From NCBI RefSeq assembly GCF_030691135.1, contig NZ_JAUYFA010000015.1:1-59164 (forward strand): a DNA stretch of 59,164 nt, written 5' to 3'. This document shows positions 1 to 59,164 of the stretch, piece after piece. The first letter of the stretch is position 1. Every line of letters starts with the position of its first letter. A program made the translations under genes and the position numbers. The notes under the pieces were generated by a model. It did not search any database and was not told where the DNA came from. It saw nothing but the letters and a program-made list of their open reading frames with translations. This DNA comes from Phreatobacter sp. GTDB lineage: Bacteria > Pseudomonadota > Alphaproteobacteria > Rhizobiales > Phreatobacteraceae.

Positions 1-1
1 C

Positions 2-304
2 GGCTTCATCATCGGCATCTGGGCGGAGGGCTTCGAGCAACTCCAGTTCGTGCCGATGCTGGTGGTGACGCCCCTTACGTTCCTGGGCGGCAGCTTCTAT
101 TCGATCGACATGCTGCCGCCCTTATGGCGGACGATCAGCCTGTTCAACCCGGTCGTCTATCTGGTGAGCGGCTTCCGCTGGAGCTTCTTCGGGACGGCCG
201 ACGTGCATATCGGCGTCAGCGTCGCGATGACGCTGATCTTTCTCGCCCTCTGCCTGGCCGGGATCGCCTGGATCTTCAGGACGGGCTACCGGCTCAAGGC
301 CTGA
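2..304 (+). CDS. ABC-2 type transporter permease, C-terminal part (gene runs off the left edge)
   Basis: The reading frame is open from the first complete codon of the window to a TGA at 302-304, giving about 100 residues. It carries hydrophobic segments and the phrase [16 protein letters not shown], which is typical of the last third of ABC-2/NodJ-YadH type exporter permeases, followed by [15 protein letters not shown] and a final membrane helix. The protein would sit in the inner membrane and work with an ATPase encoded to the left, outside the window. The substrate cannot be inferred. The gene converges on the FnrN gene, with 10 bases between the stops. Confidence 0.8.
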
Positions 305-314
305 CCCGCCGGGA

Positions 315-1055
315 TCAGGACCGCGCGATGGCGGCGAGCCTCTTCTCGTCGAGGACGCGCACGGCCTCCGGCACGATGAGGATGATGCCATCGCGGGCGA
401 GCTTGGTCAGCGTCCGGCTCACCGTCTCGATGGTGAGGCCGAGATAGTCGGCCATGTCGATCCGCTGCATGGGGAGCTGGATCGTCACCGAAGGGCCCTT
501 GATGCGGGCCCAGCGCTCGCGCATGGCGATCAGGAAGGCGGCGACGCGCTCCTCGGCCGAGCGGCGGCCGATCAGCGTCATCTGTTCCTGGGCGATCACC
601 AGTTCATGGGTGGCGAATTCGTGCAGGCGGCGCAGGAAATGCGGCTTGGCGGTGATGAGATTGTCGAAGTCCCGGCGGTCGAACCGGCAGAGCCCGACAG
701 GGTCCACGGCATCGGCCGAGAAACCATAGCGGTTGTGCAGGGCGAGGCCGAGAAAATCGCCCGGCATGGCGAAGCCGATGATCTGGCGGCGGCCGTCGGA
801 GAGCAGCTTGTAGAGACGGACCACGCCTTCCGTGACGGAGAAGACGGATTCGGCCGTCTCGCCCTGGTGGATGAAGGTCGTCTTGGCATCGGCACGGGTG
901 TGGTGGACAATGCTGTCCAGTTCCGGCAATTCCTCGGCCCCGAGCGCCGCGCAGACCGCAAGAGATCGGACCTTGCAGGTATCACAGTAGTTTTCGCCGG
1001 GCTTCCGACCGCAAGCGTGGCCGTGCGGCTTTGCAACTTCAATGATTTCGGTCAT
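315..1055 (-). CDS. fnrN: FnrN-type Crp/Fnr family oxygen-responsive regulator
   Basis: The protein has 246 residues. Its N-terminus has C15, then C24-x2-C27-x7-C35, and there is a further Cys near residue 123 (GLCRFDRR). This is the pattern of FnrN/Fnr proteins that bind an oxygen-labile 4Fe-4S cluster. A cyclic-nucleotide-binding fold follows, then a C-terminal winged helix with the recognition helix ETVSRTLTKL. The E-SR residues are those that read TTGAT half-sites in Fnr and FixK. The product is expected to activate the neighbouring cco/fix and hemN genes when oxygen is low. A near-consensus box lies 70 bases upstream, so autoregulation is likely. An AGGG ribosome binding site lies about 9 bases before the ATG. 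Family assignment is firm; the name fnrN rather than fnrL or fixK rests on the cysteine pattern. Confidence 0.9.
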   Translation of the reverse strand: MTEIIEVAKPHGHACGRKPGENYCDTCKVRSLAVCAALGAEELPELDSIVHHTRADAKTTFIHQGETAESVFSVTEGVVRLYKLLSDGRRQIIGFAMPGDFLGLALHNRYGFSADAVDPVGLCRFDRRDFDNLITAKPHFLRRLHEFATHELVIAQEQMTLIGRRSAEERVAAFLIAMRERWARIKGPSVTIQLPMQRIDMADYLGLTIETVSRTLTKLARDGIILIVPEAVRVLDEKRLAAIARS

Positions 1056-1124
1056 GGCAGTGACCCTGATTGGGGGAACAAGGCACTATTGGAGTATGCA
1101 TATTCAGACACCTATACACCCGAT

Positions 1125-1138
1125 TTGATTTAGAGCAA
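1125..1138. promoter_or_regulatory. Near-consensus FNR box between fnrN and a divergent gene
   Basis: The site reads TTGAT-TTAG-AGCAA, one mismatch from TTGAT-N4-ATCAA. Its centre is 76 bases from the fnrN start and 70 bases from the ATG at 1202. If it acts at -41.5, both divergent transcripts would have leaders of about 30-35 bases. Inferred from sequence only. Confidence 0.55.
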
Positions 1139-1201
1139 GGACGGATCGCGGTCGGTCTCTCAGGCTCCGGCATTCCATGCATGGCGGGAGCCTCAGCCTT
1201 G

Positions 1202-1666
1202 ATGTTCAAAGGCCGCATCATCGACGCTCACGAGGCCATGACCGTCTTCGGTCTGGTGCGTCTCTGCTACCCCGACATCAAGATCGACGCTTGGCGGCAG
1301 CACCTCGCCGGCCTCGGCACCGGCAAGCGCCGCCGATCGGGCTGCGTGGTGGTCGACGACCGGCGTGGCTACATCCATGCGGCATGCCTCTTCCGCATCG
1401 CGGCGGACCCGCGCTCCGGCCGGCGCCTCGAATTGTCCTACCTGTCGAAGGCGGAACTGCCGGCGAGCACCGCGACCGATACGCTGTTCGATTTCATCGA
1501 CAACCTCGCCCGTAACGAGGGCTGCTCCACCATCCTGATCGATGATAGCGGTCGTGTCGCGCCGGAGCGGCTGGCGGCCTGGGCGGACATTGACCTAGCG
1601 CTGACGGCTCACAACTTCCGGCCTGGCTCGGTCGGCTTCGTCAAGACGGTGCCTGCCGCCTCCTGA
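1202..1666 (+). CDS. Hypothetical protein divergent from fnrN
   Basis: The product is 154 residues and is not recognised. It has a mixed alpha/beta composition with no signal peptide or membrane segment, and includes RRSGCVVVDDRRGYIHA and GCSTILIDD. The spacing of strands loosely recalls a GNAT-like fold, but no acetyl-CoA loop can be identified. The frame is open back to 1070. I chose the ATG at 1202 because GGGAG lies 11 bases upstream and because an earlier start would put the FNR-like box inside the coding region. Its last 58 bases overlap the 3' end of ccoS on the other strand. The shared upstream site suggests low-oxygen control. Confidence 0.6.
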   Translation: MFKGRIIDAHEAMTVFGLVRLCYPDIKIDAWRQHLAGLGTGKRRRSGCVVVDDRRGYIHAACLFRIAADPRSGRRLELSYLSKAELPASTATDTLFDFIDNLARNEGCSTILIDDSGRVAPERLAAWADIDLALTAHNFRPGSVGFVKTVPAAS

Positions 1667-1836
1667 TCCGTCGGCAGGCGCGCCGATTCGGGAATCGCAT
1701 CGTCGTCCATGATGGCGCGCCATGCGGCACCGTCGAGATCGTCATATTGCCCCGTCTTCAGCGACCAGAGGAAGGCGGCGAGCCCGAGGCCTCCGAGCCC
1801 CAGCGCCAGCGGCACCAGAAAGACCAGAACGTCCAT
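1609..1836 (-). CDS. ccoS: CcoS/FixS cbb3 oxidase assembly protein
   Basis: This is a small protein of 75 residues with one N-terminal membrane helix (VFLVPLALGLGGLGLAAFLW) followed by the SLKTGQYDDLDG segment that marks CcoS/FixS. In this family the protein is needed to insert cofactors (haem b and copper) into the cbb3-type oxidase. It is the last gene of the fixGHIS block, 11 bases after ccoI. The tail beyond about residue 50 is variable in the family, as here. It overlaps the unknown gene on the plus strand at its 3' end. Confidence 0.93.
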   Translation of the reverse strand: MDVLVFLVPLALGLGGLGLAAFLWSLKTGQYDDLDGAAWRAIMDDDAIPESARLPTDQEAAGTVLTKPTEPGRKL

Positions 1837-1847
1837 GGCTCATGTCC

Positions 1848-4118
1848 TCACAACCGGCCGCGCCGCGCCCGGAGGGCGTTGGCGGTGACGATCACCGACG
1901 AGCCCGACATGGCGAGAGCGGCGATCAGGGGCGTGACCATGCCGGCAATGGCGATGGGCACGGCGATGGCGTTGTAGACGACGGCGATCCAGAGGTTTTC
2001 CTTCATCAGCCGCAGGGCCGTGCGCGAGACCGCCAGCGCATGGGCGACGGGGGCCAGCCTATCGCCGAGGAAAACCGCATCGGCTGCCGCCTGCGTCAGG
2101 TGGACGGCAGTGACAGGCGACATGGAGACATGGGCCCGGGCGAGGGCGGGGGCGTCATTGAGCCCGTCGCCGACCATCAGAACCCGGCGCCCGGCGGCCT
2201 TCAGGACGTCGAGGCGGGCGATCTTGTCGGCGGGCTTCATGTCGCCGCTGGCGGTGGCGATGCCGAGCGTGTGCGCCACCGTGGCGACGGCGGCTGGCCG
2301 GTCGCCGGAAAGGATCTCGATGTCGAGCCCGGCCGCCCTCAGGGTGGCGACCACCGCCACCGCATCCGGCCGCAGGACCTGACGGACCGCGAAGACGTGG
2401 CGGAGATCGCCATAGCGGAAGGCGATGAGGGACGCGTCGGGATGGCGTTCGGCGACCGCGGCGCCTTCGGCCGCGGCATCGCAGAAGGCGAGACTGCCGA
2501 GCCTGACCTCGGTCCCGTCGACCATGGCGCTGACGCCCTTGCCGGGTTCCTCGGAAGCATCCGCCAGAGGCCTGGCCGCCGGGAAGGCCGCCGCGACGGC
2601 GCGGGCGAGGGGATGGTGCGAGGAGATGGCGAGCCCGCCGGCCAGCGCCCTTGCCTCGTCCGACAGACCGTCGGGCCAGTCGAGGGCCGGTTCGGGCAAG
2701 GTCAGCGTGCCCGTCTTGTCGAAGACGACGGTGTCGACCGCGGCGAGCCGTTCCAGCGCGTCGCCCGACTGGAGCAGCACATGGGCCTTGAACAGGGCGC
2801 CGGCGGCGACGACCTGGACGGCGGGAATGGCGAGGCCGAGGGCGCAGGGGCAGGTGATGATCAGCACGGTGATGGCGATGATCAGGGCCGGCTGCCAGGC
2901 GAGGCCGGCGAGGATCCAGCCGGCGAGCGTCGCGATGGCGGCGATGTGCACGACCGGCGAATAGAGCGCGGCGGCCCGGTCGGCGAGGCGCCGGTAGGAC
3001 GAGCGGGCCTCCAGCGCGGTTTCCAGCAGGCGGCCGACCTCGTCGAGCAGCGTGCCGCGAGCGGCGGCCCTGACCTCGACCGTCAGCATGCCGCTGGTGT
3101 TCAGCGTGCCGGCATAGATCGCGTCGCCCGGCCCGACCTCCTGCGGCAAGGTCTCGCCGGTGACGAGGCTCTGGTCGAGCGCCGAGCGCCCGGCGACGAT
3201 GAGACCGTCGACGGCGACGCGCTCGCCCGGCCGGACCATGACCCTGTCGCCGGCCAGGATGGCGGCGATCGGCATCTGCCGCAGCGCGCCGTCCGGCATG
3301 ATCTTGACCGCCGTCTCGGCCTTGAGGGCGGCGATGTTGGCGGCGACGGTGCGCGTCTTGCGGCGCATCAGCTGCTCGAAGTAGCGGCCGATGAGCAGGA
3401 AGAAGAGCAGCATCACCGCGCTGTCGAAATAGGCGTGGGTGGCGTGGTTCGCGGTCTCCACCAGCGACATGCCCACCGCCAGCAGGACGCCGAGCGAGAT
3501 CGGCACGTCCATGTTGAGCTGGCGGGCGGCGAGCGCCATGCGCGCCGAGCGGAAGAACGGTCTGCCGGCATAGGCGACGGCGGGCACGGCGATGAGCGCC
3601 GAGAGCCAGTGGAAGAAGTCGCGCTGCTCCTGGGTGATGTCGGTGACGTTGCCCGACCAGACCGACACCGACAGCAGCATGATGTTCATCATGGCGAAGC
3701 CGGCGACGCCGAGGCATTGCAGCAGGAAGCGCGCCTCGCGGGCCTCCTCGCCCTCGACCGCCTTCGGGTCGAAGGGGAAGGCGCGGAAGCCCATGGCGGT
3801 GAGGCGTTCGACGATGCGCTGCGGCGTCGTGGCGGCCTCGCGCCATTCCACCGTCAGACGGCGATGGGTGAGGTTGACACGGGCGGCATCGACGCCGGGC
3901 TCGCGGGCGAGCCCCTGTTCGATGACCGGCATGCAGGCGGCGCAGGTGATGCCGTCGACGGCGAAGTCCATGCGCGCGCGACCCTCGCCGAGCGGTTCGA
4001 CATAGAGCGAGAGGTCGGTCCCACCGGAAAGGGGGGGCGGCGGCAGGGCCAGGTCTGCGGATGTCGGCGCCGTGCCGGTCCGGTCGGCCGCGCGCAGGGT
4101 GCTCATCGTGTCGCTCAC
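1848..4118 (-). CDS. ccoI: FixI/CcoI copper-transporting P1B-type ATPase
   Basis: The protein has 756 residues. An N-terminal heavy-metal domain carries C59-A-A-C62. A TGE actuator motif lies at 320-322, the ion-binding CPC at 423-425, the phosphorylation motif DKTGT at 467-471 and GDGLND near 650-655. The position of CPC and the gene order mark it as the FixI/CcoI subgroup, which supplies copper for the CuB site of cbb3 oxidase, not a resistance CopA. It overlaps fixH upstream by 4 bases and is followed by ccoS after 11 bases, so it is translated within the fixGHIS transcript. All catalytic motifs are intact. Confidence 0.95.
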   Translation of the reverse strand: MSDTMSTLRAADRTGTAPTSADLALPPPPLSGGTDLSLYVEPLGEGRARMDFAVDGITCAACMPVIEQGLAREPGVDAARVNLTHRRLTVEWREAATTPQRIVERLTAMGFRAFPFDPKAVEGEEAREARFLLQCLGVAGFAMMNIMLLSVSVWSGNVTDITQEQRDFFHWLSALIAVPAVAYAGRPFFRSARMALAARQLNMDVPISLGVLLAVGMSLVETANHATHAYFDSAVMLLFFLLIGRYFEQLMRRKTRTVAANIAALKAETAVKIMPDGALRQMPIAAILAGDRVMVRPGERVAVDGLIVAGRSALDQSLVTGETLPQEVGPGDAIYAGTLNTSGMLTVEVRAAARGTLLDEVGRLLETALEARSSYRRLADRAAALYSPVVHIAAIATLAGWILAGLAWQPALIIAITVLIITCPCALGLAIPAVQVVAAGALFKAHVLLQSGDALERLAAVDTVVFDKTGTLTLPEPALDWPDGLSDEARALAGGLAISSHHPLARAVAAAFPAARPLADASEEPGKGVSAMVDGTEVRLGSLAFCDAAAEGAAVAERHPDASLIAFRYGDLRHVFAVRQVLRPDAVAVVATLRAAGLDIEILSGDRPAAVATVAHTLGIATASGDMKPADKIARLDVLKAAGRRVLMVGDGLNDAPALARAHVSMSPVTAVHLTQAAADAVFLGDRLAPVAHALAVSRTALRLMKENLWIAVVYNAIAVPIAIAGMVTPLIAALAMSGSSVIVTANALRARRGRL

Positions 4119-4627
4119 GGCAACATGACGCGGTTGCGCGAGCGGTAGAGCACAGCTCCGTCGCGCTCGACCTCGATGACGAGGTCCTGGGCCCCGGCCA
4201 TGACGCCTTCGGCGGTGCCGATATAGAGGCCCGGGCCGCTCCGCGTCACGTCGAAGCCGCGGTCGTTGGTGCGGTGCGCCGGGTGCATCAGCCGTGCCTT
4301 GACGGTGATCCGCTCGACGGGCGCGCCCGTCGGTTCGCGCACCGAAACGGTCATGGCCGCGATGCCGGCCGGGTCGCGGTCGACCCGCGCGTCGACCGCC
4401 CAGGCGCGGGCGGTCCGTTCGCGGGCGGCCGTCAGGTCCTGATTGAACCGCTGGCTCGCACGGTACGAGCTGTCGGTGGTGGTGCCCGGCATGGTGTCGA
4501 GAGCCAGGGTCATCATCAGCGCATTGACGCTGAAGACGACGCCGAAGAAGGCGGCGAAGCCGAAAAACACCATGCGGCCGGTGAGGCGGCGCTCGCGGGG
4601 CAGGGCGGGGGAGGCGGGATTGGACAT
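4115..4627 (-). CDS. fixH: FixH/CcoH cbb3 oxidase assembly membrane protein
   Basis: The product is 170 residues with one membrane helix near the N-terminus (GRMVFFGFAAFFGVVFSVNALMM, about residues 15-37). A periplasmic domain follows with the FixH features SSYRASQRFNQDL and GLYIG. The family assists assembly or stability of the cbb3 oxidase. I chose the ATG at 4627 over one at 4672. It leaves 16 bases to the fixG stop and has GAGGA about 8 bases upstream, while the longer form would overlap fixG. The gene ends in a 4-base overlap with ccoI. Confidence 0.9.
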   Translation of the reverse strand: MSNPASPALPRERRLTGRMVFFGFAAFFGVVFSVNALMMTLALDTMPGTTTDSSYRASQRFNQDLTAARERTARAWAVDARVDRDPAGIAAMTVSVREPTGAPVERITVKARLMHPAHRTNDRGFDVTRSGPGLYIGTAEGVMAGAQDLVIEVERDGAVLYRSRNRVMLP

Positions 4628-4643
4628 CGGGGGGGTCCTCAGG

Positions 4644-6134
4644 TCAGCGGGAAACGAAATGGTCGACGACACTCGCCTTGTCGCCGGTTCCGAGCTCGGT
4701 GATGCGGAAAGTGATGCGGCGGGACGCCGGCAGGTCCGCGGGCTTCGCGGCGGTGACGTGGACGATCAGTTCGCGGGTCGAATCGGGGCCGATGTCGATC
4801 ACCGGCCAGTCTCCCGACGTCGTCGTGATGCCGACGGCGCTGAGCCGGGCGAGAGGCAGATCGTCGACGGCGAGCACGAAGATGCGGTGGAGCGGCCGCT
4901 TGTTGAGGATGCGCACCGTGTAGCTGTTGCGGACGGAGCCATCCGACAGCTGGACGAAGAGCGGGTTGCGGTCGTGCAGCACCGACAGTTCGGTGAAGGA
5001 GCGCGTCATCAGCCCGTAGAGCATGACGAGGCCAACGGCCGCGATCATGGCGGCATAGAGCACCGTGCGGGTGCGGATGATCGGATAGACCTCCTCCTGC
5101 CCCTGCCGGCGCCGGTCCATGTTGACGTCGTTGTCGTAGGCGATGAGGCCGAGCGGCCGGTTTACCTTGGCCATGACCGTGTTGCAGGCGTCGATGCACA
5201 GGCCGCACTGGATGCAGCCGAGCTGCGCGCCGTCGCGGATGTCGACACCGGTGGGGCAGACGACCACGCACTGGTGGCAGTCGATGCAGTCTCCGGCGGG
5301 CTGTTCCGCCTCGCGCGCCCTGGCGGCGGCCTTGGTCGACATGCGCGGCTCGCCGCGATCGTAGCGGTAGGTCACGTTGAGGGCATATTCGTCGGTCAGC
5401 GCCGCCTGGATGCGGGGCCAGGGACACATGTAAAGGCAGACCTGCTCCTTCAGGAGCCCGGCCAGCGCATAGGTCGTGAAGGTCAGGATGCCGATCCACA
5501 TATAGGCGACCATCGGGGCCTGGAAGGTGGCGAGATCCTTCACCAGGGTGGGAGCATCGGCGAAATAGAGCACCCAGGCGCCGCCGGTCCACCAGGCGAT
5601 CATCAGCCAGAGAAAGTGCTTGAGGACCTTGCGGCCGGCCTTGGCCACCGACATCGGCTTGGCATCGGCGATCATGCGCTCGCGGCGGTCGCCCTCCACC
5701 CAGCGCTCGACGACGGTGAAAAGGTCGGTCCAGACGGTCTGCGGGCAGAGATAGCCGCACCAGACCCGGCCGGCGACCGCGTTCATCAGGAAGAGGATCA
5801 GGGCCGACATCACCAGCAGGCCGGTGAAATAGTAGATTTCCTGCGGCCAGATCTCGATAAAGAAGAAGTAGAAGCGGTTGTTGGCGATATCGACGAGGAC
5901 AGCCTGGTCCGGCTGGTTCGGACCGCGGTACCAGCGCAGGAACGGCAGGAAGTAATAGACGCCGAGGCAGGCGAAGAGGACGACCCATTTGATCGTCCGA
6001 AGGCGACCCTTGACGCTCTGCTGATAGATTTCGCGCCGGCTCTCGTAGAGCGGTTCGTCATCCGCGCTTGGAATGACCGGGTCGGTCTCCGCGGCGGCGG
6101 ATTTGCGAGCGGCTTGAGCGAGAAGGTCCGACAT
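4644..6134 (-). CDS. fixG: FixG/CcoG (RdxA-like) iron-sulfur membrane protein
   Basis: The product is 496 residues from the ATG at 6134. Several N-terminal membrane helices are followed by two 4Fe-4S motifs, CIDCHQCVVVCP and CIQCGLCIDAC. A further helix and a C-terminal periplasmic Ig-like domain with a RILNKRPLHR stretch complete the FixG layout. Members act as redox proteins in cbb3 oxidase maturation, probably in copper handling. An upstream in-frame ATG at 6185 adds 17 unrelated residues. The start at 6134 fits family N-termini and a plausible FNR-like site 80 bases upstream, although no strong Shine-Dalgarno sequence is visible. It heads the fixGHIS unit. Confidence 0.93.
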   Translation of the reverse strand: MSDLLAQAARKSAAAETDPVIPSADDEPLYESRREIYQQSVKGRLRTIKWVVLFACLGVYYFLPFLRWYRGPNQPDQAVLVDIANNRFYFFFIEIWPQEIYYFTGLLVMSALILFLMNAVAGRVWCGYLCPQTVWTDLFTVVERWVEGDRRERMIADAKPMSVAKAGRKVLKHFLWLMIAWWTGGAWVLYFADAPTLVKDLATFQAPMVAYMWIGILTFTTYALAGLLKEQVCLYMCPWPRIQAALTDEYALNVTYRYDRGEPRMSTKAAARAREAEQPAGDCIDCHQCVVVCPTGVDIRDGAQLGCIQCGLCIDACNTVMAKVNRPLGLIAYDNDVNMDRRRQGQEEVYPIIRTRTVLYAAMIAAVGLVMLYGLMTRSFTELSVLHDRNPLFVQLSDGSVRNSYTVRILNKRPLHRIFVLAVDDLPLARLSAVGITTTSGDWPVIDIGPDSTRELIVHVTAAKPADLPASRRITFRITELGTGDKASVVDHFVSR

Positions 6135-6208
6135 GGGGTGTCCGGGGGCAAAATCGTGCCATCCGAGGCGGCACGCCGGGACCATCGGCCAATTGCGGGC
6201 GGTCAGCC

Positions 6209-6222
6209 TTGACCTGCCTCAA
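6209..6222 (-). promoter_or_regulatory. Degenerate FNR-like box upstream of fixG
   Basis: The site reads TTGAC-CTGC-CTCAA, with one change in each half-site compared with TTGAT-N4-ATCAA. It is centred about 81 bases upstream of the fixG start, a normal distance for an activator site at -41.5 with a 40-base leader. It would give fixGHIS its own low-oxygen promoter apart from the ccoN one. Weak by sequence, supported by position. Confidence 0.4.
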
Positions 6223-6300
6223 CAGCGGCCCCGAAAAGACGACGGTGCGCGCCGCTGCCACGGCGCGCACCCCCCCATTCCGCGCTCGGTTGAGGCGGGC

Positions 6301-7176
6301 TTACTGCCCGCCGCCCAGCGCGTGGACATAGACGGCGAGAGCCTTCACCGTCGTTTCGTCGAGACGGGTGGTCCAGCCGGGCATGACGCCGCCGCGGCCG
6401 AGGGTGATCGTCTCGATGATGGTCTTCTCGTCGGAGCCGTAGACCCAGTTTCGGCCCGTCAGGTTGGGAGCGCCCAGGTCGCGATTGCCGCGGCCATCCT
6501 CGCCATGGCAGGCGGAGCAGTTGGCGATGAAGAGTTCCTTCCCCTTGGCGAGATCGGCGCCCGGACGGGTGGTTTGCCCGGACATCGAGAGGACGTAGTT
6601 GGCGACGGTGACGATCTCGTCGGTCTTCAGCACGCCGTTCGGCCCGCCGAGCGGCGGCATGTTGCCCTGACGAGCGCGGTCGTCGCCGTTGCGGATGCCA
6701 TAAGCGATGGTCTGGTGGATGTCCTGGATGCCGCCGCCCCAGAGCCAGGAATCGTCGCGCAGGTTCGGGAAGCCGCGCGAACCGGCGGCCCCGAGGCCGT
6801 GGCAGGGCGCGCAGTTGTCGCCGAAGGCCGCCTTGCCCTGGGCGAGGGCGAAGGTCAGCAGGGTCGGGTTTTTCGTGATGTCCTCCAGCGGCGTGCTGGC
6901 CAGCGCCGTGGAGCGCTCGGCCCGCAGGGCCTTCAAGGCGTCGAGGTCACGCACGACCTCCTGCCGTGAGGAATAGCCGAAGGCACCCTTGGTGTAGTTC
7001 GTGACCAGCGGCCAGGCGGGATAGACCACCCAGTAGCCGATCGACCAGACGATGGTGGCGTAGAAGATGTAGAGCCACCATTTCGGCAGGGGCGAATTCA
7101 GCTCCTTGATGCCGTCCCATTCATGACCGGTCGTGGTGCGGCCGGTGGCCGGGTCGATTTCGGGTTGAACGGCCAT
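6301..7176 (-). CDS. ccoP: cbb3-type cytochrome c oxidase subunit III, di-haem cytochrome c
   Basis: The protein has 291 residues. One membrane helix (about residues 33-55) anchors two cytochrome c domains with haem-binding motifs C122-x-x-C125-H126 and C220-x-x-C223-H224. Likely Met ligands lie in NMPPLGG and VMPGW. The subunit carries electrons from the bc1 complex or soluble cytochromes to CcoO and CcoN. It starts 4 bases after ccoQ and is the last gene of ccoNOQP. The N-terminal IDPATGRTTTGHEWDGIKELN stretch (positions 7-27) is the usual CcoP signature. Confidence 0.97.
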   Translation of the reverse strand: MAVQPEIDPATGRTTTGHEWDGIKELNSPLPKWWLYIFYATIVWSIGYWVVYPAWPLVTNYTKGAFGYSSRQEVVRDLDALKALRAERSTALASTPLEDITKNPTLLTFALAQGKAAFGDNCAPCHGLGAAGSRGFPNLRDDSWLWGGGIQDIHQTIAYGIRNGDDRARQGNMPPLGGPNGVLKTDEIVTVANYVLSMSGQTTRPGADLAKGKELFIANCSACHGEDGRGNRDLGAPNLTGRNWVYGSDEKTIIETITLGRGGVMPGWTTRLDETTVKALAVYVHALGGGQ

Positions 7177-7180
7177 GGTG

Positions 7181-7333
7181 TCACTCCTCCCTCAGCGGGA
7201 TCTGGGCGGCCTCGTCGAAGCGCTTCTTGTTGCGCGGCCAGAAGGCGTAGACGGCAATCGCGAGGAACATGCCGACGAAATAGAGAAGCCCGGCGGTCTG
7301 GGCGAAGTTGGCGAGGGTCGTGTAGGTGCTCAT
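7181..7333 (-). CDS. ccoQ: cbb3-type oxidase subunit CcoQ
   Basis: This is a small gene of 50 codons between ccoO and ccoP. The product begins MSTYTTLANFAQTAG, has one membrane helix ending in YAFWPRNKKRFDEAA, and finishes in a short acidic tail. The YAFWP-N-K-x-F-D-E-A run is diagnostic of CcoQ, which stabilises the oxidase complex. Two ATG codons are adjacent (7334-7336 and 7331-7333). The inner one gives better spacing to GGGAG. It lies 15 bases downstream of ccoO and 4 bases upstream of ccoP. Confidence 0.93.
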   Translation of the reverse strand: MSTYTTLANFAQTAGLLYFVGMFLAIAVYAFWPRNKKRFDEAAQIPLREE

Positions 7334-7348
7334 CATCCTTCTCCCGGC

Positions 7349-8098
7349 TCAGCGCATGTTCGCGCGGGCGTCATAGGTCCGGAAATCCACCATCGTCCCG
7401 AGCACCTGGAGATAGGCGACGAGGGCGTCCATCTCGGTGACGGTGCCGTTGCCGGCGGCCGCGGGATTGCCGCCGAAGGCGCGGGCGGTGGCGCCGGGAT
7501 AGCGAACCTGCAGGGCCTGGACGTTGGGACTGTCAGGATTGACCTGCGCGCGCAGGTCGGTCAGGGCGTTCTGGATCTGCTCGTCCGTGTAGGGGACGCC
7601 GCCGAGGCGGTTGCTCCTCAGGTGACCCTCCACCTGCTCCGGCCGGATCTCGGCACGGGAGAGGAAGGCGTAGCCCGGCATGATCGACTGCGGCACCACC
7701 GAGCGGGGATTGGCGAGGTGGGCGACGTGCCACTCGTCCGAATACTTGCCGCCGACGCGGGCGAGGTCGGGCCCGGTGCGCTTGGAGCCCCACTGGAAGG
7801 GCTTGTCGTACATGCTCTCGGCCGCGAGCGAATAGTGGCCGTAGCGCTCCACCTCGTCGCGCAGCGGGCGGATCATCTGGCTGTGGCAGTTGTAGCAGCC
7901 CTCACGGACGTAGATGCTGCGCCCGGCCAGTTCCAGCGGGGTGTAGGGGCGAACGCCCTCCACCTTCTCGATGGTGCTCTTCAGATAGAAGAGCGGGGCG
8001 ATCTCGACGAGGCCGCCGATGGCGACCACGACCAGGATGCCGACCGTCAGGACGATCGAGTTCTTCTCGAAGATGGCGTGCTTGTTCCAGAGCGACAT
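7349..8098 (-). CDS. ccoO: cbb3-type cytochrome c oxidase subunit II, mono-haem cytochrome c
   Basis: The protein has 249 residues with an N-terminal membrane anchor (about residues 15-37). It has one haem c motif C68-Y-N-C71-H72 followed by [15 protein letters not shown], the hallmark of CcoO/FixO, and a MPGYAFL segment supplying a probable Met ligand. It passes electrons from CcoP to the catalytic subunit. It lies 12 bases after ccoN in the ccoNOQP operon. Confidence 0.97.
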
Positions 8099-8110
8099 AA
8101 TCCGTCCTCC

Positions 8111-9760
8111 TCACTGGGCCGGAACGAGGGCAGGGGCGGATTCGGGCTCTGCAACCTCGCCCTGGCGCACCGTCATGATCAGGTTGTAGGCCATGATCAG
8201 CGCGCCGACGACGAAGAGGGCGCCACCGAGAGCACGGATCACGTAGTAGGGGTGCATCGCGTCGACGGTCTCGATGAAGGAATATTCGAGGAAGCCGAGT
8301 GCGGTGTAGGCGCGCCACATCAGGCCCTGCATGATGCCGGCGACCCACATGGCGGAGATGTAGAAGACGATGCCGAGGGTCGAGACCCAGAAGTGCCATT
8401 CGACCAGGCGGTTCGAATAGAGCTGCTTCCTGTTCCACAGCCACGGGACGAGGCAGTAGATGGCGCCGAAGGAGATGTAGGCGACCCAGCCGAGCGCGCC
8501 GGAATGGACGTGGCCGATGGTCCAGTCGGTGTAATGCGACAGGGAGTTCACCGCCTTGATGGACATGAGCGGACCCTCGAAGGTCGACATGCCGTAGAAG
8601 GCGAGCGAGACGACCATCATGCGCAGCACCGGATCGGTGCGCAGCTTGTCCCAGGCGCCCGAGAGCGTCATCAGGCCGTTGATCATGCCGCCCCAGGAGG
8701 GCATCCACAGCATGATCGAGAAGGTCATGCCCAGCGTCTGCGCCCAGTCGGGCAGGGCGGTGTAGTGCAGGTGGTGCGGGCCGGCCCAGATGTAGAGGAA
8801 GATCAGGGCCCAGAAGTGGACGATAGACAGCCGGTAGGAATAGATCGGCCGCTCCGCCCGCTTCGGCACGAAGTAGTACATGATGGCGAGGAAGCCGGCG
8901 GTCAGGAAGAAGCCGACCGCGTTGTGGCCGTACCACCACTGGAACATGGCGTCTTGGACGCCGGACCAGACGATGTAGCTCTTCGGCGAATAGATGGAGA
9001 CCGGGACCGCGGCGTTGTTGCCGAGATGCAGCACGGCGATGGTGACGATGAAGGCGAGATAGAACCAGTTCGCCACGAAGATGTGCGGTTCCTTGCGCTT
9101 CCACAGGGTGGCGAGGAAGACCAGCAGATAAGTGACCCAGACGACCGTCAGGAAGAGGTCGGCATACCATTCGGGCTCGGCGTATTCCTTGCCCTGGGTG
9201 ATGCCGAGCAGGTAGCCCGTGCCGGCGATGACGATGAAGAAGTTGTAGCCGAGGATGACGAACCAGGGAGCGATCTCGCCGGCCAGGCGGGCGCGGGAGG
9301 TCTTCTGCACCACGTAGAAGGACGTCGCCAGCAGCACGTTGCCGCCGAAGGCGAAGATGACCGCCGAGGTGTGGAGCGGGCGCAGGCGGCCGAAATTTGT
9401 CCAGGGCAGATCGAAGTTGAGGACCGGGTAGGCGAGCTGCAGCGCGATGATCAGGCCGACCGTGAAGCCGGCGATGCCCCAGAACACCGCCGCCACGGTC
9501 GCGAACTGGACCGGCGCCATGTTGTAGTTCGGCTTGCCGTTGATCTCCTGCGGGATCACCGCGGGGCGCGCCAGGTAGCGGTTGCCGAGGGCGAAGATCG
9601 CCGCCACCGAAGCGGCCGCGAACAGGTAGACGTGGAAGGAGTAGGCCGGGTCGACCGAGCCTGATGCGATGAACAGGCACAGCATGGCGGTGGCCGCGAA
9701 GGCCGCCATGCTGGTGACCTCCGGAACTGACATTGTCTTCTGGGCTTGACCCTGGCTCAT
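8111..9760 (-). CDS. ccoN: cbb3-type cytochrome c oxidase catalytic subunit I
   Basis: The protein has 549 residues with about twelve membrane helices. It belongs to the haem-copper oxidase family and has recognisable haem and CuB ligand regions ([42 protein letters not shown]). This is the proton-pumping, high-affinity oxygen-reducing subunit used in low oxygen. Translation starts at an ATG with GAGG upstream. The gene heads ccoNOQP and has a perfect FNR box about 100 bases upstream. Confidence 0.97.
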
Positions 9761-9853
9761 CTCGTGCCCCTCGTCCTGCTGGCGGCAGACGGTCCGCCGG
9801 AACAGGCGACCCCGTATTGCAGAGCACCAATGGCAGGCGCAGCGGGGGTGACA

Positions 9854-9867
9854 TTGATGTGCATCAA
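9854..9867 (-). promoter_or_regulatory. Perfect FNR/FixK box serving ccoN
   Basis: The site is TTGAT-GTGC-ATCAA, an exact match to TTGAT-N4-ATCAA. It is centred 100 bases upstream of the ccoN ATG. At -41.5 it would give a leader of about 58 bases. A second perfect box lies 50 bases away for hemN; assignment of each box to one promoter is inferred from distance. Confidence 0.88.
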
Positions 9868-9903
9868 GACGGCGCGGCGCGGCGCGGCGGCCGTCGGCGG
9901 TCG

Positions 9904-9917
9904 TTGATGTCGATCAA
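9904..9917 (+). promoter_or_regulatory. Perfect FNR/FixK box serving hemN
   Basis: The site is TTGAT-GTCG-ATCAA, an exact match to TTGAT-N4-ATCAA. It is centred 84 bases upstream of the chosen hemN ATG at 9995, which fits an activator at -41.5 with a leader of about 43 bases. The position argues against the earlier ATG at 9950. Confidence 0.88.
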
Positions 9918-9994
9918 CGCGCGCGCGTCCACATCAGTGAAGGTTCAGGATGTTGGCGGATATGGTGCCGCCCTCGTCCGGAGGTCCGCCCCCC

Positions 9995-11407
9995 ATGACG
10001 TCCTCGACGCATAAGGCAGCCGCGAGCGCTGCTGCATCCGCTCCCCGCGACGCGGTCTTTCCGGCCTCGATGGGCAATATCGCGCTCGCCGAGAAAAGCG
10101 TGCCCCGCTACACTTCCTATCCGACCGCGCCGCATTTCACCCCGGCCGTGACGGCGGCGACCTATCGCCGATGGCTCGGCGAATTGTCGCCCTGCACGAG
10201 CCTGTCGCTCTATCTGCATGTCCCCTTTTGTGCCGCGATGTGCGCCTATTGCGGCTGCCACACGAAGGTGACGCGGCGGGCCGAGCCCGTCGCCACCTAT
10301 CGCGATCATCTGATCGCCGAGATCGACCTCGTCGCCGGGCTGACGCCGGCCCGCCAGGTCCGCCACCTGCACTGGGGCGGCGGAACGCCTTCCATGCTGG
10401 GCGAAGCCGGCCTCACCGCCATCGCCGAGCGGCTGGCGCGCCGCTTCAGGATCGGCGCCGATGCCGAACACGCCATCGAACTCGACCCGCGCCAGCTTGA
10501 CCGCAACCTCGCCGCGGTGCTGAAGCGGGTGGGCGTGACGCGCGCCAGTCTCGGCGTGCAGGACCTCAATGCCCACGTCCAGCAGGCGATCGGCCGGGTA
10601 CAGCCACACGCCGTCGTCGCCGCGGCGGTCGAGACGCTGCACGCGGCGGGGATCGACGCCCTGAGCTTCGACCTGATGTACGGCCTGCCGCATCAGAGCC
10701 TTTCCGACCTGATACGGACGATCGAACTGGCCGCGGCGATGCAGCCGAGCCGCATCTCGCTCTTCGGCTATGCCCATGTGCCGTGGTTCAAGACCCACCA
10801 GCGCCTGATCGACGAACAGGCCCTGCCGGATGCGGTCGAACGGTTCCGGCAGCAGACGGTGGCACGTGAAGCGCTCCAGGCCCTCGGTTATGAGGCGATC
10901 GGCCTCGACCATTTCGCCCGCCCCGACGACGCGATGGCGGTGGCGGCGCGGGATCAGAAGCTGAAGCGCAACTTCCAGGGCTATACCACCGACGACGCGC
11001 AGGCGCTGATCGGCTTCGGCGCCTCGGCCATCGGCCGGCTGCCGCAGGGGTTCGTGCAGAACGCCCCGGACACCGCCGGTTACCACCGCGCGATCGATGC
11101 CCGCGAGCCGGCCACGGTGCGGGGCCTCGCCCTGTCGCTGGAGGACCGCGTGCGGGCCGATGCGATCGAACGGCTGATGTGCGACTTCTCCGCCGATCTC
11201 GAGGCGGTCGCGAGCCGCCACGGCGTCTCGCGCGACTTCTTCGATCGGGATCTGGAGGAGTTGCGGACGCTGGAGAGCGAAGGCCTCGTCTCGCGCTCGG
11301 CGCGCACGGTCGTCGTCAGCGATGCCGGTCGGCCGCTGGTGCGGGTCGTCGCCTCGCTGTTCGACGCCCACCTCGCCAAGGCCGGCCGCCATTCCAGCGC
11401 GGTCTGA
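9995..11407 (+). CDS. hemN: Oxygen-independent coproporphyrinogen III oxidase (radical SAM)
   Basis: The product is 470 residues. The radical-SAM cysteines are C79-x3-C83-x2-C86 with an adjacent C88, the CxxxCxxCxC form of HemN. They are preceded by SVPRYTSYPTAPHF and followed by HWGGGTPS and the HemN C-terminal domain. It converts coproporphyrinogen III to protoporphyrinogen IX without oxygen and so feeds haem to the cbb3 oxidase. The ATG at 9995 was chosen because GGAGG lies 10 bases upstream. The FNR box agrees. The next gene starts 15 bases after the stop, so the two are probably co-transcribed. Confidence 0.96.
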   Translation: MTSSTHKAAASAAASAPRDAVFPASMGNIALAEKSVPRYTSYPTAPHFTPAVTAATYRRWLGELSPCTSLSLYLHVPFCAAMCAYCGCHTKVTRRAEPVATYRDHLIAEIDLVAGLTPARQVRHLHWGGGTPSMLGEAGLTAIAERLARRFRIGADAEHAIELDPRQLDRNLAAVLKRVGVTRASLGVQDLNAHVQQAIGRVQPHAVVAAAVETLHAAGIDALSFDLMYGLPHQSLSDLIRTIELAAAMQPSRISLFGYAHVPWFKTHQRLIDEQALPDAVERFRQQTVAREALQALGYEAIGLDHFARPDDAMAVAARDQKLKRNFQGYTTDDAQALIGFGASAIGRLPQGFVQNAPDTAGYHRAIDAREPATVRGLALSLEDRVRADAIERLMCDFSADLEAVASRHGVSRDFFDRDLEELRTLESEGLVSRSARTVVVSDAGRPLVRVVASLFDAHLAKAGRHSSAV

Positions 11408-11422
11408 TCCGACGGTTCCGCC

Positions 11423-12130
11423 ATGACCCCCTCGTCCCTGACCCTCTTCGCCGGCATCCTGATGGGATTGGCCTCCAGCCTGCACTGCGCGGGCATGTGC
11501 GGCAGCATCGGCTCGGCCTTGATGCTGACCGTTCATCCCGACGGCGATGCGCGGCAGCGGGCGCGCACGCTCCTCGTGACGCAGTTCGGCCGCGTCCTCG
11601 CCTATGCGGTCGCCGGCGGCATTCTCGGCACGTTCGGGTCGGGGATCGCCGGCGCCTTCGACCAGACGGCGGCCTACCGGGTCCTGCAATGGGCGAGTGC
11701 CGTGACGCTCGGATGGATCGGGCTGTCCACCGCCGGTCTCATTCCCTCGCTGGTCGCCTTCGACCGCCTGGCGGCCCCGGTCGGCCATGCGATGATGACC
11801 ATGACCTCCCGCCACCCCGGTTTCGGCGTCGGCGGGCCGATGGCGCTCGGAATCGTCTGGGGGTTCATGCCCTGCGCCATGGTCTATGGCGCCCTGTTCA
11901 CCGCCATGCTGGCCGGGACGGGCGCCGGCGGCGCGGCGCTGATGCTCGGTTTCGGGCTCGGCACCGTGCCGGCCGTGATGGCCAGCGCCATGGGGGTCGC
12001 GACGCTGAAGACCCTCGGCCGCAATCCGGCGGCGTCGATGGCGTTGGGCCTCGCGATCACCGCCTTCGCCGTCGCCTCGGTGCTGATCGGACCCGAGGGC
12101 GGCATTCTCTGCCTGCCGGCCCTCCGCTAG
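11423..12130 (+). CDS. TauE/SafE (UreH-like) membrane protein, probable cytochrome oxidase biogenesis
   Basis: The protein has 235 residues, about six membrane helices and the N-terminal motif H21-C22-A-G-M-C26-G. Paired Cys around a His in the first helix is seen in the DsbD_2/UreH-like membrane family, which often sits beside cco and fix genes and is annotated as sulfite exporter. The context here (after hemN and opposite ccoN) points to metal or redox handling during cbb3 assembly. The exact role is an inference. Confidence 0.8.
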   Translation: MTPSSLTLFAGILMGLASSLHCAGMCGSIGSALMLTVHPDGDARQRARTLLVTQFGRVLAYAVAGGILGTFGSGIAGAFDQTAAYRVLQWASAVTLGWIGLSTAGLIPSLVAFDRLAAPVGHAMMTMTSRHPGFGVGGPMALGIVWGFMPCAMVYGALFTAMLAGTGAGGAALMLGFGLGTVPAVMASAMGVATLKTLGRNPAASMALGLAITAFAVASVLIGPEGGILCLPALR

Positions 12131-12184
12131 CCCGGCAGCCTGCTTCATTTCGCCTGTTTGCGCCGCAGCCGGGGATAGTCGACA

Positions 12185-13990
12185 GTGCCGGCCATGGAGC
12201 CGCTTGTCGATCCCCGCCGCGGTGATGCCGAAGACGACGCGTCGAGCCCGGCGACCCGTTCCTTCATCAAGCTTGCAGGCTCGCTTTTCGCCGAGATCAG
12301 CCTGCCCAAGCTCATCTTCGCATGGACGAGCCTCATCCTGGTGCCGGGCCTGCTCCTCGGTGCGGCGCCGCTGGTCGTCACCGGCTGGGTCGACACGCTG
12401 TCGGGCCGGATCACCGCCCTCGCCGGGTTCAGCTCCGTGCTGCTGCTGCTGCTGGTGGCCGTCGTCGGCTGGGTCGGCTGGCGTCCGCTGTTCCGCTCGG
12501 CAGAGCGCAGTTTCTGGTCGCTCAACGCCCTGGCCATCCAGCCGGGCTATGCGACGAGCCGCGAGGCGCTGCGCCATGTCGTCGAGCGCCTCTCGCCGTC
12601 GGCGACCCTGCCGGCGGGTCGGGCGCGGCTGAGGTCGCTCTCCGCCATCGGTGCTGCCGCCCTGATTGCGGTCGCCGCCATCGGTGTCATCCTGCTTGTC
12701 TGGCCCTCGACCCGCTGGACGGCCGATTTCATCGACTTCGCGCGGCCCAATCGGCTCGTCCGGCCGGCGCTCGCCAATGCGGTCGTTCTGGTGGCGGTCT
12801 ACATGGCGATCGCCTCGATCAGCTGGGGTTATGCCGATTCGACCATGGCGCCGCCCGTCGATCTCGAGGGCTTCGACCTGCCGGCCGCGGGCGGGCGGTC
12901 ATGGCGGGTCGCCCATCTCTCCGATCTGCACGTCGTCGGTGAGCGCTACGGCTTCCGCATCGAGTGCGGACGCAGGGGGCCGCGCGGCAACGGGCGGCTG
13001 GTGCGGATCCTGGAACGGTTGGCGGCGCTCCATGCCGCGGAGCCCCTCGACCTGATCATGGTGACCGGCGACACGACCGATGCCGGTCGTTCGGCGGAAT
13101 GGGCGGAGTTCCTCGACCTCGTCTCGCGCCATCCCGAACTCGCCGCGCGGATGCTGCTGCTGCCGGGCAACCATGACCTCAACATCGTCGACCGTGCCAA
13201 TCCAGCCCGGCTCGACGTGCCGTTCAGCCCGGCCAAGCAGTTGCGGCGGCTGCGCACCCTTTCCGCCATGGTGACGCTCCAGGGCGACAGGGTGCGCCTC
13301 CTCAACCGGGATCGCGGCGTTCTCGGCCAGACCCTGGCGGCGGCGGCGGGGCGCAAGCAGGACCTCATCCATTCGCTGGCGGAGACGGCCTCCCTCGGAT
13401 CCGCTGTCCAGTTCGCCACCTTCTGGGACAATCTCTTCCCGCTGGTCATGCCGCCGGCGACCGATGACGGCCTCGGCGTCATCCTGCTGAACTCGAACGC
13501 CGAGACGCATTTTTCCTTCACCAATGCGCTGGGGCTCGTGTCGCATGAGCAGGAGGCCGCGCTGGCGGCGACCATCCGGCAATATCCGCGGGCGTCGTGG
13601 ATCGTCGCACTGCACCACCACCTCATCGAGTATCCCAGGCCCGCCCGCGCCTTCTTCGAGCGGGTGGGCACGGCGCTGGTCAACGGCAGCTGGTTCGTTC
13701 GCCAGCTCGATCCGCTCGGGGACCGGCTGGTCGTCATGCACGGCCATCGCCATGTCGACTGGATCGGCCAATGCGGCGCGGTGCGGATCGTCTCGGCCCC
13801 GTCGCCGGTCATGGTCACCGACGAGGCGGCTCCGAGCGTCTTCTACCTGCACGGGCTTTCATCGGGTGCGGGCGCGGGTCCGCGTTTGCGGCTCGCCGAA
13901 CCGGAGCAGATCATCGTCCAGCCGGAGGCGCCGTCCCTGGCCTCGGATTGGCGCGACGCTGTCGGGACCCGCCGGGCGGGCCGTCGCTAG
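12185..13990 (+). CDS. Membrane-anchored metallophosphoesterase
   Basis: The product is 601 residues. The N-terminal part (about residues 35-220) has four or so membrane helices. A calcineurin-type phosphoesterase domain follows with its metal motifs in order: SDLH near 245, GDTTD near 295, GNHD near 328, ALHHH near 476 and GHRH near 520. Substrate unknown. A GTG at 12185 has GGGGA 9 bases upstream; an ATG three codons later is an alternative start. It follows the TauE/SafE-like gene by 54 bases and may be the last gene of the hemN transcript, though nothing in the sequence ties it to respiration. Confidence 0.85.
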   Translation: MPAMEPLVDPRRGDAEDDASSPATRSFIKLAGSLFAEISLPKLIFAWTSLILVPGLLLGAAPLVVTGWVDTLSGRITALAGFSSVLLLLLVAVVGWVGWRPLFRSAERSFWSLNALAIQPGYATSREALRHVVERLSPSATLPAGRARLRSLSAIGAAALIAVAAIGVILLVWPSTRWTADFIDFARPNRLVRPALANAVVLVAVYMAIASISWGYADSTMAPPVDLEGFDLPAAGGRSWRVAHLSDLHVVGERYGFRIECGRRGPRGNGRLVRILERLAALHAAEPLDLIMVTGDTTDAGRSAEWAEFLDLVSRHPELAARMLLLPGNHDLNIVDRANPARLDVPFSPAKQLRRLRTLSAMVTLQGDRVRLLNRDRGVLGQTLAAAAGRKQDLIHSLAETASLGSAVQFATFWDNLFPLVMPPATDDGLGVILLNSNAETHFSFTNALGLVSHEQEAALAATIRQYPRASWIVALHHHLIEYPRPARAFFERVGTALVNGSWFVRQLDPLGDRLVVMHGHRHVDWIGQCGAVRIVSAPSPVMVTDEAAPSVFYLHGLSSGAGAGPRLRLAEPEQIIVQPEAPSLASDWRDAVGTRRAGRR

Positions 13991-14143
13991 GGCGCCGAGG
14001 ACCACGCCGACCAGAATGGCTGTGGAGCACCTTCGCCCGCCGAGGCCTAACCCTTTCGTGATAGCGCCGATGGGGCTAGTGATTGACCCGGCCATCGCGG
14101 TCCTGTTCAGTAAAATGCAGTTTTTCCAAGCGTTTCCGAGATC

Positions 14144-15670
14144 ATGACACGGCCAGGCACCGCTCACTCACGCAGCTGGCGCGGCCGGGCAGCCCTGGCC
14201 GTAGCGCTGCGGTCGCGCTCGCTGCCCCTGGTGCCGGTCGCCGTTGCTCTCATTCTCGGTCTCACGGGCTGTGCGGTCGGGCCCGACTACCAGGCTCCGT
14301 CGCTCGCCCTCACCGCCAATCACGCCAATGCACGCCATGCGCGGCCGATCCGGCCGGGCGAACTGACGGACTGGTGGAAACGCTTCGGCGACCCGACGCT
14401 GAACCAGCTCATCGAGGAGGCCGTGGCAGCCAATCTCGACGTCGCGGCCGCCACGGCGCGCATCCGCGCAGCGCGGGCGACACGCGTACAGGCTGCAGCG
14501 GCCTTCTTCCCGCAGGTCAATGGCGGGGCCTCATCGTCGCATGCGCGGTCGAGCGCCTCCGCCTCCGGCGTGAACTTCACGTCCAACCTCTATCAGGCGG
14601 GCTTCGACGCGAGCTGGGAGCTTGATCTTTTCGGGGAGACCCGGCGAAGCCTCGAAGCGGCGGATCGGGGAGTGGAAGCGGCGGAGGAGAGCCTGCGCAC
14701 GACGCTTCTGACTCTCGTCGGCGACGTCGCCCAGAACTATGTCGAGGCGAAGGGGTTCCTCGCCCGCGCCGGGTTCGCGCAGCGGACGGTGGCGATCCAG
14801 CGGCAGACCGCGGCACTGACCCGCGCCAGGTTCGACGCCGGCGCCGCTTCCGCCGTCGACGTCGCCAGGGCGACCGCCCTGGCCAGCAGCACCAGCGCCA
14901 ATATCCCGACGCTCGAGACCGCCTTCTCCGCCTCCGCCCACCGGATCGGTGTCCTGATTGGCCGGGAGCCGGCGGCGGTCGTCGCCCGGCTGCGGCGCGG
15001 CACCGGCATTCCCGCGCCGCGGCACAATCTGCCGCCGGGGGTTCCTGCCGACGTGCTGCTGCAGCGGCCCGACGTGCGCCTCGCCGAGCGGCTTCTCGCC
15101 CAGTCCACCGCGCGGATCGGGCAGGCGGAGGCTGCGCTCTATCCCAGCATCTCGCTCACCGGCTCGCTGCGTACCAGCGGCATCCGGATCGGCGATCTCG
15201 GCAACGGCTCGTCGCTCGCCTGGTCCTATGGGCCGTCGGTGACGATCCCGGTGTTCAACGCCGGGCGGCTCAGGGCGGCGGTCGAGGTCGCGGAAGCGCA
15301 GCGCGACCAGTCCTATGCGGGCTTCCACCAGGCGGTGCTCTTCGCGCTCGAAGATGTCGAGAACGCCCTCGTCGGCCTCGCGCAGCAGCGCATCCGCTAC
15401 CAGAGCCTGGCGACCGCCGTGCGCAATTTCCGCGAGGCCGGGCGCCTCGCCCGCATTGTCTACGGGCAGGGGGCGTCGAGCTTCCTCGAGGTGCTCGACG
15501 CCGAGCGCTCGCTCTACGATTCAGAGGATTCGTTGCTGCAAAGTCAGGTCCTGATCGCCACCCGGTTCATTGCGTTGGGCAAGGCGCTCGGCGGCGGGCC
15601 GGGCGGCGTCATCGACGTGTCGCGGCCGCTCGTCGTCGACGGCGACAGGGGCCCAAGGCTCGCCCGCTGA
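14144..15670 (+). CDS. NodT-type outer-membrane efflux channel lipoprotein
   Basis: The product is 508 residues. It has a signal peptide with a lipobox LTGC ending at C43, then two outer-membrane-efflux repeats. Typical phrases are VGPDYQAP, WWKRFGDPTLNQLI, YFPQ-like AAFFPQVNGG, SWELDLFGETRRS and RPDVRLAERLL. It would form the trimeric exit duct of an RND or MFS efflux system. No membrane-fusion protein or pump lies beside it, so it is an orphan subunit here. A possible -35 (TTGACC at 14083) with a poor -10 lies upstream. It converges on the hydratase gene with 12 bases between stops. Confidence 0.92.
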   Translation: MTRPGTAHSRSWRGRAALAVALRSRSLPLVPVAVALILGLTGCAVGPDYQAPSLALTANHANARHARPIRPGELTDWWKRFGDPTLNQLIEEAVAANLDVAAATARIRAARATRVQAAAAFFPQVNGGASSSHARSSASASGVNFTSNLYQAGFDASWELDLFGETRRSLEAADRGVEAAEESLRTTLLTLVGDVAQNYVEAKGFLARAGFAQRTVAIQRQTAALTRARFDAGAASAVDVARATALASSTSANIPTLETAFSASAHRIGVLIGREPAAVVARLRRGTGIPAPRHNLPPGVPADVLLQRPDVRLAERLLAQSTARIGQAEAALYPSISLTGSLRTSGIRIGDLGNGSSLAWSYGPSVTIPVFNAGRLRAAVEVAEAQRDQSYAGFHQAVLFALEDVENALVGLAQQRIRYQSLATAVRNFREAGRLARIVYGQGASSFLEVLDAERSLYDSEDSLLQSQVLIATRFIALGKALGGGPGGVIDVSRPLVVDGDRGPRLAR

Positions 15671-15682
15671 GGCCGATGGGCT

Positions 15683-16465
15683 TCAGACGAACTGCACGGA
15701 GACGCTGCCGAGCGGTCCGAAGTCGGCGTGGAGCGTGTCGCCCTTGGCCGCCCAGACCGGCCGGGTGAAGGAGCCCGACAGCATGAGGTGGCCGGGCTGC
15801 AGCACGGTGCCGAAGCGGCCGACCTTGTTGGCGAGCCAGGCGATGGCCATGGCCGGATGGCCGAGCACGCCGGCAGCGATGCCGGTCTCCTCGATCTCGG
15901 CATTGCGATAGAAGATCGCGCCGACCCAGCGCAGGTCCACCGCGTCGGGACGGACCGGGCGGCCGCCGAGGACGATGCCGGCGGCGGCGCCGTTGTCGGC
16001 CACGGTGTCCTGGATCTTGCGCGGGTTCTGGATGCGGGCGTCGATGATCTCGATGGAGGGCACGACCCATTCGGTGGCGCGCAGCACGTCGACGAGGCCG
16101 ATACCGGGGCCCTTGAGCGGCTCCTTCAGGATGAAGGTGAGCTCCGGCTCGACGCGCGGTACGCAATAGTCCTCGAAGCGGACCTTGGCGCCGTCGTTGA
16201 GCAGCATCGAATCGAGGAGGTGGCCGTAATCGGGCTCGTCGATCTGCGACGAGGCCTGCATCGCCTTCGAGGTGAGGCCGATCTTGTGGCCGATCAGGCG
16301 GGCGCCGCGCGCGATCTTGGTCTCGGTTACCAGCGAGGAGATGGCATAGGAATCCTCGATCTGGATATCCGGCCAGGTCTCGGTGAGCTGGGGTGCCGGC
16401 GTGCGGCTCTCCTCGGCGGCGAGCAGGATGTCAGCCGCCTTGCGGCGGTCGGCGTCGGACAGCAT
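15683..16465 (-). CDS. hpaH: 2-oxo-hepta-3-ene-1,7-dioate hydratase (HpaH/MhpD family)
   Basis: The product is 260 residues, close to the usual length of about 267. Recognisable stretches are [46 protein letters not shown] and [16 protein letters not shown]. The acidic metal-binding set of this family is in VEPELTF. HpaH hydrates a 2-oxo-alkenoate in meta-cleavage pathways. The ATG at 16465 has AGGAA 9 bases upstream. It is the last gene of a three-gene minus-strand unit with a decarboxylase-like protein and a Bug binding protein. No homoprotocatechuate dioxygenase is present in the window, so the true substrate may be a related oxo-acid. Confidence 0.82.
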
Positions 16466-16497
16466 GGGTGGCGGTTCCTGTGGTGATGCGGTTGCCG

Positions 16498-16887
16498 TCA
16501 GGCTTTGTCGGGGAAGAGGCCGGTGAGGACCTCTCCAGCGAGATTGAAGGCCGCGACACCGCGGAACAGCGCCGCGACGGCGGCGGCGGCGTGAAGCTCT
16601 TCCAGTGTCGCGCCGGCCTTGATCGCCGCCTTGGCGTGGTTGGTGGCGGCTTCCGAGGTCTGGGTCAGCAGGATGGCGAAGGCCATGAGCTGGACGGTCT
16701 TCTGGTCGAGAGCCTCCGGCGTCAGGGCGGTGATGCGCCAGTCCTCGATGGCAGCGACGACCTCGGGGGCGACGGCCATGCCGAGCTTCAGCCGCTTGGC
16801 GATGCGCGGCGGCGTGAAGCCGATCATGTCCTCGTAGCGCTTTTCCAGCTCGGCGAGGGTCGGAAGGTCGTCGCGCGTCTTGGCCAT
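16498..16887 (-). CDS. Carboxymuconolactone decarboxylase family protein without CxxC
   Basis: The product is 129 residues, a helical CMD-fold protein. The region that carries CxxCxxxH in AhpD reads SEAATNHAKAAIKAGAT here, so the His is kept and both Cys are missing. This fits a PcaC-like non-redox enzyme, not a peroxidase-type AhpD. It lies between the hydratase (32 bases downstream) and the Bug protein, which suggests a decarboxylation or isomerisation step in the same catabolic route. Substrate unknown. Confidence 0.8.
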   Translation of the reverse strand: MAKTRDDLPTLAELEKRYEDMIGFTPPRIAKRLKLGMAVAPEVVAAIEDWRITALTPEALDQKTVQLMAFAILLTQTSEAATNHAKAAIKAGATLEELHAAAAVAALFRGVAAFNLAGEVLTGLFPDKA

Positions 16888-16926
16888 GAAGTCTCTCGAT
16901 GGGGGAGGGAAGGCGGCGTCGCGCCG

Positions 16927-17895
16927 TTACTGGGGCGGGACGCCGGCGGCCTTGACGATGGCCGTCCACTTGTCGGTCTCGGCCTTGAGGTAGCGGCCGA
17001 AATCCTCGCCGAAGACGGTGCCCGGCTCGGCGCCGAGTTCCGCGAAGCGGGCGATGATCGCGGGCTCCTTGAGGACCGCGGCGGTGGTCTCGACCAGCAC
17101 CTTCAGGGTCGCCGGGGGCGTCGCCGCCGGGGCGACGAGGCCGAACCAGGACGAGGCCTCGAAGCCCGGGACGCCGGCTTCCACCATGGTCGGCAGTTCC
17201 GGATAGAGCGCGGAGCGGGTCGCGCCGGCCACGGCGATCGCGCGGATCTTGCCGCCGGCGACCTGCGGGCGAACCGCCGGCATGTTGTCGAACATGAAGG
17301 GGATGTGCCCGGCCACGAGGTCGTTCATGGCAGGGGCCGCGCCGCGGTAGGGGACGTGCTGGATGTTGATGCCGGCCAGTGACTTGAAGAGCTCGCCCGC
17401 CAGGTGGTTGGTGGAACCGGCACCCGAGGAGCCGAAGTGGAGCTTGCCCGGCTCGGCCTTGGCGAGGGCGATCAGTTCGGCGACCGTGTTGGCGCGCACC
17501 TGCGGGTTGACCGCGAGGACGATCGGCACGGAGGCGGTCAGCGCAATCGGCGCGAAATCCTTCAGCGGATCGTAATTCATGCGCTGGAAGAGCGAGGGAT
17601 TGATGGCGAGCGGCCCGGGAGCGGCGAGCAGCAGCGTGTAGCCGTCGGCATCGGCGCGGGCGACGGCCTCGCCGCCGATATTGCCGCCGGCGCCGCCGCG
17701 GTTCTCGATGACCACGGGGTGCTTCCAGATCTCCGAGAGACGCTGGCCGATGATGCGGGCGATGACGTCGTTCGAGCCGCCGGCCGGGAAGGGCACCACG
17801 ATGCGCACGGCGCGGTCGGGGAAGGCGGCGGCGGGAAGAGCAGCGAGGGCCAGGGCGAAAAGCCCGGCCGTCAGGGTCATGAACCAGCGGGACAT
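16927..17895 (-). CDS. Bug-family (TctC) periplasmic substrate-binding protein
   Basis: The product is 322 residues with a signal peptide ending near LPAAAFP. The mature start FPDRAVRIVVPFPAGGSND is the Bug/TctC signature, and HVPYRGAAPAMNDLVAGHI is the second one. These proteins bind carboxylates for tripartite tricarboxylate transporters, and many occur alone, as here (no TctA/TctB nearby). GGAG lies 6 bases before the ATG. It heads a unit with the decarboxylase-like and hydratase genes and is divergent from the amidohydrolase gene across an AT-rich operator region. Confidence 0.92.
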   Translation of the reverse strand: MSRWFMTLTAGLFALALAALPAAAFPDRAVRIVVPFPAGGSNDVIARIIGQRLSEIWKHPVVIENRGGAGGNIGGEAVARADADGYTLLLAAPGPLAINPSLFQRMNYDPLKDFAPIALTASVPIVLAVNPQVRANTVAELIALAKAEPGKLHFGSSGAGSTNHLAGELFKSLAGINIQHVPYRGAAPAMNDLVAGHIPFMFDNMPAVRPQVAGGKIRAIAVAGATRSALYPELPTMVEAGVPGFEASSWFGLVAPAATPPATLKVLVETTAAVLKEPAIIARFAELGAEPGTVFGEDFGRYLKAETDKWTAIVKAAGVPPQ

Positions 17896-17911
17896 GGTGT
17901 TCTCCGGATGA

Positions 17912-17943
17912 AAATATCGATTATTTATAGATCATCGATTTTT
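17912..17943. repeat. AT-rich inverted repeat in the divergent promoter region
   Basis: Arms of 10 bases (17912-17921 and 17934-17943) pair with one mismatch around two ATCGAT cores separated by 12 bases. The stretch is strikingly AT-rich against its GC-rich flanks and lies between the divergent Bug and amidohydrolase genes. It is probably a regulator-binding or promoter segment. Confidence 0.5.
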
Positions 17944-17955
17944 ATGGTACACCAT
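17944..17955. promoter_or_regulatory. Candidate GntR (FCD-type) operator
   Basis: ATGGT-AC-ACCAT is a perfect 5-base inverted repeat with a 2-base centre. It fits the TGGT-N-ACCA-like operators of FadR/VanR-type GntR regulators. A GntR-FCD gene lies about 1 kb away in the same cluster, making it the likely binding protein. The site is between the two divergent starts (17895 and 18033). Confidence 0.6.
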
Positions 17956-18032
17956 CGGTTCAGCCGGTCAATGGGACAGGCCGGGGACAGGGCGGGGCGG
18001 TTATCGCTCTGTTAATGACGTAGAGGTAGCCC

Positions 18033-18938
18033 ATGAACGCCCCTGGCGAGAGCGCGCCGGTGCCGAGATCCTGTGAAGGACCCGACCGTCATCCACGCCG
18101 CCCGGCCTTCGTCATGCCGCGCGGCGCCTGCGACACCCATGTCCATGTCTTCGGTCCGGCGGCGGAGTTCCCGTTCAGCCCGGCGCGCAGCTACACGCCC
18201 GAGGACTGCACGGTGGAGGATCTCTTCGCCCTCCACGCGGTGCTCGGCATCGACCGCGTCGTCATCGTCCATGGCGGGGCCCATGGCACCGACAACAGGG
18301 CGACGCTCGCCGCTCTCGCGCGGGCGCCCGCGCGCATGCGAGGCGTCGCCGTCATCCCCTCCGGCCTACCGCAGGCGGAGATCGAGGACATGCACCGGCG
18401 CGGCATGCGCGGCTGCCGCATGTCGACCGTGGTCAGCGGCGGCGCCTCGTTCGAGCACCTGCCGCGGCTCGCGGCGGAGACGCGCGATTTCGGCTGGCAC
18501 CTCGTGCTGCATTTCCACCGCGCCGACGAGCTCCTGGACGTCGAGGCCGAACTCACGGCCTGCGGCAGCCCCTTCGTGCTCGACCATCTCGCCCGCATCA
18601 CTGCGGCGGAGGGGGTCGGTTCGCAGCCCTTCGCCGCCGTCCTGCGCCTTCTCGACACCGATCGCTGCTGGGTGAAGCTCGCCAGCCTCTACAGGCTGTC
18701 GTCAGAACCCTATCCGCACCGGGACATGCTGCCGCTCATCCACCGCGTCGTGGCTCACCGGCCGGACCGCATCCTGTGGGGCAGCAACTGGCCGCATCCG
18801 ATCTGCCCGGTGCCGATGCCGAACGACGGCGACCTCGTCGATCTCGTCCCGCTCTGGATTCCGGACGCGGATCACCGCAGGCTGGCGCTGGTCGACAATC
18901 CGGCCGCGATCTACGGATTCGCGGCCGTCGATGACTGA
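18033..18938 (+). CDS. Amidohydrolase, 2-pyrone-4,6-dicarboxylate lactonase-like
   Basis: The product is 301 residues with a TIM-barrel amidohydrolase fold. The N-terminal metal motif is in CDTHVHVFGP. Later motifs are LDHLAR, the region DRCWVKLASLYRLS and GSNWPHP. The layout matches the COG3618/LigI group, whose members open lactones such as 2-pyrone-4,6-dicarboxylate without a firm metal requirement. GAGG lies 7 bases before the ATG. It is followed after 12 bases by the GntR gene, so the two form one unit. The exact lactone is not known. Confidence 0.85.
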   Translation: MNAPGESAPVPRSCEGPDRHPRRPAFVMPRGACDTHVHVFGPAAEFPFSPARSYTPEDCTVEDLFALHAVLGIDRVVIVHGGAHGTDNRATLAALARAPARMRGVAVIPSGLPQAEIEDMHRRGMRGCRMSTVVSGGASFEHLPRLAAETRDFGWHLVLHFHRADELLDVEAELTACGSPFVLDHLARITAAEGVGSQPFAAVLRLLDTDRCWVKLASLYRLSSEPYPHRDMLPLIHRVVAHRPDRILWGSNWPHPICPVPMPNDGDLVDLVPLWIPDADHRRLALVDNPAAIYGFAAVDD

Positions 18939-18950
18939 GAGGCCAGAACG

Positions 18951-19634
18951 ATGAGCCTGCGCGATGCGACGTCCGCTTCCCCGGCCACCTTGACGACGAC
19001 GCTGGCGGGACGGCTGCGCGACGCCATTCTGCGCGGCGATCTGGAACCCGGCTCGAAGCTGGTGCTCGACCGTATCCGGGTGGGCTATGGCGTCAGCCTC
19101 AGCCCGCTGCGCGAGGCGCTGTGCCGGCTGGAGAGCGAGGGCCTTGTCGAGGCCGAGGACCAGCGCGGCTATCGCGTCTCACCGGTCTCGGCCGACAACC
19201 TCACCGAGGTGATCCGCCTCAGGGTGGAGCTCGAGGGCATGGCGGTTCGGGAGGCCATCCTGCATGGCGACGCGGCCTGGGAAGGGCGCGTCGTCTCGGC
19301 GTTGCACCAGCTCAGCCGCTGCGTGCACGGGGCGCGCTCGGCCGAGGAGCAGGAGGTCTGGGAAGCACGGCACCGCGCTTTCCATGCCGAACTGATCTCG
19401 GCCTGCCGGATGCCGCTGCTGCAGCAGTTCTGCGAGACCCTGCATGACCAGTCCGACCGCTACCGTCGCATCTTCCTGAAGGACCACGCGCCCGACAGGG
19501 ACGTGCCGGCCGAGCATGCGGCCATCGCGGGGGCGATGATCGAGCGGCGGGCCGACGATGCGGCGAAGCTTCTGCGCGAACATGTCGAGCGCACCGGCCG
19601 CAACATCCAGGCGGCCCTGCGCGGCGCCGCCTGA
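18951..19634 (+). CDS. GntR family transcriptional regulator with FCD domain
   Basis: The product is 227 residues. A winged helix at about residues 18-75 (LSPLREALCRLESEGLV) is followed by an all-helical FCD effector domain with the metal-binding His pattern (ARHRAFHAELI, EHAAIAGAM, LLREHVERT). Such repressors respond to carboxylic acids. It is co-transcribed with the lactonase and probably binds the ATGGT-AC-ACCAT site in the divergent region. Its stop is 6 bases from the stop of the dioxygenase gene on the other strand. Confidence 0.93.
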   Translation: MSLRDATSASPATLTTTLAGRLRDAILRGDLEPGSKLVLDRIRVGYGVSLSPLREALCRLESEGLVEAEDQRGYRVSPVSADNLTEVIRLRVELEGMAVREAILHGDAAWEGRVVSALHQLSRCVHGARSAEEQEVWEARHRAFHAELISACRMPLLQQFCETLHDQSDRYRRIFLKDHAPDRDVPAEHAAIAGAMIERRADDAAKLLREHVERTGRNIQAALRGAA

Positions 19635-19640
19635 GCGGCG

Positions 19641-20504
19641 TCAGGCGGCCGAAGGCTTCAGCCCGAAGGCGTGCCGCAGCAACTGCCAACCGGCCGGCGC
19701 GGCAGACCCGTCGGGATAGGCGCCGCCGGCCTGCGCCGTCAGTGTGGCGACGAGGCTCTCCTTGACGCCGAAGACCGCATCGCTTTCGAGCCAGGGATCG
19801 CCCGGCATGAACAGATGCGTCACCAGCGTCTCGTGGCCGGGAGCGGCAATGCGAAAATGGATATGGGCGGGGCGCATCGGATGGCGCTTCGTCGCCTCCA
19901 GCAACTGGCCGACCGGGCCGTCATGGGGGATCGGATAGCTTGACGGCACGATCGTTCGGAAGCCGAACCGGCCGTTGGCATCGGTGAGAAAGCGGGCGCG
20001 GAGCGAGGGCTCCTCGGTGCCCTTCTGGGCATCGTAGAACCCCTCGTCGTCAGAGTGCCAGATGTCGACCGCCGCCCCGGCGATCGGCGCGCCGTCGGAC
20101 GAGGCGACCTTCCCCTCGACGAAGAGGCGCTCGCCCGGCTCATCCGCCGCGATGTCGGCGCCATTGGGGGTCACGCGGTGCTCGCCGAGATAGAAGGGGC
20201 CGAGCACCGTCGTCTCGGTGGCGCCGTCCGGCATGCGGTGATTGATGGCGTCGACCAGCATGGAGATGCCGAGCACGTCGGACAGCAGGATGAATTCCTG
20301 CCGCTTGTCGTCGCACATGTCACCGGTGCGGGTGAGGAAGCCGATGGCGGCAATCCATTCCGCCTCGGTGAGCTCCACCTCCTTGACGAAGGCATGGGCA
20401 TGGCGGACCAGCGCCTGGACCACCTGTTTCAGCCGCGGATCCGGACAGTCGGCGAAGCGGTCGACCACCGCGTCGGTGAGATTGTGTTCGTTGAAGCTGA
20501 GCAT
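19641..20504 (-). CDS. Intradiol dioxygenase, probable hydroxyquinol 1,2-dioxygenase
   Basis: The product is 287 residues. The N-terminal helical dimerisation part (EWIAAIGFLTRTGDMCDDKRQ) and VLGPFYLGEHR are typical of hydroxyquinol and catechol 1,2-dioxygenases. Iron ligands are visible as Tyr in EGFYDAQ, Tyr in VPSSYPIP and two His in MRPAHIHF. The FLTRTGDMCDDKRQEFILLSD stretch (residues 56-76) favours hydroxyquinol over catechol as substrate; the product would be maleylacetate. No maleylacetate reductase lies in the window. It is the last gene of the long minus-strand cluster, 9 bases after the TRAP large permease. Confidence 0.87.
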   Translation of the reverse strand: MLSFNEHNLTDAVVDRFADCPDPRLKQVVQALVRHAHAFVKEVELTEAEWIAAIGFLTRTGDMCDDKRQEFILLSDVLGISMLVDAINHRMPDGATETTVLGPFYLGEHRVTPNGADIAADEPGERLFVEGKVASSDGAPIAGAAVDIWHSDDEGFYDAQKGTEEPSLRARFLTDANGRFGFRTIVPSSYPIPHDGPVGQLLEATKRHPMRPAHIHFRIAAPGHETLVTHLFMPGDPWLESDAVFGVKESLVATLTAQAGGAYPDGSAAPAGWQLLRHAFGLKPSAA

Positions 20505-20513
20505 GGCGGCCTG

Positions 20514-21833
20514 CTAGCGAACGAGGAGTGTGGACAACGGCGGGAAAATCGCAATGAAGAACAGGGCGATTCCCATTACCGTCACATAGGGCATGGACCC
20601 GGCGAAGATGGTCTCGATCCTGACGCTGGGATCTCCCAGTGTCGCCTTGACCGTGAAGACCGAGATGCCAAAGGGCGGCGTCAGCAGCCCCATTTCCACG
20701 GCAATGATGGTGACGATGCCGAAATGGATGAGGTCGAAGCCCATGGCCGAGGCGATGGGCGCGCCGATCGGCACCATGATGAGCAGGATCGAGGTGGAAT
20801 CGAGGATCATGCCCATCAAGAGGATGACGACGACGAAGACGAAGAGGAAGCCGTAGGGCCCGAGGCCGAGATGCTGGACGAAGTCGCCGATGGCATTGGG
20901 CACGCCCGCCATGGAGAGCATGCGGGAATAGAGGCTGGCGGCGATGAGGAGGAAGAGGATCGAGGCCGAAACGATGCCCGCCTCCTTCAGCACCCGCCAG
21001 AATTTCGGCCAGTCGAGCCGGCGGCGGACGAGGGCGATGATCAGGGCGCCGGCGGCCCCCACGGCGCCGGCCTCGGTCGGCGTGAAGAAGCCTGTGTAGA
21101 GCCCGCCGAGGATCAGTACGACGAGGCAGGCGATCGGCACGGACTTGGCCAGCATCTCGGCGGTGCCCATGGCCGGCACGTCGTCGACATCGGACTTGCT
21201 GGCATCGACGAAGATCTTGTGCGGCCAGACCGTGGCGTAGACCCAGATCATCGCGGTGAAGCCGAGGGCGATGATGATGCCGGGAATGACACCGGCGACG
21301 AACATCTTGCCGATCGAGACCTCGGAGAGCACGCCATAGACGATCATCAGCAAGCTCGGGGGGATGAGCATCCCGAGGATCGATGAGCCCGCCACGGTGC
21401 CGGCGGCGAAGCGCATCGTGTAGCCATGCCGGACCATTTCCGGCACCGCCACCTTGGTGAAGACGGCCGCCGAGGCGATGGAGACGCCGGTCACCGCCGC
21501 GAAGACAGCGTTGGCCGCCACGGTGGCCATGCCGAGGCCGCCGCGGATGCGGCGCAGCAGCGCCTGCGCCACCTCGAACGTGTCCTTGCCGACATCGGAT
21601 ATCGACACAAGCAGCCCCATCAGCACGAAGAGCGGGATGGTGGCGAAGAGATAGTCCTGGATGCCGGAATAGGTGGCGAGCGCGGTGAAGCGGAAGGCGA
21701 GATCGACGTTTTCCCTGATCAGCCAGACGCCTATCGCGCCGGTGCCGATGAGCGACAGGCCGATGGGCAGGCCGAGGACGATGAGCGCCACCATGGCGCC
21801 GATGAGCACGAATCCGAGTGTGACGTCTTCCAT
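20514..21833 (-). CDS. TRAP transporter large permease (DctM-like)
   Basis: The product is 439 residues with about 12 membrane helices and DctM phrases such as FTPTEAGAVGA, GLLTPPFGISVFTVKA and FVLMGLLV. It is the ion-coupled translocation subunit of a TRAP uptake system. I chose the ATG at 21833, 4 bases after the small-permease stop, with GAAGG in the end of that gene as ribosome binding site. A longer open frame upstream of this ATG reads through the DctQ gene and is not real. It is followed closely by the dioxygenase gene. Confidence 0.93.
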   Translation of the reverse strand: MEDVTLGFVLIGAMVALIVLGLPIGLSLIGTGAIGVWLIRENVDLAFRFTALATYSGIQDYLFATIPLFVLMGLLVSISDVGKDTFEVAQALLRRIRGGLGMATVAANAVFAAVTGVSIASAAVFTKVAVPEMVRHGYTMRFAAGTVAGSSILGMLIPPSLLMIVYGVLSEVSIGKMFVAGVIPGIIIALGFTAMIWVYATVWPHKIFVDASKSDVDDVPAMGTAEMLAKSVPIACLVVLILGGLYTGFFTPTEAGAVGAAGALIIALVRRRLDWPKFWRVLKEAGIVSASILFLLIAASLYSRMLSMAGVPNAIGDFVQHLGLGPYGFLFVFVVVILLMGMILDSTSILLIMVPIGAPIASAMGFDLIHFGIVTIIAVEMGLLTPPFGISVFTVKATLGDPSVRIETIFAGSMPYVTVMGIALFFIAIFPPLSTLLVR

Positions 21834-21837
21834 GGGA

Positions 21838-22398
21838 TCAGCCTTCGGCCGGTTTGCGCCGGCCGCCGATCTCGGCGACGAACAGCATGACATAGGCGAT
21901 CGCACCGGCGGTGCCGCCGAGAACGATGAGGGCGCGGAAGGGCCAGGTCGGCACCGTGAACACGCCCTGGACGCCGAAGAACTCGCGCGCGGCGAGGGAA
22001 TTCCACACTCCCGGCCAGCCCGCCCAGGCGACGAAGGCCATGACCGCCGCGCCGATGAGCAGAAATAGCGCCTCAATCGCCCAGGCGAGGCCGGGAGCGC
22101 GCCGCGAGAGGATGCCATCGATGAGGAAGTCGGCTCGCGTCATGCGCCTGGCATAGACGGTTGCGCCAATCTGGAGGAACACGATGCCGACGATGGAATG
22201 GGCGGCGATCTCGGCGACACCGGTGATCGGCATGGAGAGGAAGGACCGCCCGATCACGTCGGCGCAGATGAGAAGCATCAGACCGAAGGTCCAGACCGTA
22301 CCGACGGCGGCCATTGCGTCGAGCAGGAACCGGACGGGATCGAAGGGCTGTGGCGCCGCCCCGCGCTCGAGTGCCGACATGTCGATGTCGTCGGACAT
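21838..22398 (-). CDS. TRAP transporter small permease (DctQ-like)
   Basis: The product is 186 residues with four membrane helices and the DctQ-type phrase LICADVIGRSFLSMPITGVAEIA (roughly residues 43-65). It partners the DctM-like subunit whose ATG begins 4 bases after this stop. A terminator-like hairpin separates it from the binding-protein gene upstream, so permease levels may be lower than binding-protein levels. Confidence 0.92.
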   Translation of the reverse strand: MSDDIDMSALERGAAPQPFDPVRFLLDAMAAVGTVWTFGLMLLICADVIGRSFLSMPITGVAEIAAHSIVGIVFLQIGATVYARRMTRADFLIDGILSRRAPGLAWAIEALFLLIGAAVMAFVAWAGWPGVWNSLAAREFFGVQGVFTVPTWPFRALIVLGGTAGAIAYVMLFVAEIGGRRKPAEG

Positions 22399-22422
22399 GG
22401 TCTGTCTCCGGATGTCTGCAAG

Positions 22423-22462
22423 GAAAAATGCGCGCGGGCGCCGGGAGGGTCCCGGCGCCCGC
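22423..22462 (-). terminator. Intra-operon terminator or attenuator between dctP and dctQ
   Basis: On the minus strand a 13-bp perfect GC stem (22434-22446 with 22450-22462, 3-base loop) is followed within a few bases by a run of five T (22424-22428). This is a strong intrinsic terminator form placed directly after the binding-protein gene. It probably sets a stoichiometry with excess binding protein, with partial read-through into the permeases. Confidence 0.75.
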
Positions 22463-22476
22463 CATTGTGCTCAGGA

Positions 22477-23556
22477 TCAGGCCGAGGCTTCGCGGTCCCA
22501 GTCGCGGCCGGGCGTCTGGCCAGCGGCACGGATGGCGGCGAAATAGGCACGCAGAACGTCGCGAGAGGCGGGGCCCGAGGTGTCGGCCCAGGTCTTGGCG
22601 ATGTTCGGCAGGCCGGTGATCCAACGCTTGCGCTCGGCATCGGAGAGTGTCGTGATGATGGAGCCCTTGGCGACCATCTCCTTCTCGGCCGCATCGATGC
22701 GCGAGGACACGTCCGCAATGTGCCTCTGCGTGGTGATCTTGCCGGCATCTGCGACGGCTTTCTGGAAGGCGGCCGGCCAGCGGTCATGACGCTGCTTGTT
22801 GGCGGCGATGCCACCGACATACATGGCGCCAGTGTCGCATTTGGTCACGTATTTCGCGACCTCGTAGACGCGGGTCGGCAGGATGCCGACGAAGAAGGAG
22901 AGCGCGCCTTCCGACACGCCGGTCTGGATGTCGGTGTAGTAGGTGGTCAGCGCGCCGTCGACCGGGGTGGCGCCGGTGCCGGTCAGCCAGTTCGCCGAGG
23001 TGCCCGGGGCCGAGATCTTGCGGTTCCGCAGGTCGTCGAGGGTGCGGATCGGGAAGGTCGACCAGATGTGGTAGGTGTCGGTGATGAACGAGGAGAGCGG
23101 CACCATGTTGAGGCCGTTCCAGTTCTGCTTGATGGCTGGAACCGTCTCGTTCAGCGTGTCGAAGGTGCGGGCGATGAGGCCGTGGTCGCCGGTGGTGAAG
23201 GGCGTGAAATAGCTGACGTTCTGGAGCGGCATGGTGGAGCCCTCCCAGAGCGTGCCGACATAGCCGATGTCGGTGATGTTGTCGCGCACCGCCTCCATCG
23301 TGTCCTGGAATCTGTAGAGCGTGCCGCCATAGGCCTCGCGCCAGTTGACGCGCAGCTGGTTGCCGTTGTCGCGCAGGTGCTTCTCGACCTCCGGCTGGAA
23401 GACGTTCTTCATCATCGAGACCCAGAAATTCTGGACAGGATGGCTCGCCGCGATCGTGACATTGAGGGTCTGCTGGGCCGAGGCCCGGATGGAGAAGACG
23501 GGCAGTGTGGCCGCGCCGGCAGCGCCGGCCATGAATGTGCGCCTGGTGGTCGTCAT
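22477..23556 (-). CDS. TRAP transporter solute-binding protein (DctP family), Tat-exported
   Basis: The product is 359 residues. The N-terminus TTTRRTFMAGAAGAA is a twin-arginine signal. The DctP-fold body includes AASHPVQNFW, MEAVRDNITDIGYV and ISAPGTSANWL. The position of the conserved ligand-binding Arg is not obvious. It binds the organic-acid substrate for the DctQM permease encoded next. It follows the molybdenum hydroxylase genes after a gap with two or three hairpins, so the transporter and the hydroxylase probably share a substrate. Confidence 0.92.
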   Translation of the reverse strand: MTTTRRTFMAGAAGAATLPVFSIRASAQQTLNVTIAASHPVQNFWVSMMKNVFQPEVEKHLRDNGNQLRVNWREAYGGTLYRFQDTMEAVRDNITDIGYVGTLWEGSTMPLQNVSYFTPFTTGDHGLIARTFDTLNETVPAIKQNWNGLNMVPLSSFITDTYHIWSTFPIRTLDDLRNRKISAPGTSANWLTGTGATPVDGALTTYYTDIQTGVSEGALSFFVGILPTRVYEVAKYVTKCDTGAMYVGGIAANKQRHDRWPAAFQKAVADAGKITTQRHIADVSSRIDAAEKEMVAKGSIITTLSDAERKRWITGLPNIAKTWADTSGPASRDVLRAYFAAIRAAGQTPGRDWDREASA

Positions 23557-23577
23557 CGTCGTTCCTTCCTTGGGGTC

Positions 23578-23669
23578 GAGGATCGCTGCGATCCTCTGTT
23601 TCCTGCTGTTTTAGGTGGCCGGTTGGTCCGGCCTTTCGGTATCGGGGGGCAGGCTAACACCGGCCCCCC
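23578..23669 (-). other. Hairpins between the hydroxylase large-subunit and dctP genes
   Basis: Three inverted repeats lie in the gap of 117 bases. A 9-bp palindrome with one central base is at 23578-23596, GGCCGG/CCGGCC around 5 bases at 23617-23633, and a 7-bp G/C stem around 12 bases at 23644-23669. The last could end the hydroxylase message or protect its 3' end, and the first may be an operator for dctP. No T-run follows any of them on the minus strand. Confidence 0.4.
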
Positions 23670-23673
23670 AGGC

Positions 23674-26073
23674 TCATGCAATGGTTCCTAGCGCCCTCAG
23701 GATCCGGTCCGGGGTGAAGGGCTGGGCGAGAACCCGCGCGCCGAGGGGTGAGAGGGCGTCGTTGATGGCGTTCATGATGGCGGCGGGGGCGCCGGCCGTA
23801 CCGGCCTCGCCCGCGCCCTTGGCACCGAGGAGGGATTCCTTCGTCGGCGTCTCGACGTGGCCGACATGCATGTCGGGCATCTCGGCTGCCATCGGCACGA
23901 GATAGTCGGCGAGGGTGGTGGTGAGGAGCTGGCCGTCCTCGTTGTAGATGCAGTGTTCGTAAAGCGCGCCGCCGATGCCCTGGACGATGCCGCCGCGCAC
24001 CTGCTCGTCGACGAGCATGGGGTTAATGACGCGGCCGCAATCCTCGACGCACCAGTGCTCAAGGAGCTTCACCATGCCGGTCTCGACATCGACCTCCAGC
24101 CAGCTTGCCTGGATGCCGTTGGTGAAGGCGAAGGGGTATTCCTTGGTGATGAAATGGCGCGTCTGGACGAGCTCGCGCGCCAGATCCTTCGGCAGCGTGT
24201 CGCCGCGGTAGTAGACGATGCGGCCGAGCTCAGCGAGCGGCATGCGCACCTGGCCGGTGGCCTTGTCCACCACCTCGCCCATGACGATGTCGAGGCTCGC
24301 GGCCTGCGCCTGCAGCATGGCGCCGGCGACCTCAAGGATCTGCTCCTTCAGGGCGATGGCCGATTGCAGGGCCGCCTCGCCGCCGATGCCGGCGCCGCGG
24401 CAGGCCCAGGTGCCGCCGCCATAGGGCGTCGTCTGGGTATCGCCGGTGACAACCTTGACCTTGGAGACCGGCACGCCGACGCCGTGGGCGACGATCTGGG
24501 CGAGGATGGCCTCGGTGCCCTGACCCTGTTCGGTGACGCCAGACAGCGCGACGAGAGAGCCGTCGGGGTCCATGCGCACCGTGCAGCCGTCCTGCGCCGA
24601 GATCTTGGCGCCGCCGATCCCGTACATGAAGGGCGAGGGATTGGTCAGCTCGATGAAGCTGGCGAAGCCGAGGCCGCGATAGACGCCGCGCTTGCGCTGC
24701 TCGGCCTGGTCGGCGCGGATTTTCTCGACCGGCACCATCTCCAGAAGCTTGTCGAGGGACGCGTGGTGCGACAGGCCCTCGAACTTCATGCCAGCCGGCG
24801 AGGTGCAGGGATAGGCGTCGTCGCGGATGAGGTTCTTCCGGCGGATGGCGACCGGGTCGATGCCGAGCGCCTCGGCGGCGAGGTCGACGAGGCCCTCGGT
24901 CACGGTCGTGGCGATGGGGTGGCCGACGGCCCGGTACTGAGAGGTCGGCGCCTTGTTCTGCAGCACCACCGTCGTGGTGCAGCGGTAATTGTCGAAGGCA
25001 TAGGGGCCGCCGCAGAGGTTGACGACCTGGTTGCCCTCCACGGCGCTGGTGCGGGGATAGACCGAATAGGGGCCGATGCCGGTGAGGTCGTCGATGTCGA
25101 AGGCCAGGAAGCGCCCCTCGGCATCGACCGCGAGGCGGCCCTTGATGCGATGGTCGCGGGCATGGATGTCGCTGCCGAAGGCCTCGAAGCGGTCGGCGAT
25201 GAATTTCACCGGCCGTCCCATGATCTTCGACATGCAGGCGACGGCCATCTCGTCGGGATAGACGTGGACCTTGATGCCATAGGATCCGCCGACATCCTTG
25301 CAGATGACGCGCACGTCGCCCTCGGCCATGCGCAACTGCGTGGCGAAGACGTTCTGCATCATGTGCGGCGCCTGGGTCGAATGGTGGACCGTCAGCGTCC
25401 CGTCGGCGCGGTTGTAGTCGGCGATGATGGAGCGCGGCTCCAGCGTCACGCCGGTATGGCGGCCGGTGTGGAAGGTGGCTTCCACGACCTTGTGGGCGCC
25501 GGCGATGGCGGCCTCGACATTGCCGGTCTCGGCGGTGCGGGTGAAGACGAGGTTGTCGCCGAGCTCGGGATGGATGACGACCGCGCCAGGGGCGAGCGCC
25601 GTTTCCATGTCGACCTGGGCCGGCAGCGCATCGAAAGCCACGGCCAGCGCCGCGACGCCGTCCTCGGCCGCAGCGCGGGTCTCGGCGACGACGGCGACGA
25701 CCGCCTCGCCCTGCCACGTCGCGCGCTCCAGCGGCAGCGGATATTGCGGCGCCGATTTCATGCCCTTGAGATGGGCGAGCACGGCCACCCATGGATCGCA
25801 GACCTTGGCGAGGTCGGCGCCGGTGAAGACCCTGACGACGCCGGGAACCGCCAGCGCCGCCGCCGTGTCGATCGAGACGATGCGGGCATGGGCATGGGGC
25901 GAGCGCAGGAAGGCTGCGTGGACCAGCCGCGGCAGGGTGACGTCGTCGGTATAGGTGGCGCGGCCCTCGACCAGCTTGCGGGCATTGGGGCGCGGCACGG
26001 AACGGCCGATATAGGAGTTCGGCAGGTCCTCGCGAGAGAGCCCGAGGGACTTCGGCGTGACGATCTCGTTCAT
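23674..26073 (-). CDS. Molybdopterin large subunit of a xanthine dehydrogenase-family hydroxylase
   Basis: The product is 799 residues. The start GRSVPRPNARKLVEGRATYTDD is the usual large-subunit N-terminus of this family. GGSYGIK, TEQGQGTEAILAQI, YGGGTWACRGAGIGG and LLGAKGAGEAGT are molybdenum-cofactor segments; the Glu of GEAGT is the catalytic base. The CO dehydrogenase loop AYxCSFR is absent and QYRAVGHP stands in its place, so this is not a form I CO dehydrogenase. It likely hydroxylates an aromatic or N-heterocyclic ring. Its ATG shares one base with the stop of the 2Fe-2S gene. An apparent longer frame to 26259 is an overlap with that gene. Confidence 0.9.
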   Translation of the reverse strand: MNEIVTPKSLGLSREDLPNSYIGRSVPRPNARKLVEGRATYTDDVTLPRLVHAAFLRSPHAHARIVSIDTAAALAVPGVVRVFTGADLAKVCDPWVAVLAHLKGMKSAPQYPLPLERATWQGEAVVAVVAETRAAAEDGVAALAVAFDALPAQVDMETALAPGAVVIHPELGDNLVFTRTAETGNVEAAIAGAHKVVEATFHTGRHTGVTLEPRSIIADYNRADGTLTVHHSTQAPHMMQNVFATQLRMAEGDVRVICKDVGGSYGIKVHVYPDEMAVACMSKIMGRPVKFIADRFEAFGSDIHARDHRIKGRLAVDAEGRFLAFDIDDLTGIGPYSVYPRTSAVEGNQVVNLCGGPYAFDNYRCTTTVVLQNKAPTSQYRAVGHPIATTVTEGLVDLAAEALGIDPVAIRRKNLIRDDAYPCTSPAGMKFEGLSHHASLDKLLEMVPVEKIRADQAEQRKRGVYRGLGFASFIELTNPSPFMYGIGGAKISAQDGCTVRMDPDGSLVALSGVTEQGQGTEAILAQIVAHGVGVPVSKVKVVTGDTQTTPYGGGTWACRGAGIGGEAALQSAIALKEQILEVAGAMLQAQAASLDIVMGEVVDKATGQVRMPLAELGRIVYYRGDTLPKDLARELVQTRHFITKEYPFAFTNGIQASWLEVDVETGMVKLLEHWCVEDCGRVINPMLVDEQVRGGIVQGIGGALYEHCIYNEDGQLLTTTLADYLVPMAAEMPDMHVGHVETPTKESLLGAKGAGEAGTAGAPAAIMNAINDALSPLGARVLAQPFTPDRILRALGTIA

Positions 26074-26561
26074 CAGGCGGCCTCGCTTTTGCGACGCGAT
26101 TTCAGCACGTCCTCGACCGCGTCGACGATGGCCTGGTAGCCGGTGCAGCGGCAGTAGTTGCCGGAGATGTGCTCGCGGATCTCCTCGCGGGAGGCGTTCG
26201 GCGCTTGGGTGAGGATGTCGGCGGCGGTGACGAGCATGCCCGGGGTGCAATAGCCGCACTGGGCGGCGTTGCGGGCGACGAAGGCCTCCTGCAGGTCACG
26301 GATCTCGCCGCTGTCCGACAGGCCCTCGATGGTCTCGACCACGGAGCCGTCGAGGCTCGCCGCCATGACGAGGCAGCCGCGCACCGGGTCGCCGTCGAGG
26401 CGCACGGTGCAGGCGCCGCAGACCCCGTGCTCGCAAGCGGTATGGGCGCCGGTGAGCCCGAGTTCCGTGCGCAGGAAGTCGATGAGATGGAGGCGCGTGT
26501 CGACGCTGCGGGAGACCCGCTCGCCGTTGACGGTCAGGGTGATGTCGATGCGGCGGTTCAT
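26073..26561 (-). CDS. 2Fe-2S small subunit of the molybdenum hydroxylase
   Basis: The product is 162 residues with two iron-sulfur domains. The plant-ferredoxin-type cluster is held by CEHGVCGAC with a later Cys in GCLVMA, and the second by CGYCTPG and NYCRCTGYQ. It links the molybdenum site to the FAD subunit. It overlaps the FAD-subunit gene by 4 bases and the large-subunit gene by 1 base, so the three are translationally coupled. Confidence 0.95.
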   Translation of the reverse strand: MNRRIDITLTVNGERVSRSVDTRLHLIDFLRTELGLTGAHTACEHGVCGACTVRLDGDPVRGCLVMAASLDGSVVETIEGLSDSGEIRDLQEAFVARNAAQCGYCTPGMLVTAADILTQAPNASREEIREHISGNYCRCTGYQAIVDAVEDVLKSRRKSEAA

Positions 26562-27433
26562 GCGGCCTGCTCCGCCGATGCGAGGAAGGTGTCGAGGGCG
26601 CGGGCGGTGATGACGCGGGCGAGGTGCCGCTTCAGTTCGGGCCCGCCGTGCAGATCCCCCGGCGGATCGAGATCGTCGGCCAGCGCGCCTTGCGCCGCGG
26701 CGATGGTGGCACGCGTGAGCGGAGCCCCGATGAGGGCGGCGGAGGCGCCCGTCGCGATCTCGGCGCCGGAACCGACGCCGAAGAAGACGAGCCGCGCGGC
26801 GTCGACTGTGCCGTCCGCCCGCATCGCCAGGACGGCGGCGAGGCCGGCCATGGCGTAGTCGCCGGAGCGGCGCGTCACCTCGACGATGGTCTGGCGGCTT
26901 GCCGGTGTCGCCACCGGCACTTCCACGGCCGTGATGATCTCGCCGGGCTGGAGATCGGTCGTGAACAGGCCCTGGAAGAAGTCGGCGGCGGGCACGCGGC
27001 GCTCGCCGCCCCGCGAGGCGACGACGATCGTGGCATCGAGGGCCACCACGCAGGCCGGCAGTTCGGCGGCCGGGTCGGCGAGCGCCAGGCTGCCGCCGAT
27101 CGTGCCGCGGTTGCGGATGGCGGGATGGGCGATGAGCGGGGCGGCCTCGGCAAGGATCGGGGCATGGGCGGCGACGAGCGGGTCGCGGCCGAGTTCGGCA
27201 TGGCGCGTCAGCGAGCCGATGCGCAGCGTCGCGCCCGCCACCGACACGCCGCGGAGCGCCGCGATCCGCGTGATGTCGATGAGGCCCGAGGGCTCCGACA
27301 GGCGGAACGACAGCGTCGCGAGCAGGCTCTGCCCGCCCGCCAGGATCTGGGCCTCGGGTCCGGCGGCGTCGAGCACCTGCCAGAGTTCATCGAGGCTTTC
27401 GACGCGGGCATAGCCCATCGCCGGCCACTTCAT
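26558..27433 (-). CDS. FAD-binding medium subunit of the molybdenum hydroxylase
   Basis: The product is 291 residues. FAD motifs are AGGQSLLATLSFRLSEPSGLIDI (about residues 35-57) and TIGGSLALADPAAELPA. The C-terminal CODH_flav_C-type domain is present. It is the first gene of the hydroxylase-TRAP-dioxygenase cluster. Its promoter must lie in the 136 bases shared with the divergent TetR gene. Confidence 0.93.
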   Translation of the reverse strand: MKWPAMGYARVESLDELWQVLDAAGPEAQILAGGQSLLATLSFRLSEPSGLIDITRIAALRGVSVAGATLRIGSLTRHAELGRDPLVAAHAPILAEAAPLIAHPAIRNRGTIGGSLALADPAAELPACVVALDATIVVASRGGERRVPAADFFQGLFTTDLQPGEIITAVEVPVATPASRQTIVEVTRRSGDYAMAGLAAVLAMRADGTVDAARLVFFGVGSGAEIATGASAALIGAPLTRATIAAAQGALADDLDPPGDLHGGPELKRHLARVITARALDTFLASAEQAA

Positions 27434-27495
27434 GGTACGTCTCCTCGTCGAGGCCGGCTGTGTTGCCTTGCGGCGCAGCGGTCCGTATTCTTTAA

Positions 27496-27511
27496 TTGGT
27501 CAAATGATCAA
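27496..27511. promoter_or_regulatory. Candidate TetR operator
   Basis: The site TTGGTCA-AA-TGATCAA is an inverted repeat of 7-base arms with one mismatch and a 2-base centre. It lies in an AT-richer patch between the divergent FAD-subunit and TetR genes, 63 bases from the former start and 59 from the latter. This is the expected place for TetR autoregulation and control of the catabolic cluster. Confidence 0.6.
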
Positions 27512-27569
27512 CGACGGGCGGGGCGTGAGTCAAGGGGCTTCCGCCGGCCGTTCGACCCGGGGGAGACGC

Positions 27570-28187
27570 ATGGCGGACGGCATGGCCCTGACCGCGCGAC
27601 GCAAGCGGCTGGCGCCCGAGGCGCGGCGCGAGCAGATCGTCGACGCGGCCGTCTGCTATTTCGCGGAGGTCGGCCTCGCCGGTACGACGCGGGATCTCGC
27701 CAAGCGGGCGGGAATCACCCAGGCGCTGCTTTACCAGTATTTCGGCAGCAAGGCGGAGCTGCTCGAGGCGGTGTTCGCCCGTGTCTATCTCGACCGGATG
27801 TCGCCGCACTGGCCCGGACTGATTACCGACCGCCGCCGGCCGCTGCGCGAGCGGATACTGACCTTCTACGCGGAATATGCCGGCGCCATCTTCTCCTATG
27901 AATGGCTGCGCATCTTCATGGCGGCCGGCCTTGCCGGCGAGGCGCTGAACCGCCGCTATCTCGACCATGTGCGCGACGTGCTGCTGGCGCCGCTGCTGGA
28001 CGAGATCCGCTTCGCCGCGCGACCCGATGCTCAGCCGGAGATGGAGGACCTGTGGAACCTCCACGGCGGCATCATCTATCTCGGCATCCGCCGGCACATC
28101 TACCATCTGCCCACGCCGGACGACGTGATGCCGGTGATCGAGCGTGCCGTCGACCGCTTCCTCGCCGGTTTCGCCATCGGCCAATGA
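27570..28187 (+). CDS. TetR family transcriptional regulator
   Basis: The product is 205 residues from the ATG at 27570, which is directly preceded by GGGGGAG; a longer frame upstream would cover the operator. The HTH is at about residues 30-55 (TTRDLAKRAGITQALLYQYFGSK). The C-terminal ligand domain is unassigned. It is divergent from the hydroxylase operon and so is its likely repressor. It is followed by the YciI-like gene after 28 bases, which places that protein under the same control. Confidence 0.92.
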   Translation: MADGMALTARRKRLAPEARREQIVDAAVCYFAEVGLAGTTRDLAKRAGITQALLYQYFGSKAELLEAVFARVYLDRMSPHWPGLITDRRRPLRERILTFYAEYAGAIFSYEWLRIFMAAGLAGEALNRRYLDHVRDVLLAPLLDEIRFAARPDAQPEMEDLWNLHGGIIYLGIRRHIYHLPTPDDVMPVIERAVDRFLAGFAIGQ

Positions 28188-28215
28188 TCCGCCGGCTCCA
28201 CCAGCAGGACCGCCC

Positions 28216-28509
28216 ATGACCGTACTCTTCGCCATCCATGCCGTCGACCGCGCCGGCGCCCTGCCGGTGCGGCTCGCCCATTACGACGCCCACAAGGCCT
28301 TCCTGTCCGACACGGCGGCGTTCGGCGTGCGCATCGTCATGTCGGGGCCGCTGATGAGCGACGACGGCAAGGCGATGATCGGCAGCCTGTTCCTCATCGA
28401 GGCTCCCGACCGCGCCCATGTCGAGGCTTTCAACCAGGCCGATCCCTTCCACTCCGCCGGTATCTGGCAGAGTGTCACCATCACGCGGTTCCTGCGGCGC
28501 CAGGGCTGA
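28216..28509 (+). CDS. YciI-like protein, possible TftG-type dehydrochlorinase or isomerase
   Basis: The product is 97 residues with a ferredoxin-like fold of the YCII family. The conserved pattern HYDAHKAFL (His and Asp), GPLMSDDG and VEAFNQADPFHSAGIW is intact. TftG of the 2,4,5-T pathway, a chloro-hydroxyquinol dehydrochlorinase, is a YciI-like protein encoded near a hydroxyquinol dioxygenase. A similar pairing exists here. The specific reaction is an inference. CAGGAC lies just upstream of the ATG. It converges on pgm. Confidence 0.82.
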   Translation: MTVLFAIHAVDRAGALPVRLAHYDAHKAFLSDTAAFGVRIVMSGPLMSDDGKAMIGSLFLIEAPDRAHVEAFNQADPFHSAGIWQSVTITRFLRRQG

Positions 28510-28522
28510 CGACGGCCGATGG

Positions 28523-30151
28523 TCAGCTGATCACGGAGGGACTCGTGCGGCCGGTGAACCGCGAGACGTCGGCGACCTGCATGGCGAGAGCCTGGACTTG
28601 GGCGAGCGCCTCCGCTGGCAGGCGCCGGTGGTCTTCGCCACGCGGGGCGAAACGCTCCAGATAGACCCGCAGGGTGGCGCCGCGCGTTCCCGTTCCCGAC
28701 AGGCGATAGACGATGCGGGCCTCGTCCGCGATGATCTGGACGCCCTGCCGGGTGGCCATGGAGCCATCCACCGGATCGGTATAGGCGAAGTCGTTGACCT
28801 CGGTGACGGTGAGCCGTCCCGCGAGGTCGGCTGCGAGAAGCGGCATCCGGCGCCGCAGCGTCTCCATGAGATCCTCGGCGGCGGCGGCATCCACCTCCTC
28901 GAAGTCGAGCCGCTGATAATAGTCGCGCCCGTGGGCCTGCCAGTGGTCGCGCAGGATCTCGGCGACGGGCTGCCGCCGTTCGGCGAGGATGTTGAGCCAC
29001 ATCATCACCGCCCAGAGGCCGTCCTTCTCGCGGACGTGGTTCGATCCGGTGCCGGCGCTCTCCTCGCCGCAGATCGTGATGAGGCCGGCCTCGAGGAGGC
29101 TGGCGAAGAATTTCCATCCCGTCGGGGTGACGTGACAGGGCACACCGAGGGAGGCTGCGACGCGGTCGAGTGCACGGCTCGTCGGCATGGAGCGGGCGAC
29201 GCCGGCGAGGCCGCCGCGATAGCCGGGGACGAGATGGGCGTTGGCGGCGATGACCGCGAGGCTGTCGCTGGGCGAGACGACCAGGCCGCGGCCGACGATC
29301 AGGTTGCGGTCGCCGTCGCCGTCGGAGGCGGCGCCGAAATCGGCCTGGGCGCGGCCGGCGACGAAGTCCACGAGGTCCGCGGCATGGTGCGGATTGGGGT
29401 CTGGATGCAGGCCGCCGAAGTCGGGCATCGGGATCTGGTTCATCAGGCTGGCCGCGGGCAGGCCGAGGCGGCGCTGGAACAGCTCGGTGGCGTAGGGGCC
29501 GGTCACGGCATGCATCGCGTCGAAGCGCATGGTGAAGCCCGACCGGAAGAGATCGGCGATGCGGTCGAAGTCGAACAGGGTTTCGAGCAGCGCGACATAG
29601 TCGGTGACGCCGTCGATCACCTCGATGAGGCAGCCGTCGACCTGGTGGCGGCCGTCACGGTCCAGCGCGATGTCCGGCATGTCGGCGATTGCGTAGTGCG
29701 AGGTCGTGCGGGTGCGCCGGTGGATGGCGTCGGACACGGCAATGGGGATGGGACCACCATGGGCGGCGTTGATCTTGATGCCGAAATCGCCGTCCGGGCC
29801 ACCGGGATTGTGACTCGCCGACAGGATGATGCCGGCCTTCGCCCGGCGTGCGCGGATGAGGGCCGAGGCGGCCGGCGTCGACAGCAGCCCGCCACGGCCG
29901 ACGACCACATGGCCGACCTTGTGGGCGACGGCCATCTTCAGGATGGTCTGGATGGCCTCGTCGTTGAAATAGCGCCCGTCGCCGCCCACCACCAGCGTCG
30001 CGCCGGCGACGTCGAGCTCGGCGAAGACCGCCTGCATGAACAAGGCGACATAGTGGGGCTGCATCGCATGGCCCGTCGGCTTCCTCAGGCCCGACGTGCC
30101 GAGGGTCTGGTCGAGATAGGGGCTGGCATCCACGGACAGGATCACATGCAT
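28523..30151 (-). CDS. pgm: Alpha-D-phosphohexomutase, phosphoglucomutase
   Basis: The product is 542 residues, the usual length for bacterial glucose-specific Pgm. QTLGTSGLRKP at the N-terminus, the phosphoserine loop SASHNPGG (S113) and the metal loop SDGDGDRN are intact. It interconverts glucose 1-phosphate and glucose 6-phosphate for glycogen and exopolysaccharide synthesis. GGAG abuts the ATG at 30151, so a GTG two codons downstream, with better spacing, may be the true start. No sugar-polymer genes lie nearby. Confidence 0.93.
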   Translation of the reverse strand: MHVILSVDASPYLDQTLGTSGLRKPTGHAMQPHYVALFMQAVFAELDVAGATLVVGGDGRYFNDEAIQTILKMAVAHKVGHVVVGRGGLLSTPAASALIRARRAKAGIILSASHNPGGPDGDFGIKINAAHGGPIPIAVSDAIHRRTRTTSHYAIADMPDIALDRDGRHQVDGCLIEVIDGVTDYVALLETLFDFDRIADLFRSGFTMRFDAMHAVTGPYATELFQRRLGLPAASLMNQIPMPDFGGLHPDPNPHHAADLVDFVAGRAQADFGAASDGDGDRNLIVGRGLVVSPSDSLAVIAANAHLVPGYRGGLAGVARSMPTSRALDRVAASLGVPCHVTPTGWKFFASLLEAGLITICGEESAGTGSNHVREKDGLWAVMMWLNILAERRQPVAEILRDHWQAHGRDYYQRLDFEEVDAAAAEDLMETLRRRMPLLAADLAGRLTVTEVNDFAYTDPVDGSMATRQGVQIIADEARIVYRLSGTGTRGATLRVYLERFAPRGEDHRRLPAEALAQVQALAMQVADVSRFTGRTSPSVIS

Positions 30152-30302
30152 CTCCAAGGTGGCGGCAGGTCTTCGGTCGTCGGCTGCCGCGCCGACGCTG
30201 CGCCATAGCACTGCAAGGTCGATGAACCCTAGCTGAAGTCGGGACCTCGACGACAGGACCTTGAGCGGATGCCGATGGGATCGACGGTCGTCCCTGCCGG
30301 CT

Positions 30303-31052
30303 TCAGGCCGCCGGGTGGCCCTCCGCCGCCGCGACGCGGGCGAGATAGACCGTCTGGGTGTAGCGCCGGTCGAGCAGCGGGTTGTGGAAGGTCACCGGCT
30401 CGGCCCAGGCCTCGGCGAAGACGCCGGCGAGCCTCTCGACGAAGGTCGGGTCGGGCATGGCGTCGGACCACAGGCCGAAAATGCCGCCGGGCCGGATGTG
30501 GCGCGCCACTGCCGCGAGGCCCTCGGGCGTGTAGAAGCCGGTGCTGCGGCCATCGAGGAGTTCGTCGGGGGAGTGGTCGATGTCGACCAGAATGGCGTCG
30601 AAGAGCCGGTCGGGCACCTCGGGGTCGAGGCCGGTGCGGCTCGCCGCCAGGGCGAAGAAATCCCCCGCGACGAAGCGGCAGCGCGGATCGCCGTGGAGCG
30701 CCGTCCCCATCGGCAGGAGCCCGGCCCGGTGCCAGCCTATCACCGGTTCCAGCATCTCGACGACGACGAGCGAGGCGACGCCCGCATGGTCGAGGACGGC
30801 TTTGGCGGTATAGCCGAGGCCGAGGCCGGCGACGGCGACATCGGCTGGGCCGCCGGCCAGGCTGGCGAGGCCGAGATCGGCGAGCGCGATCTCGGAGGCG
30901 GTGAAGAGGCTGGACATCAGGAACTCGTCGCCGAGCTTGATCTCATAGACGTCGACATCGAGCCTGTGCTCGCGCCGCCGCCTGAGGCTCAGGGCGCCGA
31001 TCGGCGTCTCCTGATAGTCCAGTTCCTGGAAAAAGAGGCTCAACCCATGCAT
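30303..31052 (-). CDS. Spermidine synthase-like SAM-dependent protein
   Basis: The product is 249 residues. It has a Rossmann methyltransferase core with VAVAGLGLGYTAKAVLDH as the glycine-rich loop, VVVEMLEPVIGWH as the acidic strand and DAILVDIDHSPDELL as the third motif. This is the arrangement of spermidine synthase-like domain proteins. The gate-keeping residues of true SpeE cannot be confirmed. An in-frame upstream extension to 31262 has low-complexity, unlikely sequence. The start at 31052 fits the domain boundary, though its ribosome binding site is weak. Confidence 0.75.
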   Translation of the reverse strand: MHGLSLFFQELDYQETPIGALSLRRRREHRLDVDVYEIKLGDEFLMSSLFTASEIALADLGLASLAGGPADVAVAGLGLGYTAKAVLDHAGVASLVVVEMLEPVIGWHRAGLLPMGTALHGDPRCRFVAGDFFALAASRTGLDPEVPDRLFDAILVDIDHSPDELLDGRSTGFYTPEGLAAVARHIRPGGIFGLWSDAMPDPTFVERLAGVFAEAWAEPVTFHNPLLDRRYTQTVYLARVAAAEGHPAA

Positions 31053-31131
31053 CCCGCTGCGCCGCCGTCCATGCGACAGCCGGGCGGACCCTAGGCCCAA
31101 AGGGCGGCCAAGGATACCGCGCCGTCCGGTG

Positions 31132-31791
31132 TCAGGGCTGATCCGTCCCGTCTTCGGCCTTGCGGGCGATGATGAAGGTGCGGGGGTCCCAGCGCTTCGA
31201 TCCATGGCGCTCCGCTGCGAGGACCGCGTAGCCGGCAACTGCCAGTTCTGCTTCGAGGTCACTGGCGGAGAATGTCGAGACGAAAGGCGCCTTGCCGATA
31301 GCGCGCATGAGCGGAATGGCGAGGCGGATCAGCAGGTTCATCTCGGCGAGAGCCGGCGTCTTGGTGATGAGGAGGCCGCCGGCCTTGAGCCGGTGGCGGA
31401 TGGCGCGCAGGGTCGCGGCACGATCGTGCACCAGATGCAGCAGGTTGAACGCCAGAACGGCATCGTAGCCGCCGTCGACCTCCGGGCTCGTTTCCGCAGT
31501 TCCGACCGCGAAGTGGGCGTCGATGCCAGGCACCGCCTGCGCCTTCTCCCGGGCGATCGCGATCATGGCCTCGGATAGATCGGTCGCGACGATGCGGCGG
31601 ATGCCGGGAGCGATGGCCAGCGCGGTGGTCCCGGTGCCGCAACCGATCTCCAGCACGACGTCCGAGGATGTGAGCAGGCCGCGTGTCCGATCGACGCTCC
31701 GCTCGTAGCCGGCCATGTCGGCAATGCGCCCCGCGGCGTATTTTGGGGCGATCTTGTTCCAGAACGCAGCGTCTCGATCGATCAGGGTCAT
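31132..31791 (-). CDS. Class I SAM-dependent methyltransferase
   Basis: The product is 219 residues. It shows motif I VVLEIGCGTGTTALAIAP, motif II RIVATDLSEAMI and motif III DAVLAFNLLHLVHD. The GAGGAC ribosome binding site precedes the ATG at 31791 by 3 bases; a longer open frame upstream overlaps the LysR gene and is rejected. It resembles small methyltransferases of the UbiE/arsenite group but lacks clear substrate residues. It is divergent from a LysR gene with palindromic sites between, so that regulator probably controls it. Confidence 0.88.
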   Translation of the reverse strand: MTLIDRDAAFWNKIAPKYAAGRIADMAGYERSVDRTRGLLTSSDVVLEIGCGTGTTALAIAPGIRRIVATDLSEAMIAIAREKAQAVPGIDAHFAVGTAETSPEVDGGYDAVLAFNLLHLVHDRAATLRAIRHRLKAGGLLITKTPALAEMNLLIRLAIPLMRAIGKAPFVSTFSASDLEAELAVAGYAVLAAERHGSKRWDPRTFIIARKAEDGTDQP

Positions 31792-31820
31792 GTTGTCCTC
31801 TTCTGGACGGGGCATAGCAT

Positions 31821-31846
31821 ATGCGCTTGCGCATCGAATTGCGCAA
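31821..31846. promoter_or_regulatory. Palindrome and direct repeats in the LysR/methyltransferase region
   Basis: ATGCGC-TT-GCGCAT (31821-31834) is a perfect inverted repeat. TTGCGCA occurs at 31827 and again at 31839, a 12-base offset. The arrangement suits LysR-type binding between the divergent methyltransferase and LysR genes. Confidence 0.5.
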
Positions 31847-31873
31847 AAGCGGACAAGTGATATACGGATTTCC

Positions 31874-32791
31874 ATGGTATCGGTGGACTGGAACCAGCTA
31901 CGCGCCTTCGCCGCGACGGTCGATTGCGGCACGCTGTCGTCGGCGGCGCGGCGACTTGGGCTGACGCAGCCGACCCTGTCGCGCCAGATCGCTGCGCTCG
32001 AAACGAGCCTCGGTGTCGCCCTGTTCGCGCGGGTCGGCAAGCGGCTGGTCCCGACCGAGGCGGGCCTCAGCGTGATGCACCACGCCCGGACGATGGCCTC
32101 GGCCGCCGATGCGATGGCCCTGGCGGCTGCGGGACAGGCGCAGGAGGTGGCCGGCAGGGTGACGATCTCGGCCACCGATGCCATCGCCGCTTATCTCCTG
32201 CCCGACATTGTCCGCGCGCTGCGGCAGACGGCGCCGCAGATCACGCTGACGATCGTCGCCTCCAATGCGCTCAGCGATCTGAGGCGGCGGGAGGCCGATA
32301 TCGCCATCCGTCACGTGCGGCCGCTGGAGCCCGACCTGATCGCCCGGCTGATTGGCGAGATGCCGGCCCATGTCTATGCGGCGGCGGCGTGGCTGGAAGG
32401 CCGCGATCGGCCCGCGACGCTGGCCGAGCTCGGCAAGGCCGGCATGCTGGCTTTCGAGCCGGCCGAGAGCTTCGCCGCCCATCTCGCGACGATCGGCATT
32501 CCGGCGCAGGTCGAGGATTTCCCCATCGTGTCCGAGAATGCGGTCGTGCTCTGGGAGATGGTGCGGCAGGGGCTCGGCATCGGGATCATGCTCGAGGCGG
32601 TCGCAAAGCTGACGCCGGGCATGGTGCGGCTCGCGCCGGACCATGCCGGCATCCAGGTTCCCATCTGGCTCGTGAGCCACCGCGAACTTCACACCAGCCG
32701 TCGCGTGCGCGTCGTCTTCGACACCATGGCCGAGGTCCTCGCGCGCCATGTCCGCAAGGGCCGGTCGGTCCGCCGGTCAGAGGGTCTCTGA
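31874..32791 (+). CDS. LysR family transcriptional regulator
   Basis: The product is 305 residues from the ATG at 31874. The HTH is at about residues 5-50 (CGTLSSAARRLGLTQPTLSRQIAALE), followed by a periplasmic-binding-protein-like effector domain (AAYLLPDIVRALRQTAPQITL). It is divergent from the methyltransferase gene and probably regulates it and itself. Confidence 0.92.
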   Translation: MVSVDWNQLRAFAATVDCGTLSSAARRLGLTQPTLSRQIAALETSLGVALFARVGKRLVPTEAGLSVMHHARTMASAADAMALAAAGQAQEVAGRVTISATDAIAAYLLPDIVRALRQTAPQITLTIVASNALSDLRRREADIAIRHVRPLEPDLIARLIGEMPAHVYAAAAWLEGRDRPATLAELGKAGMLAFEPAESFAAHLATIGIPAQVEDFPIVSENAVVLWEMVRQGLGIGIMLEAVAKLTPGMVRLAPDHAGIQVPIWLVSHRELHTSRRVRVVFDTMAEVLARHVRKGRSVRRSEGL

Positions 32792-32862
32792 CCGCAGAGA
32801 AAGGCTATCCGTGATTGCCGGCGTGTCGGTGGGGCGGGCGTTGCCCGGGCGCACCTGGTCGT

Positions 32863-32896
32863 CGATCCCGCCCGGTGGGGGTGCCGGGCGGGATCG
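32863..32896. terminator. Bidirectional terminator-like hairpin between LysR and terC-like genes
   Basis: A 13-bp perfect stem (32863-32875 with 32884-32896) with an 8-base loop lies between the convergent LysR and TerC-family genes. It has no T-run on either strand, so it may end transcription with help from Rho. Confidence 0.6.
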
Positions 32897-32909
32897 GGAC
32901 GGCGACGCC

Positions 32910-33908
32910 TCAACTGTGTCCGTGCGAACCCGGCGCCGCGTGGCCGCGGGTCTTCCAGAGCGAGAAGACCACGCCGCCTGCGATGAGCGACAGGGTGACG
33001 CCGAGCGAGATCGCGGGATCGAGTTTGCCGACGATCTGGTTCCAGAAGATCTTGCCGCCGATGAAGATCAGGACGATGGCAAGGGCATATTTCAGATATT
33101 CGAAGCGGTGGACCATGGCGGCCAGGGCGAAGTAGAGCGCGCGCAGGCCGAGGATCGCCATGATGTTGGCGGTGAAGACGATGTAGGTGTCGGTGGTGAT
33201 CGCGAAGATGGCGGGCACCGAGTCGACCGCGAAGACGAGGTCGGCGATGTTGATGACGACCAGCGCCAGGAACAGCGGCGTGGCGAAACGCACCATCTTG
33301 CCGGTCACCGGGTCGGGCTGGGTGACGAAGAAGCTGGAGCCGTGCAGTTCCTTGGTGATGCGCATGCGCTTCGACAGGAAGCGGATGACGGGGTTGGCGG
33401 AGACGTCCTGCTCGCTCTCGCCCATCATGAGCATCTTGATGCCGGTGGCGATCAGGAACGCGCCGAAGATGTAGAGCACCCACTCGTACTGCTGCACGAG
33501 CGCCGCGCCGAGGGCGATCATGATGCCGCGCAGCACCAGGACGGCGAGAATGCCCCAGAGCAGGGCGCGGTACTGGTACTTCGCCGGGATGGCGAAATAG
33601 CCGAAGATGATGGAGATGACGAAGACATTGTCGATCGACAGGGCCTTCTCCAGCGCATAGCCGGTGAAATACTCGATGCCCGAGGTCGGCCCCATGGACC
33701 ACCAGATCCAGACGCCGAACACCACGGCGATGGCGATGTAGAAGGCCGACAGGATGAGGCTTTCGCCGACGCCCAGTTCCTTGTCGGTCTTGTGGAGCAC
33801 GCCGAGGTCGAAGACCAGCAGGGCGCCGACCAGAATGAGGAAGATCAGCCAGAGCCATGTGGCCTTGCCGAGAAAGTCGCCGGTCAGAAACGAGACGAGC
33901 AGTTCCAT
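32910..33908 (-). CDS. TerC family integral membrane protein (Alx-like)
   Basis: The product is 332 residues with about nine membrane helices. It contains the conserved acidic membrane motifs FALEKALSIDN-like (YALEKALSIDNVFV) and LVFAVDSVPAI of the TerC/Alx family. Members are linked to manganese export and to loading of metal into exported enzymes. AAGGG lies 5 bases upstream of the ATG at 33908. A 7-bp hairpin sits 29 bases before the start. Confidence 0.93.
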   Translation of the reverse strand: MELLVSFLTGDFLGKATWLWLIFLILVGALLVFDLGVLHKTDKELGVGESLILSAFYIAIAVVFGVWIWWSMGPTSGIEYFTGYALEKALSIDNVFVISIIFGYFAIPAKYQYRALLWGILAVLVLRGIMIALGAALVQQYEWVLYIFGAFLIATGIKMLMMGESEQDVSANPVIRFLSKRMRITKELHGSSFFVTQPDPVTGKMVRFATPLFLALVVINIADLVFAVDSVPAIFAITTDTYIVFTANIMAILGLRALYFALAAMVHRFEYLKYALAIVLIFIGGKIFWNQIVGKLDPAISLGVTLSLIAGGVVFSLWKTRGHAAPGSHGHS

Positions 33909-34039
33909 TGTGAACCCTTGCGTGGTCGCGCCGCGCGGCCACCGCGCGGGTGGCCGGGACGTCGGAGATATCGGTTGTCTTCTCTGCTCCCCGTGATCCC
34001 GGCCGTCACTTGGTCCGGGGTCTCGGCGAGCCATTCAAT

Positions 34040-34072
34040 CTGCCGGGTGGGGGTTCAGGCCCCCGCCGGCAG
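34040..34072 (-). terminator. Strong hairpin downstream of the universal stress gene
   Basis: Arms of 13-14 bases (with a one-base bulge) enclose a 6-base loop in the 208-base gap between the universal stress gene and the TerC-family gene, both on the minus strand. No T-run follows. It may end the stress-gene transcript or form part of the TerC leader. Confidence 0.45.
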
Positions 34073-34116
34073 GTGTCGTGTCGATGCATGCGTCGGTCTA
34101 TCGCCCGTTCCGTGTC

Positions 34117-34965
34117 TCAGTGGGAGAGCAGCACAGGCAGCGGCGGCTGCGAGACGATGGTCTTCGTCGCGCCGCCGAGAATGAAGTCGCGCAGGCGCGA
34201 ATGGCCATAGGCGCCCATGACGAGGAGGCCGAGCCCATGGGTCGCGGCGTAGTCGCCGAGTGCCTGGCCGATCGGCCGCCCGGCGGCGTCCTCCTCGTCG
34301 AGGATCGCCGTGATCCCGTGGCGGGCGAGGTGGCGCGCCAGTTCCGCGGCGGAGCGGTGCGTCGGGATCGTCTTCTCCCGGGTGACGGTGACGATGCGCA
34401 CGGTCCTGGCGCGCGCCAGGATCGGCAGGGCATCGGCGACGGCACGTGCCGCCGGGCGGCTGAAGTCCCAGGCGATGCCGACGGCATCGAAGGCGGCGGG
34501 GGTGACGGCCGCCGCCGCGGCCGGAAAGACCAGGGTCGGGCGGCCGGAGCCGAAGATGACGCTCTCGACGACGTGGTGCTGGAGGCCGGATTCCTCACCG
34601 ACCGGGATCACCGTCATGTCGCGCATCCGGGCGAGTTCGGTGACCAGGGTCGCGAGCTGCGAGCTCGGGCAGGATTCGACGACATGGTCATGGGCGACGC
34701 CGCGCCGGCTGGCTGCGGCCTCGAAGACGGCGATCGTGGCCTTGGCGCCGGCCTCGCTCTTCTCCCGCTCGGCGGCGATCATGCCCGGCAGATCGAGCAG
34801 GCTCTTCGCCAGCACATTGCCGACATGCGGCAGTTCGATGTGCACGGCGAGTGCCGCGATCGACGCGTCGAGTGCGGCGGCGATGCCCACCGCCCCCTCG
34901 ATGGCGGCGACCGGTGTCGCCTCCGGGTAGCTGTTCAACGGGAACAAGAGGTCCTTGAAAGCCAT
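34117..34965 (-). CDS. Universal stress protein family, tandem-length
   Basis: The product is 282 residues. The C-terminal domain has the UspA nucleotide-binding loop GAYGHSRLRDFILGGATK (G-2x-G-9x-G-[S/T]). The N-terminal half (FPLNSYPEATPV onward) is a degenerate Usp domain without the loop. Such two-domain proteins are ATP-binding stress factors. It precedes the TerC-like gene on the same strand with a hairpin between, so co-transcription is uncertain. No ligand specificity can be read. Confidence 0.9.
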   Translation of the reverse strand: MAFKDLLFPLNSYPEATPVAAIEGAVGIAAALDASIAALAVHIELPHVGNVLAKSLLDLPGMIAAEREKSEAGAKATIAVFEAAASRRGVAHDHVVESCPSSQLATLVTELARMRDMTVIPVGEESGLQHHVVESVIFGSGRPTLVFPAAAAAVTPAAFDAVGIAWDFSRPAARAVADALPILARARTVRIVTVTREKTIPTHRSAAELARHLARHGITAILDEEDAAGRPIGQALGDYAATHGLGLLVMGAYGHSRLRDFILGGATKTIVSQPPLPVLLSH

Positions 34966-35060
34966 CTCATCGTCCTTGTTTTGACCTGAACGTCCCGCCT
35001 GAGGCGTCGGGCCGCACCCCGGGAGGGCCGGGAGCGGGCGGAATATGGGCTTGATCGATC

Positions 35061-35103
35061 ATCGAAAAAAGCAGATTGTTTGCGCTGATATGATCGAAAA
35101 AAA
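35061..35103. promoter_or_regulatory. Direct repeats upstream of the NhaR-like gene
   Basis: ATCGAAAAAA occurs at 35061-35070 and again at 35093-35102. The offset is 32 bases, about three helical turns, in the AT-rich gap between the divergent Usp and NhaR-like genes. Likely binding sites for the adjacent LysR-type protein. Confidence 0.4.
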
Positions 35104-35126
35104 CTGCGAATGACAAAGGGCTGCCG

Positions 35127-36020
35127 GTGCTCAATTACAAGCAACTGAACTATTTCTGGCAGGTCGCCAAGGCCGGCAGCATCGCAAGGGCCGCCGCCCA
35201 GCTGCGCCTCGCGCCACAGACGATCAGCGCCCAGATCGGCACGCTGGAGGAGGCGCTGGGCGCCAAGCTGTTCCGCCGCGTCGGGCGTGGCCTCGAACTC
35301 ACCGCCGCCGGCGATCTGACGCTGTCCTATGCCGACGAGATCTTCCAGATCGGGCGCGAGCTGGAGGCCAACCTGCGCAACCAGACCAACAGCAAGGATG
35401 TCCTGTTCAGGGTGGGGGTGGCGGACGTGGTGCCGAAGTCGATCGCCTATCGACTGCTGGCACCGGCCCTCGCCGGCGGGGCCCGCGTCCGCCTGATCTG
35501 CCGGGAGGACAAGCTGGACCGGCTGTTCACGGAAATTGCCACCCACAAGGTCGATCTGGTGATCGCCGACCGGCCGCTGCCGCATGCCCTCGGCGTCAAG
35601 GGGCAGAGCTACTCGCTCGGGCGCACCGCTCTCGCCTTCTTCGCGACGGCCGAGCTTGCCGCCCGCTACCACCCTGGTTTTCCACGCTCGCTGCACGGCG
35701 CCCCCATGCTGCTCCCCGGCGACGGCTCCACCATGCTGATGGGGCTGACGCGCTGGTTCAGCGACCATCAGATCGAGCCGCACATTGTCGGTGAATTCGA
35801 TGACAGCGCGTTGATGAAGGCCTTCGGCAAGGCCGGCACCGGGATTTTTCCCGCGCCGGCGATTCTGGCGGACGAGATCCAGGAACAGTTCTCCGCTTCG
35901 ATGATCGGCCTCGCAGAGGGCATCGCGACCCAGTACTACGCCATCTCGGTCGAGCGGAAGCTGAGCCACCCTGCGGTTGTCGCCATCAGCGAGGCGGCGC
36001 GGGCCGAGGAGGCCCGCTGA
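35127..36020 (+). CDS. NhaR-like LysR family activator
   Basis: The product is 297 residues from a GTG with GGG about 7 bases upstream. The N-terminus LNYKQLNYFWQVAKAGSIA and APQTISAQIGTLEEALG follow the NhaR type closely. The effector domain includes CREDKLDRLFTEIATHKVDLVIADRPLP (about residues 125-152), which is characteristic of the NhaR branch. NhaR proteins respond to sodium or alkaline stress. It is divergent from the universal stress/TerC pair, which it may regulate (inference). It converges on the RHS remnant. Confidence 0.88.
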   Translation: MLNYKQLNYFWQVAKAGSIARAAAQLRLAPQTISAQIGTLEEALGAKLFRRVGRGLELTAAGDLTLSYADEIFQIGRELEANLRNQTNSKDVLFRVGVADVVPKSIAYRLLAPALAGGARVRLICREDKLDRLFTEIATHKVDLVIADRPLPHALGVKGQSYSLGRTALAFFATAELAARYHPGFPRSLHGAPMLLPGDGSTMLMGLTRWFSDHQIEPHIVGEFDDSALMKAFGKAGTGIFPAPAILADEIQEQFSASMIGLAEGIATQYYAISVERKLSHPAVVAISEAARAEEAR

Positions 36021-36041
36021 GCCTCCTCCGGCGGGGTCGGA

Positions 36042-36380
36042 TCAGGCCTTGCCGATCAGACGCCGACGGATCGTGGCGTCACAGGTCCGGTGCCAGTGGT
36101 GCGCCAGCCCGGTCTCGAACAGGAAGTCCTGGCCGGGGAAGCGCAGGTTCTGGGTGGCTGTGCCGGTGATCGCGTGGACCTCGCCGAAGGGCCGGTCAAC
36201 CGCCTCCCAGACATTCGCCTTGGAGCCGTTGGTGAGCATGATCGGCCGGTCGAGGTGATCGGCGTGGACATGCAGCAGCTGCGGCGAGGCGGTGTCGACA
36301 TCGGCGACGATGGCCAGCGGCATGCCATCGAACCAGACGTACTCGCGCACAGTCGTGCCGTTCGATCCGGCGACACTGGA
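36042..36380 (-). pseudogene. C-terminal remnant of an RHS-repeat protein
   Basis: About 110 codons read REYVWFDGMPLAIVADVD, VHADHLDRPIMLTNGSKA, FGEVHAITGTATQNLRFPGQ and FETGLAHHWHRTCDATIRR. This is the RHS core consensus of alphaproteobacterial RHS/YD proteins, where the normal end is HWHR-YDP-GRY-QPDPLG. Here the frame departs after DATIRRR and stops. There is no plausible start codon with a ribosome binding site, and the upstream thousands of bases expected for an RHS protein are replaced by a DUF2231 gene. It is a decayed fragment, probably left by a deletion. Confidence 0.75.
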
Positions 36381-36424
36381 GATGCTGCGAGAGGAGACCG
36401 ACAGGTGACGGCGCCATGCGCCGC

Positions 36425-36985
36425 TCACGCCGGAAGGCTTCTTCTGCTCCAGAGCCCGAGTGCCGCGAGTGCTACCGCCGAGACCACGATCAAAGCGAGC
36501 GTCGCGTCGGGCACATAGTAGGTGGTGTAGATTTCCCACCCCATAAGACGCAGCGCCTGCGAGGCGGCGGTCGGCGTGCCCATCAGGTGACCGCCGATGG
36601 AGCCGGTGATGGCAAGCAGGAGGCCGCCCAAGCAGCCGAGACCCAGCATGACCCATCGGGTCACACCTTCCCATATCGCCGGTCCCTGCAGCCAGCGGGT
36701 GACGAGCAGCAGAGTCCAGTAGGCGACCGTCCAGGCGGCAGCGAGCACGTGGTTGCGCCCGAGAGGGCTGGAGAAGGTGGCCTCCATGGGCCAGACCAGC
36801 AGGCCGACGGCAAAGGCGGCGACAGCCGACAGGACACCGAGAGACAGCAGCGGCACCAGGGCCCGGTCGGTGGCAAGCGCCAGCGGCCCGTCGGAGAATG
36901 CCCTGAGGGCGATCACCAGTGTTGCGGTCACCAGAAGCGCGATCGGAAAGTGGACGACGACGGCGTGATAGGGACCCATGGTCAT
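36425..36985 (-). CDS. DUF2231-type membrane protein
   Basis: The product is 186 residues with about five membrane helices. The start YHAVVVHFPIALLVTATLV matches DUF2231 proteins, whose His in VHFP is conserved and may bind haem. The ATG at 36985 overlaps the stop of the preceding frame (ATGA) and has AAGG 4 bases upstream. Its partner upstream is an ethylbenzene-dehydrogenase-like haem protein, so a membrane electron-transfer role is plausible but unproven. Confidence 0.75.
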   Translation of the reverse strand: MTMGPYHAVVVHFPIALLVTATLVIALRAFSDGPLALATDRALVPLLSLGVLSAVAAFAVGLLVWPMEATFSSPLGRNHVLAAAWTVAYWTLLLVTRWLQGPAIWEGVTRWVMLGLGCLGGLLLAITGSIGGHLMGTPTAASQALRLMGWEIYTTYYVPDATLALIVVSAVALAALGLWSRRSLPA

Positions 36986-38400
36986 GCACCTTTGCGGCCG
37001 AGAAGCGTGTTGAGGGCGAAGCCGAAGCCGGCGATCAGGAGGATGCCGGCGAGCAGGGTGAGGGCCCACTGGCGCTGGATGGGACCGTTGAACTCCATCT
37101 CGATCCCGTAATGGGCCAGCTGGTCCTCGCTGTGACGGTAGCGCACCGGCACCCCGGCCCTGACATTGCTGGCCCCAGCATGGCGGGTGCTGTTGATCAG
37201 CGCCCAGTTCACTTGGCCGGGATAGAACAGCGTGGCGTTGAGCGGCGGCTGCTGCCAGCCGGGCGTGTCACCTTAGAAGCGGGTGGCCTGGATGGTGGCA
37301 TCGCGTCCGAGCCCGAGGGTCACCGGCAGCGACACGTAGTGCCAGCGGCCGCCGGTCGCCTCGCGATGAATGGCGAAGGCGAGCTGGTAGAGGCCGCGCT
37401 CGACGAAGATCTTGTCGTCGCGCGGATTGCCCGTATCCATGCGACGGCTGAGCGTCACCTCCCAGAAGCCGTCGGTCCAGCGCGCCCGGCCACTGACCGC
37501 GATGTCGGCCCGCGATCCCTGGCTCGTCCGCAGGATGCGCCGCGGGATGGTATCGCCGTCGCGCCACGCGAGAGCGGGATCGAAGGGCACCGCCTCGTCC
37601 TCGCGCAGGGCGTAGACGTCGTCCTGCCCGATCCGGCCCTGGACGATGGCGTCGAAGTTGAGTGCCGAGCGCTCGACCCGGGCCGGATTGAACATGAGCC
37701 GCGGCTGTCGCTTGGCGGAATCCCAATTGGTGGTGTACGCGCCGCGGCCGGCGTCGCTCAGCCTGCCTGCCGCCACCATCTGGTCGTCGGCCACGCCCAT
37801 CGGGTTCGAACGATTGGCGCGCCAGTGCCAGAGATCGAGAAAGTAGCCTGCCGAGATCAGCGCCTGCTGCTCGGCCTCAGGCAGGGTCGAGGCCCAGTCG
37901 TTGATGTTCGAGCGGGTCCCCGGAAGGTATTTGGTGCCCTCGTCGAGCCCAAGCCGCTGGCCGAGATAGGGATGCGCTTGCACCTCGCGGCCGGGCACTT
38001 CATTGGCGGTTCCGGCAAGCCGGTGGCCGATCGCGACATAGCCTCCATACCGGCCGAATTCCGGCACGCGGCCATCATCGACCATCATCGCGACGCGGTC
38101 CTCATGCAGCCCGTCGGGCTGGGGACCGGCAACGGTGGCACCGCGCACGACCCAGGCCTTGCCGTCATACCGTAGCACGTCGTGGAAGATGCCCGGGCGG
38201 GGCGATGGCCAGCGATAGCGGAAGAAGATGGTGGTGCCGTTGTAGGCCGCCTGCACCTGCAGGGGCACGGTCAGCGCCTGCGGAATGGAGATATGGCGCG
38301 CGGGGTCGTTGTGCACGACGCCCCTGCCGTGGGTGAGCCAGGACACGCCGAGGACTCCTATGAACAGGGCCACTGCGGCATAGATCGCTGTTCGTCTCAT
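36982..38400 (-). pseudogene. Ethylbenzene dehydrogenase-like haem-binding protein, interrupted by an in-frame TAA
   Basis: From the ATG at 38400 (GGGGAG upstream) the frame encodes 375 residues with an N-terminal membrane anchor and an EB_dh-type haem-binding domain (ISIPQALTVPLQVQAAYNG; VNNRALIN-type repeats are absent). It meets a TAA at 37273-37275. The same frame then continues without a start or ribosome binding site for 96 codons: GDTPGWQQPPLNATLFYPGQ, HAGASNVRAGVPVRYRHSE and a C-terminal membrane helix, ending in TGA at 36982. FYPGQ-W and HAGA-VR-G are natural downstream parts of this family. So this is one gene of about 472 codons split by a nonsense codon, or a read-through or sequencing case. 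A GTG at 37210-37212 could only restart a 76-residue tail. Confidence 0.75.
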
Positions 38401-39117
38401 GTCTCTCTCCCCGCAGCATGCGCCAGTGACGCAGCCGTTGTTCTCATCGTTGGTCAGCGGCAAGTATTCGGCCGGCCATATCGCCCGCGAGGGGCACTAC
38501 AACGATCGCGAATGCCAAGCGCCGATCAGGCTCGCGGGCGCCTTTCACAGGAGTTCCGGAGGCCAATTGGCTCAGTCCGGCCGGAAAGCATCCGACACGA
38601 CGCCCTTCTGCGCCGGAACACGAGATTTTGGCAGTCACTCAATGTGAATTGCACAATTGATCCTGAGCACCTGTCTCCCACTGATGTGGATCAAGCTGCT
38701 CTCTCCACCCCGGTGCTCGGCGCCAATGCCGGCTTGACCGGCGTGAGCCGCGCCAATCGCGATGGAAGGCCTGCTGGCTCAAGAGCCGCGGAGGTCACAG
38801 TCGGGGTCAGCGACCCACAACATCGGTCCTGGGCCTTGCCCGTCGGGTTGTGACGGGGTGAGATGGAGGAGGCCGCAAGCCAGCCGCTGTGGAGACAGCC
38901 CAGAATGTCCGTTTCCGGGCGGCGCTCCGATGACCGCAATGCGGGCGCGAAGCGGACGTATCACGTTGAGCGTGCCAAGCTCGGCACAAATGCGGCCCGT
39001 CGGCAATGAGATCGACCTATGCAGGCTTCCGAAAGTCAGAGCAGGTACTCGCCGTGTTACCCCGGTGTTACCCTGAGGGCCGTCGATCTGCTGCAAAATC
39101 CCGTAAGTCTTTGAAAA
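38401..39117. other. Gene-free interval between the haem-protein gene and the island
   Basis: No frame on either strand in these 717 bases has a credible product or ribosome binding site. The stretch includes a near-consensus FNR box at 38681-38694 and ends at the left attachment repeat. Its patchy base composition suggests old decayed sequence. Confidence 0.6.
38681..38694. promoter_or_regulatory. Near-consensus FNR box in the gene-free interval
   Basis: The site is CTGAT-GTGG-ATCAA, one mismatch from TTGAT-N4-ATCAA. It lies 281 bases upstream of the haem-protein ATG on the minus strand, rather far for a direct promoter, so it may be a chance match or serve a long leader. Confidence 0.3.
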
Positions 39118-39168
39118 AAATGGCGCGCCCGAAAGGATTCGAACCTCTGACCCCCAGATTCGTAGTCT
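39118..39168. repeat. Left attachment repeat (partial tRNA-Arg copy)
   Basis: These 51 bases are identical to 51154-51204. They contain the 3' 48 bases of tRNA-Arg (CCA end to anticodon loop) on the minus strand. After 39168 the sequence departs from tRNA, so this copy is not a functional gene. Confidence 0.93.
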
Positions 39169-39262
39169 TGCTAAACTAGTTGCGGCGCATTGCGTAACGT
39201 TGACATATCAGCGATTTAAGTCCATTGGTCTTTCGCCTAGATGCTTGTGAATGGGGCGCTTG

Positions 39263-39282
39263 TGGTAGCTAAATGGTAGCTA
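39263..39282. repeat. TGGTAGCT arm-site repeats at the left end
   Basis: TGGTAGCT occurs at 39263 and 39274. The 15-base string GCTAAATGGTAGCTA at 39268-39282 recurs at 51086-51100 near the right end. Their place beside the integrase gene fits arm-type binding sites of a tyrosine integrase. Confidence 0.65.
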
Positions 39283-39305
39283 TCCCAGATCAGAGGGCGA
39301 AGGCA

Positions 39306-40544
39306 ATGCCGACCGTGAAGCTGACGAAATCCGCTGTCGACGATCTGCCGACCGGTGGCGTTCTTTGGGATCAAGCCGTGCGCGGCTTCGGCGTCAGGCG
39401 GCAATCGCGCGATCCGGTCTTCGTGTTGAAGGCCCGCGTGAACGGCCGTCAGCGCTTCCTCACTATCGGTCGGCACGGTTCGCCTTGGACCGTGGACACA
39501 GCCCGGAACGAGGCCAAGCGTCTGCTTGGCGAAATTGCTGGCGGCCGTGATCCGGCTGAACGACGCGCTGACGAAAAGAGCGCTCCGACCGTTGGTCAGC
39601 TTGCCGACGATTTTTTGAAGGAGCACGCCACCGCCAAGCGGAAGGCCTCGACGGCGGACTACTACAGGATGATTGTCGAGACGCACATCAAGCCGGCGTT
39701 CGGCCACCTGAAGGCCAACGCTCTGACTTCGGCTGAAGTCGAGAAATGGCACGCGGGCGCGAAGCGGAAGCCGACCGCCAACCGAGTGGTAGCGGTCCTG
39801 TCGAGCATCTATTCATGGGCTGCGAAGACGAAGCGTCTCCCCGATGGGCCAAACCCGGCGCGCCCGGTCGAGCGGTATCGAGAGGAAGCCCGCGAGCGCT
39901 ACCTGACGTCTGACGAACTCGCGCGCTTGGGCGACGCCATCCGTGAAGCCGAGACGGTCGGCACCCCATGGAATGTGCGCGAGACGACGAAGGCGAAGGC
40001 CACAGCCAAGCATCTGCCCAGGGAGGGCAATCAGCGGACGAAGATCGCGCCTGCCGCAGCCGCCGCGCTGCGGCTCTTGATCCTGACCGGCGCACGGCTT
40101 CGCGAAATCCTGCATCTCGAATGGCGACATGTCGATCTGGAGCGCGGCATTCTGTTCCTGCCGGACTCCAAGACCGGCCGAAAGGCGCTGGTGTTGAACG
40201 GGGCGGCCGTCCAGCTTCTGACCGACCTTCCGCGCCTTGGCCGCTATGTGATCGCGGGCGCGAGCGTCGGGACAGAAGATGAGCAACCGCGATCCGACCT
40301 GAAGCGGCCATGGGCGCTTGTGGCAACGCGGGCGAGGCTGGAGAACGTTCGGCTTCACGATCTGCGACACACCTTCGCGTCGGTCGCGGCGGCCGCGAAC
40401 ATCGGGCTCCCGGTCATCGGCAAGCTGCTTGGTCATTCGCAGACAAGCACGACCGAACGCTATGCGCATCTCGCGGTCGACCCGGTGCGGGCCGCCACAG
40501 ATCTCGTCGGGCAGAAGCTCGCGGCGGCGATTGGTGGACGCTGA
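39306..40544 (+). CDS. Tyrosine-type integrase of the island
   Basis: The product is 412 residues from the ATG at 39306 with GAAGG just upstream; the earlier start at 39273 would overlap the arm repeats. It has a DUF4102-like N-terminal arm-binding domain (TKSAVDDLPTGG, WDQAVRGFGVR), a SAM-like core-binding domain and the catalytic domain. Catalytic residues are visible as Arg in TGARLREIL, His-x-x-Arg in LHDLRHTFAS, His in LLGHSQTSTTERYAHL and Tyr in the same string. It would catalyse recombination between the 51-base repeats. Its stop overlaps the next gene's ATG. Confidence 0.95.
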   Translation: MPTVKLTKSAVDDLPTGGVLWDQAVRGFGVRRQSRDPVFVLKARVNGRQRFLTIGRHGSPWTVDTARNEAKRLLGEIAGGRDPAERRADEKSAPTVGQLADDFLKEHATAKRKASTADYYRMIVETHIKPAFGHLKANALTSAEVEKWHAGAKRKPTANRVVAVLSSIYSWAAKTKRLPDGPNPARPVERYREEARERYLTSDELARLGDAIREAETVGTPWNVRETTKAKATAKHLPREGNQRTKIAPAAAAALRLLILTGARLREILHLEWRHVDLERGILFLPDSKTGRKALVLNGAAVQLLTDLPRLGRYVIAGASVGTEDEQPRSDLKRPWALVATRARLENVRLHDLRHTFASVAAAANIGLPVIGKLLGHSQTSTTERYAHLAVDPVRAATDLVGQKLAAAIGGR

Positions 40545-41236
40545 TGGTGGGTGTGCCGCCCTTCACGCTGGAGCAGCGCGCAAAGGCCACATGCGCCTTC
40601 GCAGACGCAATCATGGTCGAGATAAGCACCCTGCCGCCGATCACGAATGAACAGCTTGACCGAATGCTGCGGATCGCTGCTGCTGTGATCGAAGCTGGCC
40701 GCGTGGATGGTGCCAGCCCGGATGATCTAATCCCGCACTTCGCAATGGTGTTCGCATTGGTGCGATATCGGCCGAATGAGAGATCTGGCAGGCGTGGCCG
40801 GCCTCCAAAGGAATCTCGGGGCTGGTTCGCACTGACCGTGGCCGGTGAAGAAACATGGACGACGCGCGAGCGGCGCTTCATGGCCCGGCTCAATCGACAA
40901 CGTAACGCTGGTGATCGCGGTCCGCTTCCGCAATCGACCTTCGATATGTCCGTTTATGACGCCGAGGGTCTGTTGCAGATGCTCGGCTACATGAGCGCCA
41001 AAGGCACCGGGAAGCAGACTGCGGCCTATGCGGCAACGGAGAAACCATTTCGCTCGCACGGCCGGGATGGCGGCGAACACCCACCCGAAGTCAGGCGGCT
41101 GGTCGACGCTTTCAACCGCTTCAGCCTGCGTGGGTTTTCTGAAGACCTGCCAAAAATGCTGCTGCATCGGCTTATCGCCGCCGCGCTCGATACCGGCGAC
41201 ATGGACGAAGCCCGCGCGCTTGCGGCGAAGCTCTAG
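40544..41236 (+). CDS. Hypothetical protein coupled to the integrase
   Basis: The product is 230 residues and is not recognised. The ATG shares a base with the integrase stop (TGATG), so it is translated with the integrase. It has a helical N-terminal third, a basic linker (RSGRRGRPPKESRG, AT-hook-like GRP), and a C-terminal helical segment. No membrane segment or signal is present. Coupling to an integrase and the basic linker suggest a DNA-binding accessory role, which is only an inference. An apparent frame extending back to 40310 lies within the integrase and is discounted. Confidence 0.75.
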   Translation: MVGVPPFTLEQRAKATCAFADAIMVEISTLPPITNEQLDRMLRIAAAVIEAGRVDGASPDDLIPHFAMVFALVRYRPNERSGRRGRPPKESRGWFALTVAGEETWTTRERRFMARLNRQRNAGDRGPLPQSTFDMSVYDAEGLLQMLGYMSAKGTGKQTAAYAATEKPFRSHGRDGGEHPPEVRRLVDAFNRFSLRGFSEDLPKMLLHRLIAAALDTGDMDEARALAAKL

Positions 41237-41385
41237 CTGCTCCACTGTTTGCTATTATCGAAAAACAAACAGCCGCCCCGGCGAGCCAGAGATGGCCGGG
41301 ATGGCTTAAGCGGCGAGGTGTGAAGGTCTGACCGCCAGTCACGCGGGCGCCGCTGGAAGACCGGCCCCGCGATCTTTGGGCAGTG

Positions 41386-42075
41386 CTACCGGCCGGGCCG
41401 GAAGCCGAGCCGCTTCGCCTCGCTCGCGGCCATGAGGATCGTGTCGGCGCTCATAATCGCGACGTTGAAGCTGGCGTCCAGCGCCGGGGACTTGTCCGCC
41501 AGATATTCGAGATAGGCCACCCCGAGCTTCAGGTTGTCGCGCCCGCCGGGCATCCGGTGGAACAGCTCGCGGACTTCGACCAAGTGCCGGTCAACGGCCG
41601 CGTCGCCAGCCTTCAGAGCGTCGGTGATCCGCTTGTCCTGCGTAATGCCTTGCACCGCAGATTGGACGAGCCGGGCGTCTAGGCCGGCGGCGCTGGCGAC
41701 TTGGCCGAATGCGTCGCGCTCGGCTTGGTCCGCAAACACGTCCGACCGGAGGGCCGTGTACTCGGCCGGCGGGGTCTGGCCGGCAGGCGGCGCGTCATTC
41801 GCGTTCGGGTCCATGCGCTTCGCCGTGGCCTCCCCGTCCAAGGCGGATTGTGCCTGGCGCTGGCGCGCATCGTCCGCGCCGCGCCCGCCAAGTGCGTCCC
41901 AGCCCGAGCCGCCGGTCTCGATCTCGCGGTTGACAGCTTCCGCGAGCCTGATGCGCTGGTCATGGGTGATGCCGGGCGCGTTGCCGCGCCGGGCAAGCTC
42001 CTGCATCGCGCCGAGGCTATCGGCGGAGGGGCCGGCCGGCGCGCCGCCATTGGTCGGGATCGGGGCTTCGCTCAT
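41386..42075 (-). CDS. Hypothetical protein, last gene of the five-gene island operon
   Basis: The product is 229 residues and is not recognised. It has a Pro/Gly/Ala-rich N-terminal half and a helical C-terminal half ending AEKRLGFRPGR-like (ASEAKRLGFRPGR). The look is that of a scaffold or minor structural protein, but no family could be named. The ATG overlaps the stop of the gene before it by 4 bases. The stop is 149 bases from the convergent integrase-coupled gene. Confidence 0.75.
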   Translation of the reverse strand: MSEAPIPTNGGAPAGPSADSLGAMQELARRGNAPGITHDQRIRLAEAVNREIETGGSGWDALGGRGADDARQRQAQSALDGEATAKRMDPNANDAPPAGQTPPAEYTALRSDVFADQAERDAFGQVASAAGLDARLVQSAVQGITQDKRITDALKAGDAAVDRHLVEVRELFHRMPGGRDNLKLGVAYLEYLADKSPALDASFNVAIMSADTILMAASEAKRLGFRPGR

Positions 42076-42488
42076 GTCGTGACGGTCCTGTGATTGCTGG
42101 CGAGGAAGGACAGGGCGTTGATTTGCGGCGACGGCTTCATCCGGGCGGGCGCGACGCCTTCGCAGCGGAAGGCGATGCGCTTGGTCCCGTCCTGAAGAAT
42201 GGCGAAGCGCGTGGCGGGCATGTCGGGACGGAGCACGATCAAGGCCACATCCGGCGGAAGCTTCACCTGAAGCGGGGCCATGTCCGCCCCGTGCTTGATC
42301 TGTCGAAGGTTGGCGTAGAGCCGGCCTTCCGGCGCTGGCGCGACCGATACGGCTTCTTCGTCGTCGTTCAGGTGGAGATGGCCATGGCCGGACAAGGCCA
42401 ACGCTTCGCCGGCCGCAAGCGCCAGTTCGAAAGCCGCGCCGGGGCGGGCGTGTTCCGCTGCATAGAGTGCGGCTTCGGCGGGCGTCAT
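42072..42488 (-). CDS. Hypothetical protein, fourth gene of the island operon
   Basis: The product is 138 residues and is not recognised. It starts with a short helical part (MTPAEAALYAAEHARPG) and continues as a probable beta-rich domain (SGHGHLHLNDDEEAVSV, DVALIVLRPDMPATRF). Both ends overlap neighbours by 4 bases (ATGA), which means tight translational coupling. The start at 42488 is fixed by that overlap. Confidence 0.78.
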   Translation of the reverse strand: MTPAEAALYAAEHARPGAAFELALAAGEALALSGHGHLHLNDDEEAVSVAPAPEGRLYANLRQIKHGADMAPLQVKLPPDVALIVLRPDMPATRFAILQDGTKRIAFRCEGVAPARMKPSPQINALSFLASNHRTVTT

Positions 42489-42925
42489 CGGCTTGCGCCC
42501 CAATCGTGCTTGTCGAGGGGCGACGTGTTCGGCCACGCCAGCTTGAGCTTGCGCCGGTCGATGGTGTCGACGGTCAGTCGTTCGGCATTGAGCGGGCGTG
42601 GGATCACGAGCACGGCGTCCATGGGAAGCTGCTTGCGCGCGATCCGGTCGACCGCTTCGCCGGTGTCGCGATCGGCGGTCGCGCCGGGGCGAAGCAGCGT
42701 CACCACGAGGTTGCGCCGGGGCGGCGGGTTCACGGTCCAGCCATGCGGAGTTTCCTCGACCTTCAGCGCGCCGCCGGCCGTGATTGTCATCTGGTCGCCC
42801 TGGCTGATGGCCAGCGTCGCGGCCGTGGCATCGGACGCTAAAGCATCCAGCACGGCGAAGGCGTTATCCGGCGCGCCGCTGGCGAGCGAACCTGAAGGCG
42901 CATTGTCGAAGCGGTGGAAGCCCAT
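42485..42925 (-). CDS. Hypothetical protein, third gene of the island operon
   Basis: The product is 146 residues and is not recognised. It has an Ala-rich start and a beta-rich middle (DQMTITAGGALKVEE, RRNLVVTLLRPGAT) with no signal peptide or membrane helix. It ends in an ATGA overlap with the next gene and lies 13 bases after the preceding one. Confidence 0.78.
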   Translation of the reverse strand: MGFHRFDNAPSGSLASGAPDNAFAVLDALASDATAATLAISQGDQMTITAGGALKVEETPHGWTVNPPPRRNLVVTLLRPGATADRDTGEAVDRIARKQLPMDAVLVIPRPLNAERLTVDTIDRRKLKLAWPNTSPLDKHDWGASR

Positions 42926-42938
42926 AACGGCTCATCCT

Positions 42939-43238
42939 TCAGGGTAGCTTGATGAAGACGCGCGACCCGGCCGCGAGGGCATCGCGGTAGACCGCGCCGG
43001 ACGCGATCAGGTGGCCATTGTTGAGCGGGTTGGTGATGTTGTGGCCGGGCCGCAGAATGGCCACGCGCATCGCGCCAGCGTTGGCGGTGATCTCGATTTG
43101 CGCGCCGCCTGATGGGATGGCCGCCGTTACGGCCGGAACCTCAACCCATGCGGCGGTTTCAGTCGGGGTCTGCGACGTGAGCACTGTCCCGGCCGCACTG
43201 GCGGGTCCAGTCGATTGCAGCAAGCGAACTTGGCTCAT
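42939..43238 (-). CDS. Hypothetical protein, second gene of the island operon
   Basis: The product is 99 residues and is not recognised. It is Ala/Thr/Gly-rich and probably all-beta (AAWVEVPAVTAAIPSGG, MRVAILRPGHNITNPLNN), compatible with a small beta-sandwich. It lies 5 bases after the coiled-coil gene stop. The sequence type would suit a small virion or decoration protein, but this is speculation. Confidence 0.75.
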   Translation of the reverse strand: MSQVRLLQSTGPASAAGTVLTSQTPTETAAWVEVPAVTAAIPSGGAQIEITANAGAMRVAILRPGHNITNPLNNGHLIASGAVYRDALAAGSRVFIKLP

Positions 43239-43243
43239 TGGGT

Positions 43244-43912
43244 TCAATCCTCCCATTCGGTCGGCTTGGGGGGCGTTACGGCGGCCTTGGCGGCGTCCGT
43301 CACGGGCAGGCCGAAGCGCTCAACGAGGGCGGCCAAGGTCTGCCGGTAGTCGGACGGCTCGAACAGCGGCCGGGCGACGACGCCCGTCTTGGCGAGCAGC
43401 CAGGTCGCGGTCGCCTTCAGGGACTGTTCCCCGAGCAGGTCGTGACCGAAGACCTGATTGCGCAGATCGGCGGGCGTCGCGACCGAGGCGTTGACGATGG
43501 CCTGCTTCAGCGCGGCGAGATTTTCAGCAAAGGCGGCTGCGGCTTCGTCCGCCTTGCTCGCGGCGACTGTAGCGTCTGCCAATGCCTTCGCCGCTGCCTT
43601 CAGGCGCTGCGCTTCGACCGCGATCCGCTTGGCCTCATCCAGCTTCGCAGCATCGGCTTCCACGGTCGCCAGTGCGGACCGCACGGCAGCTAACTCAGCT
43701 TCGAGCCGGACCACGATCCCTGTGGCCTGATCCTTCGTCGCAAGGTTCGCCTTGGACGCTTCAAGGGTCGCGGCGGCGATGGCCCGGTTTCGGTTCGCGG
43801 TGGCGTCCGCCATCTCGCGAGCAAGCTTATCGATCTGCCCTTGCAGGGCGGCTTGCTGCATAGCCAGCGTGTGCCGGCTGTCTTCGGGACGGGTTTTGGC
43901 GGCGGCGCTCAT
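43244..43912 (-). CDS. Predicted coiled-coil protein, first gene of the island operon
   Basis: The product is 222 residues from the ATG at 43912, which has GGAGGG 8 bases upstream. About residues 15-150 form a long Ala/Lys/Glu/Asp-rich heptad-like coiled coil (LEAELAAVRSALATVEADAAKL). A C-terminal region of about 60 residues (FGHDLLGEQSLKATATWLLAKTG) looks globular. No known family. It opens the operon; nested inverted repeats lie 60-110 bases upstream. Confidence 0.78.
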   Translation of the reverse strand: MSAAAKTRPEDSRHTLAMQQAALQGQIDKLAREMADATANRNRAIAAATLEASKANLATKDQATGIVVRLEAELAAVRSALATVEADAAKLDEAKRIAVEAQRLKAAAKALADATVAASKADEAAAAFAENLAALKQAIVNASVATPADLRNQVFGHDLLGEQSLKATATWLLAKTGVVARPLFEPSDYRQTLAALVERFGLPVTDAAKAAVTPPKPTEWED

Positions 43913-44752
43913 GTTGATGACCCTCCAGCTGGTCATCAATTTACTCCAACATTTCAGTCTATCCAAACGGTAAAACGTCTATTTACTGCATATAATTCTA
44001 TGCGTCTGCGTAGACGTTATTAGATGTTGCTAGAAGATGTGAGGCTGCGACATAAGATCAGCGCTTCGGTTGATGGCGTTTTGGCGGATGGCCATGGGCT
44101 TGAGGCGAGCGGCTGATGCGCCTGGTTTGACAGGGGCGGACAGGTCGCCGGTTCGGGGTGCGCCGGATGGCGAAGGCTGGGGCGCTGGTTCGGCTGGGCC
44201 GCGCGAAAAGCAAGGCGGAAAGCTTCACCGGAATCGAAAATCGACCCCGGTATGTGAACGAAGACCCGCGCTGCGCTGATGGCGACGCCGTGGGGAGGGC
44301 CGGGTGCCTGTCGCGCGCATTGGCGGCGGGCGGTTCTCGCACCACTATCGGGCGGGCTTCGGCGGAGGCTGGCGACGTGACGCGACGGCGAGCCTGCCGA
44401 AGCCCATCCGCGAGCGCGGCGATGGCTGAAGCAGGCCAGCGCCAGCCCGGCGGCATGGCGGTTGACGGGGCTAGGACGCGCCGTGGCGGGCGCAACCGTG
44501 GCAGGCTGTTCCACTTACCGATCGAATGCCATGCGCCCGCCACGCGCCGCTCCTGCGAAGCTGGCGAGCGATGGGGCAAGCGGGCGGATAGCCATGGCTG
44601 GAACGAAAGCGCGGCGATCAAATGGTTCGTTATGGGTGTGCTTCGAACGAACTGGCATCACACCCGGCGCAATCGGTTCGATATGGCCGACTTGACAATT
44701 CAAAACGAACCGATAAAAAGCGAACTATTCTAATCGTACTGAGAGGTTCGCC
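43913..44752. other. Long non-coding interval between the five-gene operon and the recombinase
   Basis: Frames on both strands here are Arg/Ala/Pro-rich, lack ribosome binding sites and show no recognisable motif. I call no gene. The interval contains nested inverted repeats at its left end and the GTTCG array at its right end, so at least parts are regulatory. Confidence 0.6.
43974..44018. promoter_or_regulatory. Nested inverted repeats upstream of the five-gene operon
   Basis: Outer arms AACGTCTA (43974-43981) and TAGACGTT (44011-44018) pair perfectly across 29 bases. Inside them GCATA and TATGC (43988-44003) pair across 6 bases. The core is AT-rich and lies 60-110 bases upstream of the first gene on the minus strand. 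A regulator-binding promoter region is the simplest reading. Confidence 0.5.
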
Positions 44753-44763
44753 ATGTTCGTTCG
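44624..44763. repeat. Dense GTTCG/CGAAC array in front of the serine recombinase
   Basis: Nine copies of GTTCG or its complement CGAAC begin at 44625, 44644, 44648, 44676 (within GGTTCG), 44706, 44721, 44746, 44755 and 44759, reaching into the first codons of the recombinase. A 12-base string GGTTCGNTATGG is repeated at 44624 and 44675. A possible -35 TTGACA lies at 44692. The set looks like binding sites (operator or res-like site) of the recombinase. Confidence 0.6.
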
Positions 44764-45379
44764 CGCCTATCTCCGCGCCTCCACCGATGAGCAGGACGCC
44801 AGCCGGGCGCGAGCCGACCTTGACCGCTTCGCATCCGAGCGCGGCTTGGCCGTCGCGGCGTGGTACGTCGAGAACGAAAGTGGCGCGAAACTGAAGCGCC
44901 CCGAACTGTTCCGGCTACTTTCGGACGCCAAGCCCGGCGACGTGCTCTTGATCGAACAGGTGGACCGGCTGTCGCGTCTGAACGCGGCGGATTGGGAGCG
45001 GCTGAAGCGCGAGCTACGCGAACGTCAAGTGCGCGTGGTGGCGCTGGACCTGCCGACCTCTTGGATGATGGCCGGCAAGGATCATGACGCCTTCACGGCG
45101 CGCATGTTCGACGCCATCAACGGCATGATGCTGGACATGCTCGCGGCCGTGGCGCGCAAGGACTACGAAGACCGCAGACGGCGGCAATCGCAGGGCATCG
45201 CCAAGGCCAAGGCGAACGGCTCCTATCGCGGCCGGAAGGAAGACGCCGACCGCAACGCGGGCATCATGGCCATGCTGAAGCGTGGCGTGCCGTGGTCGCA
45301 GATCGTGGCGTCAACCGGCGCGTCGCGGTCGACACTGGCGCGGCTGGCGAAGCGCGCCGTGACGTCAGCCGCTCGGTGA
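44753..45379 (+). CDS. Serine recombinase, resolvase/invertase family
   Basis: The product is 208 residues. The N-terminal catalytic domain has the nucleophile S10 in YLRASTDEQDA, with LIEQVDRLSRLNAADWERL and GMMLDMLAAVARKDYEDRRRRQSQGIAKAKANG (long helix E, about residues 115-150). A C-terminal HTH (VPWSQIVASTGASRSTLARL) completes a full-length resolvase. Catalytic Arg residues around DRLSR are present. It may act on the GTTCG array upstream, either to resolve or to regulate. It is the second recombinase on the island. Confidence 0.93.
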   Translation: MFVRAYLRASTDEQDASRARADLDRFASERGLAVAAWYVENESGAKLKRPELFRLLSDAKPGDVLLIEQVDRLSRLNAADWERLKRELRERQVRVVALDLPTSWMMAGKDHDAFTARMFDAINGMMLDMLAAVARKDYEDRRRRQSQGIAKAKANGSYRGRKEDADRNAGIMAMLKRGVPWSQIVASTGASRSTLARLAKRAVTSAAR

Positions 45380-45455
45380 CGATAGCGAAAATCGTTGCAT
45401 GAACGCGACGCGACGGAACGATTTACGCTTTTTTCGCTTATTACGGATATTACAC

Positions 45456-45484
45456 TTGTGACGCTTGTCGGTGCGGTTTATATG
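45456..45484 (+). promoter_or_regulatory. Sigma70-like promoter of the toxin-antitoxin genes
   Basis: TTGTGA (45456-45461) and TATATG (45479-45484) are separated by 17 bases and lie 35 bases upstream of the antitoxin ATG. GAGGGAG follows as the ribosome binding site. Confidence 0.55.
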
Positions 45485-45519
45485 CGGTGCAACGAAGCAC
45501 AAAAAGAGGGAGACAGAAT

Positions 45520-45975
45520 ATGGCGAACTCAGCCCTTGCAGCCGATCTCACTCATCGGCTTCCGACACGCGAAGAAATCGAGAGCGCCGCTGAAGCAGCG
45601 ACGGCGCTTGCTCAAGCTAGGGAAGGCGATGGCCGGCTTGTCATCGCCAGCGCGGACGGTCGCGAGCTCCGCCTTGCGCCGGCCATCAGCGACATTCTAG
45701 TTGACCTATTGGGCCATGTGGCGCGCGGCGACATGGTGACGCTTGTTCCTACGAGTGCGATGCTGACGACACAGCAGGCGGCCGACATTCTGAACGTTTC
45801 GCGACCCTACCTCAGCAGTTTGTTGAAGAAGGGCGACATTCCGTTCATCCCGGTCGGCTCGCACCGTCGTGTCATGCATGCGGACTTGGTGGCCTACAAG
45901 GAACGGCGCGACGCAGTACGAAACGCTGCACTCGATGAGCTGGCGCGCCTCGGACAGGAGTTCGACGCGAGTTGA
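45520..45975 (+). CDS. Excisionase-type HTH protein, probable antitoxin
   Basis: The product is 151 residues. The N-terminal half is a short alpha/beta region (LRLAPAISDILVDLLGHV), and the C-terminal half is a MerR-like HTH_17 domain (TTQQAADILNVSRPYLSSLLKKGDI). It ends in a TTGA overlap with the PIN-domain gene. This order and overlap are typical of a toxin-antitoxin pair in which the first protein represses its own promoter. GAGGGAG precedes the ATG. Confidence 0.82.
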   Translation: MANSALAADLTHRLPTREEIESAAEAATALAQAREGDGRLVIASADGRELRLAPAISDILVDLLGHVARGDMVTLVPTSAMLTTQQAADILNVSRPYLSSLLKKGDIPFIPVGSHRRVMHADLVAYKERRDAVRNAALDELARLGQEFDAS

Positions 45976-46550
45976 AGCATATCGCCGATCGCTTTGTTGT
46001 CTTTCTGGATGCGAACGTCCTGTTTCCCTTCAGGAAACGGGACGTTCTCTTGCGCTTCTGCCAAGCCGGTCTGTTTCGCGCTCGTTGGATCCCAGAGATA
46101 CTAGACGAGTGGACGCGAAACCTTTTAGCGGAGAAGCCGCAATTGGCAGCAAGCATTCAGTCGCAGCTTGAGGCAATGCAGCGCGCTTTTCCAGAAGCGT
46201 GCGTGACTGGCTATGAGCCTCTAGTTGAAGGGCTAAAACTCCCCGATGCTAACGATCGGCACGTTCTAGCAGCCGCGATCCGCTGCGGCGCTCAACACAT
46301 CATCACTGAGAACCTGAAAGACTTCCCGGACGACGTGCTAAGCGAATTCGCGGTTGAAGCCATAGACGCCGATGAATTTCTTTCCCGAACGTTCGACCTC
46401 TATCCGGCGGCAGCGCTCGAAGCGTTGAAGACGATGCGCCAGACCTATCAAACCCCGCCCTTCACACAGTCTGAGTTCGTCTTCGATCTGACAGCCAAAG
46501 GAATGCCGAAGCTCGCCTCGCGCCTTCGGCCGGCGCGTTCGCTTCTGTGA
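45972..46550 (+). CDS. PIN-domain ribonuclease, probable toxin
   Basis: The product is 192 residues from a TTG start that overlaps the antitoxin stop. Acidic PIN residues are visible: D13 in VVFLDANVLFP, Glu/Asp in ILDEWTRNL, Asp in LPDANDRHVLAAAI and the last motif IITENLKDFP. It is expected to cut RNA when not held by the HTH protein. The pair probably stabilises the island. No SD can be seen apart from coupling to the preceding gene. Confidence 0.85.
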   Translation: MKHIADRFVVFLDANVLFPFRKRDVLLRFCQAGLFRARWIPEILDEWTRNLLAEKPQLAASIQSQLEAMQRAFPEACVTGYEPLVEGLKLPDANDRHVLAAAIRCGAQHIITENLKDFPDDVLSEFAVEAIDADEFLSRTFDLYPAAALEALKTMRQTYQTPPFTQSEFVFDLTAKGMPKLASRLRPARSLL

Positions 46551-46559
46551 GCGCGCCGC

Positions 46560-46964
46560 TTACTCTGTTGCCAAATCACTCGCTTCGACAGCTCTCCAAT
46601 AGGCAAGCCGCGCATCGCGTTCCTCCAGCGCATACCGACGCGCTGCAATGAAAACCATCTTCTCGAATTCGGCCAGCTGTCCGACCTCGCGTTCGTCGAA
46701 CTCGGCAAGCTGCACGTCGGTGGGCCATACATACATCAATTGCTTCAGCGTCGGCCGCAGAATGGTTCCCGACAGATAGCCCCGCCGATTTTTCAGATAC
46801 TCGGCGCGCGCTTTCTCTTTGTCAGCGTCGTAGCGATCCAGCGCCGCATTGATCGCTTGTGCATATGCCAGCCAGGCAGAATTCCGAACCTCTGATGTGC
46901 GATCGTCAAATTGCGGATCGTGAAGCAATGAACAGGTCGCATCGAACAGGGACAATGGAGGCAT
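46560..46964 (-). CDS. Hypothetical protein
   Basis: The product is 134 residues, rich in charged and aromatic residues and mostly helical (AYAQAINAALDRYDADKEKARAEYLKN, positions 33-59). No family recognised, no signal or membrane helix. The start lacks a clear ribosome binding site. It converges on the PIN gene with 9 bases between stops. Codon use is like the adjacent toxin-antitoxin genes, which supports it being real. Confidence 0.6.
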   Translation of the reverse strand: MPPLSLFDATCSLLHDPQFDDRTSEVRNSAWLAYAQAINAALDRYDADKEKARAEYLKNRRGYLSGTILRPTLKQLMYVWPTDVQLAEFDEREVGQLAEFEKMVFIAARRYALEERDARLAYWRAVEASDLATE

Positions 46965-47627
46965 GCCGGTAACCGCGTTGTTTCGGGATCGGGCCGAAGG
47001 CTAAGTCGATTCTCGATTGAGTGGGATAAGCGCCGCATCTGCTATCCCACGCTTTAGCCGTGCGTCGTGGCAAATTTCTCCGCTCCAGCCGTTCCGGAAA
47101 GGCGCACGGTGGGAAGGCCGGGCCGACGAAGGGCTATCACAGTTCGCGCCAGGAGATGGATCGGCGGGGGCGCTGAAGCTCACGCCGGGCGCGGATCGCG
47201 CATCAGACCGTCGGCCATCTTCGGTTGAGAAAACCGCCTTTGCGCATTGTGCCCGAAGGCCCCTCCCAATTCGATCAATCCGACCGAACCGCCATCGCGC
47301 TCGCGCGCGAGGGCTATCAACCCGCGACCCGTGATCAAGCGTCCCGTCCGAGCGCCGACGCGCTGATACGCCATCGGTCAAGCTTCCTTCACGGCCATGG
47401 GGTTCGGCGACTACCCACCGGCGAAATCCTGATGATCCTGATACGCGCACACGGACACAAAACCATTTGTACGCTTTCTCTCCTTATCTGCCTTTCACTC
47501 CCGGCATCCGCTCACGCCCGCGTATCAGGATCATCAGAACGCAGCGCCGAAGACGTTCATGGCCGCCCATGCAGAGGCCCGCCCGGCATGGCCGGATGGG
47601 GCGCCAAGCGTGAAGCTTCCTTGCCTG
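46965..47627. other. Gene-free interval with a large inverted repeat
   Basis: Frames across these 663 bases are Arg/Ser-rich without motifs or ribosome binding sites, so none is called. The main structure is the 19-base inverted repeat at 47429-47537, downstream of the primase-polymerase gene. Confidence 0.55.
47429..47537. repeat. Perfect 19-base inverted repeat flanking 71 bases
   Basis: Arms at 47429-47447 (CTGATGATCCTGATACGCG) and 47519-47537 are exact reverse complements. The 71-base centre is pyrimidine-rich on the plus strand. It could be a replication or transfer structure, a termination structure for the primase operon, or a minimal mobile repeat; sequence alone does not decide. Confidence 0.75.
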
Positions 47628-50012
47628 CTAGTCCTTTGCGCGGCGCGGGCCGTTCATCAGCCGTGCCAGTTCCTGCTTGCGCCGTTCCTCATCCTCGCGG
47701 CGCTTGGCGAACTGGACCGCAACGGCCGCGCTCACGCGCCACGCGCGGTTTTCCGGCCCGGCCGCTTCCGGCTCCAGCCATCCGCCCGCGACCAACGGTC
47801 CAAGCGCGCGGCCGATGTCGAAGGTGGAGAGCCCGCGAAGGCACGCGACGTTCGCCATGGCTTCGCCGGCCGTGAAGCGCCCGCCGTTGCGGGTAAGAAC
47901 CCATGAACCGATCTTGCGCAGCCGGTCGGTTCCCGCAACGTGCTCCGCGAAGCCGTAGAACTCGAAAGCGTGCGGCATGATGAAGTCTGCGAACAGGCGT
48001 TCGACGCGCGCCGCCGTCTCGGCAGGCACGCGGTCCGCCATCCAGCCATCGGGCTCAAGCCCGTCCGCGACGTGGAAAAGCAGTGCGAAGGTGCCGAACA
48101 GCCCGTCGAGCTTCCCGACGAATTGGGCGAACCCCGGCAACGCCGTCTCTGCCGCCCCTTGTAGGTCATGCGTTCGCTGGCGGAACCGCTCCATGACCGC
48201 TAGCGCCTTGTTATCGAAGGTGAACTCCATTGGCGCGACCGACGCCGCTTGCTCCACCATGGCCGCGAAGCCGTCCGGCGGCACGGGCCGGTCATCGGCC
48301 ACTCGTCCTGGCCCGACGAAAACCGGAACGAAGCGCTGCAACAGGCCGTCCGATTGGAGCCCCTGAAGCTCGGCAAGCCGGTCCGGCTGAATGCCGCCGA
48401 TGATCGAAACCGACAGGTTCGCGACGCTGATGGTTCCGCGCCCCACGCGGTCCACCATGAAGGGCGATCCGTTGAACGCCTCCAGCCAGAACGCCCGATC
48501 CGCCATGGACGCGCGCCCGCTGGCGTATTTCTCCATGCCGCCGATCCAGCCGGCGATTTCATCCCGCTTCACCAAGACGCCGCGATCCTGCCGCGCAAGG
48601 ATCGCCGCGAGCGCCTCGCTTGTCGTGTCGCCAGCGATGAAGCGTTCCGGTTCAGGCGGCTTCGGTTGGCCGTCCGGGACGCGGGCGCACTCGGCTTCCC
48701 ACGCCCGGCGGCGGCGCGCCTGAAGATGCTCCAGCGGCGCGAGCGCCGCGTTGATGATCGGCGTCTTCTTGCTGGACGGCGGCCCCGCCAAGAGCGTCCA
48801 GAGGCGCGGGCTCCCGCGCCAGCCGCCGTGCCGCATCAGGCGGAGCGACATGCGATGGTCGACCGCGCCGGACAGCGCCGCGAGCGCCGCCATGGCGAGC
48901 GCGTTGGTGCACGCGCCCATGACGCGGCCTTGCCCGATCGCGAACCGCTCAATTGTCGGCGGCAAGATACCGGCCGGAACGTCCGGCACGATGAAGTCAC
49001 GCCACGGATCGAATAGGGGCGCGGGCTGCGGCGTATCAACCGTCACCGTGTCGCCGAAGCCGGCCGCGAGCGCTTCCATCGACTTCACGGCGGGCGGGTT
49101 TTGGCCATAGGTGAAGGCATTGGCGACCTTGGCGGCAAGCCCGGCGTCATCCCAAGGCGGGGAGCATCGCGCGTTCCAGTGCTCGCGCATGAGGTCCAGC
49201 GCGGTCGGTTCCGTCAGTCCCATGTCGCGCAGCACACACGCCACCTTGTAGGTGGCCGCGTCGCCACCTTGCCCTTCGACGGCCGGCGGTGCGTTCGCGA
49301 GCCAATCGCGGGCGCGGGCCAGATCGGCGGGCGCGTCCTGTTCGGCGGCCGGCGGCGCGTCGCTGCGCTCGCGCGGCTGGCCGCATCGCAGGATCAGGCT
49401 TTCCGGGGCGACGGCGGCGGGCAGATTGGCCGCGATCTCATAGGGGCCGGCATAGCCCTTCTTGCCGCCGGGGTCTGCAAAGTATGAGCCTGGGCCGACG
49501 ACGTAGCCCCCGCCCGAACGGATATCGACGCCCGGCGCGATCCGGTCGACCGATTGCGCTACGTCCGGCCCGGTAAGATACAGGTGCAACCCGCCACCGG
49601 GCGTCTTGACGGTGAATGTCTCGGGTAAGCCAAGCGTCTTCAGTGCCTCAAGACCTCCCTTCGCCGCGTCCACGTCTACCACTATCAGGCCAGCGCCTGC
49701 CGCGACGCCGTAGTTCATCGCCGGATCGGCTGCGAACCAAGCGCGGATCGTTGCAGCATCAGTTGTGGCGCGCGTGACGCCAGCGACGCCCTTGGGCGGC
49801 TCCTTTGATCCGGGCAGGAGCGGAAAGACCCGGAAGCCGTGAGCCGCCATTTCGAGCGCCAGCGCAAGCCGTCTAGTCGTATCGTCGGCGCGGTCGTTGC
49901 GAGGGGCGATCCCCGATGGGGCTTCATCCCATAGGCTCGCGTCCTGATAGCCGGCAGCGACGCCTAGCGCGCTTTCGGGAAAGACCCGATCAAGGAAGTT
50001 CTCAGCAGCCAT
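47628..50012 (-). CDS. Primase-polymerase with DUF3987 helicase-like domain
   Basis: The product is 794 residues from the ATG at 50012 (AAGG 8 bases upstream). A bifunctional DNA primase/polymerase domain spans about residues 45-215 with GFRVFPLLPGSKEPPKG, the metal-binding DVD at 113-115 and TPGGGLHLYL. A DUF3987 domain fills about 350-760, with a P-loop-like GPPSSKKTPIINAAL near 405 and KRDEIAGWIGGMEKY. Proteins of this build initiate replication of satellites and plasmids. A longer frame to 50231 overlaps small upstream genes and is discounted. It is the last gene of a coupled minus-strand unit led by an HTH gene. Confidence 0.9.
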   Translation of the reverse strand: MAAENFLDRVFPESALGVAAGYQDASLWDEAPSGIAPRNDRADDTTRRLALALEMAAHGFRVFPLLPGSKEPPKGVAGVTRATTDAATIRAWFAADPAMNYGVAAGAGLIVVDVDAAKGGLEALKTLGLPETFTVKTPGGGLHLYLTGPDVAQSVDRIAPGVDIRSGGGYVVGPGSYFADPGGKKGYAGPYEIAANLPAAVAPESLILRCGQPRERSDAPPAAEQDAPADLARARDWLANAPPAVEGQGGDAATYKVACVLRDMGLTEPTALDLMREHWNARCSPPWDDAGLAAKVANAFTYGQNPPAVKSMEALAAGFGDTVTVDTPQPAPLFDPWRDFIVPDVPAGILPPTIERFAIGQGRVMGACTNALAMAALAALSGAVDHRMSLRLMRHGGWRGSPRLWTLLAGPPSSKKTPIINAALAPLEHLQARRRRAWEAECARVPDGQPKPPEPERFIAGDTTSEALAAILARQDRGVLVKRDEIAGWIGGMEKYASGRASMADRAFWLEAFNGSPFMVDRVGRGTISVANLSVSIIGGIQPDRLAELQGLQSDGLLQRFVPVFVGPGRVADDRPVPPDGFAAMVEQAASVAPMEFTFDNKALAVMERFRQRTHDLQGAAETALPGFAQFVGKLDGLFGTFALLFHVADGLEPDGWMADRVPAETAARVERLFADFIMPHAFEFYGFAEHVAGTDRLRKIGSWVLTRNGGRFTAGEAMANVACLRGLSTFDIGRALGPLVAGGWLEPEAAGPENRAWRVSAAVAVQFAKRREDEERRKQELARLMNGPRRAKD

Positions 50013-50241
50013 GACGACCGCCTTTGCGGCCAGCGGCGACTTGCGAGGCTGACGGCGGGCCGGTCGGTCGATGGGCAGGGGCGACAACGGATCCGGCTGG
50101 CGCATCTTCGGGAGTGGTCGACGCGGCTGGCGGCCGGGTGGTGCCGGGCTCACTGACGACGACCTGAAGCTCGCCGAGCAGGGGGTCGTGGATGACTGTG
50201 ACAATCGACTTGCCGTTGAACTGGCGTGCATGGTTCGGCAT
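50002..50241 (-). CDS. Small hypothetical protein upstream of the primase
   Basis: The product is 79 residues starting MPNHARQFNGKSIVTVIHDP, with a short beta-like start and a Pro/Ala-rich, basic tail. The ATG at 50241 has AGGAG 8 bases upstream. Its 3' end overlaps the primase start by 11 bases, so the two are coupled. No family recognised. Confidence 0.65.
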   Translation of the reverse strand: MPNHARQFNGKSIVTVIHDPLLGELQVVVSEPGTTRPPAASTTPEDAPAGSVVAPAHRPTGPPSASQVAAGRKGGRHGC

Positions 50242-50317
50242 GTTGAGGGCTCCTAGGGCGTGACCTGCCAGTCGCGCCGGTGTGATTGAAAATGTCTGTG
50301 AGAGTCGCGGCCTCGCC

Positions 50318-50542
50318 TTACCCGGCGGGGCCGTCGTCATCTTCGTCCGCCACGCCATGAACCGGCCGCGCCCCGAACCGGAGCAACGCTTCATCCGATG
50401 CTGCGTAGAGCGCTTCGCCCGGAGCGACAGGACGGCCGCCGCCAGAGACTGGCGCAACCCATATGCGCCGGTAGCGCTTCCCGCCCGCACGCCATACGAC
50501 AGCCCAAAGCCGCCCGGTCAGGTGTTCAAGCTTCCGGGCCAT
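50318..50542 (-). CDS. Small hypothetical protein
   Basis: The product is 74 residues, with a basic beta-rich core (LWAVVWRAGGKRYRRIWV) and an acidic end. It overlaps the preceding small gene by 17 bases. Not recognised. Support is operon position and a start inside the upstream gene. Confidence 0.55.
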   Translation of the reverse strand: MARKLEHLTGRLWAVVWRAGGKRYRRIWVAPVSGGGRPVAPGEALYAASDEALLRFGARPVHGVADEDDDGPAG

Positions 50543-50714
50543 CGTTGGTCTGTTCGGGTTCTGGATCGCCTTTAGGCCGCGCGTCCTTAGGTTCGGCCGG
50601 CGGCGAAACTGGCGCGAGCAACACAGAAGGCCAGTCCGGTCGGGTGTCACGAACGGCTGCAAGCCTTTGCAACGCGACCGCTTGCATGATGGTCGGCTTA
50701 GGCGGCGTGCGCAT
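50526..50714 (-). CDS. Small hypothetical protein overlapping the HTH gene
   Basis: The product is 62 residues starting MRTPPKPTIMQAVALQRLAA, with a Pro-rich, charged tail. GGAAGG lies 7 bases before the ATG at 50714, inside the end of the HTH gene. Not recognised. It is one of three small frames between the HTH and primase genes. Confidence 0.55.
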   Translation of the reverse strand: MRTPPKPTIMQAVALQRLAAVRDTRPDWPSVLLAPVSPPAEPKDARPKGDPEPEQTNDGPEA

Positions 50715-50940
50715 CGGCCGCCTTCCGGGCGGCTTCGGCCGTGTTCGAGGAAGTGCGGGCAGCAAGCCAGCGTTCGATAGCGTCGACTTCGTAAAGTACA
50801 ATCGTGCTGGACGGCTTCGTGAACGGCGGGCCGTCACCACGGCAGCGCCATTGGGCGAGTGCGGATTCGGAAATGCCGTAGCGCTCGGCCACGGCGCTCG
50901 GCCGCAAGTATCTCGGATTGGACGAAATTGACATGGGCAT
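50698..50940 (-). CDS. AlpA-like/excisionase-type HTH protein
   Basis: The product is 80 residues from the ATG at 50940 with GGAG about 8 bases upstream. An HTH_17 domain covers most of it (YLRPSAVAERYGISESALAQW, positions 10-30; VLYEVDAIERWLA). Such proteins serve as directionality factors for integrases and as activators in P4-like elements (AlpA). It opens the replication unit and is 150 bases from the right arm-type repeats, which fits a double role in excision and replication control. Confidence 0.78.
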   Translation of the reverse strand: MPMSISSNPRYLRPSAVAERYGISESALAQWRCRGDGPPFTKPSSTIVLYEVDAIERWLAARTSSNTAEAARKAADAHAA

Positions 50941-51085
50941 GGGGCAGTTCTCCGGCTTGCCGCGTGTTCCGCGGTGAAGCCGTAGCTTGCACGCATCTGC
51001 GTCGAGCAGAGAGGACGGGGGTTTTGTTCGGAAATTCACCCGCTGACGATGCACGGCGCTGCCGGGCGCTGACAATCCGGCGGTT

Positions 51086-51114
51086 GCTAAATGGTAGCTA
51101 GCCGTCAGCTACCA
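51086..51114. repeat. TGGTAGCT arm-site inverted pair at the right end
   Basis: GCTAAATGGTAGCTA (51086-51100) repeats the left-end string at 39268. TGGTAGCT (51092-51099) and AGCTACCA (51107-51114) form an inverted pair across 7 bases. This fits integrase arm binding at the right end. Confidence 0.65.
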
Positions 51115-51153
51115 AACCAAGTCGCCGTTATAAGTCATTGTTTTTGAAGGGTT

Positions 51154-51204
51154 AAATGGCGCGCCCGAAAGGATTCGAACCTCTGACCCCCAGATTCGTA
51201 GTCT
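51154..51204. repeat. Right attachment repeat, inside tRNA-Arg
   Basis: These 51 bases are identical to 39118-39168. The repeat covers the tRNA from its 3' CCA to the anticodon loop, so integration leaves the tRNA intact on this side. Confidence 0.93.
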
Positions 51205-51233
51205 GGTGCTCTATCCAGCTGAGCTACGGGCGC
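51157..51233 (-). tRNA. tRNA-Arg (anticodon ACG)
   Basis: The minus strand folds as a full cloverleaf of 77 bases including encoded CCA. The acceptor stem is GCGCCCG with CGGGCGC, the D arm is GCTCAGCTGGATAGAGC, the anticodon loop is CTACGAA with a CAGA/TCTG stem, and the T loop is GTTCGAATCC. It is the integration site of the island. Confidence 0.96.
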
Positions 51234-51356
51234 GCGCCGCATCCGAGGAACAATGTGCCTCTCGAACGGAGGCGGTCGGATACGCTGTTTCGAAACCGAT
51301 TGCAAGAGGGCCGGGGGCTGGATCGCGCCACGTCCGGGCAGGTCGGAAACCTGTGA

Positions 51357-52889
51357 TCAGGCGCGCTTGCGCTGCGCGCGTCTGGCGCTCGCGAGGTCGA
51401 TGGGCCGGTCGGGGATGGTGATGCGGAAGGTGGCGCCGAGGGTCCCCTCGGCCAGGATGATCGTGCCGCCATGGGCGCGCACCAGTTCGGCGGCGATGGC
51501 GAGGCCGAGGCCGGTGCCGCCCGGACGGGTGGAGCCCTGGAAGGCCTCGAACAGGTGCTGGCGGGCGCGGTCGGGCACGCCGGGGCCGGTATCGGAGACC
51601 TCGATGACCGCCACCGCCCCCTCGCGCCGGCCGGCGATGCGGATCTGGTCGCGGGCGGGATCGTTGGGGGCGCGCGATTCGAGCGCCTGGTGGGCGTTGC
51701 GGGCGAGGTTCAGGAGGACGCGGAAGAGGTGGTCGGGATCGGCGTCGAGGCTGATGCCCTCCTCGACCGCGTTGACGAAGGCGATGCGCGCCTCCTCGCC
51801 GAGCCCCATGGTCTCGCGGACCTCCTCGGCGAGCGGCGCCAGTTCCACCGGGCGGCGCTGGGGCGGGGCCTCGTGGGCGCGGCCGTAGGACAGCGTCGAC
51901 TGGCAGAAGGCGATGGCGCGGTCGAGCGCCTGGATCATCTTCGGCGCGAAGCGCTGCACGGTGGGGTCGGGGACATTGGCGAGCCGGTCGGAAAAGAGCT
52001 GCGCCGAGGCCAGCAGGTTCCGCAGGTCGTGGTTGATCTTGGAGACGGCGAGCCCGAGGGCGGCGAGCCGCGAGCGCTGCGCCAGCATGTCGTGCAGCGA
52101 ATGCTGCATGGACTGGAGCTCGTATTCGGCGACGCCGACCTCGTCCTTGCGGCCGGTCGGAACGATGGCCCGGCTGATGTCCTCCGGGTTCTCGCGGAAG
52201 GCGATCATCGTGTCGGTGAGCCGCCGCATCGGGCGCACGAACATCAGGTGCAGCGTCACATAGACCAGCGCCGCCGACAGGGCCGAGATGAACAGCGAGT
52301 AGATGAGCAGCGTCTTGGAAAAGGTCAGCATGGCGTGACGCAACGGCGTCTCGTCCATGACGATCTCGACGAAATCACCGACGGCGCGGGCTTCCCCCAT
52401 GACGCGCATGGTGCGCCCGTCATGGGCGAAGAGCGTCGCGAAAGCCTCGGGGATCGACCTGAAGATCGGCTGGGTGCGCATGTCGATGGTGACGTCGACG
52501 CTGGGCATCTCCTCCGAGGCGGCGAGGAGGCGGCGGGCCTGGCCGGTCTTCAGGGCCACCGCCCTGGCGCCGGCGCTGTCGAGCAGTTCGCGCACCAGGG
52601 CTTCCGGCACCATGCCGCTCGGCGCGGCCTCGAGGACGAGGGCGGCGGTGCGCCCGGCGGCCAGGCGGTCGTCCAGCCAGGAATTGCGGAAATTGGCGAC
52701 GGCCGGCACGTAGATGAGGACTTCGGCGATGAGAATGAACAGCGTCGTCAGGATCAGCAGCTTGCCAGAGAGGCCAACGCCGCGCGAAGGCACGGGCGCC
52801 GCGACGTCCAGCTCCGCCGGGTCGATGGCCATCGGGCGCGGCGGTTGCGCCATGTCCTGGGTCCGGCGATCCTCCGTCCTGTCGTCCAT
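51357..52889 (-). CDS. Membrane sensor histidine kinase
   Basis: The product is 510 residues. Two membrane helices (near residues 40-60 and 200-225) flank a sensor domain of about 140 residues; a HAMP-like linker (VRPMRRLTDTMIAFRENP) follows. The phospho-acceptor H-box is KINHDLRNLLASAQL, and the ATPase boxes are LLNLARNAHQAL, DTGPGVP and GGTGLGLAI. No response regulator lies next to it. I use the ATG at 52889; it begins 22 bases after the stop of the flavoprotein gene. The initial 30 residues are charged and low-complexity, so a later start is possible. Confidence 0.92.
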   Translation of the reverse strand: MDDRTEDRRTQDMAQPPRPMAIDPAELDVAAPVPSRGVGLSGKLLILTTLFILIAEVLIYVPAVANFRNSWLDDRLAAGRTAALVLEAAPSGMVPEALVRELLDSAGARAVALKTGQARRLLAASEEMPSVDVTIDMRTQPIFRSIPEAFATLFAHDGRTMRVMGEARAVGDFVEIVMDETPLRHAMLTFSKTLLIYSLFISALSAALVYVTLHLMFVRPMRRLTDTMIAFRENPEDISRAIVPTGRKDEVGVAEYELQSMQHSLHDMLAQRSRLAALGLAVSKINHDLRNLLASAQLFSDRLANVPDPTVQRFAPKMIQALDRAIAFCQSTLSYGRAHEAPPQRRPVELAPLAEEVRETMGLGEEARIAFVNAVEEGISLDADPDHLFRVLLNLARNAHQALESRAPNDPARDQIRIAGRREGAVAVIEVSDTGPGVPDRARQHLFEAFQGSTRPGGTGLGLAIAAELVRAHGGTIILAEGTLGATFRITIPDRPIDLASARRAQRKRA

Positions 52890-52911
52890 CCGGTGTTCCG
52901 TCAGTCCCGTC

Positions 52912-54306
52912 TCAGCCGAGCCAGCGTAGCAGACGGATGTTCCGCCTGATCGAGGGATTCGACAACCGGTCACCGAAATAGGCGATCGCGGCCCGTTTGC
53001 CCAAGTCTGTTACGCTCGGATAGGACAACTGGATGGCGGCAAGATTGTGAACCGTCAGTCCCTCGCCGATGGCGAGTGCGATGGGCGCGGCGATTGCACC
53101 CGCATCCCGCCCCATGATCGCGGCGCCGAGGATGCGCCCCTTGGCCGAGACGATCAGCTTCACATGGCCCTCCGCCGGGCCGTCGATAAGGGCCGCCGCA
53201 CTCGCGCCGGCGGGCACGCGCAGGACGCGGCAGCCGGGGTCGCGGCGCCGCGCCTCGGTCTCGCCGAGGCCCATCTCGACGATGGCGGGCGTGGTGTGGG
53301 CGACGCGCATGGGCACGAGGTCGCCGGCGCGCACGGCCCTGCGGAGAAGGATGTTCTGTGCCACCAGCGCGCCCTGCCGTTCGGACAGGCCGGCCTCCGC
53401 CGCCGGGTCGCTCGTCTCGCCGAGGGCGAAGATGCGGCGGTTCGCGGTGAGGAGCGCCCCGTCGACCGGAATGCCCGCCGGCCCGTGGGCGATGCCGGCG
53501 GCATCGAGGCCGAGTGACGCGATGGACGGCAGCCGCCCCGCCGAGACCAGGACGTGCGAGACGACCAGCGCGCCGTCCTCGCTCCCCCGGCTGGCCTGGA
53601 CGGCGATCCCGTCCGAATGGAGCGCCACGCTGGTGACGCGCGCCTGTTCGAAGAGCGTGACGTCGTCGGCATCGAGCCGGTCCCGCAGCGCGGCGGCCAT
53701 GTCCGCGTCGAAGTCCGGCAGCAGGCCGTCGGCGGCGAAGAGCGTGACGCGGGCGCCGAGCCGCCGGAAGCCCTGGGCGAGGGCGGCGGCGGCGGCATCG
53801 CCGCCGATGACCGCGAGATGGGCCGGCACCGCGTCGAGCTCCCAGATCGTGTCCGTGGTCAGCACGGGGATGTCGGACAGGCCGGGGATCGTCGGCATCT
53901 GCGTTTGCGAGCCGGTGGCGACGACGAAGCGGCGGGCGGTGACGGCGCGGCCCCCTGCCTCGACGGTGCGCGGCCCCGTGAAGGTCGCCGCGCCCTCGAT
54001 GACGCGGATGCCGGCCGCGGCGAGGCGGTGCGAGGCTTCATCCACCGCGTGATGGCGAACGGCCGCCGCGACGCGGCGCTGCACCTCGGGCCAGTCGCAC
54101 GCGGCCGCGGTCGAGGTCGCTTCCCGCAGCACCGCCAGGCGCAGCGCCAGCCCCTGCAGGGTCAGGCTCGCCGCGGGCGGCCGGATCACCGCCGCGGGCA
54201 CTCCGAAGGCGGCCAGGGACAGCGCCACGGCGAGGCCGCCCGGATCATCGCCGACGATGCAGGCATCCACGGTTTCGACGGGCAGGAGGGAGGCGGCTGT
54301 GCTCAT
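52912..54306 (-). CDS. Disulfide-oxidoreductase-like flavoprotein lacking the redox cysteines
   Basis: The product is 464 residues with the two-dinucleotide fold of dihydrolipoamide dehydrogenase and mercuric reductase. The FAD loop is degenerate (VGDDPGGLAVAL). The place of the CxxxxC active site reads SLTLQGLALRLAVLRE with no Cys. The NAD loop VIGGDAAAAALAQGF and LGETSD are recognisable. The C-terminal His-Glu pair is replaced (IQLSYPSVTDLG). So classical thiol chemistry is excluded; it may be an NAD(P)H-dependent flavoprotein of changed function. It is followed closely by the histidine kinase gene, which may hint at redox sensing. Confidence 0.8.
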   Translation of the reverse strand: MSTAASLLPVETVDACIVGDDPGGLAVALSLAAFGVPAAVIRPPAASLTLQGLALRLAVLREATSTAAACDWPEVQRRVAAAVRHHAVDEASHRLAAAGIRVIEGAATFTGPRTVEAGGRAVTARRFVVATGSQTQMPTIPGLSDIPVLTTDTIWELDAVPAHLAVIGGDAAAAALAQGFRRLGARVTLFAADGLLPDFDADMAAALRDRLDADDVTLFEQARVTSVALHSDGIAVQASRGSEDGALVVSHVLVSAGRLPSIASLGLDAAGIAHGPAGIPVDGALLTANRRIFALGETSDPAAEAGLSERQGALVAQNILLRRAVRAGDLVPMRVAHTTPAIVEMGLGETEARRRDPGCRVLRVPAGASAAALIDGPAEGHVKLIVSAKGRILGAAIMGRDAGAIAAPIALAIGEGLTVHNLAAIQLSYPSVTDLGKRAAIAYFGDRLSNPSIRRNIRLLRWLG

Positions 54307-54462
54307 GGCGCAGTTGTGGGATGCCTGACGGGCGGTGTCGAGAGGCCCACCCTCCTGACCGCCGCCGCAGGCTGTGTGCCGTCATGGTGCCGTCGTCGTT
54401 CCTTGTGCGTAGCGTCACGCTGGATGTGCAGAAGGTCGGCGTCCTCTCATCCCGGAGTTTCC

Positions 54463-55800
54463 ATGCGCGCTCTCGTCCTGCTGGCCGGCCTTCTGGTCGC
54501 CAGTCCAGCCTTCGCCGATGCGGAGTTTCCCGCGTCCCTCGCCGGCCACGCCATTCTCCCGGCGGAGACCTTCATCGCGCCGCCGGCCGATGCGCCGTCC
54601 GACCTGCAGGTCTCCGGCAAGTTCACCGGAGATGCCCGGGCCGATAATCCCGGCACGATCATGGGCCGCTCCGCCGGCCGCCCCACCGGCGTTTCGGTGC
54701 CCTTCCGCGGCCAGCCGGTGCAGGGCCATTCCGGCATCCGCCGCATGGCGGACGGCACCTACTGGGTGCTGACCGACAACGGCTTCGGCAACAAGCGCAA
54801 CTCGCCCGACGCGATGCTCTTCCTCAGCCACTACCGCATCGACTTCGAGAAGGGCACGTTCGAGCGCATCGCCACGGTGTTCCTCTCCGACCCCGACAAG
54901 AAGGTGCCGTTCCGCATCGCCAACGAGGCGACCGACCGGCGCTACCTGACCGGCGCCGACTTCGATCCCGAGAGCTTCCAGATCATCAACGGCAAGATCT
55001 GGATCGGCGAGGAGTTCGGACCCTTCCTCATCCGCGCCGACATGACCGGCAAGATCGAGGCGATCTTCGAGACCATGATCGACGGCCAGGTCGCGCGTTC
55101 GCCCGATCATCCGGCGATGGTCTCGCCGGGCATCCCGAGCGCGTCGATGGACTTCCGCGTCCGCCGCACAAAGGGTTTCGAGGGCATGGCGGCCTCGCCG
55201 GACGGCCGCTTCCTCTACCCGCTGCTGGAAGGCGCGCTGTGGGACCCGGCCACCCGGGCCCTCGAGCAGGTCGACGGTCGCGAATATCTGCGCATCCTCG
55301 AGTTCGACGTCGCCGCCGGCCGCTATACCGGCCGCCACTGGAAATATGTTCTCGACGCCAACGGCCTGTCGATCGGCGATTTCAACATGATCGACGCCAC
55401 GACCGCGCTGATCATCGAGCGTGACGACAACGAGGGCGTCCCCGAGCGGGCCTGCCCCGCCGGCCAGCGTGCCGAAAACTGCTTCCATGCCCTGCCGCGC
55501 ATCAAGCGCGTCTGGAAGATCGAGATGACGGGCGCCAATGCCGGCGGCGCGGTGCGCAAGATCGGCTTCATCGACCTGCTGAAGATCCGCGATCCGAACA
55601 ACCGTTCGCGCGTGCCGCTGTCCAACGGTCACTTCCAGTTCCCGTTCTTCACGATCGAGAACGTCGACGTCGTCGATGCCGACCACATCATCGTCGGCAA
55701 CGACAACAACCTGCCCTTCTCGTCCAGCCGCGACCCCAACAAGGCTGACGGCAACGAGATGGTGCTGCTGCGCGTGCCGGAACTCCTGCGCGCCCGCTGA
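54463..55800 (+). CDS. Esterase-like activity of phytase family protein, exported
   Basis: The product is 445 residues with a signal peptide (LVLLAGLLVASPAFADA). The phytase-like beta-propeller domain follows, including GHSGIRRMADGTYWVLTDNG, WIGEEFGPFLIRAD, TKGFEGMAASPDGRFLYPLLEG and IENVDVVDADHIIVGNDNNLPFS (about residues 390-412). The metal- and phosphate-binding acidic residues of the family appear kept. CGGAG lies 6 bases before the ATG. It is likely periplasmic and may release phosphate. It stands alone with its own terminator. Confidence 0.92.
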   Translation: MRALVLLAGLLVASPAFADAEFPASLAGHAILPAETFIAPPADAPSDLQVSGKFTGDARADNPGTIMGRSAGRPTGVSVPFRGQPVQGHSGIRRMADGTYWVLTDNGFGNKRNSPDAMLFLSHYRIDFEKGTFERIATVFLSDPDKKVPFRIANEATDRRYLTGADFDPESFQIINGKIWIGEEFGPFLIRADMTGKIEAIFETMIDGQVARSPDHPAMVSPGIPSASMDFRVRRTKGFEGMAASPDGRFLYPLLEGALWDPATRALEQVDGREYLRILEFDVAAGRYTGRHWKYVLDANGLSIGDFNMIDATTALIIERDDNEGVPERACPAGQRAENCFHALPRIKRVWKIEMTGANAGGAVRKIGFIDLLKIRDPNNRSRVPLSNGHFQFPFFTIENVDVVDADHIIVGNDNNLPFSSSRDPNKADGNEMVLLRVPELLRAR

Positions 55801-55826
55801 TCGCGGCGACCTCATCCGACAGTCAG

Positions 55827-55849
55827 GGCCCGGCTTCGGCCGGGCCTTT
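55827..55849 (+). terminator. Terminator after the phytase-like gene
   Basis: GGCCCGGC-TTCG-GCCGGGCC forms a perfect 8-bp stem with a TTCG tetraloop and is followed by TTT GCG TTT. It begins 27 bases after the stop. Confidence 0.88.
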
Positions 55850-55854
55850 GCGTT

Positions 55855-56583
55855 TCAGGTGGAGAGCGGCGCGCTCTTCGTCATCCGCGTGATGTTGCGG
55901 CGGACGGCGAAGATGCGGCCCCAGGCGTCGCCCTTGAGATCCTGGCGATAGCCCTGGTAGCCGAGGAGGTCGTCCCAGGCGAATTCCTCGTCGTGGAGGA
56001 GATCGAAATCAGCGGCCAGCGTGGCGCGGATCTGCTCGCGGTTCCTGCGGTTCTGGAACTCGAGGAGAACCAGCGACGTCCGCGACAGGTCGAGATGGGC
56101 CAGCACTTCGCCCTCGCCGCCCTCGATGTCGATCTTGACCACGTCGGCGGAGGGCAGCGAGGTGGGGTCGACCACGTCGACCTCATAGGTCTCCACCAGC
56201 GTGCCTTCGGCGAAGGTGTCGCCGGAATAGGCGGCGAGGCCCGACTCGCCGTCGCCGGCGAAGCGGCTGTGGAACGTCGCCTTGGTCTGGCCGCCGGGAA
56301 ACAGTGCGGCGTTGACGATGGTGATGTCGCGGCGGCCGGCCGTGTTCTGCTTCAGGAACTCGAAGGTTCCCGGGTGCGGCTCGTAGGAGCGCACGTGGCT
56401 GCCGGGCCAGCGGGCCGACGACCAGAGCGCGAAGGAGCCGACATTGGCGCCGATGTCGAGGATATCCAGCCCGACGCCGTCGTAGTCGGCCTCGTATTCG
56501 CCCTCCAGGACATGGCGGATCGCCGCCACCATGGGTTCGGGGCAGGCGACGGACATGGGAATGCGGGCGATGTAGCGGCTCAC
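55855..56583 (-). CDS. FkbM family methyltransferase
   Basis: The product is 242 residues from a GTG at 56583 with GGGAG 7 bases upstream. Motif I is LDILDIGANVGSFALW, the acidic loop is SYEPHPGTFEFL, and ADVVKIDIEGGEGEVL is the FkbM hallmark. It probably O-methylates a sugar or polyketide-type acceptor; the target cannot be inferred. It is convergent to the phytase-like gene and not obviously part of the phn unit. Confidence 0.9.
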   Translation of the reverse strand: MSRYIARIPMSVACPEPMVAAIRHVLEGEYEADYDGVGLDILDIGANVGSFALWSSARWPGSHVRSYEPHPGTFEFLKQNTAGRRDITIVNAALFPGGQTKATFHSRFAGDGESGLAAYSGDTFAEGTLVETYEVDVVDPTSLPSADVVKIDIEGGEGEVLAHLDLSRTSLVLLEFQNRRNREQIRATLAADFDLLHDEEFAWDDLLGYQGYRQDLKGDAWGRIFAVRRNITRMTKSAPLST

Positions 56584-56653
56584 GGGTGGCTCCCTGACGG
56601 TGAGGTCGTGGGCGGTCTACCATGTTTTGGTGACGGCGTAGCGGGGGCGCTCG

Positions 56654-57265
56654 TCAGAGCCTGTCGATGGGCGACAGGGTGCTCGTCATGACCGCCAGCA
56701 GTCGCTCGGTTGCGGCCTGCAGCGCGCCGTCGTTGACGATCACCACGTCGGGCTCGACCGCCGCCGCGACCCGGCGCTCAACGCGGGCGGTGGGGTCGCC
56801 GTCGGTGGAGCGCGCGCGCGCGGCGACACGGGCGAGCAGAACGTCGGCCGGCGCCGTTATCTCCACGACGGTGACATTGCGATAGCGCCGGCGGGCCACG
56901 GCCACCACCTCGCGCGAGACGTTGCAGACCGCCGTGCGGCCGCCATAGAGCGCGTGGTCGATCACGGCGGGGATGCCGTAGTGATGACCATGGGCTGTCC
57001 AGGTGAGGGCGAAGCCGCCCGCCTCGGCGATGCGCCGGAACATGGTCTCGTCCGCCTCGACATTGTCCTCGGTCTCGGATGGCGGACGGGTGACGATGCG
57101 GCGCGGAAAGAGAAAGCTCTCGTCGCCGGCGAGACGCTGGCGGACGGCGGCCAGCAGCGTGTCCTTGCCCGCCCCGCTCGGGCCGACCACGAGCACGAGC
57201 CGCCCCGGCCCGATGGGGCGCTGCTGGGCGATCGGTCCTTCTTCCCCGCGCAGCCCCGGCGCCAT
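56654..57265 (-). CDS. phnN: Ribose 1,5-bisphosphate phosphokinase
   Basis: The product is 203 residues with a guanylate-kinase-like fold. The P-loop is VVGPSGAGKDTLL and the PhnN phrase is RRIVTRPPSETEDN with HGHHYGIP. It makes phosphoribosyl pyrophosphate from the C-P lyase product ribose 1,5-bisphosphate. It starts 1 base after phnM, with GAAGG about 10 bases upstream inside phnM, so the two are coupled. Confidence 0.93.
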   Translation of the reverse strand: MAPGLRGEEGPIAQQRPIGPGRLVLVVGPSGAGKDTLLAAVRQRLAGDESFLFPRRIVTRPPSETEDNVEADETMFRRIAEAGGFALTWTAHGHHYGIPAVIDHALYGGRTAVCNVSREVVAVARRRYRNVTVVEITAPADVLLARVAARARSTDGDPTARVERRVAAAVEPDVVIVNDGALQAATERLLAVMTSTLSPIDRL

Positions 57266-57266
57266 G

Positions 57267-58424
57267 TCAGGCGATCCTTCGGCCCGTGCGCCAGACCTCG
57301 CGCACGACGGGCTGTGTGCCCACCATTGCGACGCGGACGAGATCGGCGCGTTTGGTGGCGGCGATCTCGCCCCGGTCGGTCATGCCGGTGGCGAGCGCGG
57401 GCTTCAGCGTCACGGTCTGGATGGCGCCGGCGAGGCCCCCGACGGCGGGCACGTCGCGCAGGCCGAAGGCACCGTGGATCAGGCTGATCGGCACGTAGTC
57501 GGACGACAGGATGTCGAGGACGCCGGCCGCCGCAAGGTCGACCGCCGAGACATTGCCGGAATGCGAGCCGCCGCGCACCACGTTGGGCGCGCCCATCAGC
57601 ACGGAAATGCCCGCCGCGTGGGAGGCGCGCGCCGCCTCGACCGTGGTCGGAAACTCGGCGATGGAGACGCGGTCGGCGACGGATTCCGCCACGTGGTCCT
57701 CGAAGGTGTCGTCATGGCTGGCGAGCGCGATGCCGGCCCGGTGGGCAAGGGCCACCAGCCCGCGCTTGTTGGGCTCGCCGATCTCGGCGGCGCGCGCACG
57801 GCGGTTGGCGAAGAGCTGGTCGAGGTCGGCCTCCGACAGGCCCGTCTTGCCGCGGTAATAGGTGCGCAGCTTCTCCTCGTCGCGGAACTGCCGCTGGCCC
57901 GGCGTGTGGTCCATCAGCGACATCAGGCGAACGTCGAAGCGGGCGAGATAGCTTTCCGCCTCCTCGACAACGCCCCGCGAGGGAATCTCGCAGCGCAGAT
58001 GGGTGTGATGGTCGGAGCGCAGCAGGCCGGTGCCCTTGGCCATTTCGATCGCCTCGGAGAGGTCGAGCAGACCGTCCGCCGTTGTCGGACGATCGTCGTC
58101 GGAGCCGATGCGCAGGCTGTCGAAGACGGTGGTGATGCCGGAGGAGGCGATCTGCGCGTCATAGGCGAAGACGGCCGAGAGCGGATCCCAGTGGACCTTG
58201 GGGCGCGGCTGGTAGTGCGGCTCGAGATGGTCGGTGTGCAGCTCGACGAGGCCGGGGATGAGGAGGTCGTCGCCGAGGTCGACGGCATCGTCGCGCTGGT
58301 GGTCGGTCTCGACGGCGACGATGATGCCGTCCTCAACCACCACGGTCGCCGCCGTCTCGCGATCGGCGAGCACGACGCGGCGGGAGAACAGTTTCAGCGA
58401 TCCGATATCGTCCGGGGTGGTCAT
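57267..58424 (-). CDS. phnM: Alpha-D-ribose 1-methylphosphonate 5-triphosphate diphosphatase
   Basis: The product is 385 residues of the amidohydrolase superfamily. The metal motif is ELHTDHLEPH, with DHTPGQRQF, LASHDDTFEDH and VRGGSHSGN as further PhnM signatures, and LSSDYVP near the end. It removes pyrophosphate from the C-P lyase intermediate. The ATG at 58424 has GAGGA 5 bases upstream; an ATG at 58436 overlaps the phnL stop and is less likely. Confidence 0.94.
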   Translation of the reverse strand: MTTPDDIGSLKLFSRRVVLADRETAATVVVEDGIIVAVETDHQRDDAVDLGDDLLIPGLVELHTDHLEPHYQPRPKVHWDPLSAVFAYDAQIASSGITTVFDSLRIGSDDDRPTTADGLLDLSEAIEMAKGTGLLRSDHHTHLRCEIPSRGVVEEAESYLARFDVRLMSLMDHTPGQRQFRDEEKLRTYYRGKTGLSEADLDQLFANRRARAAEIGEPNKRGLVALAHRAGIALASHDDTFEDHVAESVADRVSIAEFPTTVEAARASHAAGISVLMGAPNVVRGGSHSGNVSAVDLAAAGVLDILSSDYVPISLIHGAFGLRDVPAVGGLAGAIQTVTLKPALATGMTDRGEIAATKRADLVRVAMVGTQPVVREVWRTGRRIA

Positions 58425-58432
58425 GGTCGTCC

Positions 58433-59140
58433 TCATGCGGCGCTCGCGGCGTAGCGCGTGACGTCGACAATACGCGTGGCGACCCGCTCGCGGACGTCGT
58501 CGTCGTGGAAAATGCCGACGATGGCGGTGCCGGCCGCCTTCTTGGCCTCGATCAGCTCGACAACGGCTGCGCGATTCCTGGCGTCGAGGGAAGCGGTCGG
58601 CTCGTCGAGAAGCAGGATGGGGTGATCGGCGATGAAGCCGCGGGCGATGTTGACCCGCTGCTGCTCGCCGCCAGAAAAGGTCGCCGGCGGCAGGGACCAC
58701 AGGCGCTCGGGCACGTTCAGGAGGGTCAGGAGCCGGCGGGCGCGGGCCTCGGCCTCGTCGCGCCCGAGGCCGAAGGCGGTCGCCGCCTCGGCGACGACGG
58801 CGATCGCCGGGACGCGCGGGATGACGCGCAGGAACTGCGAGACATAGCCGATGGTGGTGCGGCGCAGCGCCATGACCCGGCGCGGTGCGGCGGTCGCGAC
58901 ATCGACGGTCACGCCCCCGTCGGCGACCCGGATGGCGCCGCCGTCGGCGCGATAATTGCCGTAGATCAGCGTGAGCACTGCGAACAATATCGCGGTGATA
59001 GAGAGCAGTGCGCCGCTAAGACAAAAGCCCGGATCGATAACATGCTCCGCTTGTCGCCATGCCATGGTAAAGCCAGCCATGCCCATGACCATGGCGAAGA
59101 ATGAGACTGGAAAGAATTGTAGGCGGTTATTCGTCGTCAT
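58433..59140 (-). pseudogene. phnL: PhnL, C-terminal two-thirds, fused in frame to a foreign N-terminus
   Basis: From about 58970 down to the stop at 58433 the frame is typical Phn[17 protein letters not shown], the [18 protein letters not shown]-loop region, the ABC signature [15 protein letters not shown], Walker [16 protein letters not shown] and the switch IFHD. The N-terminal part with Walker A (GxSGxGKST) that should precede TLIYGNY is missing. Upstream the frame continues into a SLAC1/TehA-like sequence. As it stands the product could not bind ATP. Either a recombination truncated phnL or the last 190 bases are mis-assembled. Confidence 0.8.
58976..59140 (-). pseudogene. N-terminal fragment of a SLAC1/TehA-like anion channel protein
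   Basis: The first 55 residues of the frame read [31 protein letters not shown] and [13 protein letters not shown], split across residues 7-58. This is the first two membrane helices of the SLAC1/TehA (C4-dicarboxylate/tellurite) family. Base composition from about 58976 to the window end is visibly lower in GC than the phn genes. The junction falls in the shared-looking string AVLTLIY. Confidence 0.65.
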
Positions 59141-59164
59141 CTTCTTTCATACCCTTGGGCTTTT

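Follow-up and report, generated by a model that had tools for sequence, protein, structure and literature searches.

A rare unit of five coupled genes (P1 to P5), none of which could be assigned to a family, is carried by a 12-kb element at a tRNA-Arg gene of a Phreatobacter genome and is kept intact in three loci. Tentatively, and at somewhat less than an even chance, we read this operon by analogy as the helper-exploitation module of a tRNA-Arg-integrated, phage-satellite-type element that may act on phage assembly or packaging. As an orphan that persists while defence genes swap beside it, the operon offers a small, testable candidate for a capsid-remodelling-type module in Hyphomicrobiales.

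The window, meaning the whole 59,164-nucleotide stretch of DNA that was analysed, is contig C69, one of 116 in a draft genome of 4.2 Mb. The operon was found at three loci: the window, L008 (a contig of genome G009, a second Phreatobacter MAG of the same genus, read further as L010) and L009 (a Hyphomicrobiales MAG locus). The island in the window runs from 39118 to 51204 between identical 51-bp repeats (12,036 bases repeat to repeat) and holds the following features:

39118..39168, left 51-bp direct repeat (att)
39273..40544, plus strand, tyrosine integrase
40544..41236, plus strand, 230-aa gene starting at the integrase stop (TGATG)
42075-41386, minus strand, P5, 229 aa, ATG start, all-helical in the model
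42488-42072, minus strand, P4, 138 aa, ATG start, probable paralogue of P3, C terminus different in L009
42925-42485, minus strand, P3, 146 aa, ATG start, probable paralogue of P4
43238-42939, minus strand, P2, 99 aa, ATG start, weak similarity to P3
43912-43244, minus strand, P1, 222 aa, ATG start, predicted coiled coil plus C-terminal part, no family
43913..44601, minus strand, conserved P1 leader with RBS hairpin (43915-43940 region) and palindrome (43987-44004)
44753..45379, plus strand, serine recombinase (Resolvase), divergent from the operon
45487..46964, variable slot with HTH_17 gene, overlapping PIN_3 gene and 134-aa gene
47168..47404, conserved patch closing the slot
47628..50231, minus strand, Prim-Pol/DUF3987 primase-helicase (Prim-Pol, E 1.9e-32; DUF3987, E 7.5e-48)
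50698..51075, minus strand, AlpA-like/excisionase-type HTH ORF (phrog_66, E 2e-10), true start probably internal
51154..51204, right 51-bp direct repeat, 3' part of the intact tRNA-Arg gene
51157..51233, minus strand, tRNA-Arg (acg)

The element is read as satellite-type because an integrase, an AlpA-like gene and a Prim-Pol primase-helicase lie inside 51-bp repeats at a tRNA gene. It has the PICI traits of an attachment site with an integrase (51-bp repeats at the tRNA-Arg 3' part, tyrosine integrase) and of an AlpA-type regulator with a primase/replication gene (phrog_66, Prim-Pol, DUF3987). Capsid, portal and terminase families were absent from the 10 window proteins scanned (9 in the island), and comparison of the leader and the patch with phage records gave no evidence of a cos or pac packaging site. 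Two copies of the 51-bp sequence were present in 3/12 Phreatobacter genomes and one copy in 8/12; none was seen in G007, whose contig begins beyond the tRNA. Directly left of the island, at 37273-38463, lies a gene for an EB_dh protein (ethylbenzene-dehydrogenase-type domain, E 1.9e-50).

The first-pass annotation had described five coupled minus-strand genes at 41386-43912, and the same coordinates, gaps and overlaps were found again: from P1 to P5, gaps of 5 and 13 bases are followed by two 4-base overlaps. The corresponding spacing is 5, 13, 4 and 4 in L008 and 3, 13, 4 and 4 in L009. Ratios of dN/dS were 0.10 to 0.38 in all 15 pairwise comparisons among the three loci (the highest, for P2 between the window and L008, being based on just 3 + 3 changes), so P1 to P5 are coding and not chance frames; they are real genes under purifying selection. 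Gene order and overlaps were retained in 3/3 loci, which together with the purifying selection argues that the genes move as a unit, as the earlier proposal that they travel together had it, and supports their grouping as one island-borne operon.

The unit is rare. L008 and L009 came out of a search of 84,980 species genomes with peptide patterns, a method limited to close relatives, and G009 is the window's closest operon-bearing relative. The P5 profile (E<=0.001) matched 4 of 397 order genomes and the P2 and P3 profiles (E<=0.01) matched 11 of 297 each; in every case two matches were true, the window and G009. With P1, two of 385 class genomes were matched and the source genome itself was the one credible member. 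P3 was present in 2/12 Phreatobacter genomes searched. Twenty-one weak profile matches elsewhere were rejected as operon relatives, 14 on low score, and 7 were picked for inspection; of these, L007, L064, L065 and L066 fall in long genes identified by eye as an FAD oxidoreductase, a beta-propeller (twice) and a topoisomerase subunit, the others being L006, L011 and L055 (the genes in L011 and L055 not nameable). More distant relatives of the integrase (46-54% identity) had no such operon nearby in 8/8 stretches, some of them no longer than 5-6 kb; the operon therefore characterises this lineage and not the integrase clade. The serine recombinase occurred at E<=1e-30 in 16 of 249 order genomes, source genome included; it was rejected as an operon partner, since 19 recombinase stretches, covering 20/21 other recombinase places (some shortened by contig ends), had no P1-P5 match below E 0.13.

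Island architecture differs among the loci. The L010 island occupies the same tRNA gene, has its 51-bp repeats at 6513 and 18853 and an integrase 97% identical to that of the window, and is inverted in its interior, window 41309-50923 corresponding to L010 8714-18678 and including operon, slot patch and primase, while the integrase keeps its place and the 118-bp tRNA-side arm (51036-51153) is in place at 97.5%. Inverted repeats at the inversion breakpoints were considered and rejected (no exact one of 11 bases or more). The L009 operon lies next to a different tRNA-Arg gene (ccg), on a contig that ends before any integrase. The N-terminal part of the primase is common to the window (47628-50231) and L008 (1705-3864); the second domain is DUF3987 in the former and AAA_25 in the latter, the DNA match ending at 49041. 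The serine recombinase is of the same type in the window and L009 and of a different type in L008 (6699-7613), and the DNA immediately upstream of it switches together with the type. A gene start at the integrase stop (TGATG) was seen in the window (40544-41236), L010 (7939-8628) and L088, a phage-type element (2175-2666); the products in the window and L010 were unrelated by BLASTP.

Beside the operon, from the recombinase to the patch at 47168-47404 (80% conserved in L010, partly in L009, and without a match in phage records), lies a slot whose content changes: HTH, PIN and 134-aa genes in the window, a SIR2 protein (4870-6642; PADLOC candidate family PDC-S65, E 1.8e-190) in L008, and 75 bases with no gene in L009. 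The HTH_17 gene overlaps the PIN_3 gene by 4 bases (45487-46550) in what looks like a toxin-antitoxin pair. The five genes had been proposed to be island cargo; that description did not hold, because the operon is constant in 3/3 loci while the adjoining slot changes content, and we infer from these three loci that it behaves as island backbone. The same constancy bears on a rather unlikely reading, that P1 to P5 form a stand-alone multi-subunit anti-phage defence system on the island, with P1 and P5 sensing or bridging and P2 to P4 serving as sensor or effector. Small coupled orphan genes adjoining a slot with a SIR2 defence candidate (L008) or an HTH+PIN pair (window) would suit such a system; against it, the operon is not exchanged as the slot is, PADLOC gave weak scores and no family match for P1 to P5 (best DpdK, E 0.022, P3; JetC, E 0.091, P1), and no nuclease, NADase, membrane or other effector domain was recognised in them.

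The first-pass annotation also noted a strong ribosome binding site on P1 and a structured region upstream, both of which were borne out. Upstream of P1, a stretch of ~690 bases can be aligned with L010 as far as 44601 and, in part, with L009, and small indels among the loci argue that this leader is not coding. Folding gave z -2.25 over 148 nt (5/200 shuffles fold as well) and z -3.22 over 588 nt (1/100). The GGAGG ends 9 bases before the ATG, with 4/5 of its bases in the loop of a 9-bp hairpin whose stem is identical in L008; in L009 the stem has 6 pairs and is no better than shuffles (93/200 fold as well). The palindrome at 43987-44004 is kept in 3/3 loci, a palindrome of that kind in the window being within chance (31/100 shuffles). 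Neither Rfam nor the phage records matched the upstream region, and a promoter/terminator scan found none. The leader is a possible operator or translational switch. A leader that is structured and conserved and bears an RBS hairpin, and the position of the operon as a constant part of the element adjoining replication and recombination genes, would be in keeping with an island maintenance or regulatory operon (replication, partition or conjugation accessory) that does not act on phages; we hold this to be improbable, as no DNA-binding or ATPase family was found in any of P1 to P5 and three beta-type proteins would be unusual for that role.

Profile comparisons indicate that P3 and P4 probably arose by an ancient duplication. 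The P4 profile scored P3 at 12-16 bits (shuffle maximum 8; 0/2000 shuffles reach the best score), and the P3 profile scored P4 of L009 at 19.6 bits (shuffle maximum 14.2; 0/2000) and the window's own P4 at 7.7 bits, within shuffle range. By hhalign, 78 columns were aligned (E 0.00025 for a single comparison; probability 43%). The similarity of P2 to P3, which 3/2000 and 27/2000 shuffles score as well, is suggestive only. A strand ending in LRPG or LRPD had been reported as shared by three of the proteins: the strings do occur in P2, P3 and P4 of the window and to that extent the observation stood, but as evidence of kinship the strand was rejected, since in L009 the P2 string is gone and that of P4 reads LRPL, and in the P3-P4 profile alignment the LRPD of P4 lies opposite PRPL of P3, not opposite its LRPG. 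The supported P3-P4 signal is the longer 78-column similarity, not this strand.

No family had been assignable to the five proteins in the first place, and searches of Pfam, PHROG, NCBIfam, PADLOC, PDB, phage, plasmid and IMG/VR data returned no convincing relative. Pfam, PHROGs, NCBIfam and PADLOC gave weak scores only, mostly to the P1 coiled coil (best E 0.022); tblastn of all five proteins against 50,697 phage records gave no match; and plasmid searches with P5 and P2, IMG/VR pattern scans with P1 to P5 and PDB sequence searches with P2, P3 and P5 profiles confirmed nothing convincing. Neither PHROGs nor the phage tblastn indicated capsid, portal, terminase, tail or scaffold homology. AlphaFold predicted nine strands for P3 (mean pLDDT 61; alignment of six rows of P3 and P4) and a helical P5 (mean pLDDT 51); fold searches with these weak models gave no match at E<=0.001 for P5, nor for P3 among viral and PDB structures (best 0.02 viral, 0.1 PDB), and neither model is strong enough for a fold to be assigned or for known folds to be excluded. 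These results bear on the suggestion that the operon builds a particle of its own, with P1 to P5 as the structural components of a small virus or nanocompartment that has gone unrecognised. A coiled coil with three beta-type proteins, two of them duplicated, on an element that brings its own genes for replication and integration would be compatible with it; the failure of the weak P3 model to match a fold, of the phage and IMG/VR searches to return a match, and of the protein scan to show a packaging ATPase make it very unlikely.

The helper-exploitation reading is proposed because, of the constant blocks, only the operon remains to account for how the element would take hold of a helper, and because of the analogy with the Psu/Sid operon of satellite P4 and the small-capsid proteins of a Pasteurella PICI. 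The element would exploit a helper phage by machinery encoded in the operon, P1 (coiled coil) and P5 (helical) acting as scaffold-like or bridging proteins, the duplicated beta-type P3 and P4, perhaps with P2, acting as small structural or decoration-type subunits, and all five jointly diverting the assembly or packaging of particles in favour of the small element; the satellite lifestyle, the helper dependence and the role of each protein are what we infer. The reading is favoured by a five-gene unit under purifying selection in 3/3 loci, by its persistence while the neighbouring slot exchanges content, by a P3-P4 duplication that parallels the Psu-Sid homology described in part of PMC8628076, by the lack of capsid, portal and terminase families in the scanned proteins, and by an integration niche that phage-type elements also use. 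It is weakened by the failure of P1 to P5 to resemble proteins known from satellites or phages, by the lack of packaging-site or helper evidence, by models too weak for a fold, by a sample of three loci and by the 8/8 integrase-relative stretches without the operon. A bolder version, which we think doubtful, is that P1 to P5 make up an undescribed five-protein helper-hijacking (or self-assembling) apparatus, arisen partly by duplication of a small beta-protein, which would define a rare alphaproteobacterial satellite lineage with an exchangeable defence slot.

That phage-type elements use the tRNA-Arg integration niche follows from two comparisons. In G005 (L104, contig C19), this tRNA-Arg is occupied by another, prophage-like element of ~11 kb that encodes a terminase large subunit and has a different integrase next to the tRNA. 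L088, with a related integrase, resembles the island in integrase clade (47% identity), in the TGATG gene after the integrase, in an AlpA-like gene and in having a coiled-coil protein, which in L088 lies upstream of a head protease; unlike the island, it encodes a head protease, a baseplate hub and a tape-measure protein. Its coiled-coil protein was rejected as a P1 homologue (no usable similarity). The source genome has a portal gene on a 4.3-kb contig and no match to PF05065, which is one capsid family only.

Gram-negative PICIs, as described in excerpts of PMC6092414, are like the island in size (~12 kb), in integrase, AlpA-like and primase genes, and in having no capsid, portal or terminase family (for the island, among the proteins scanned). 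They differ in that the operon matches no PICI gene described in those excerpts and that PICIs are further marked by induction dependent on a phage, by encapsidation in its particles and by interference, whereas the island is known from sequence alone; P1 to P5 match no family library searched, none of which is a PICI gene library. The same excerpts report that a Pasteurella PICI makes small capsids through proteins unlike any characterised one, and that its capsid-size genes could not be identified from sequence.

P4-like satellites, in the portions of PMC8628076 that cover them, are likewise small elements with an integrase, an AlpA-type regulator and a primase-helicase, an adjacent operon with duplicated phage-unlike genes and a defence-gene slot. 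There, Psu and Sid are mutually homologous, lie in an operon with delta and act on the helper capsid, and the capsid-remodelling proteins resemble no phage gene. Unlike that operon, the one described here showed no similarity to psu, sid, delta or epsilon in Pfam and PHROG scans, which covered P1 to P5 and the other scanned island proteins with libraries that may lack some satellite P4 genes. It also has five genes, three of them beta-type, with a serine recombinase beside it, and its host order is Hyphomicrobiales as against Enterobacterales; a limited literature search found no described counterpart in Hyphomicrobiales. We would liken the operon to psu-delta-sid of satellite P4 in its working, not in its membership.
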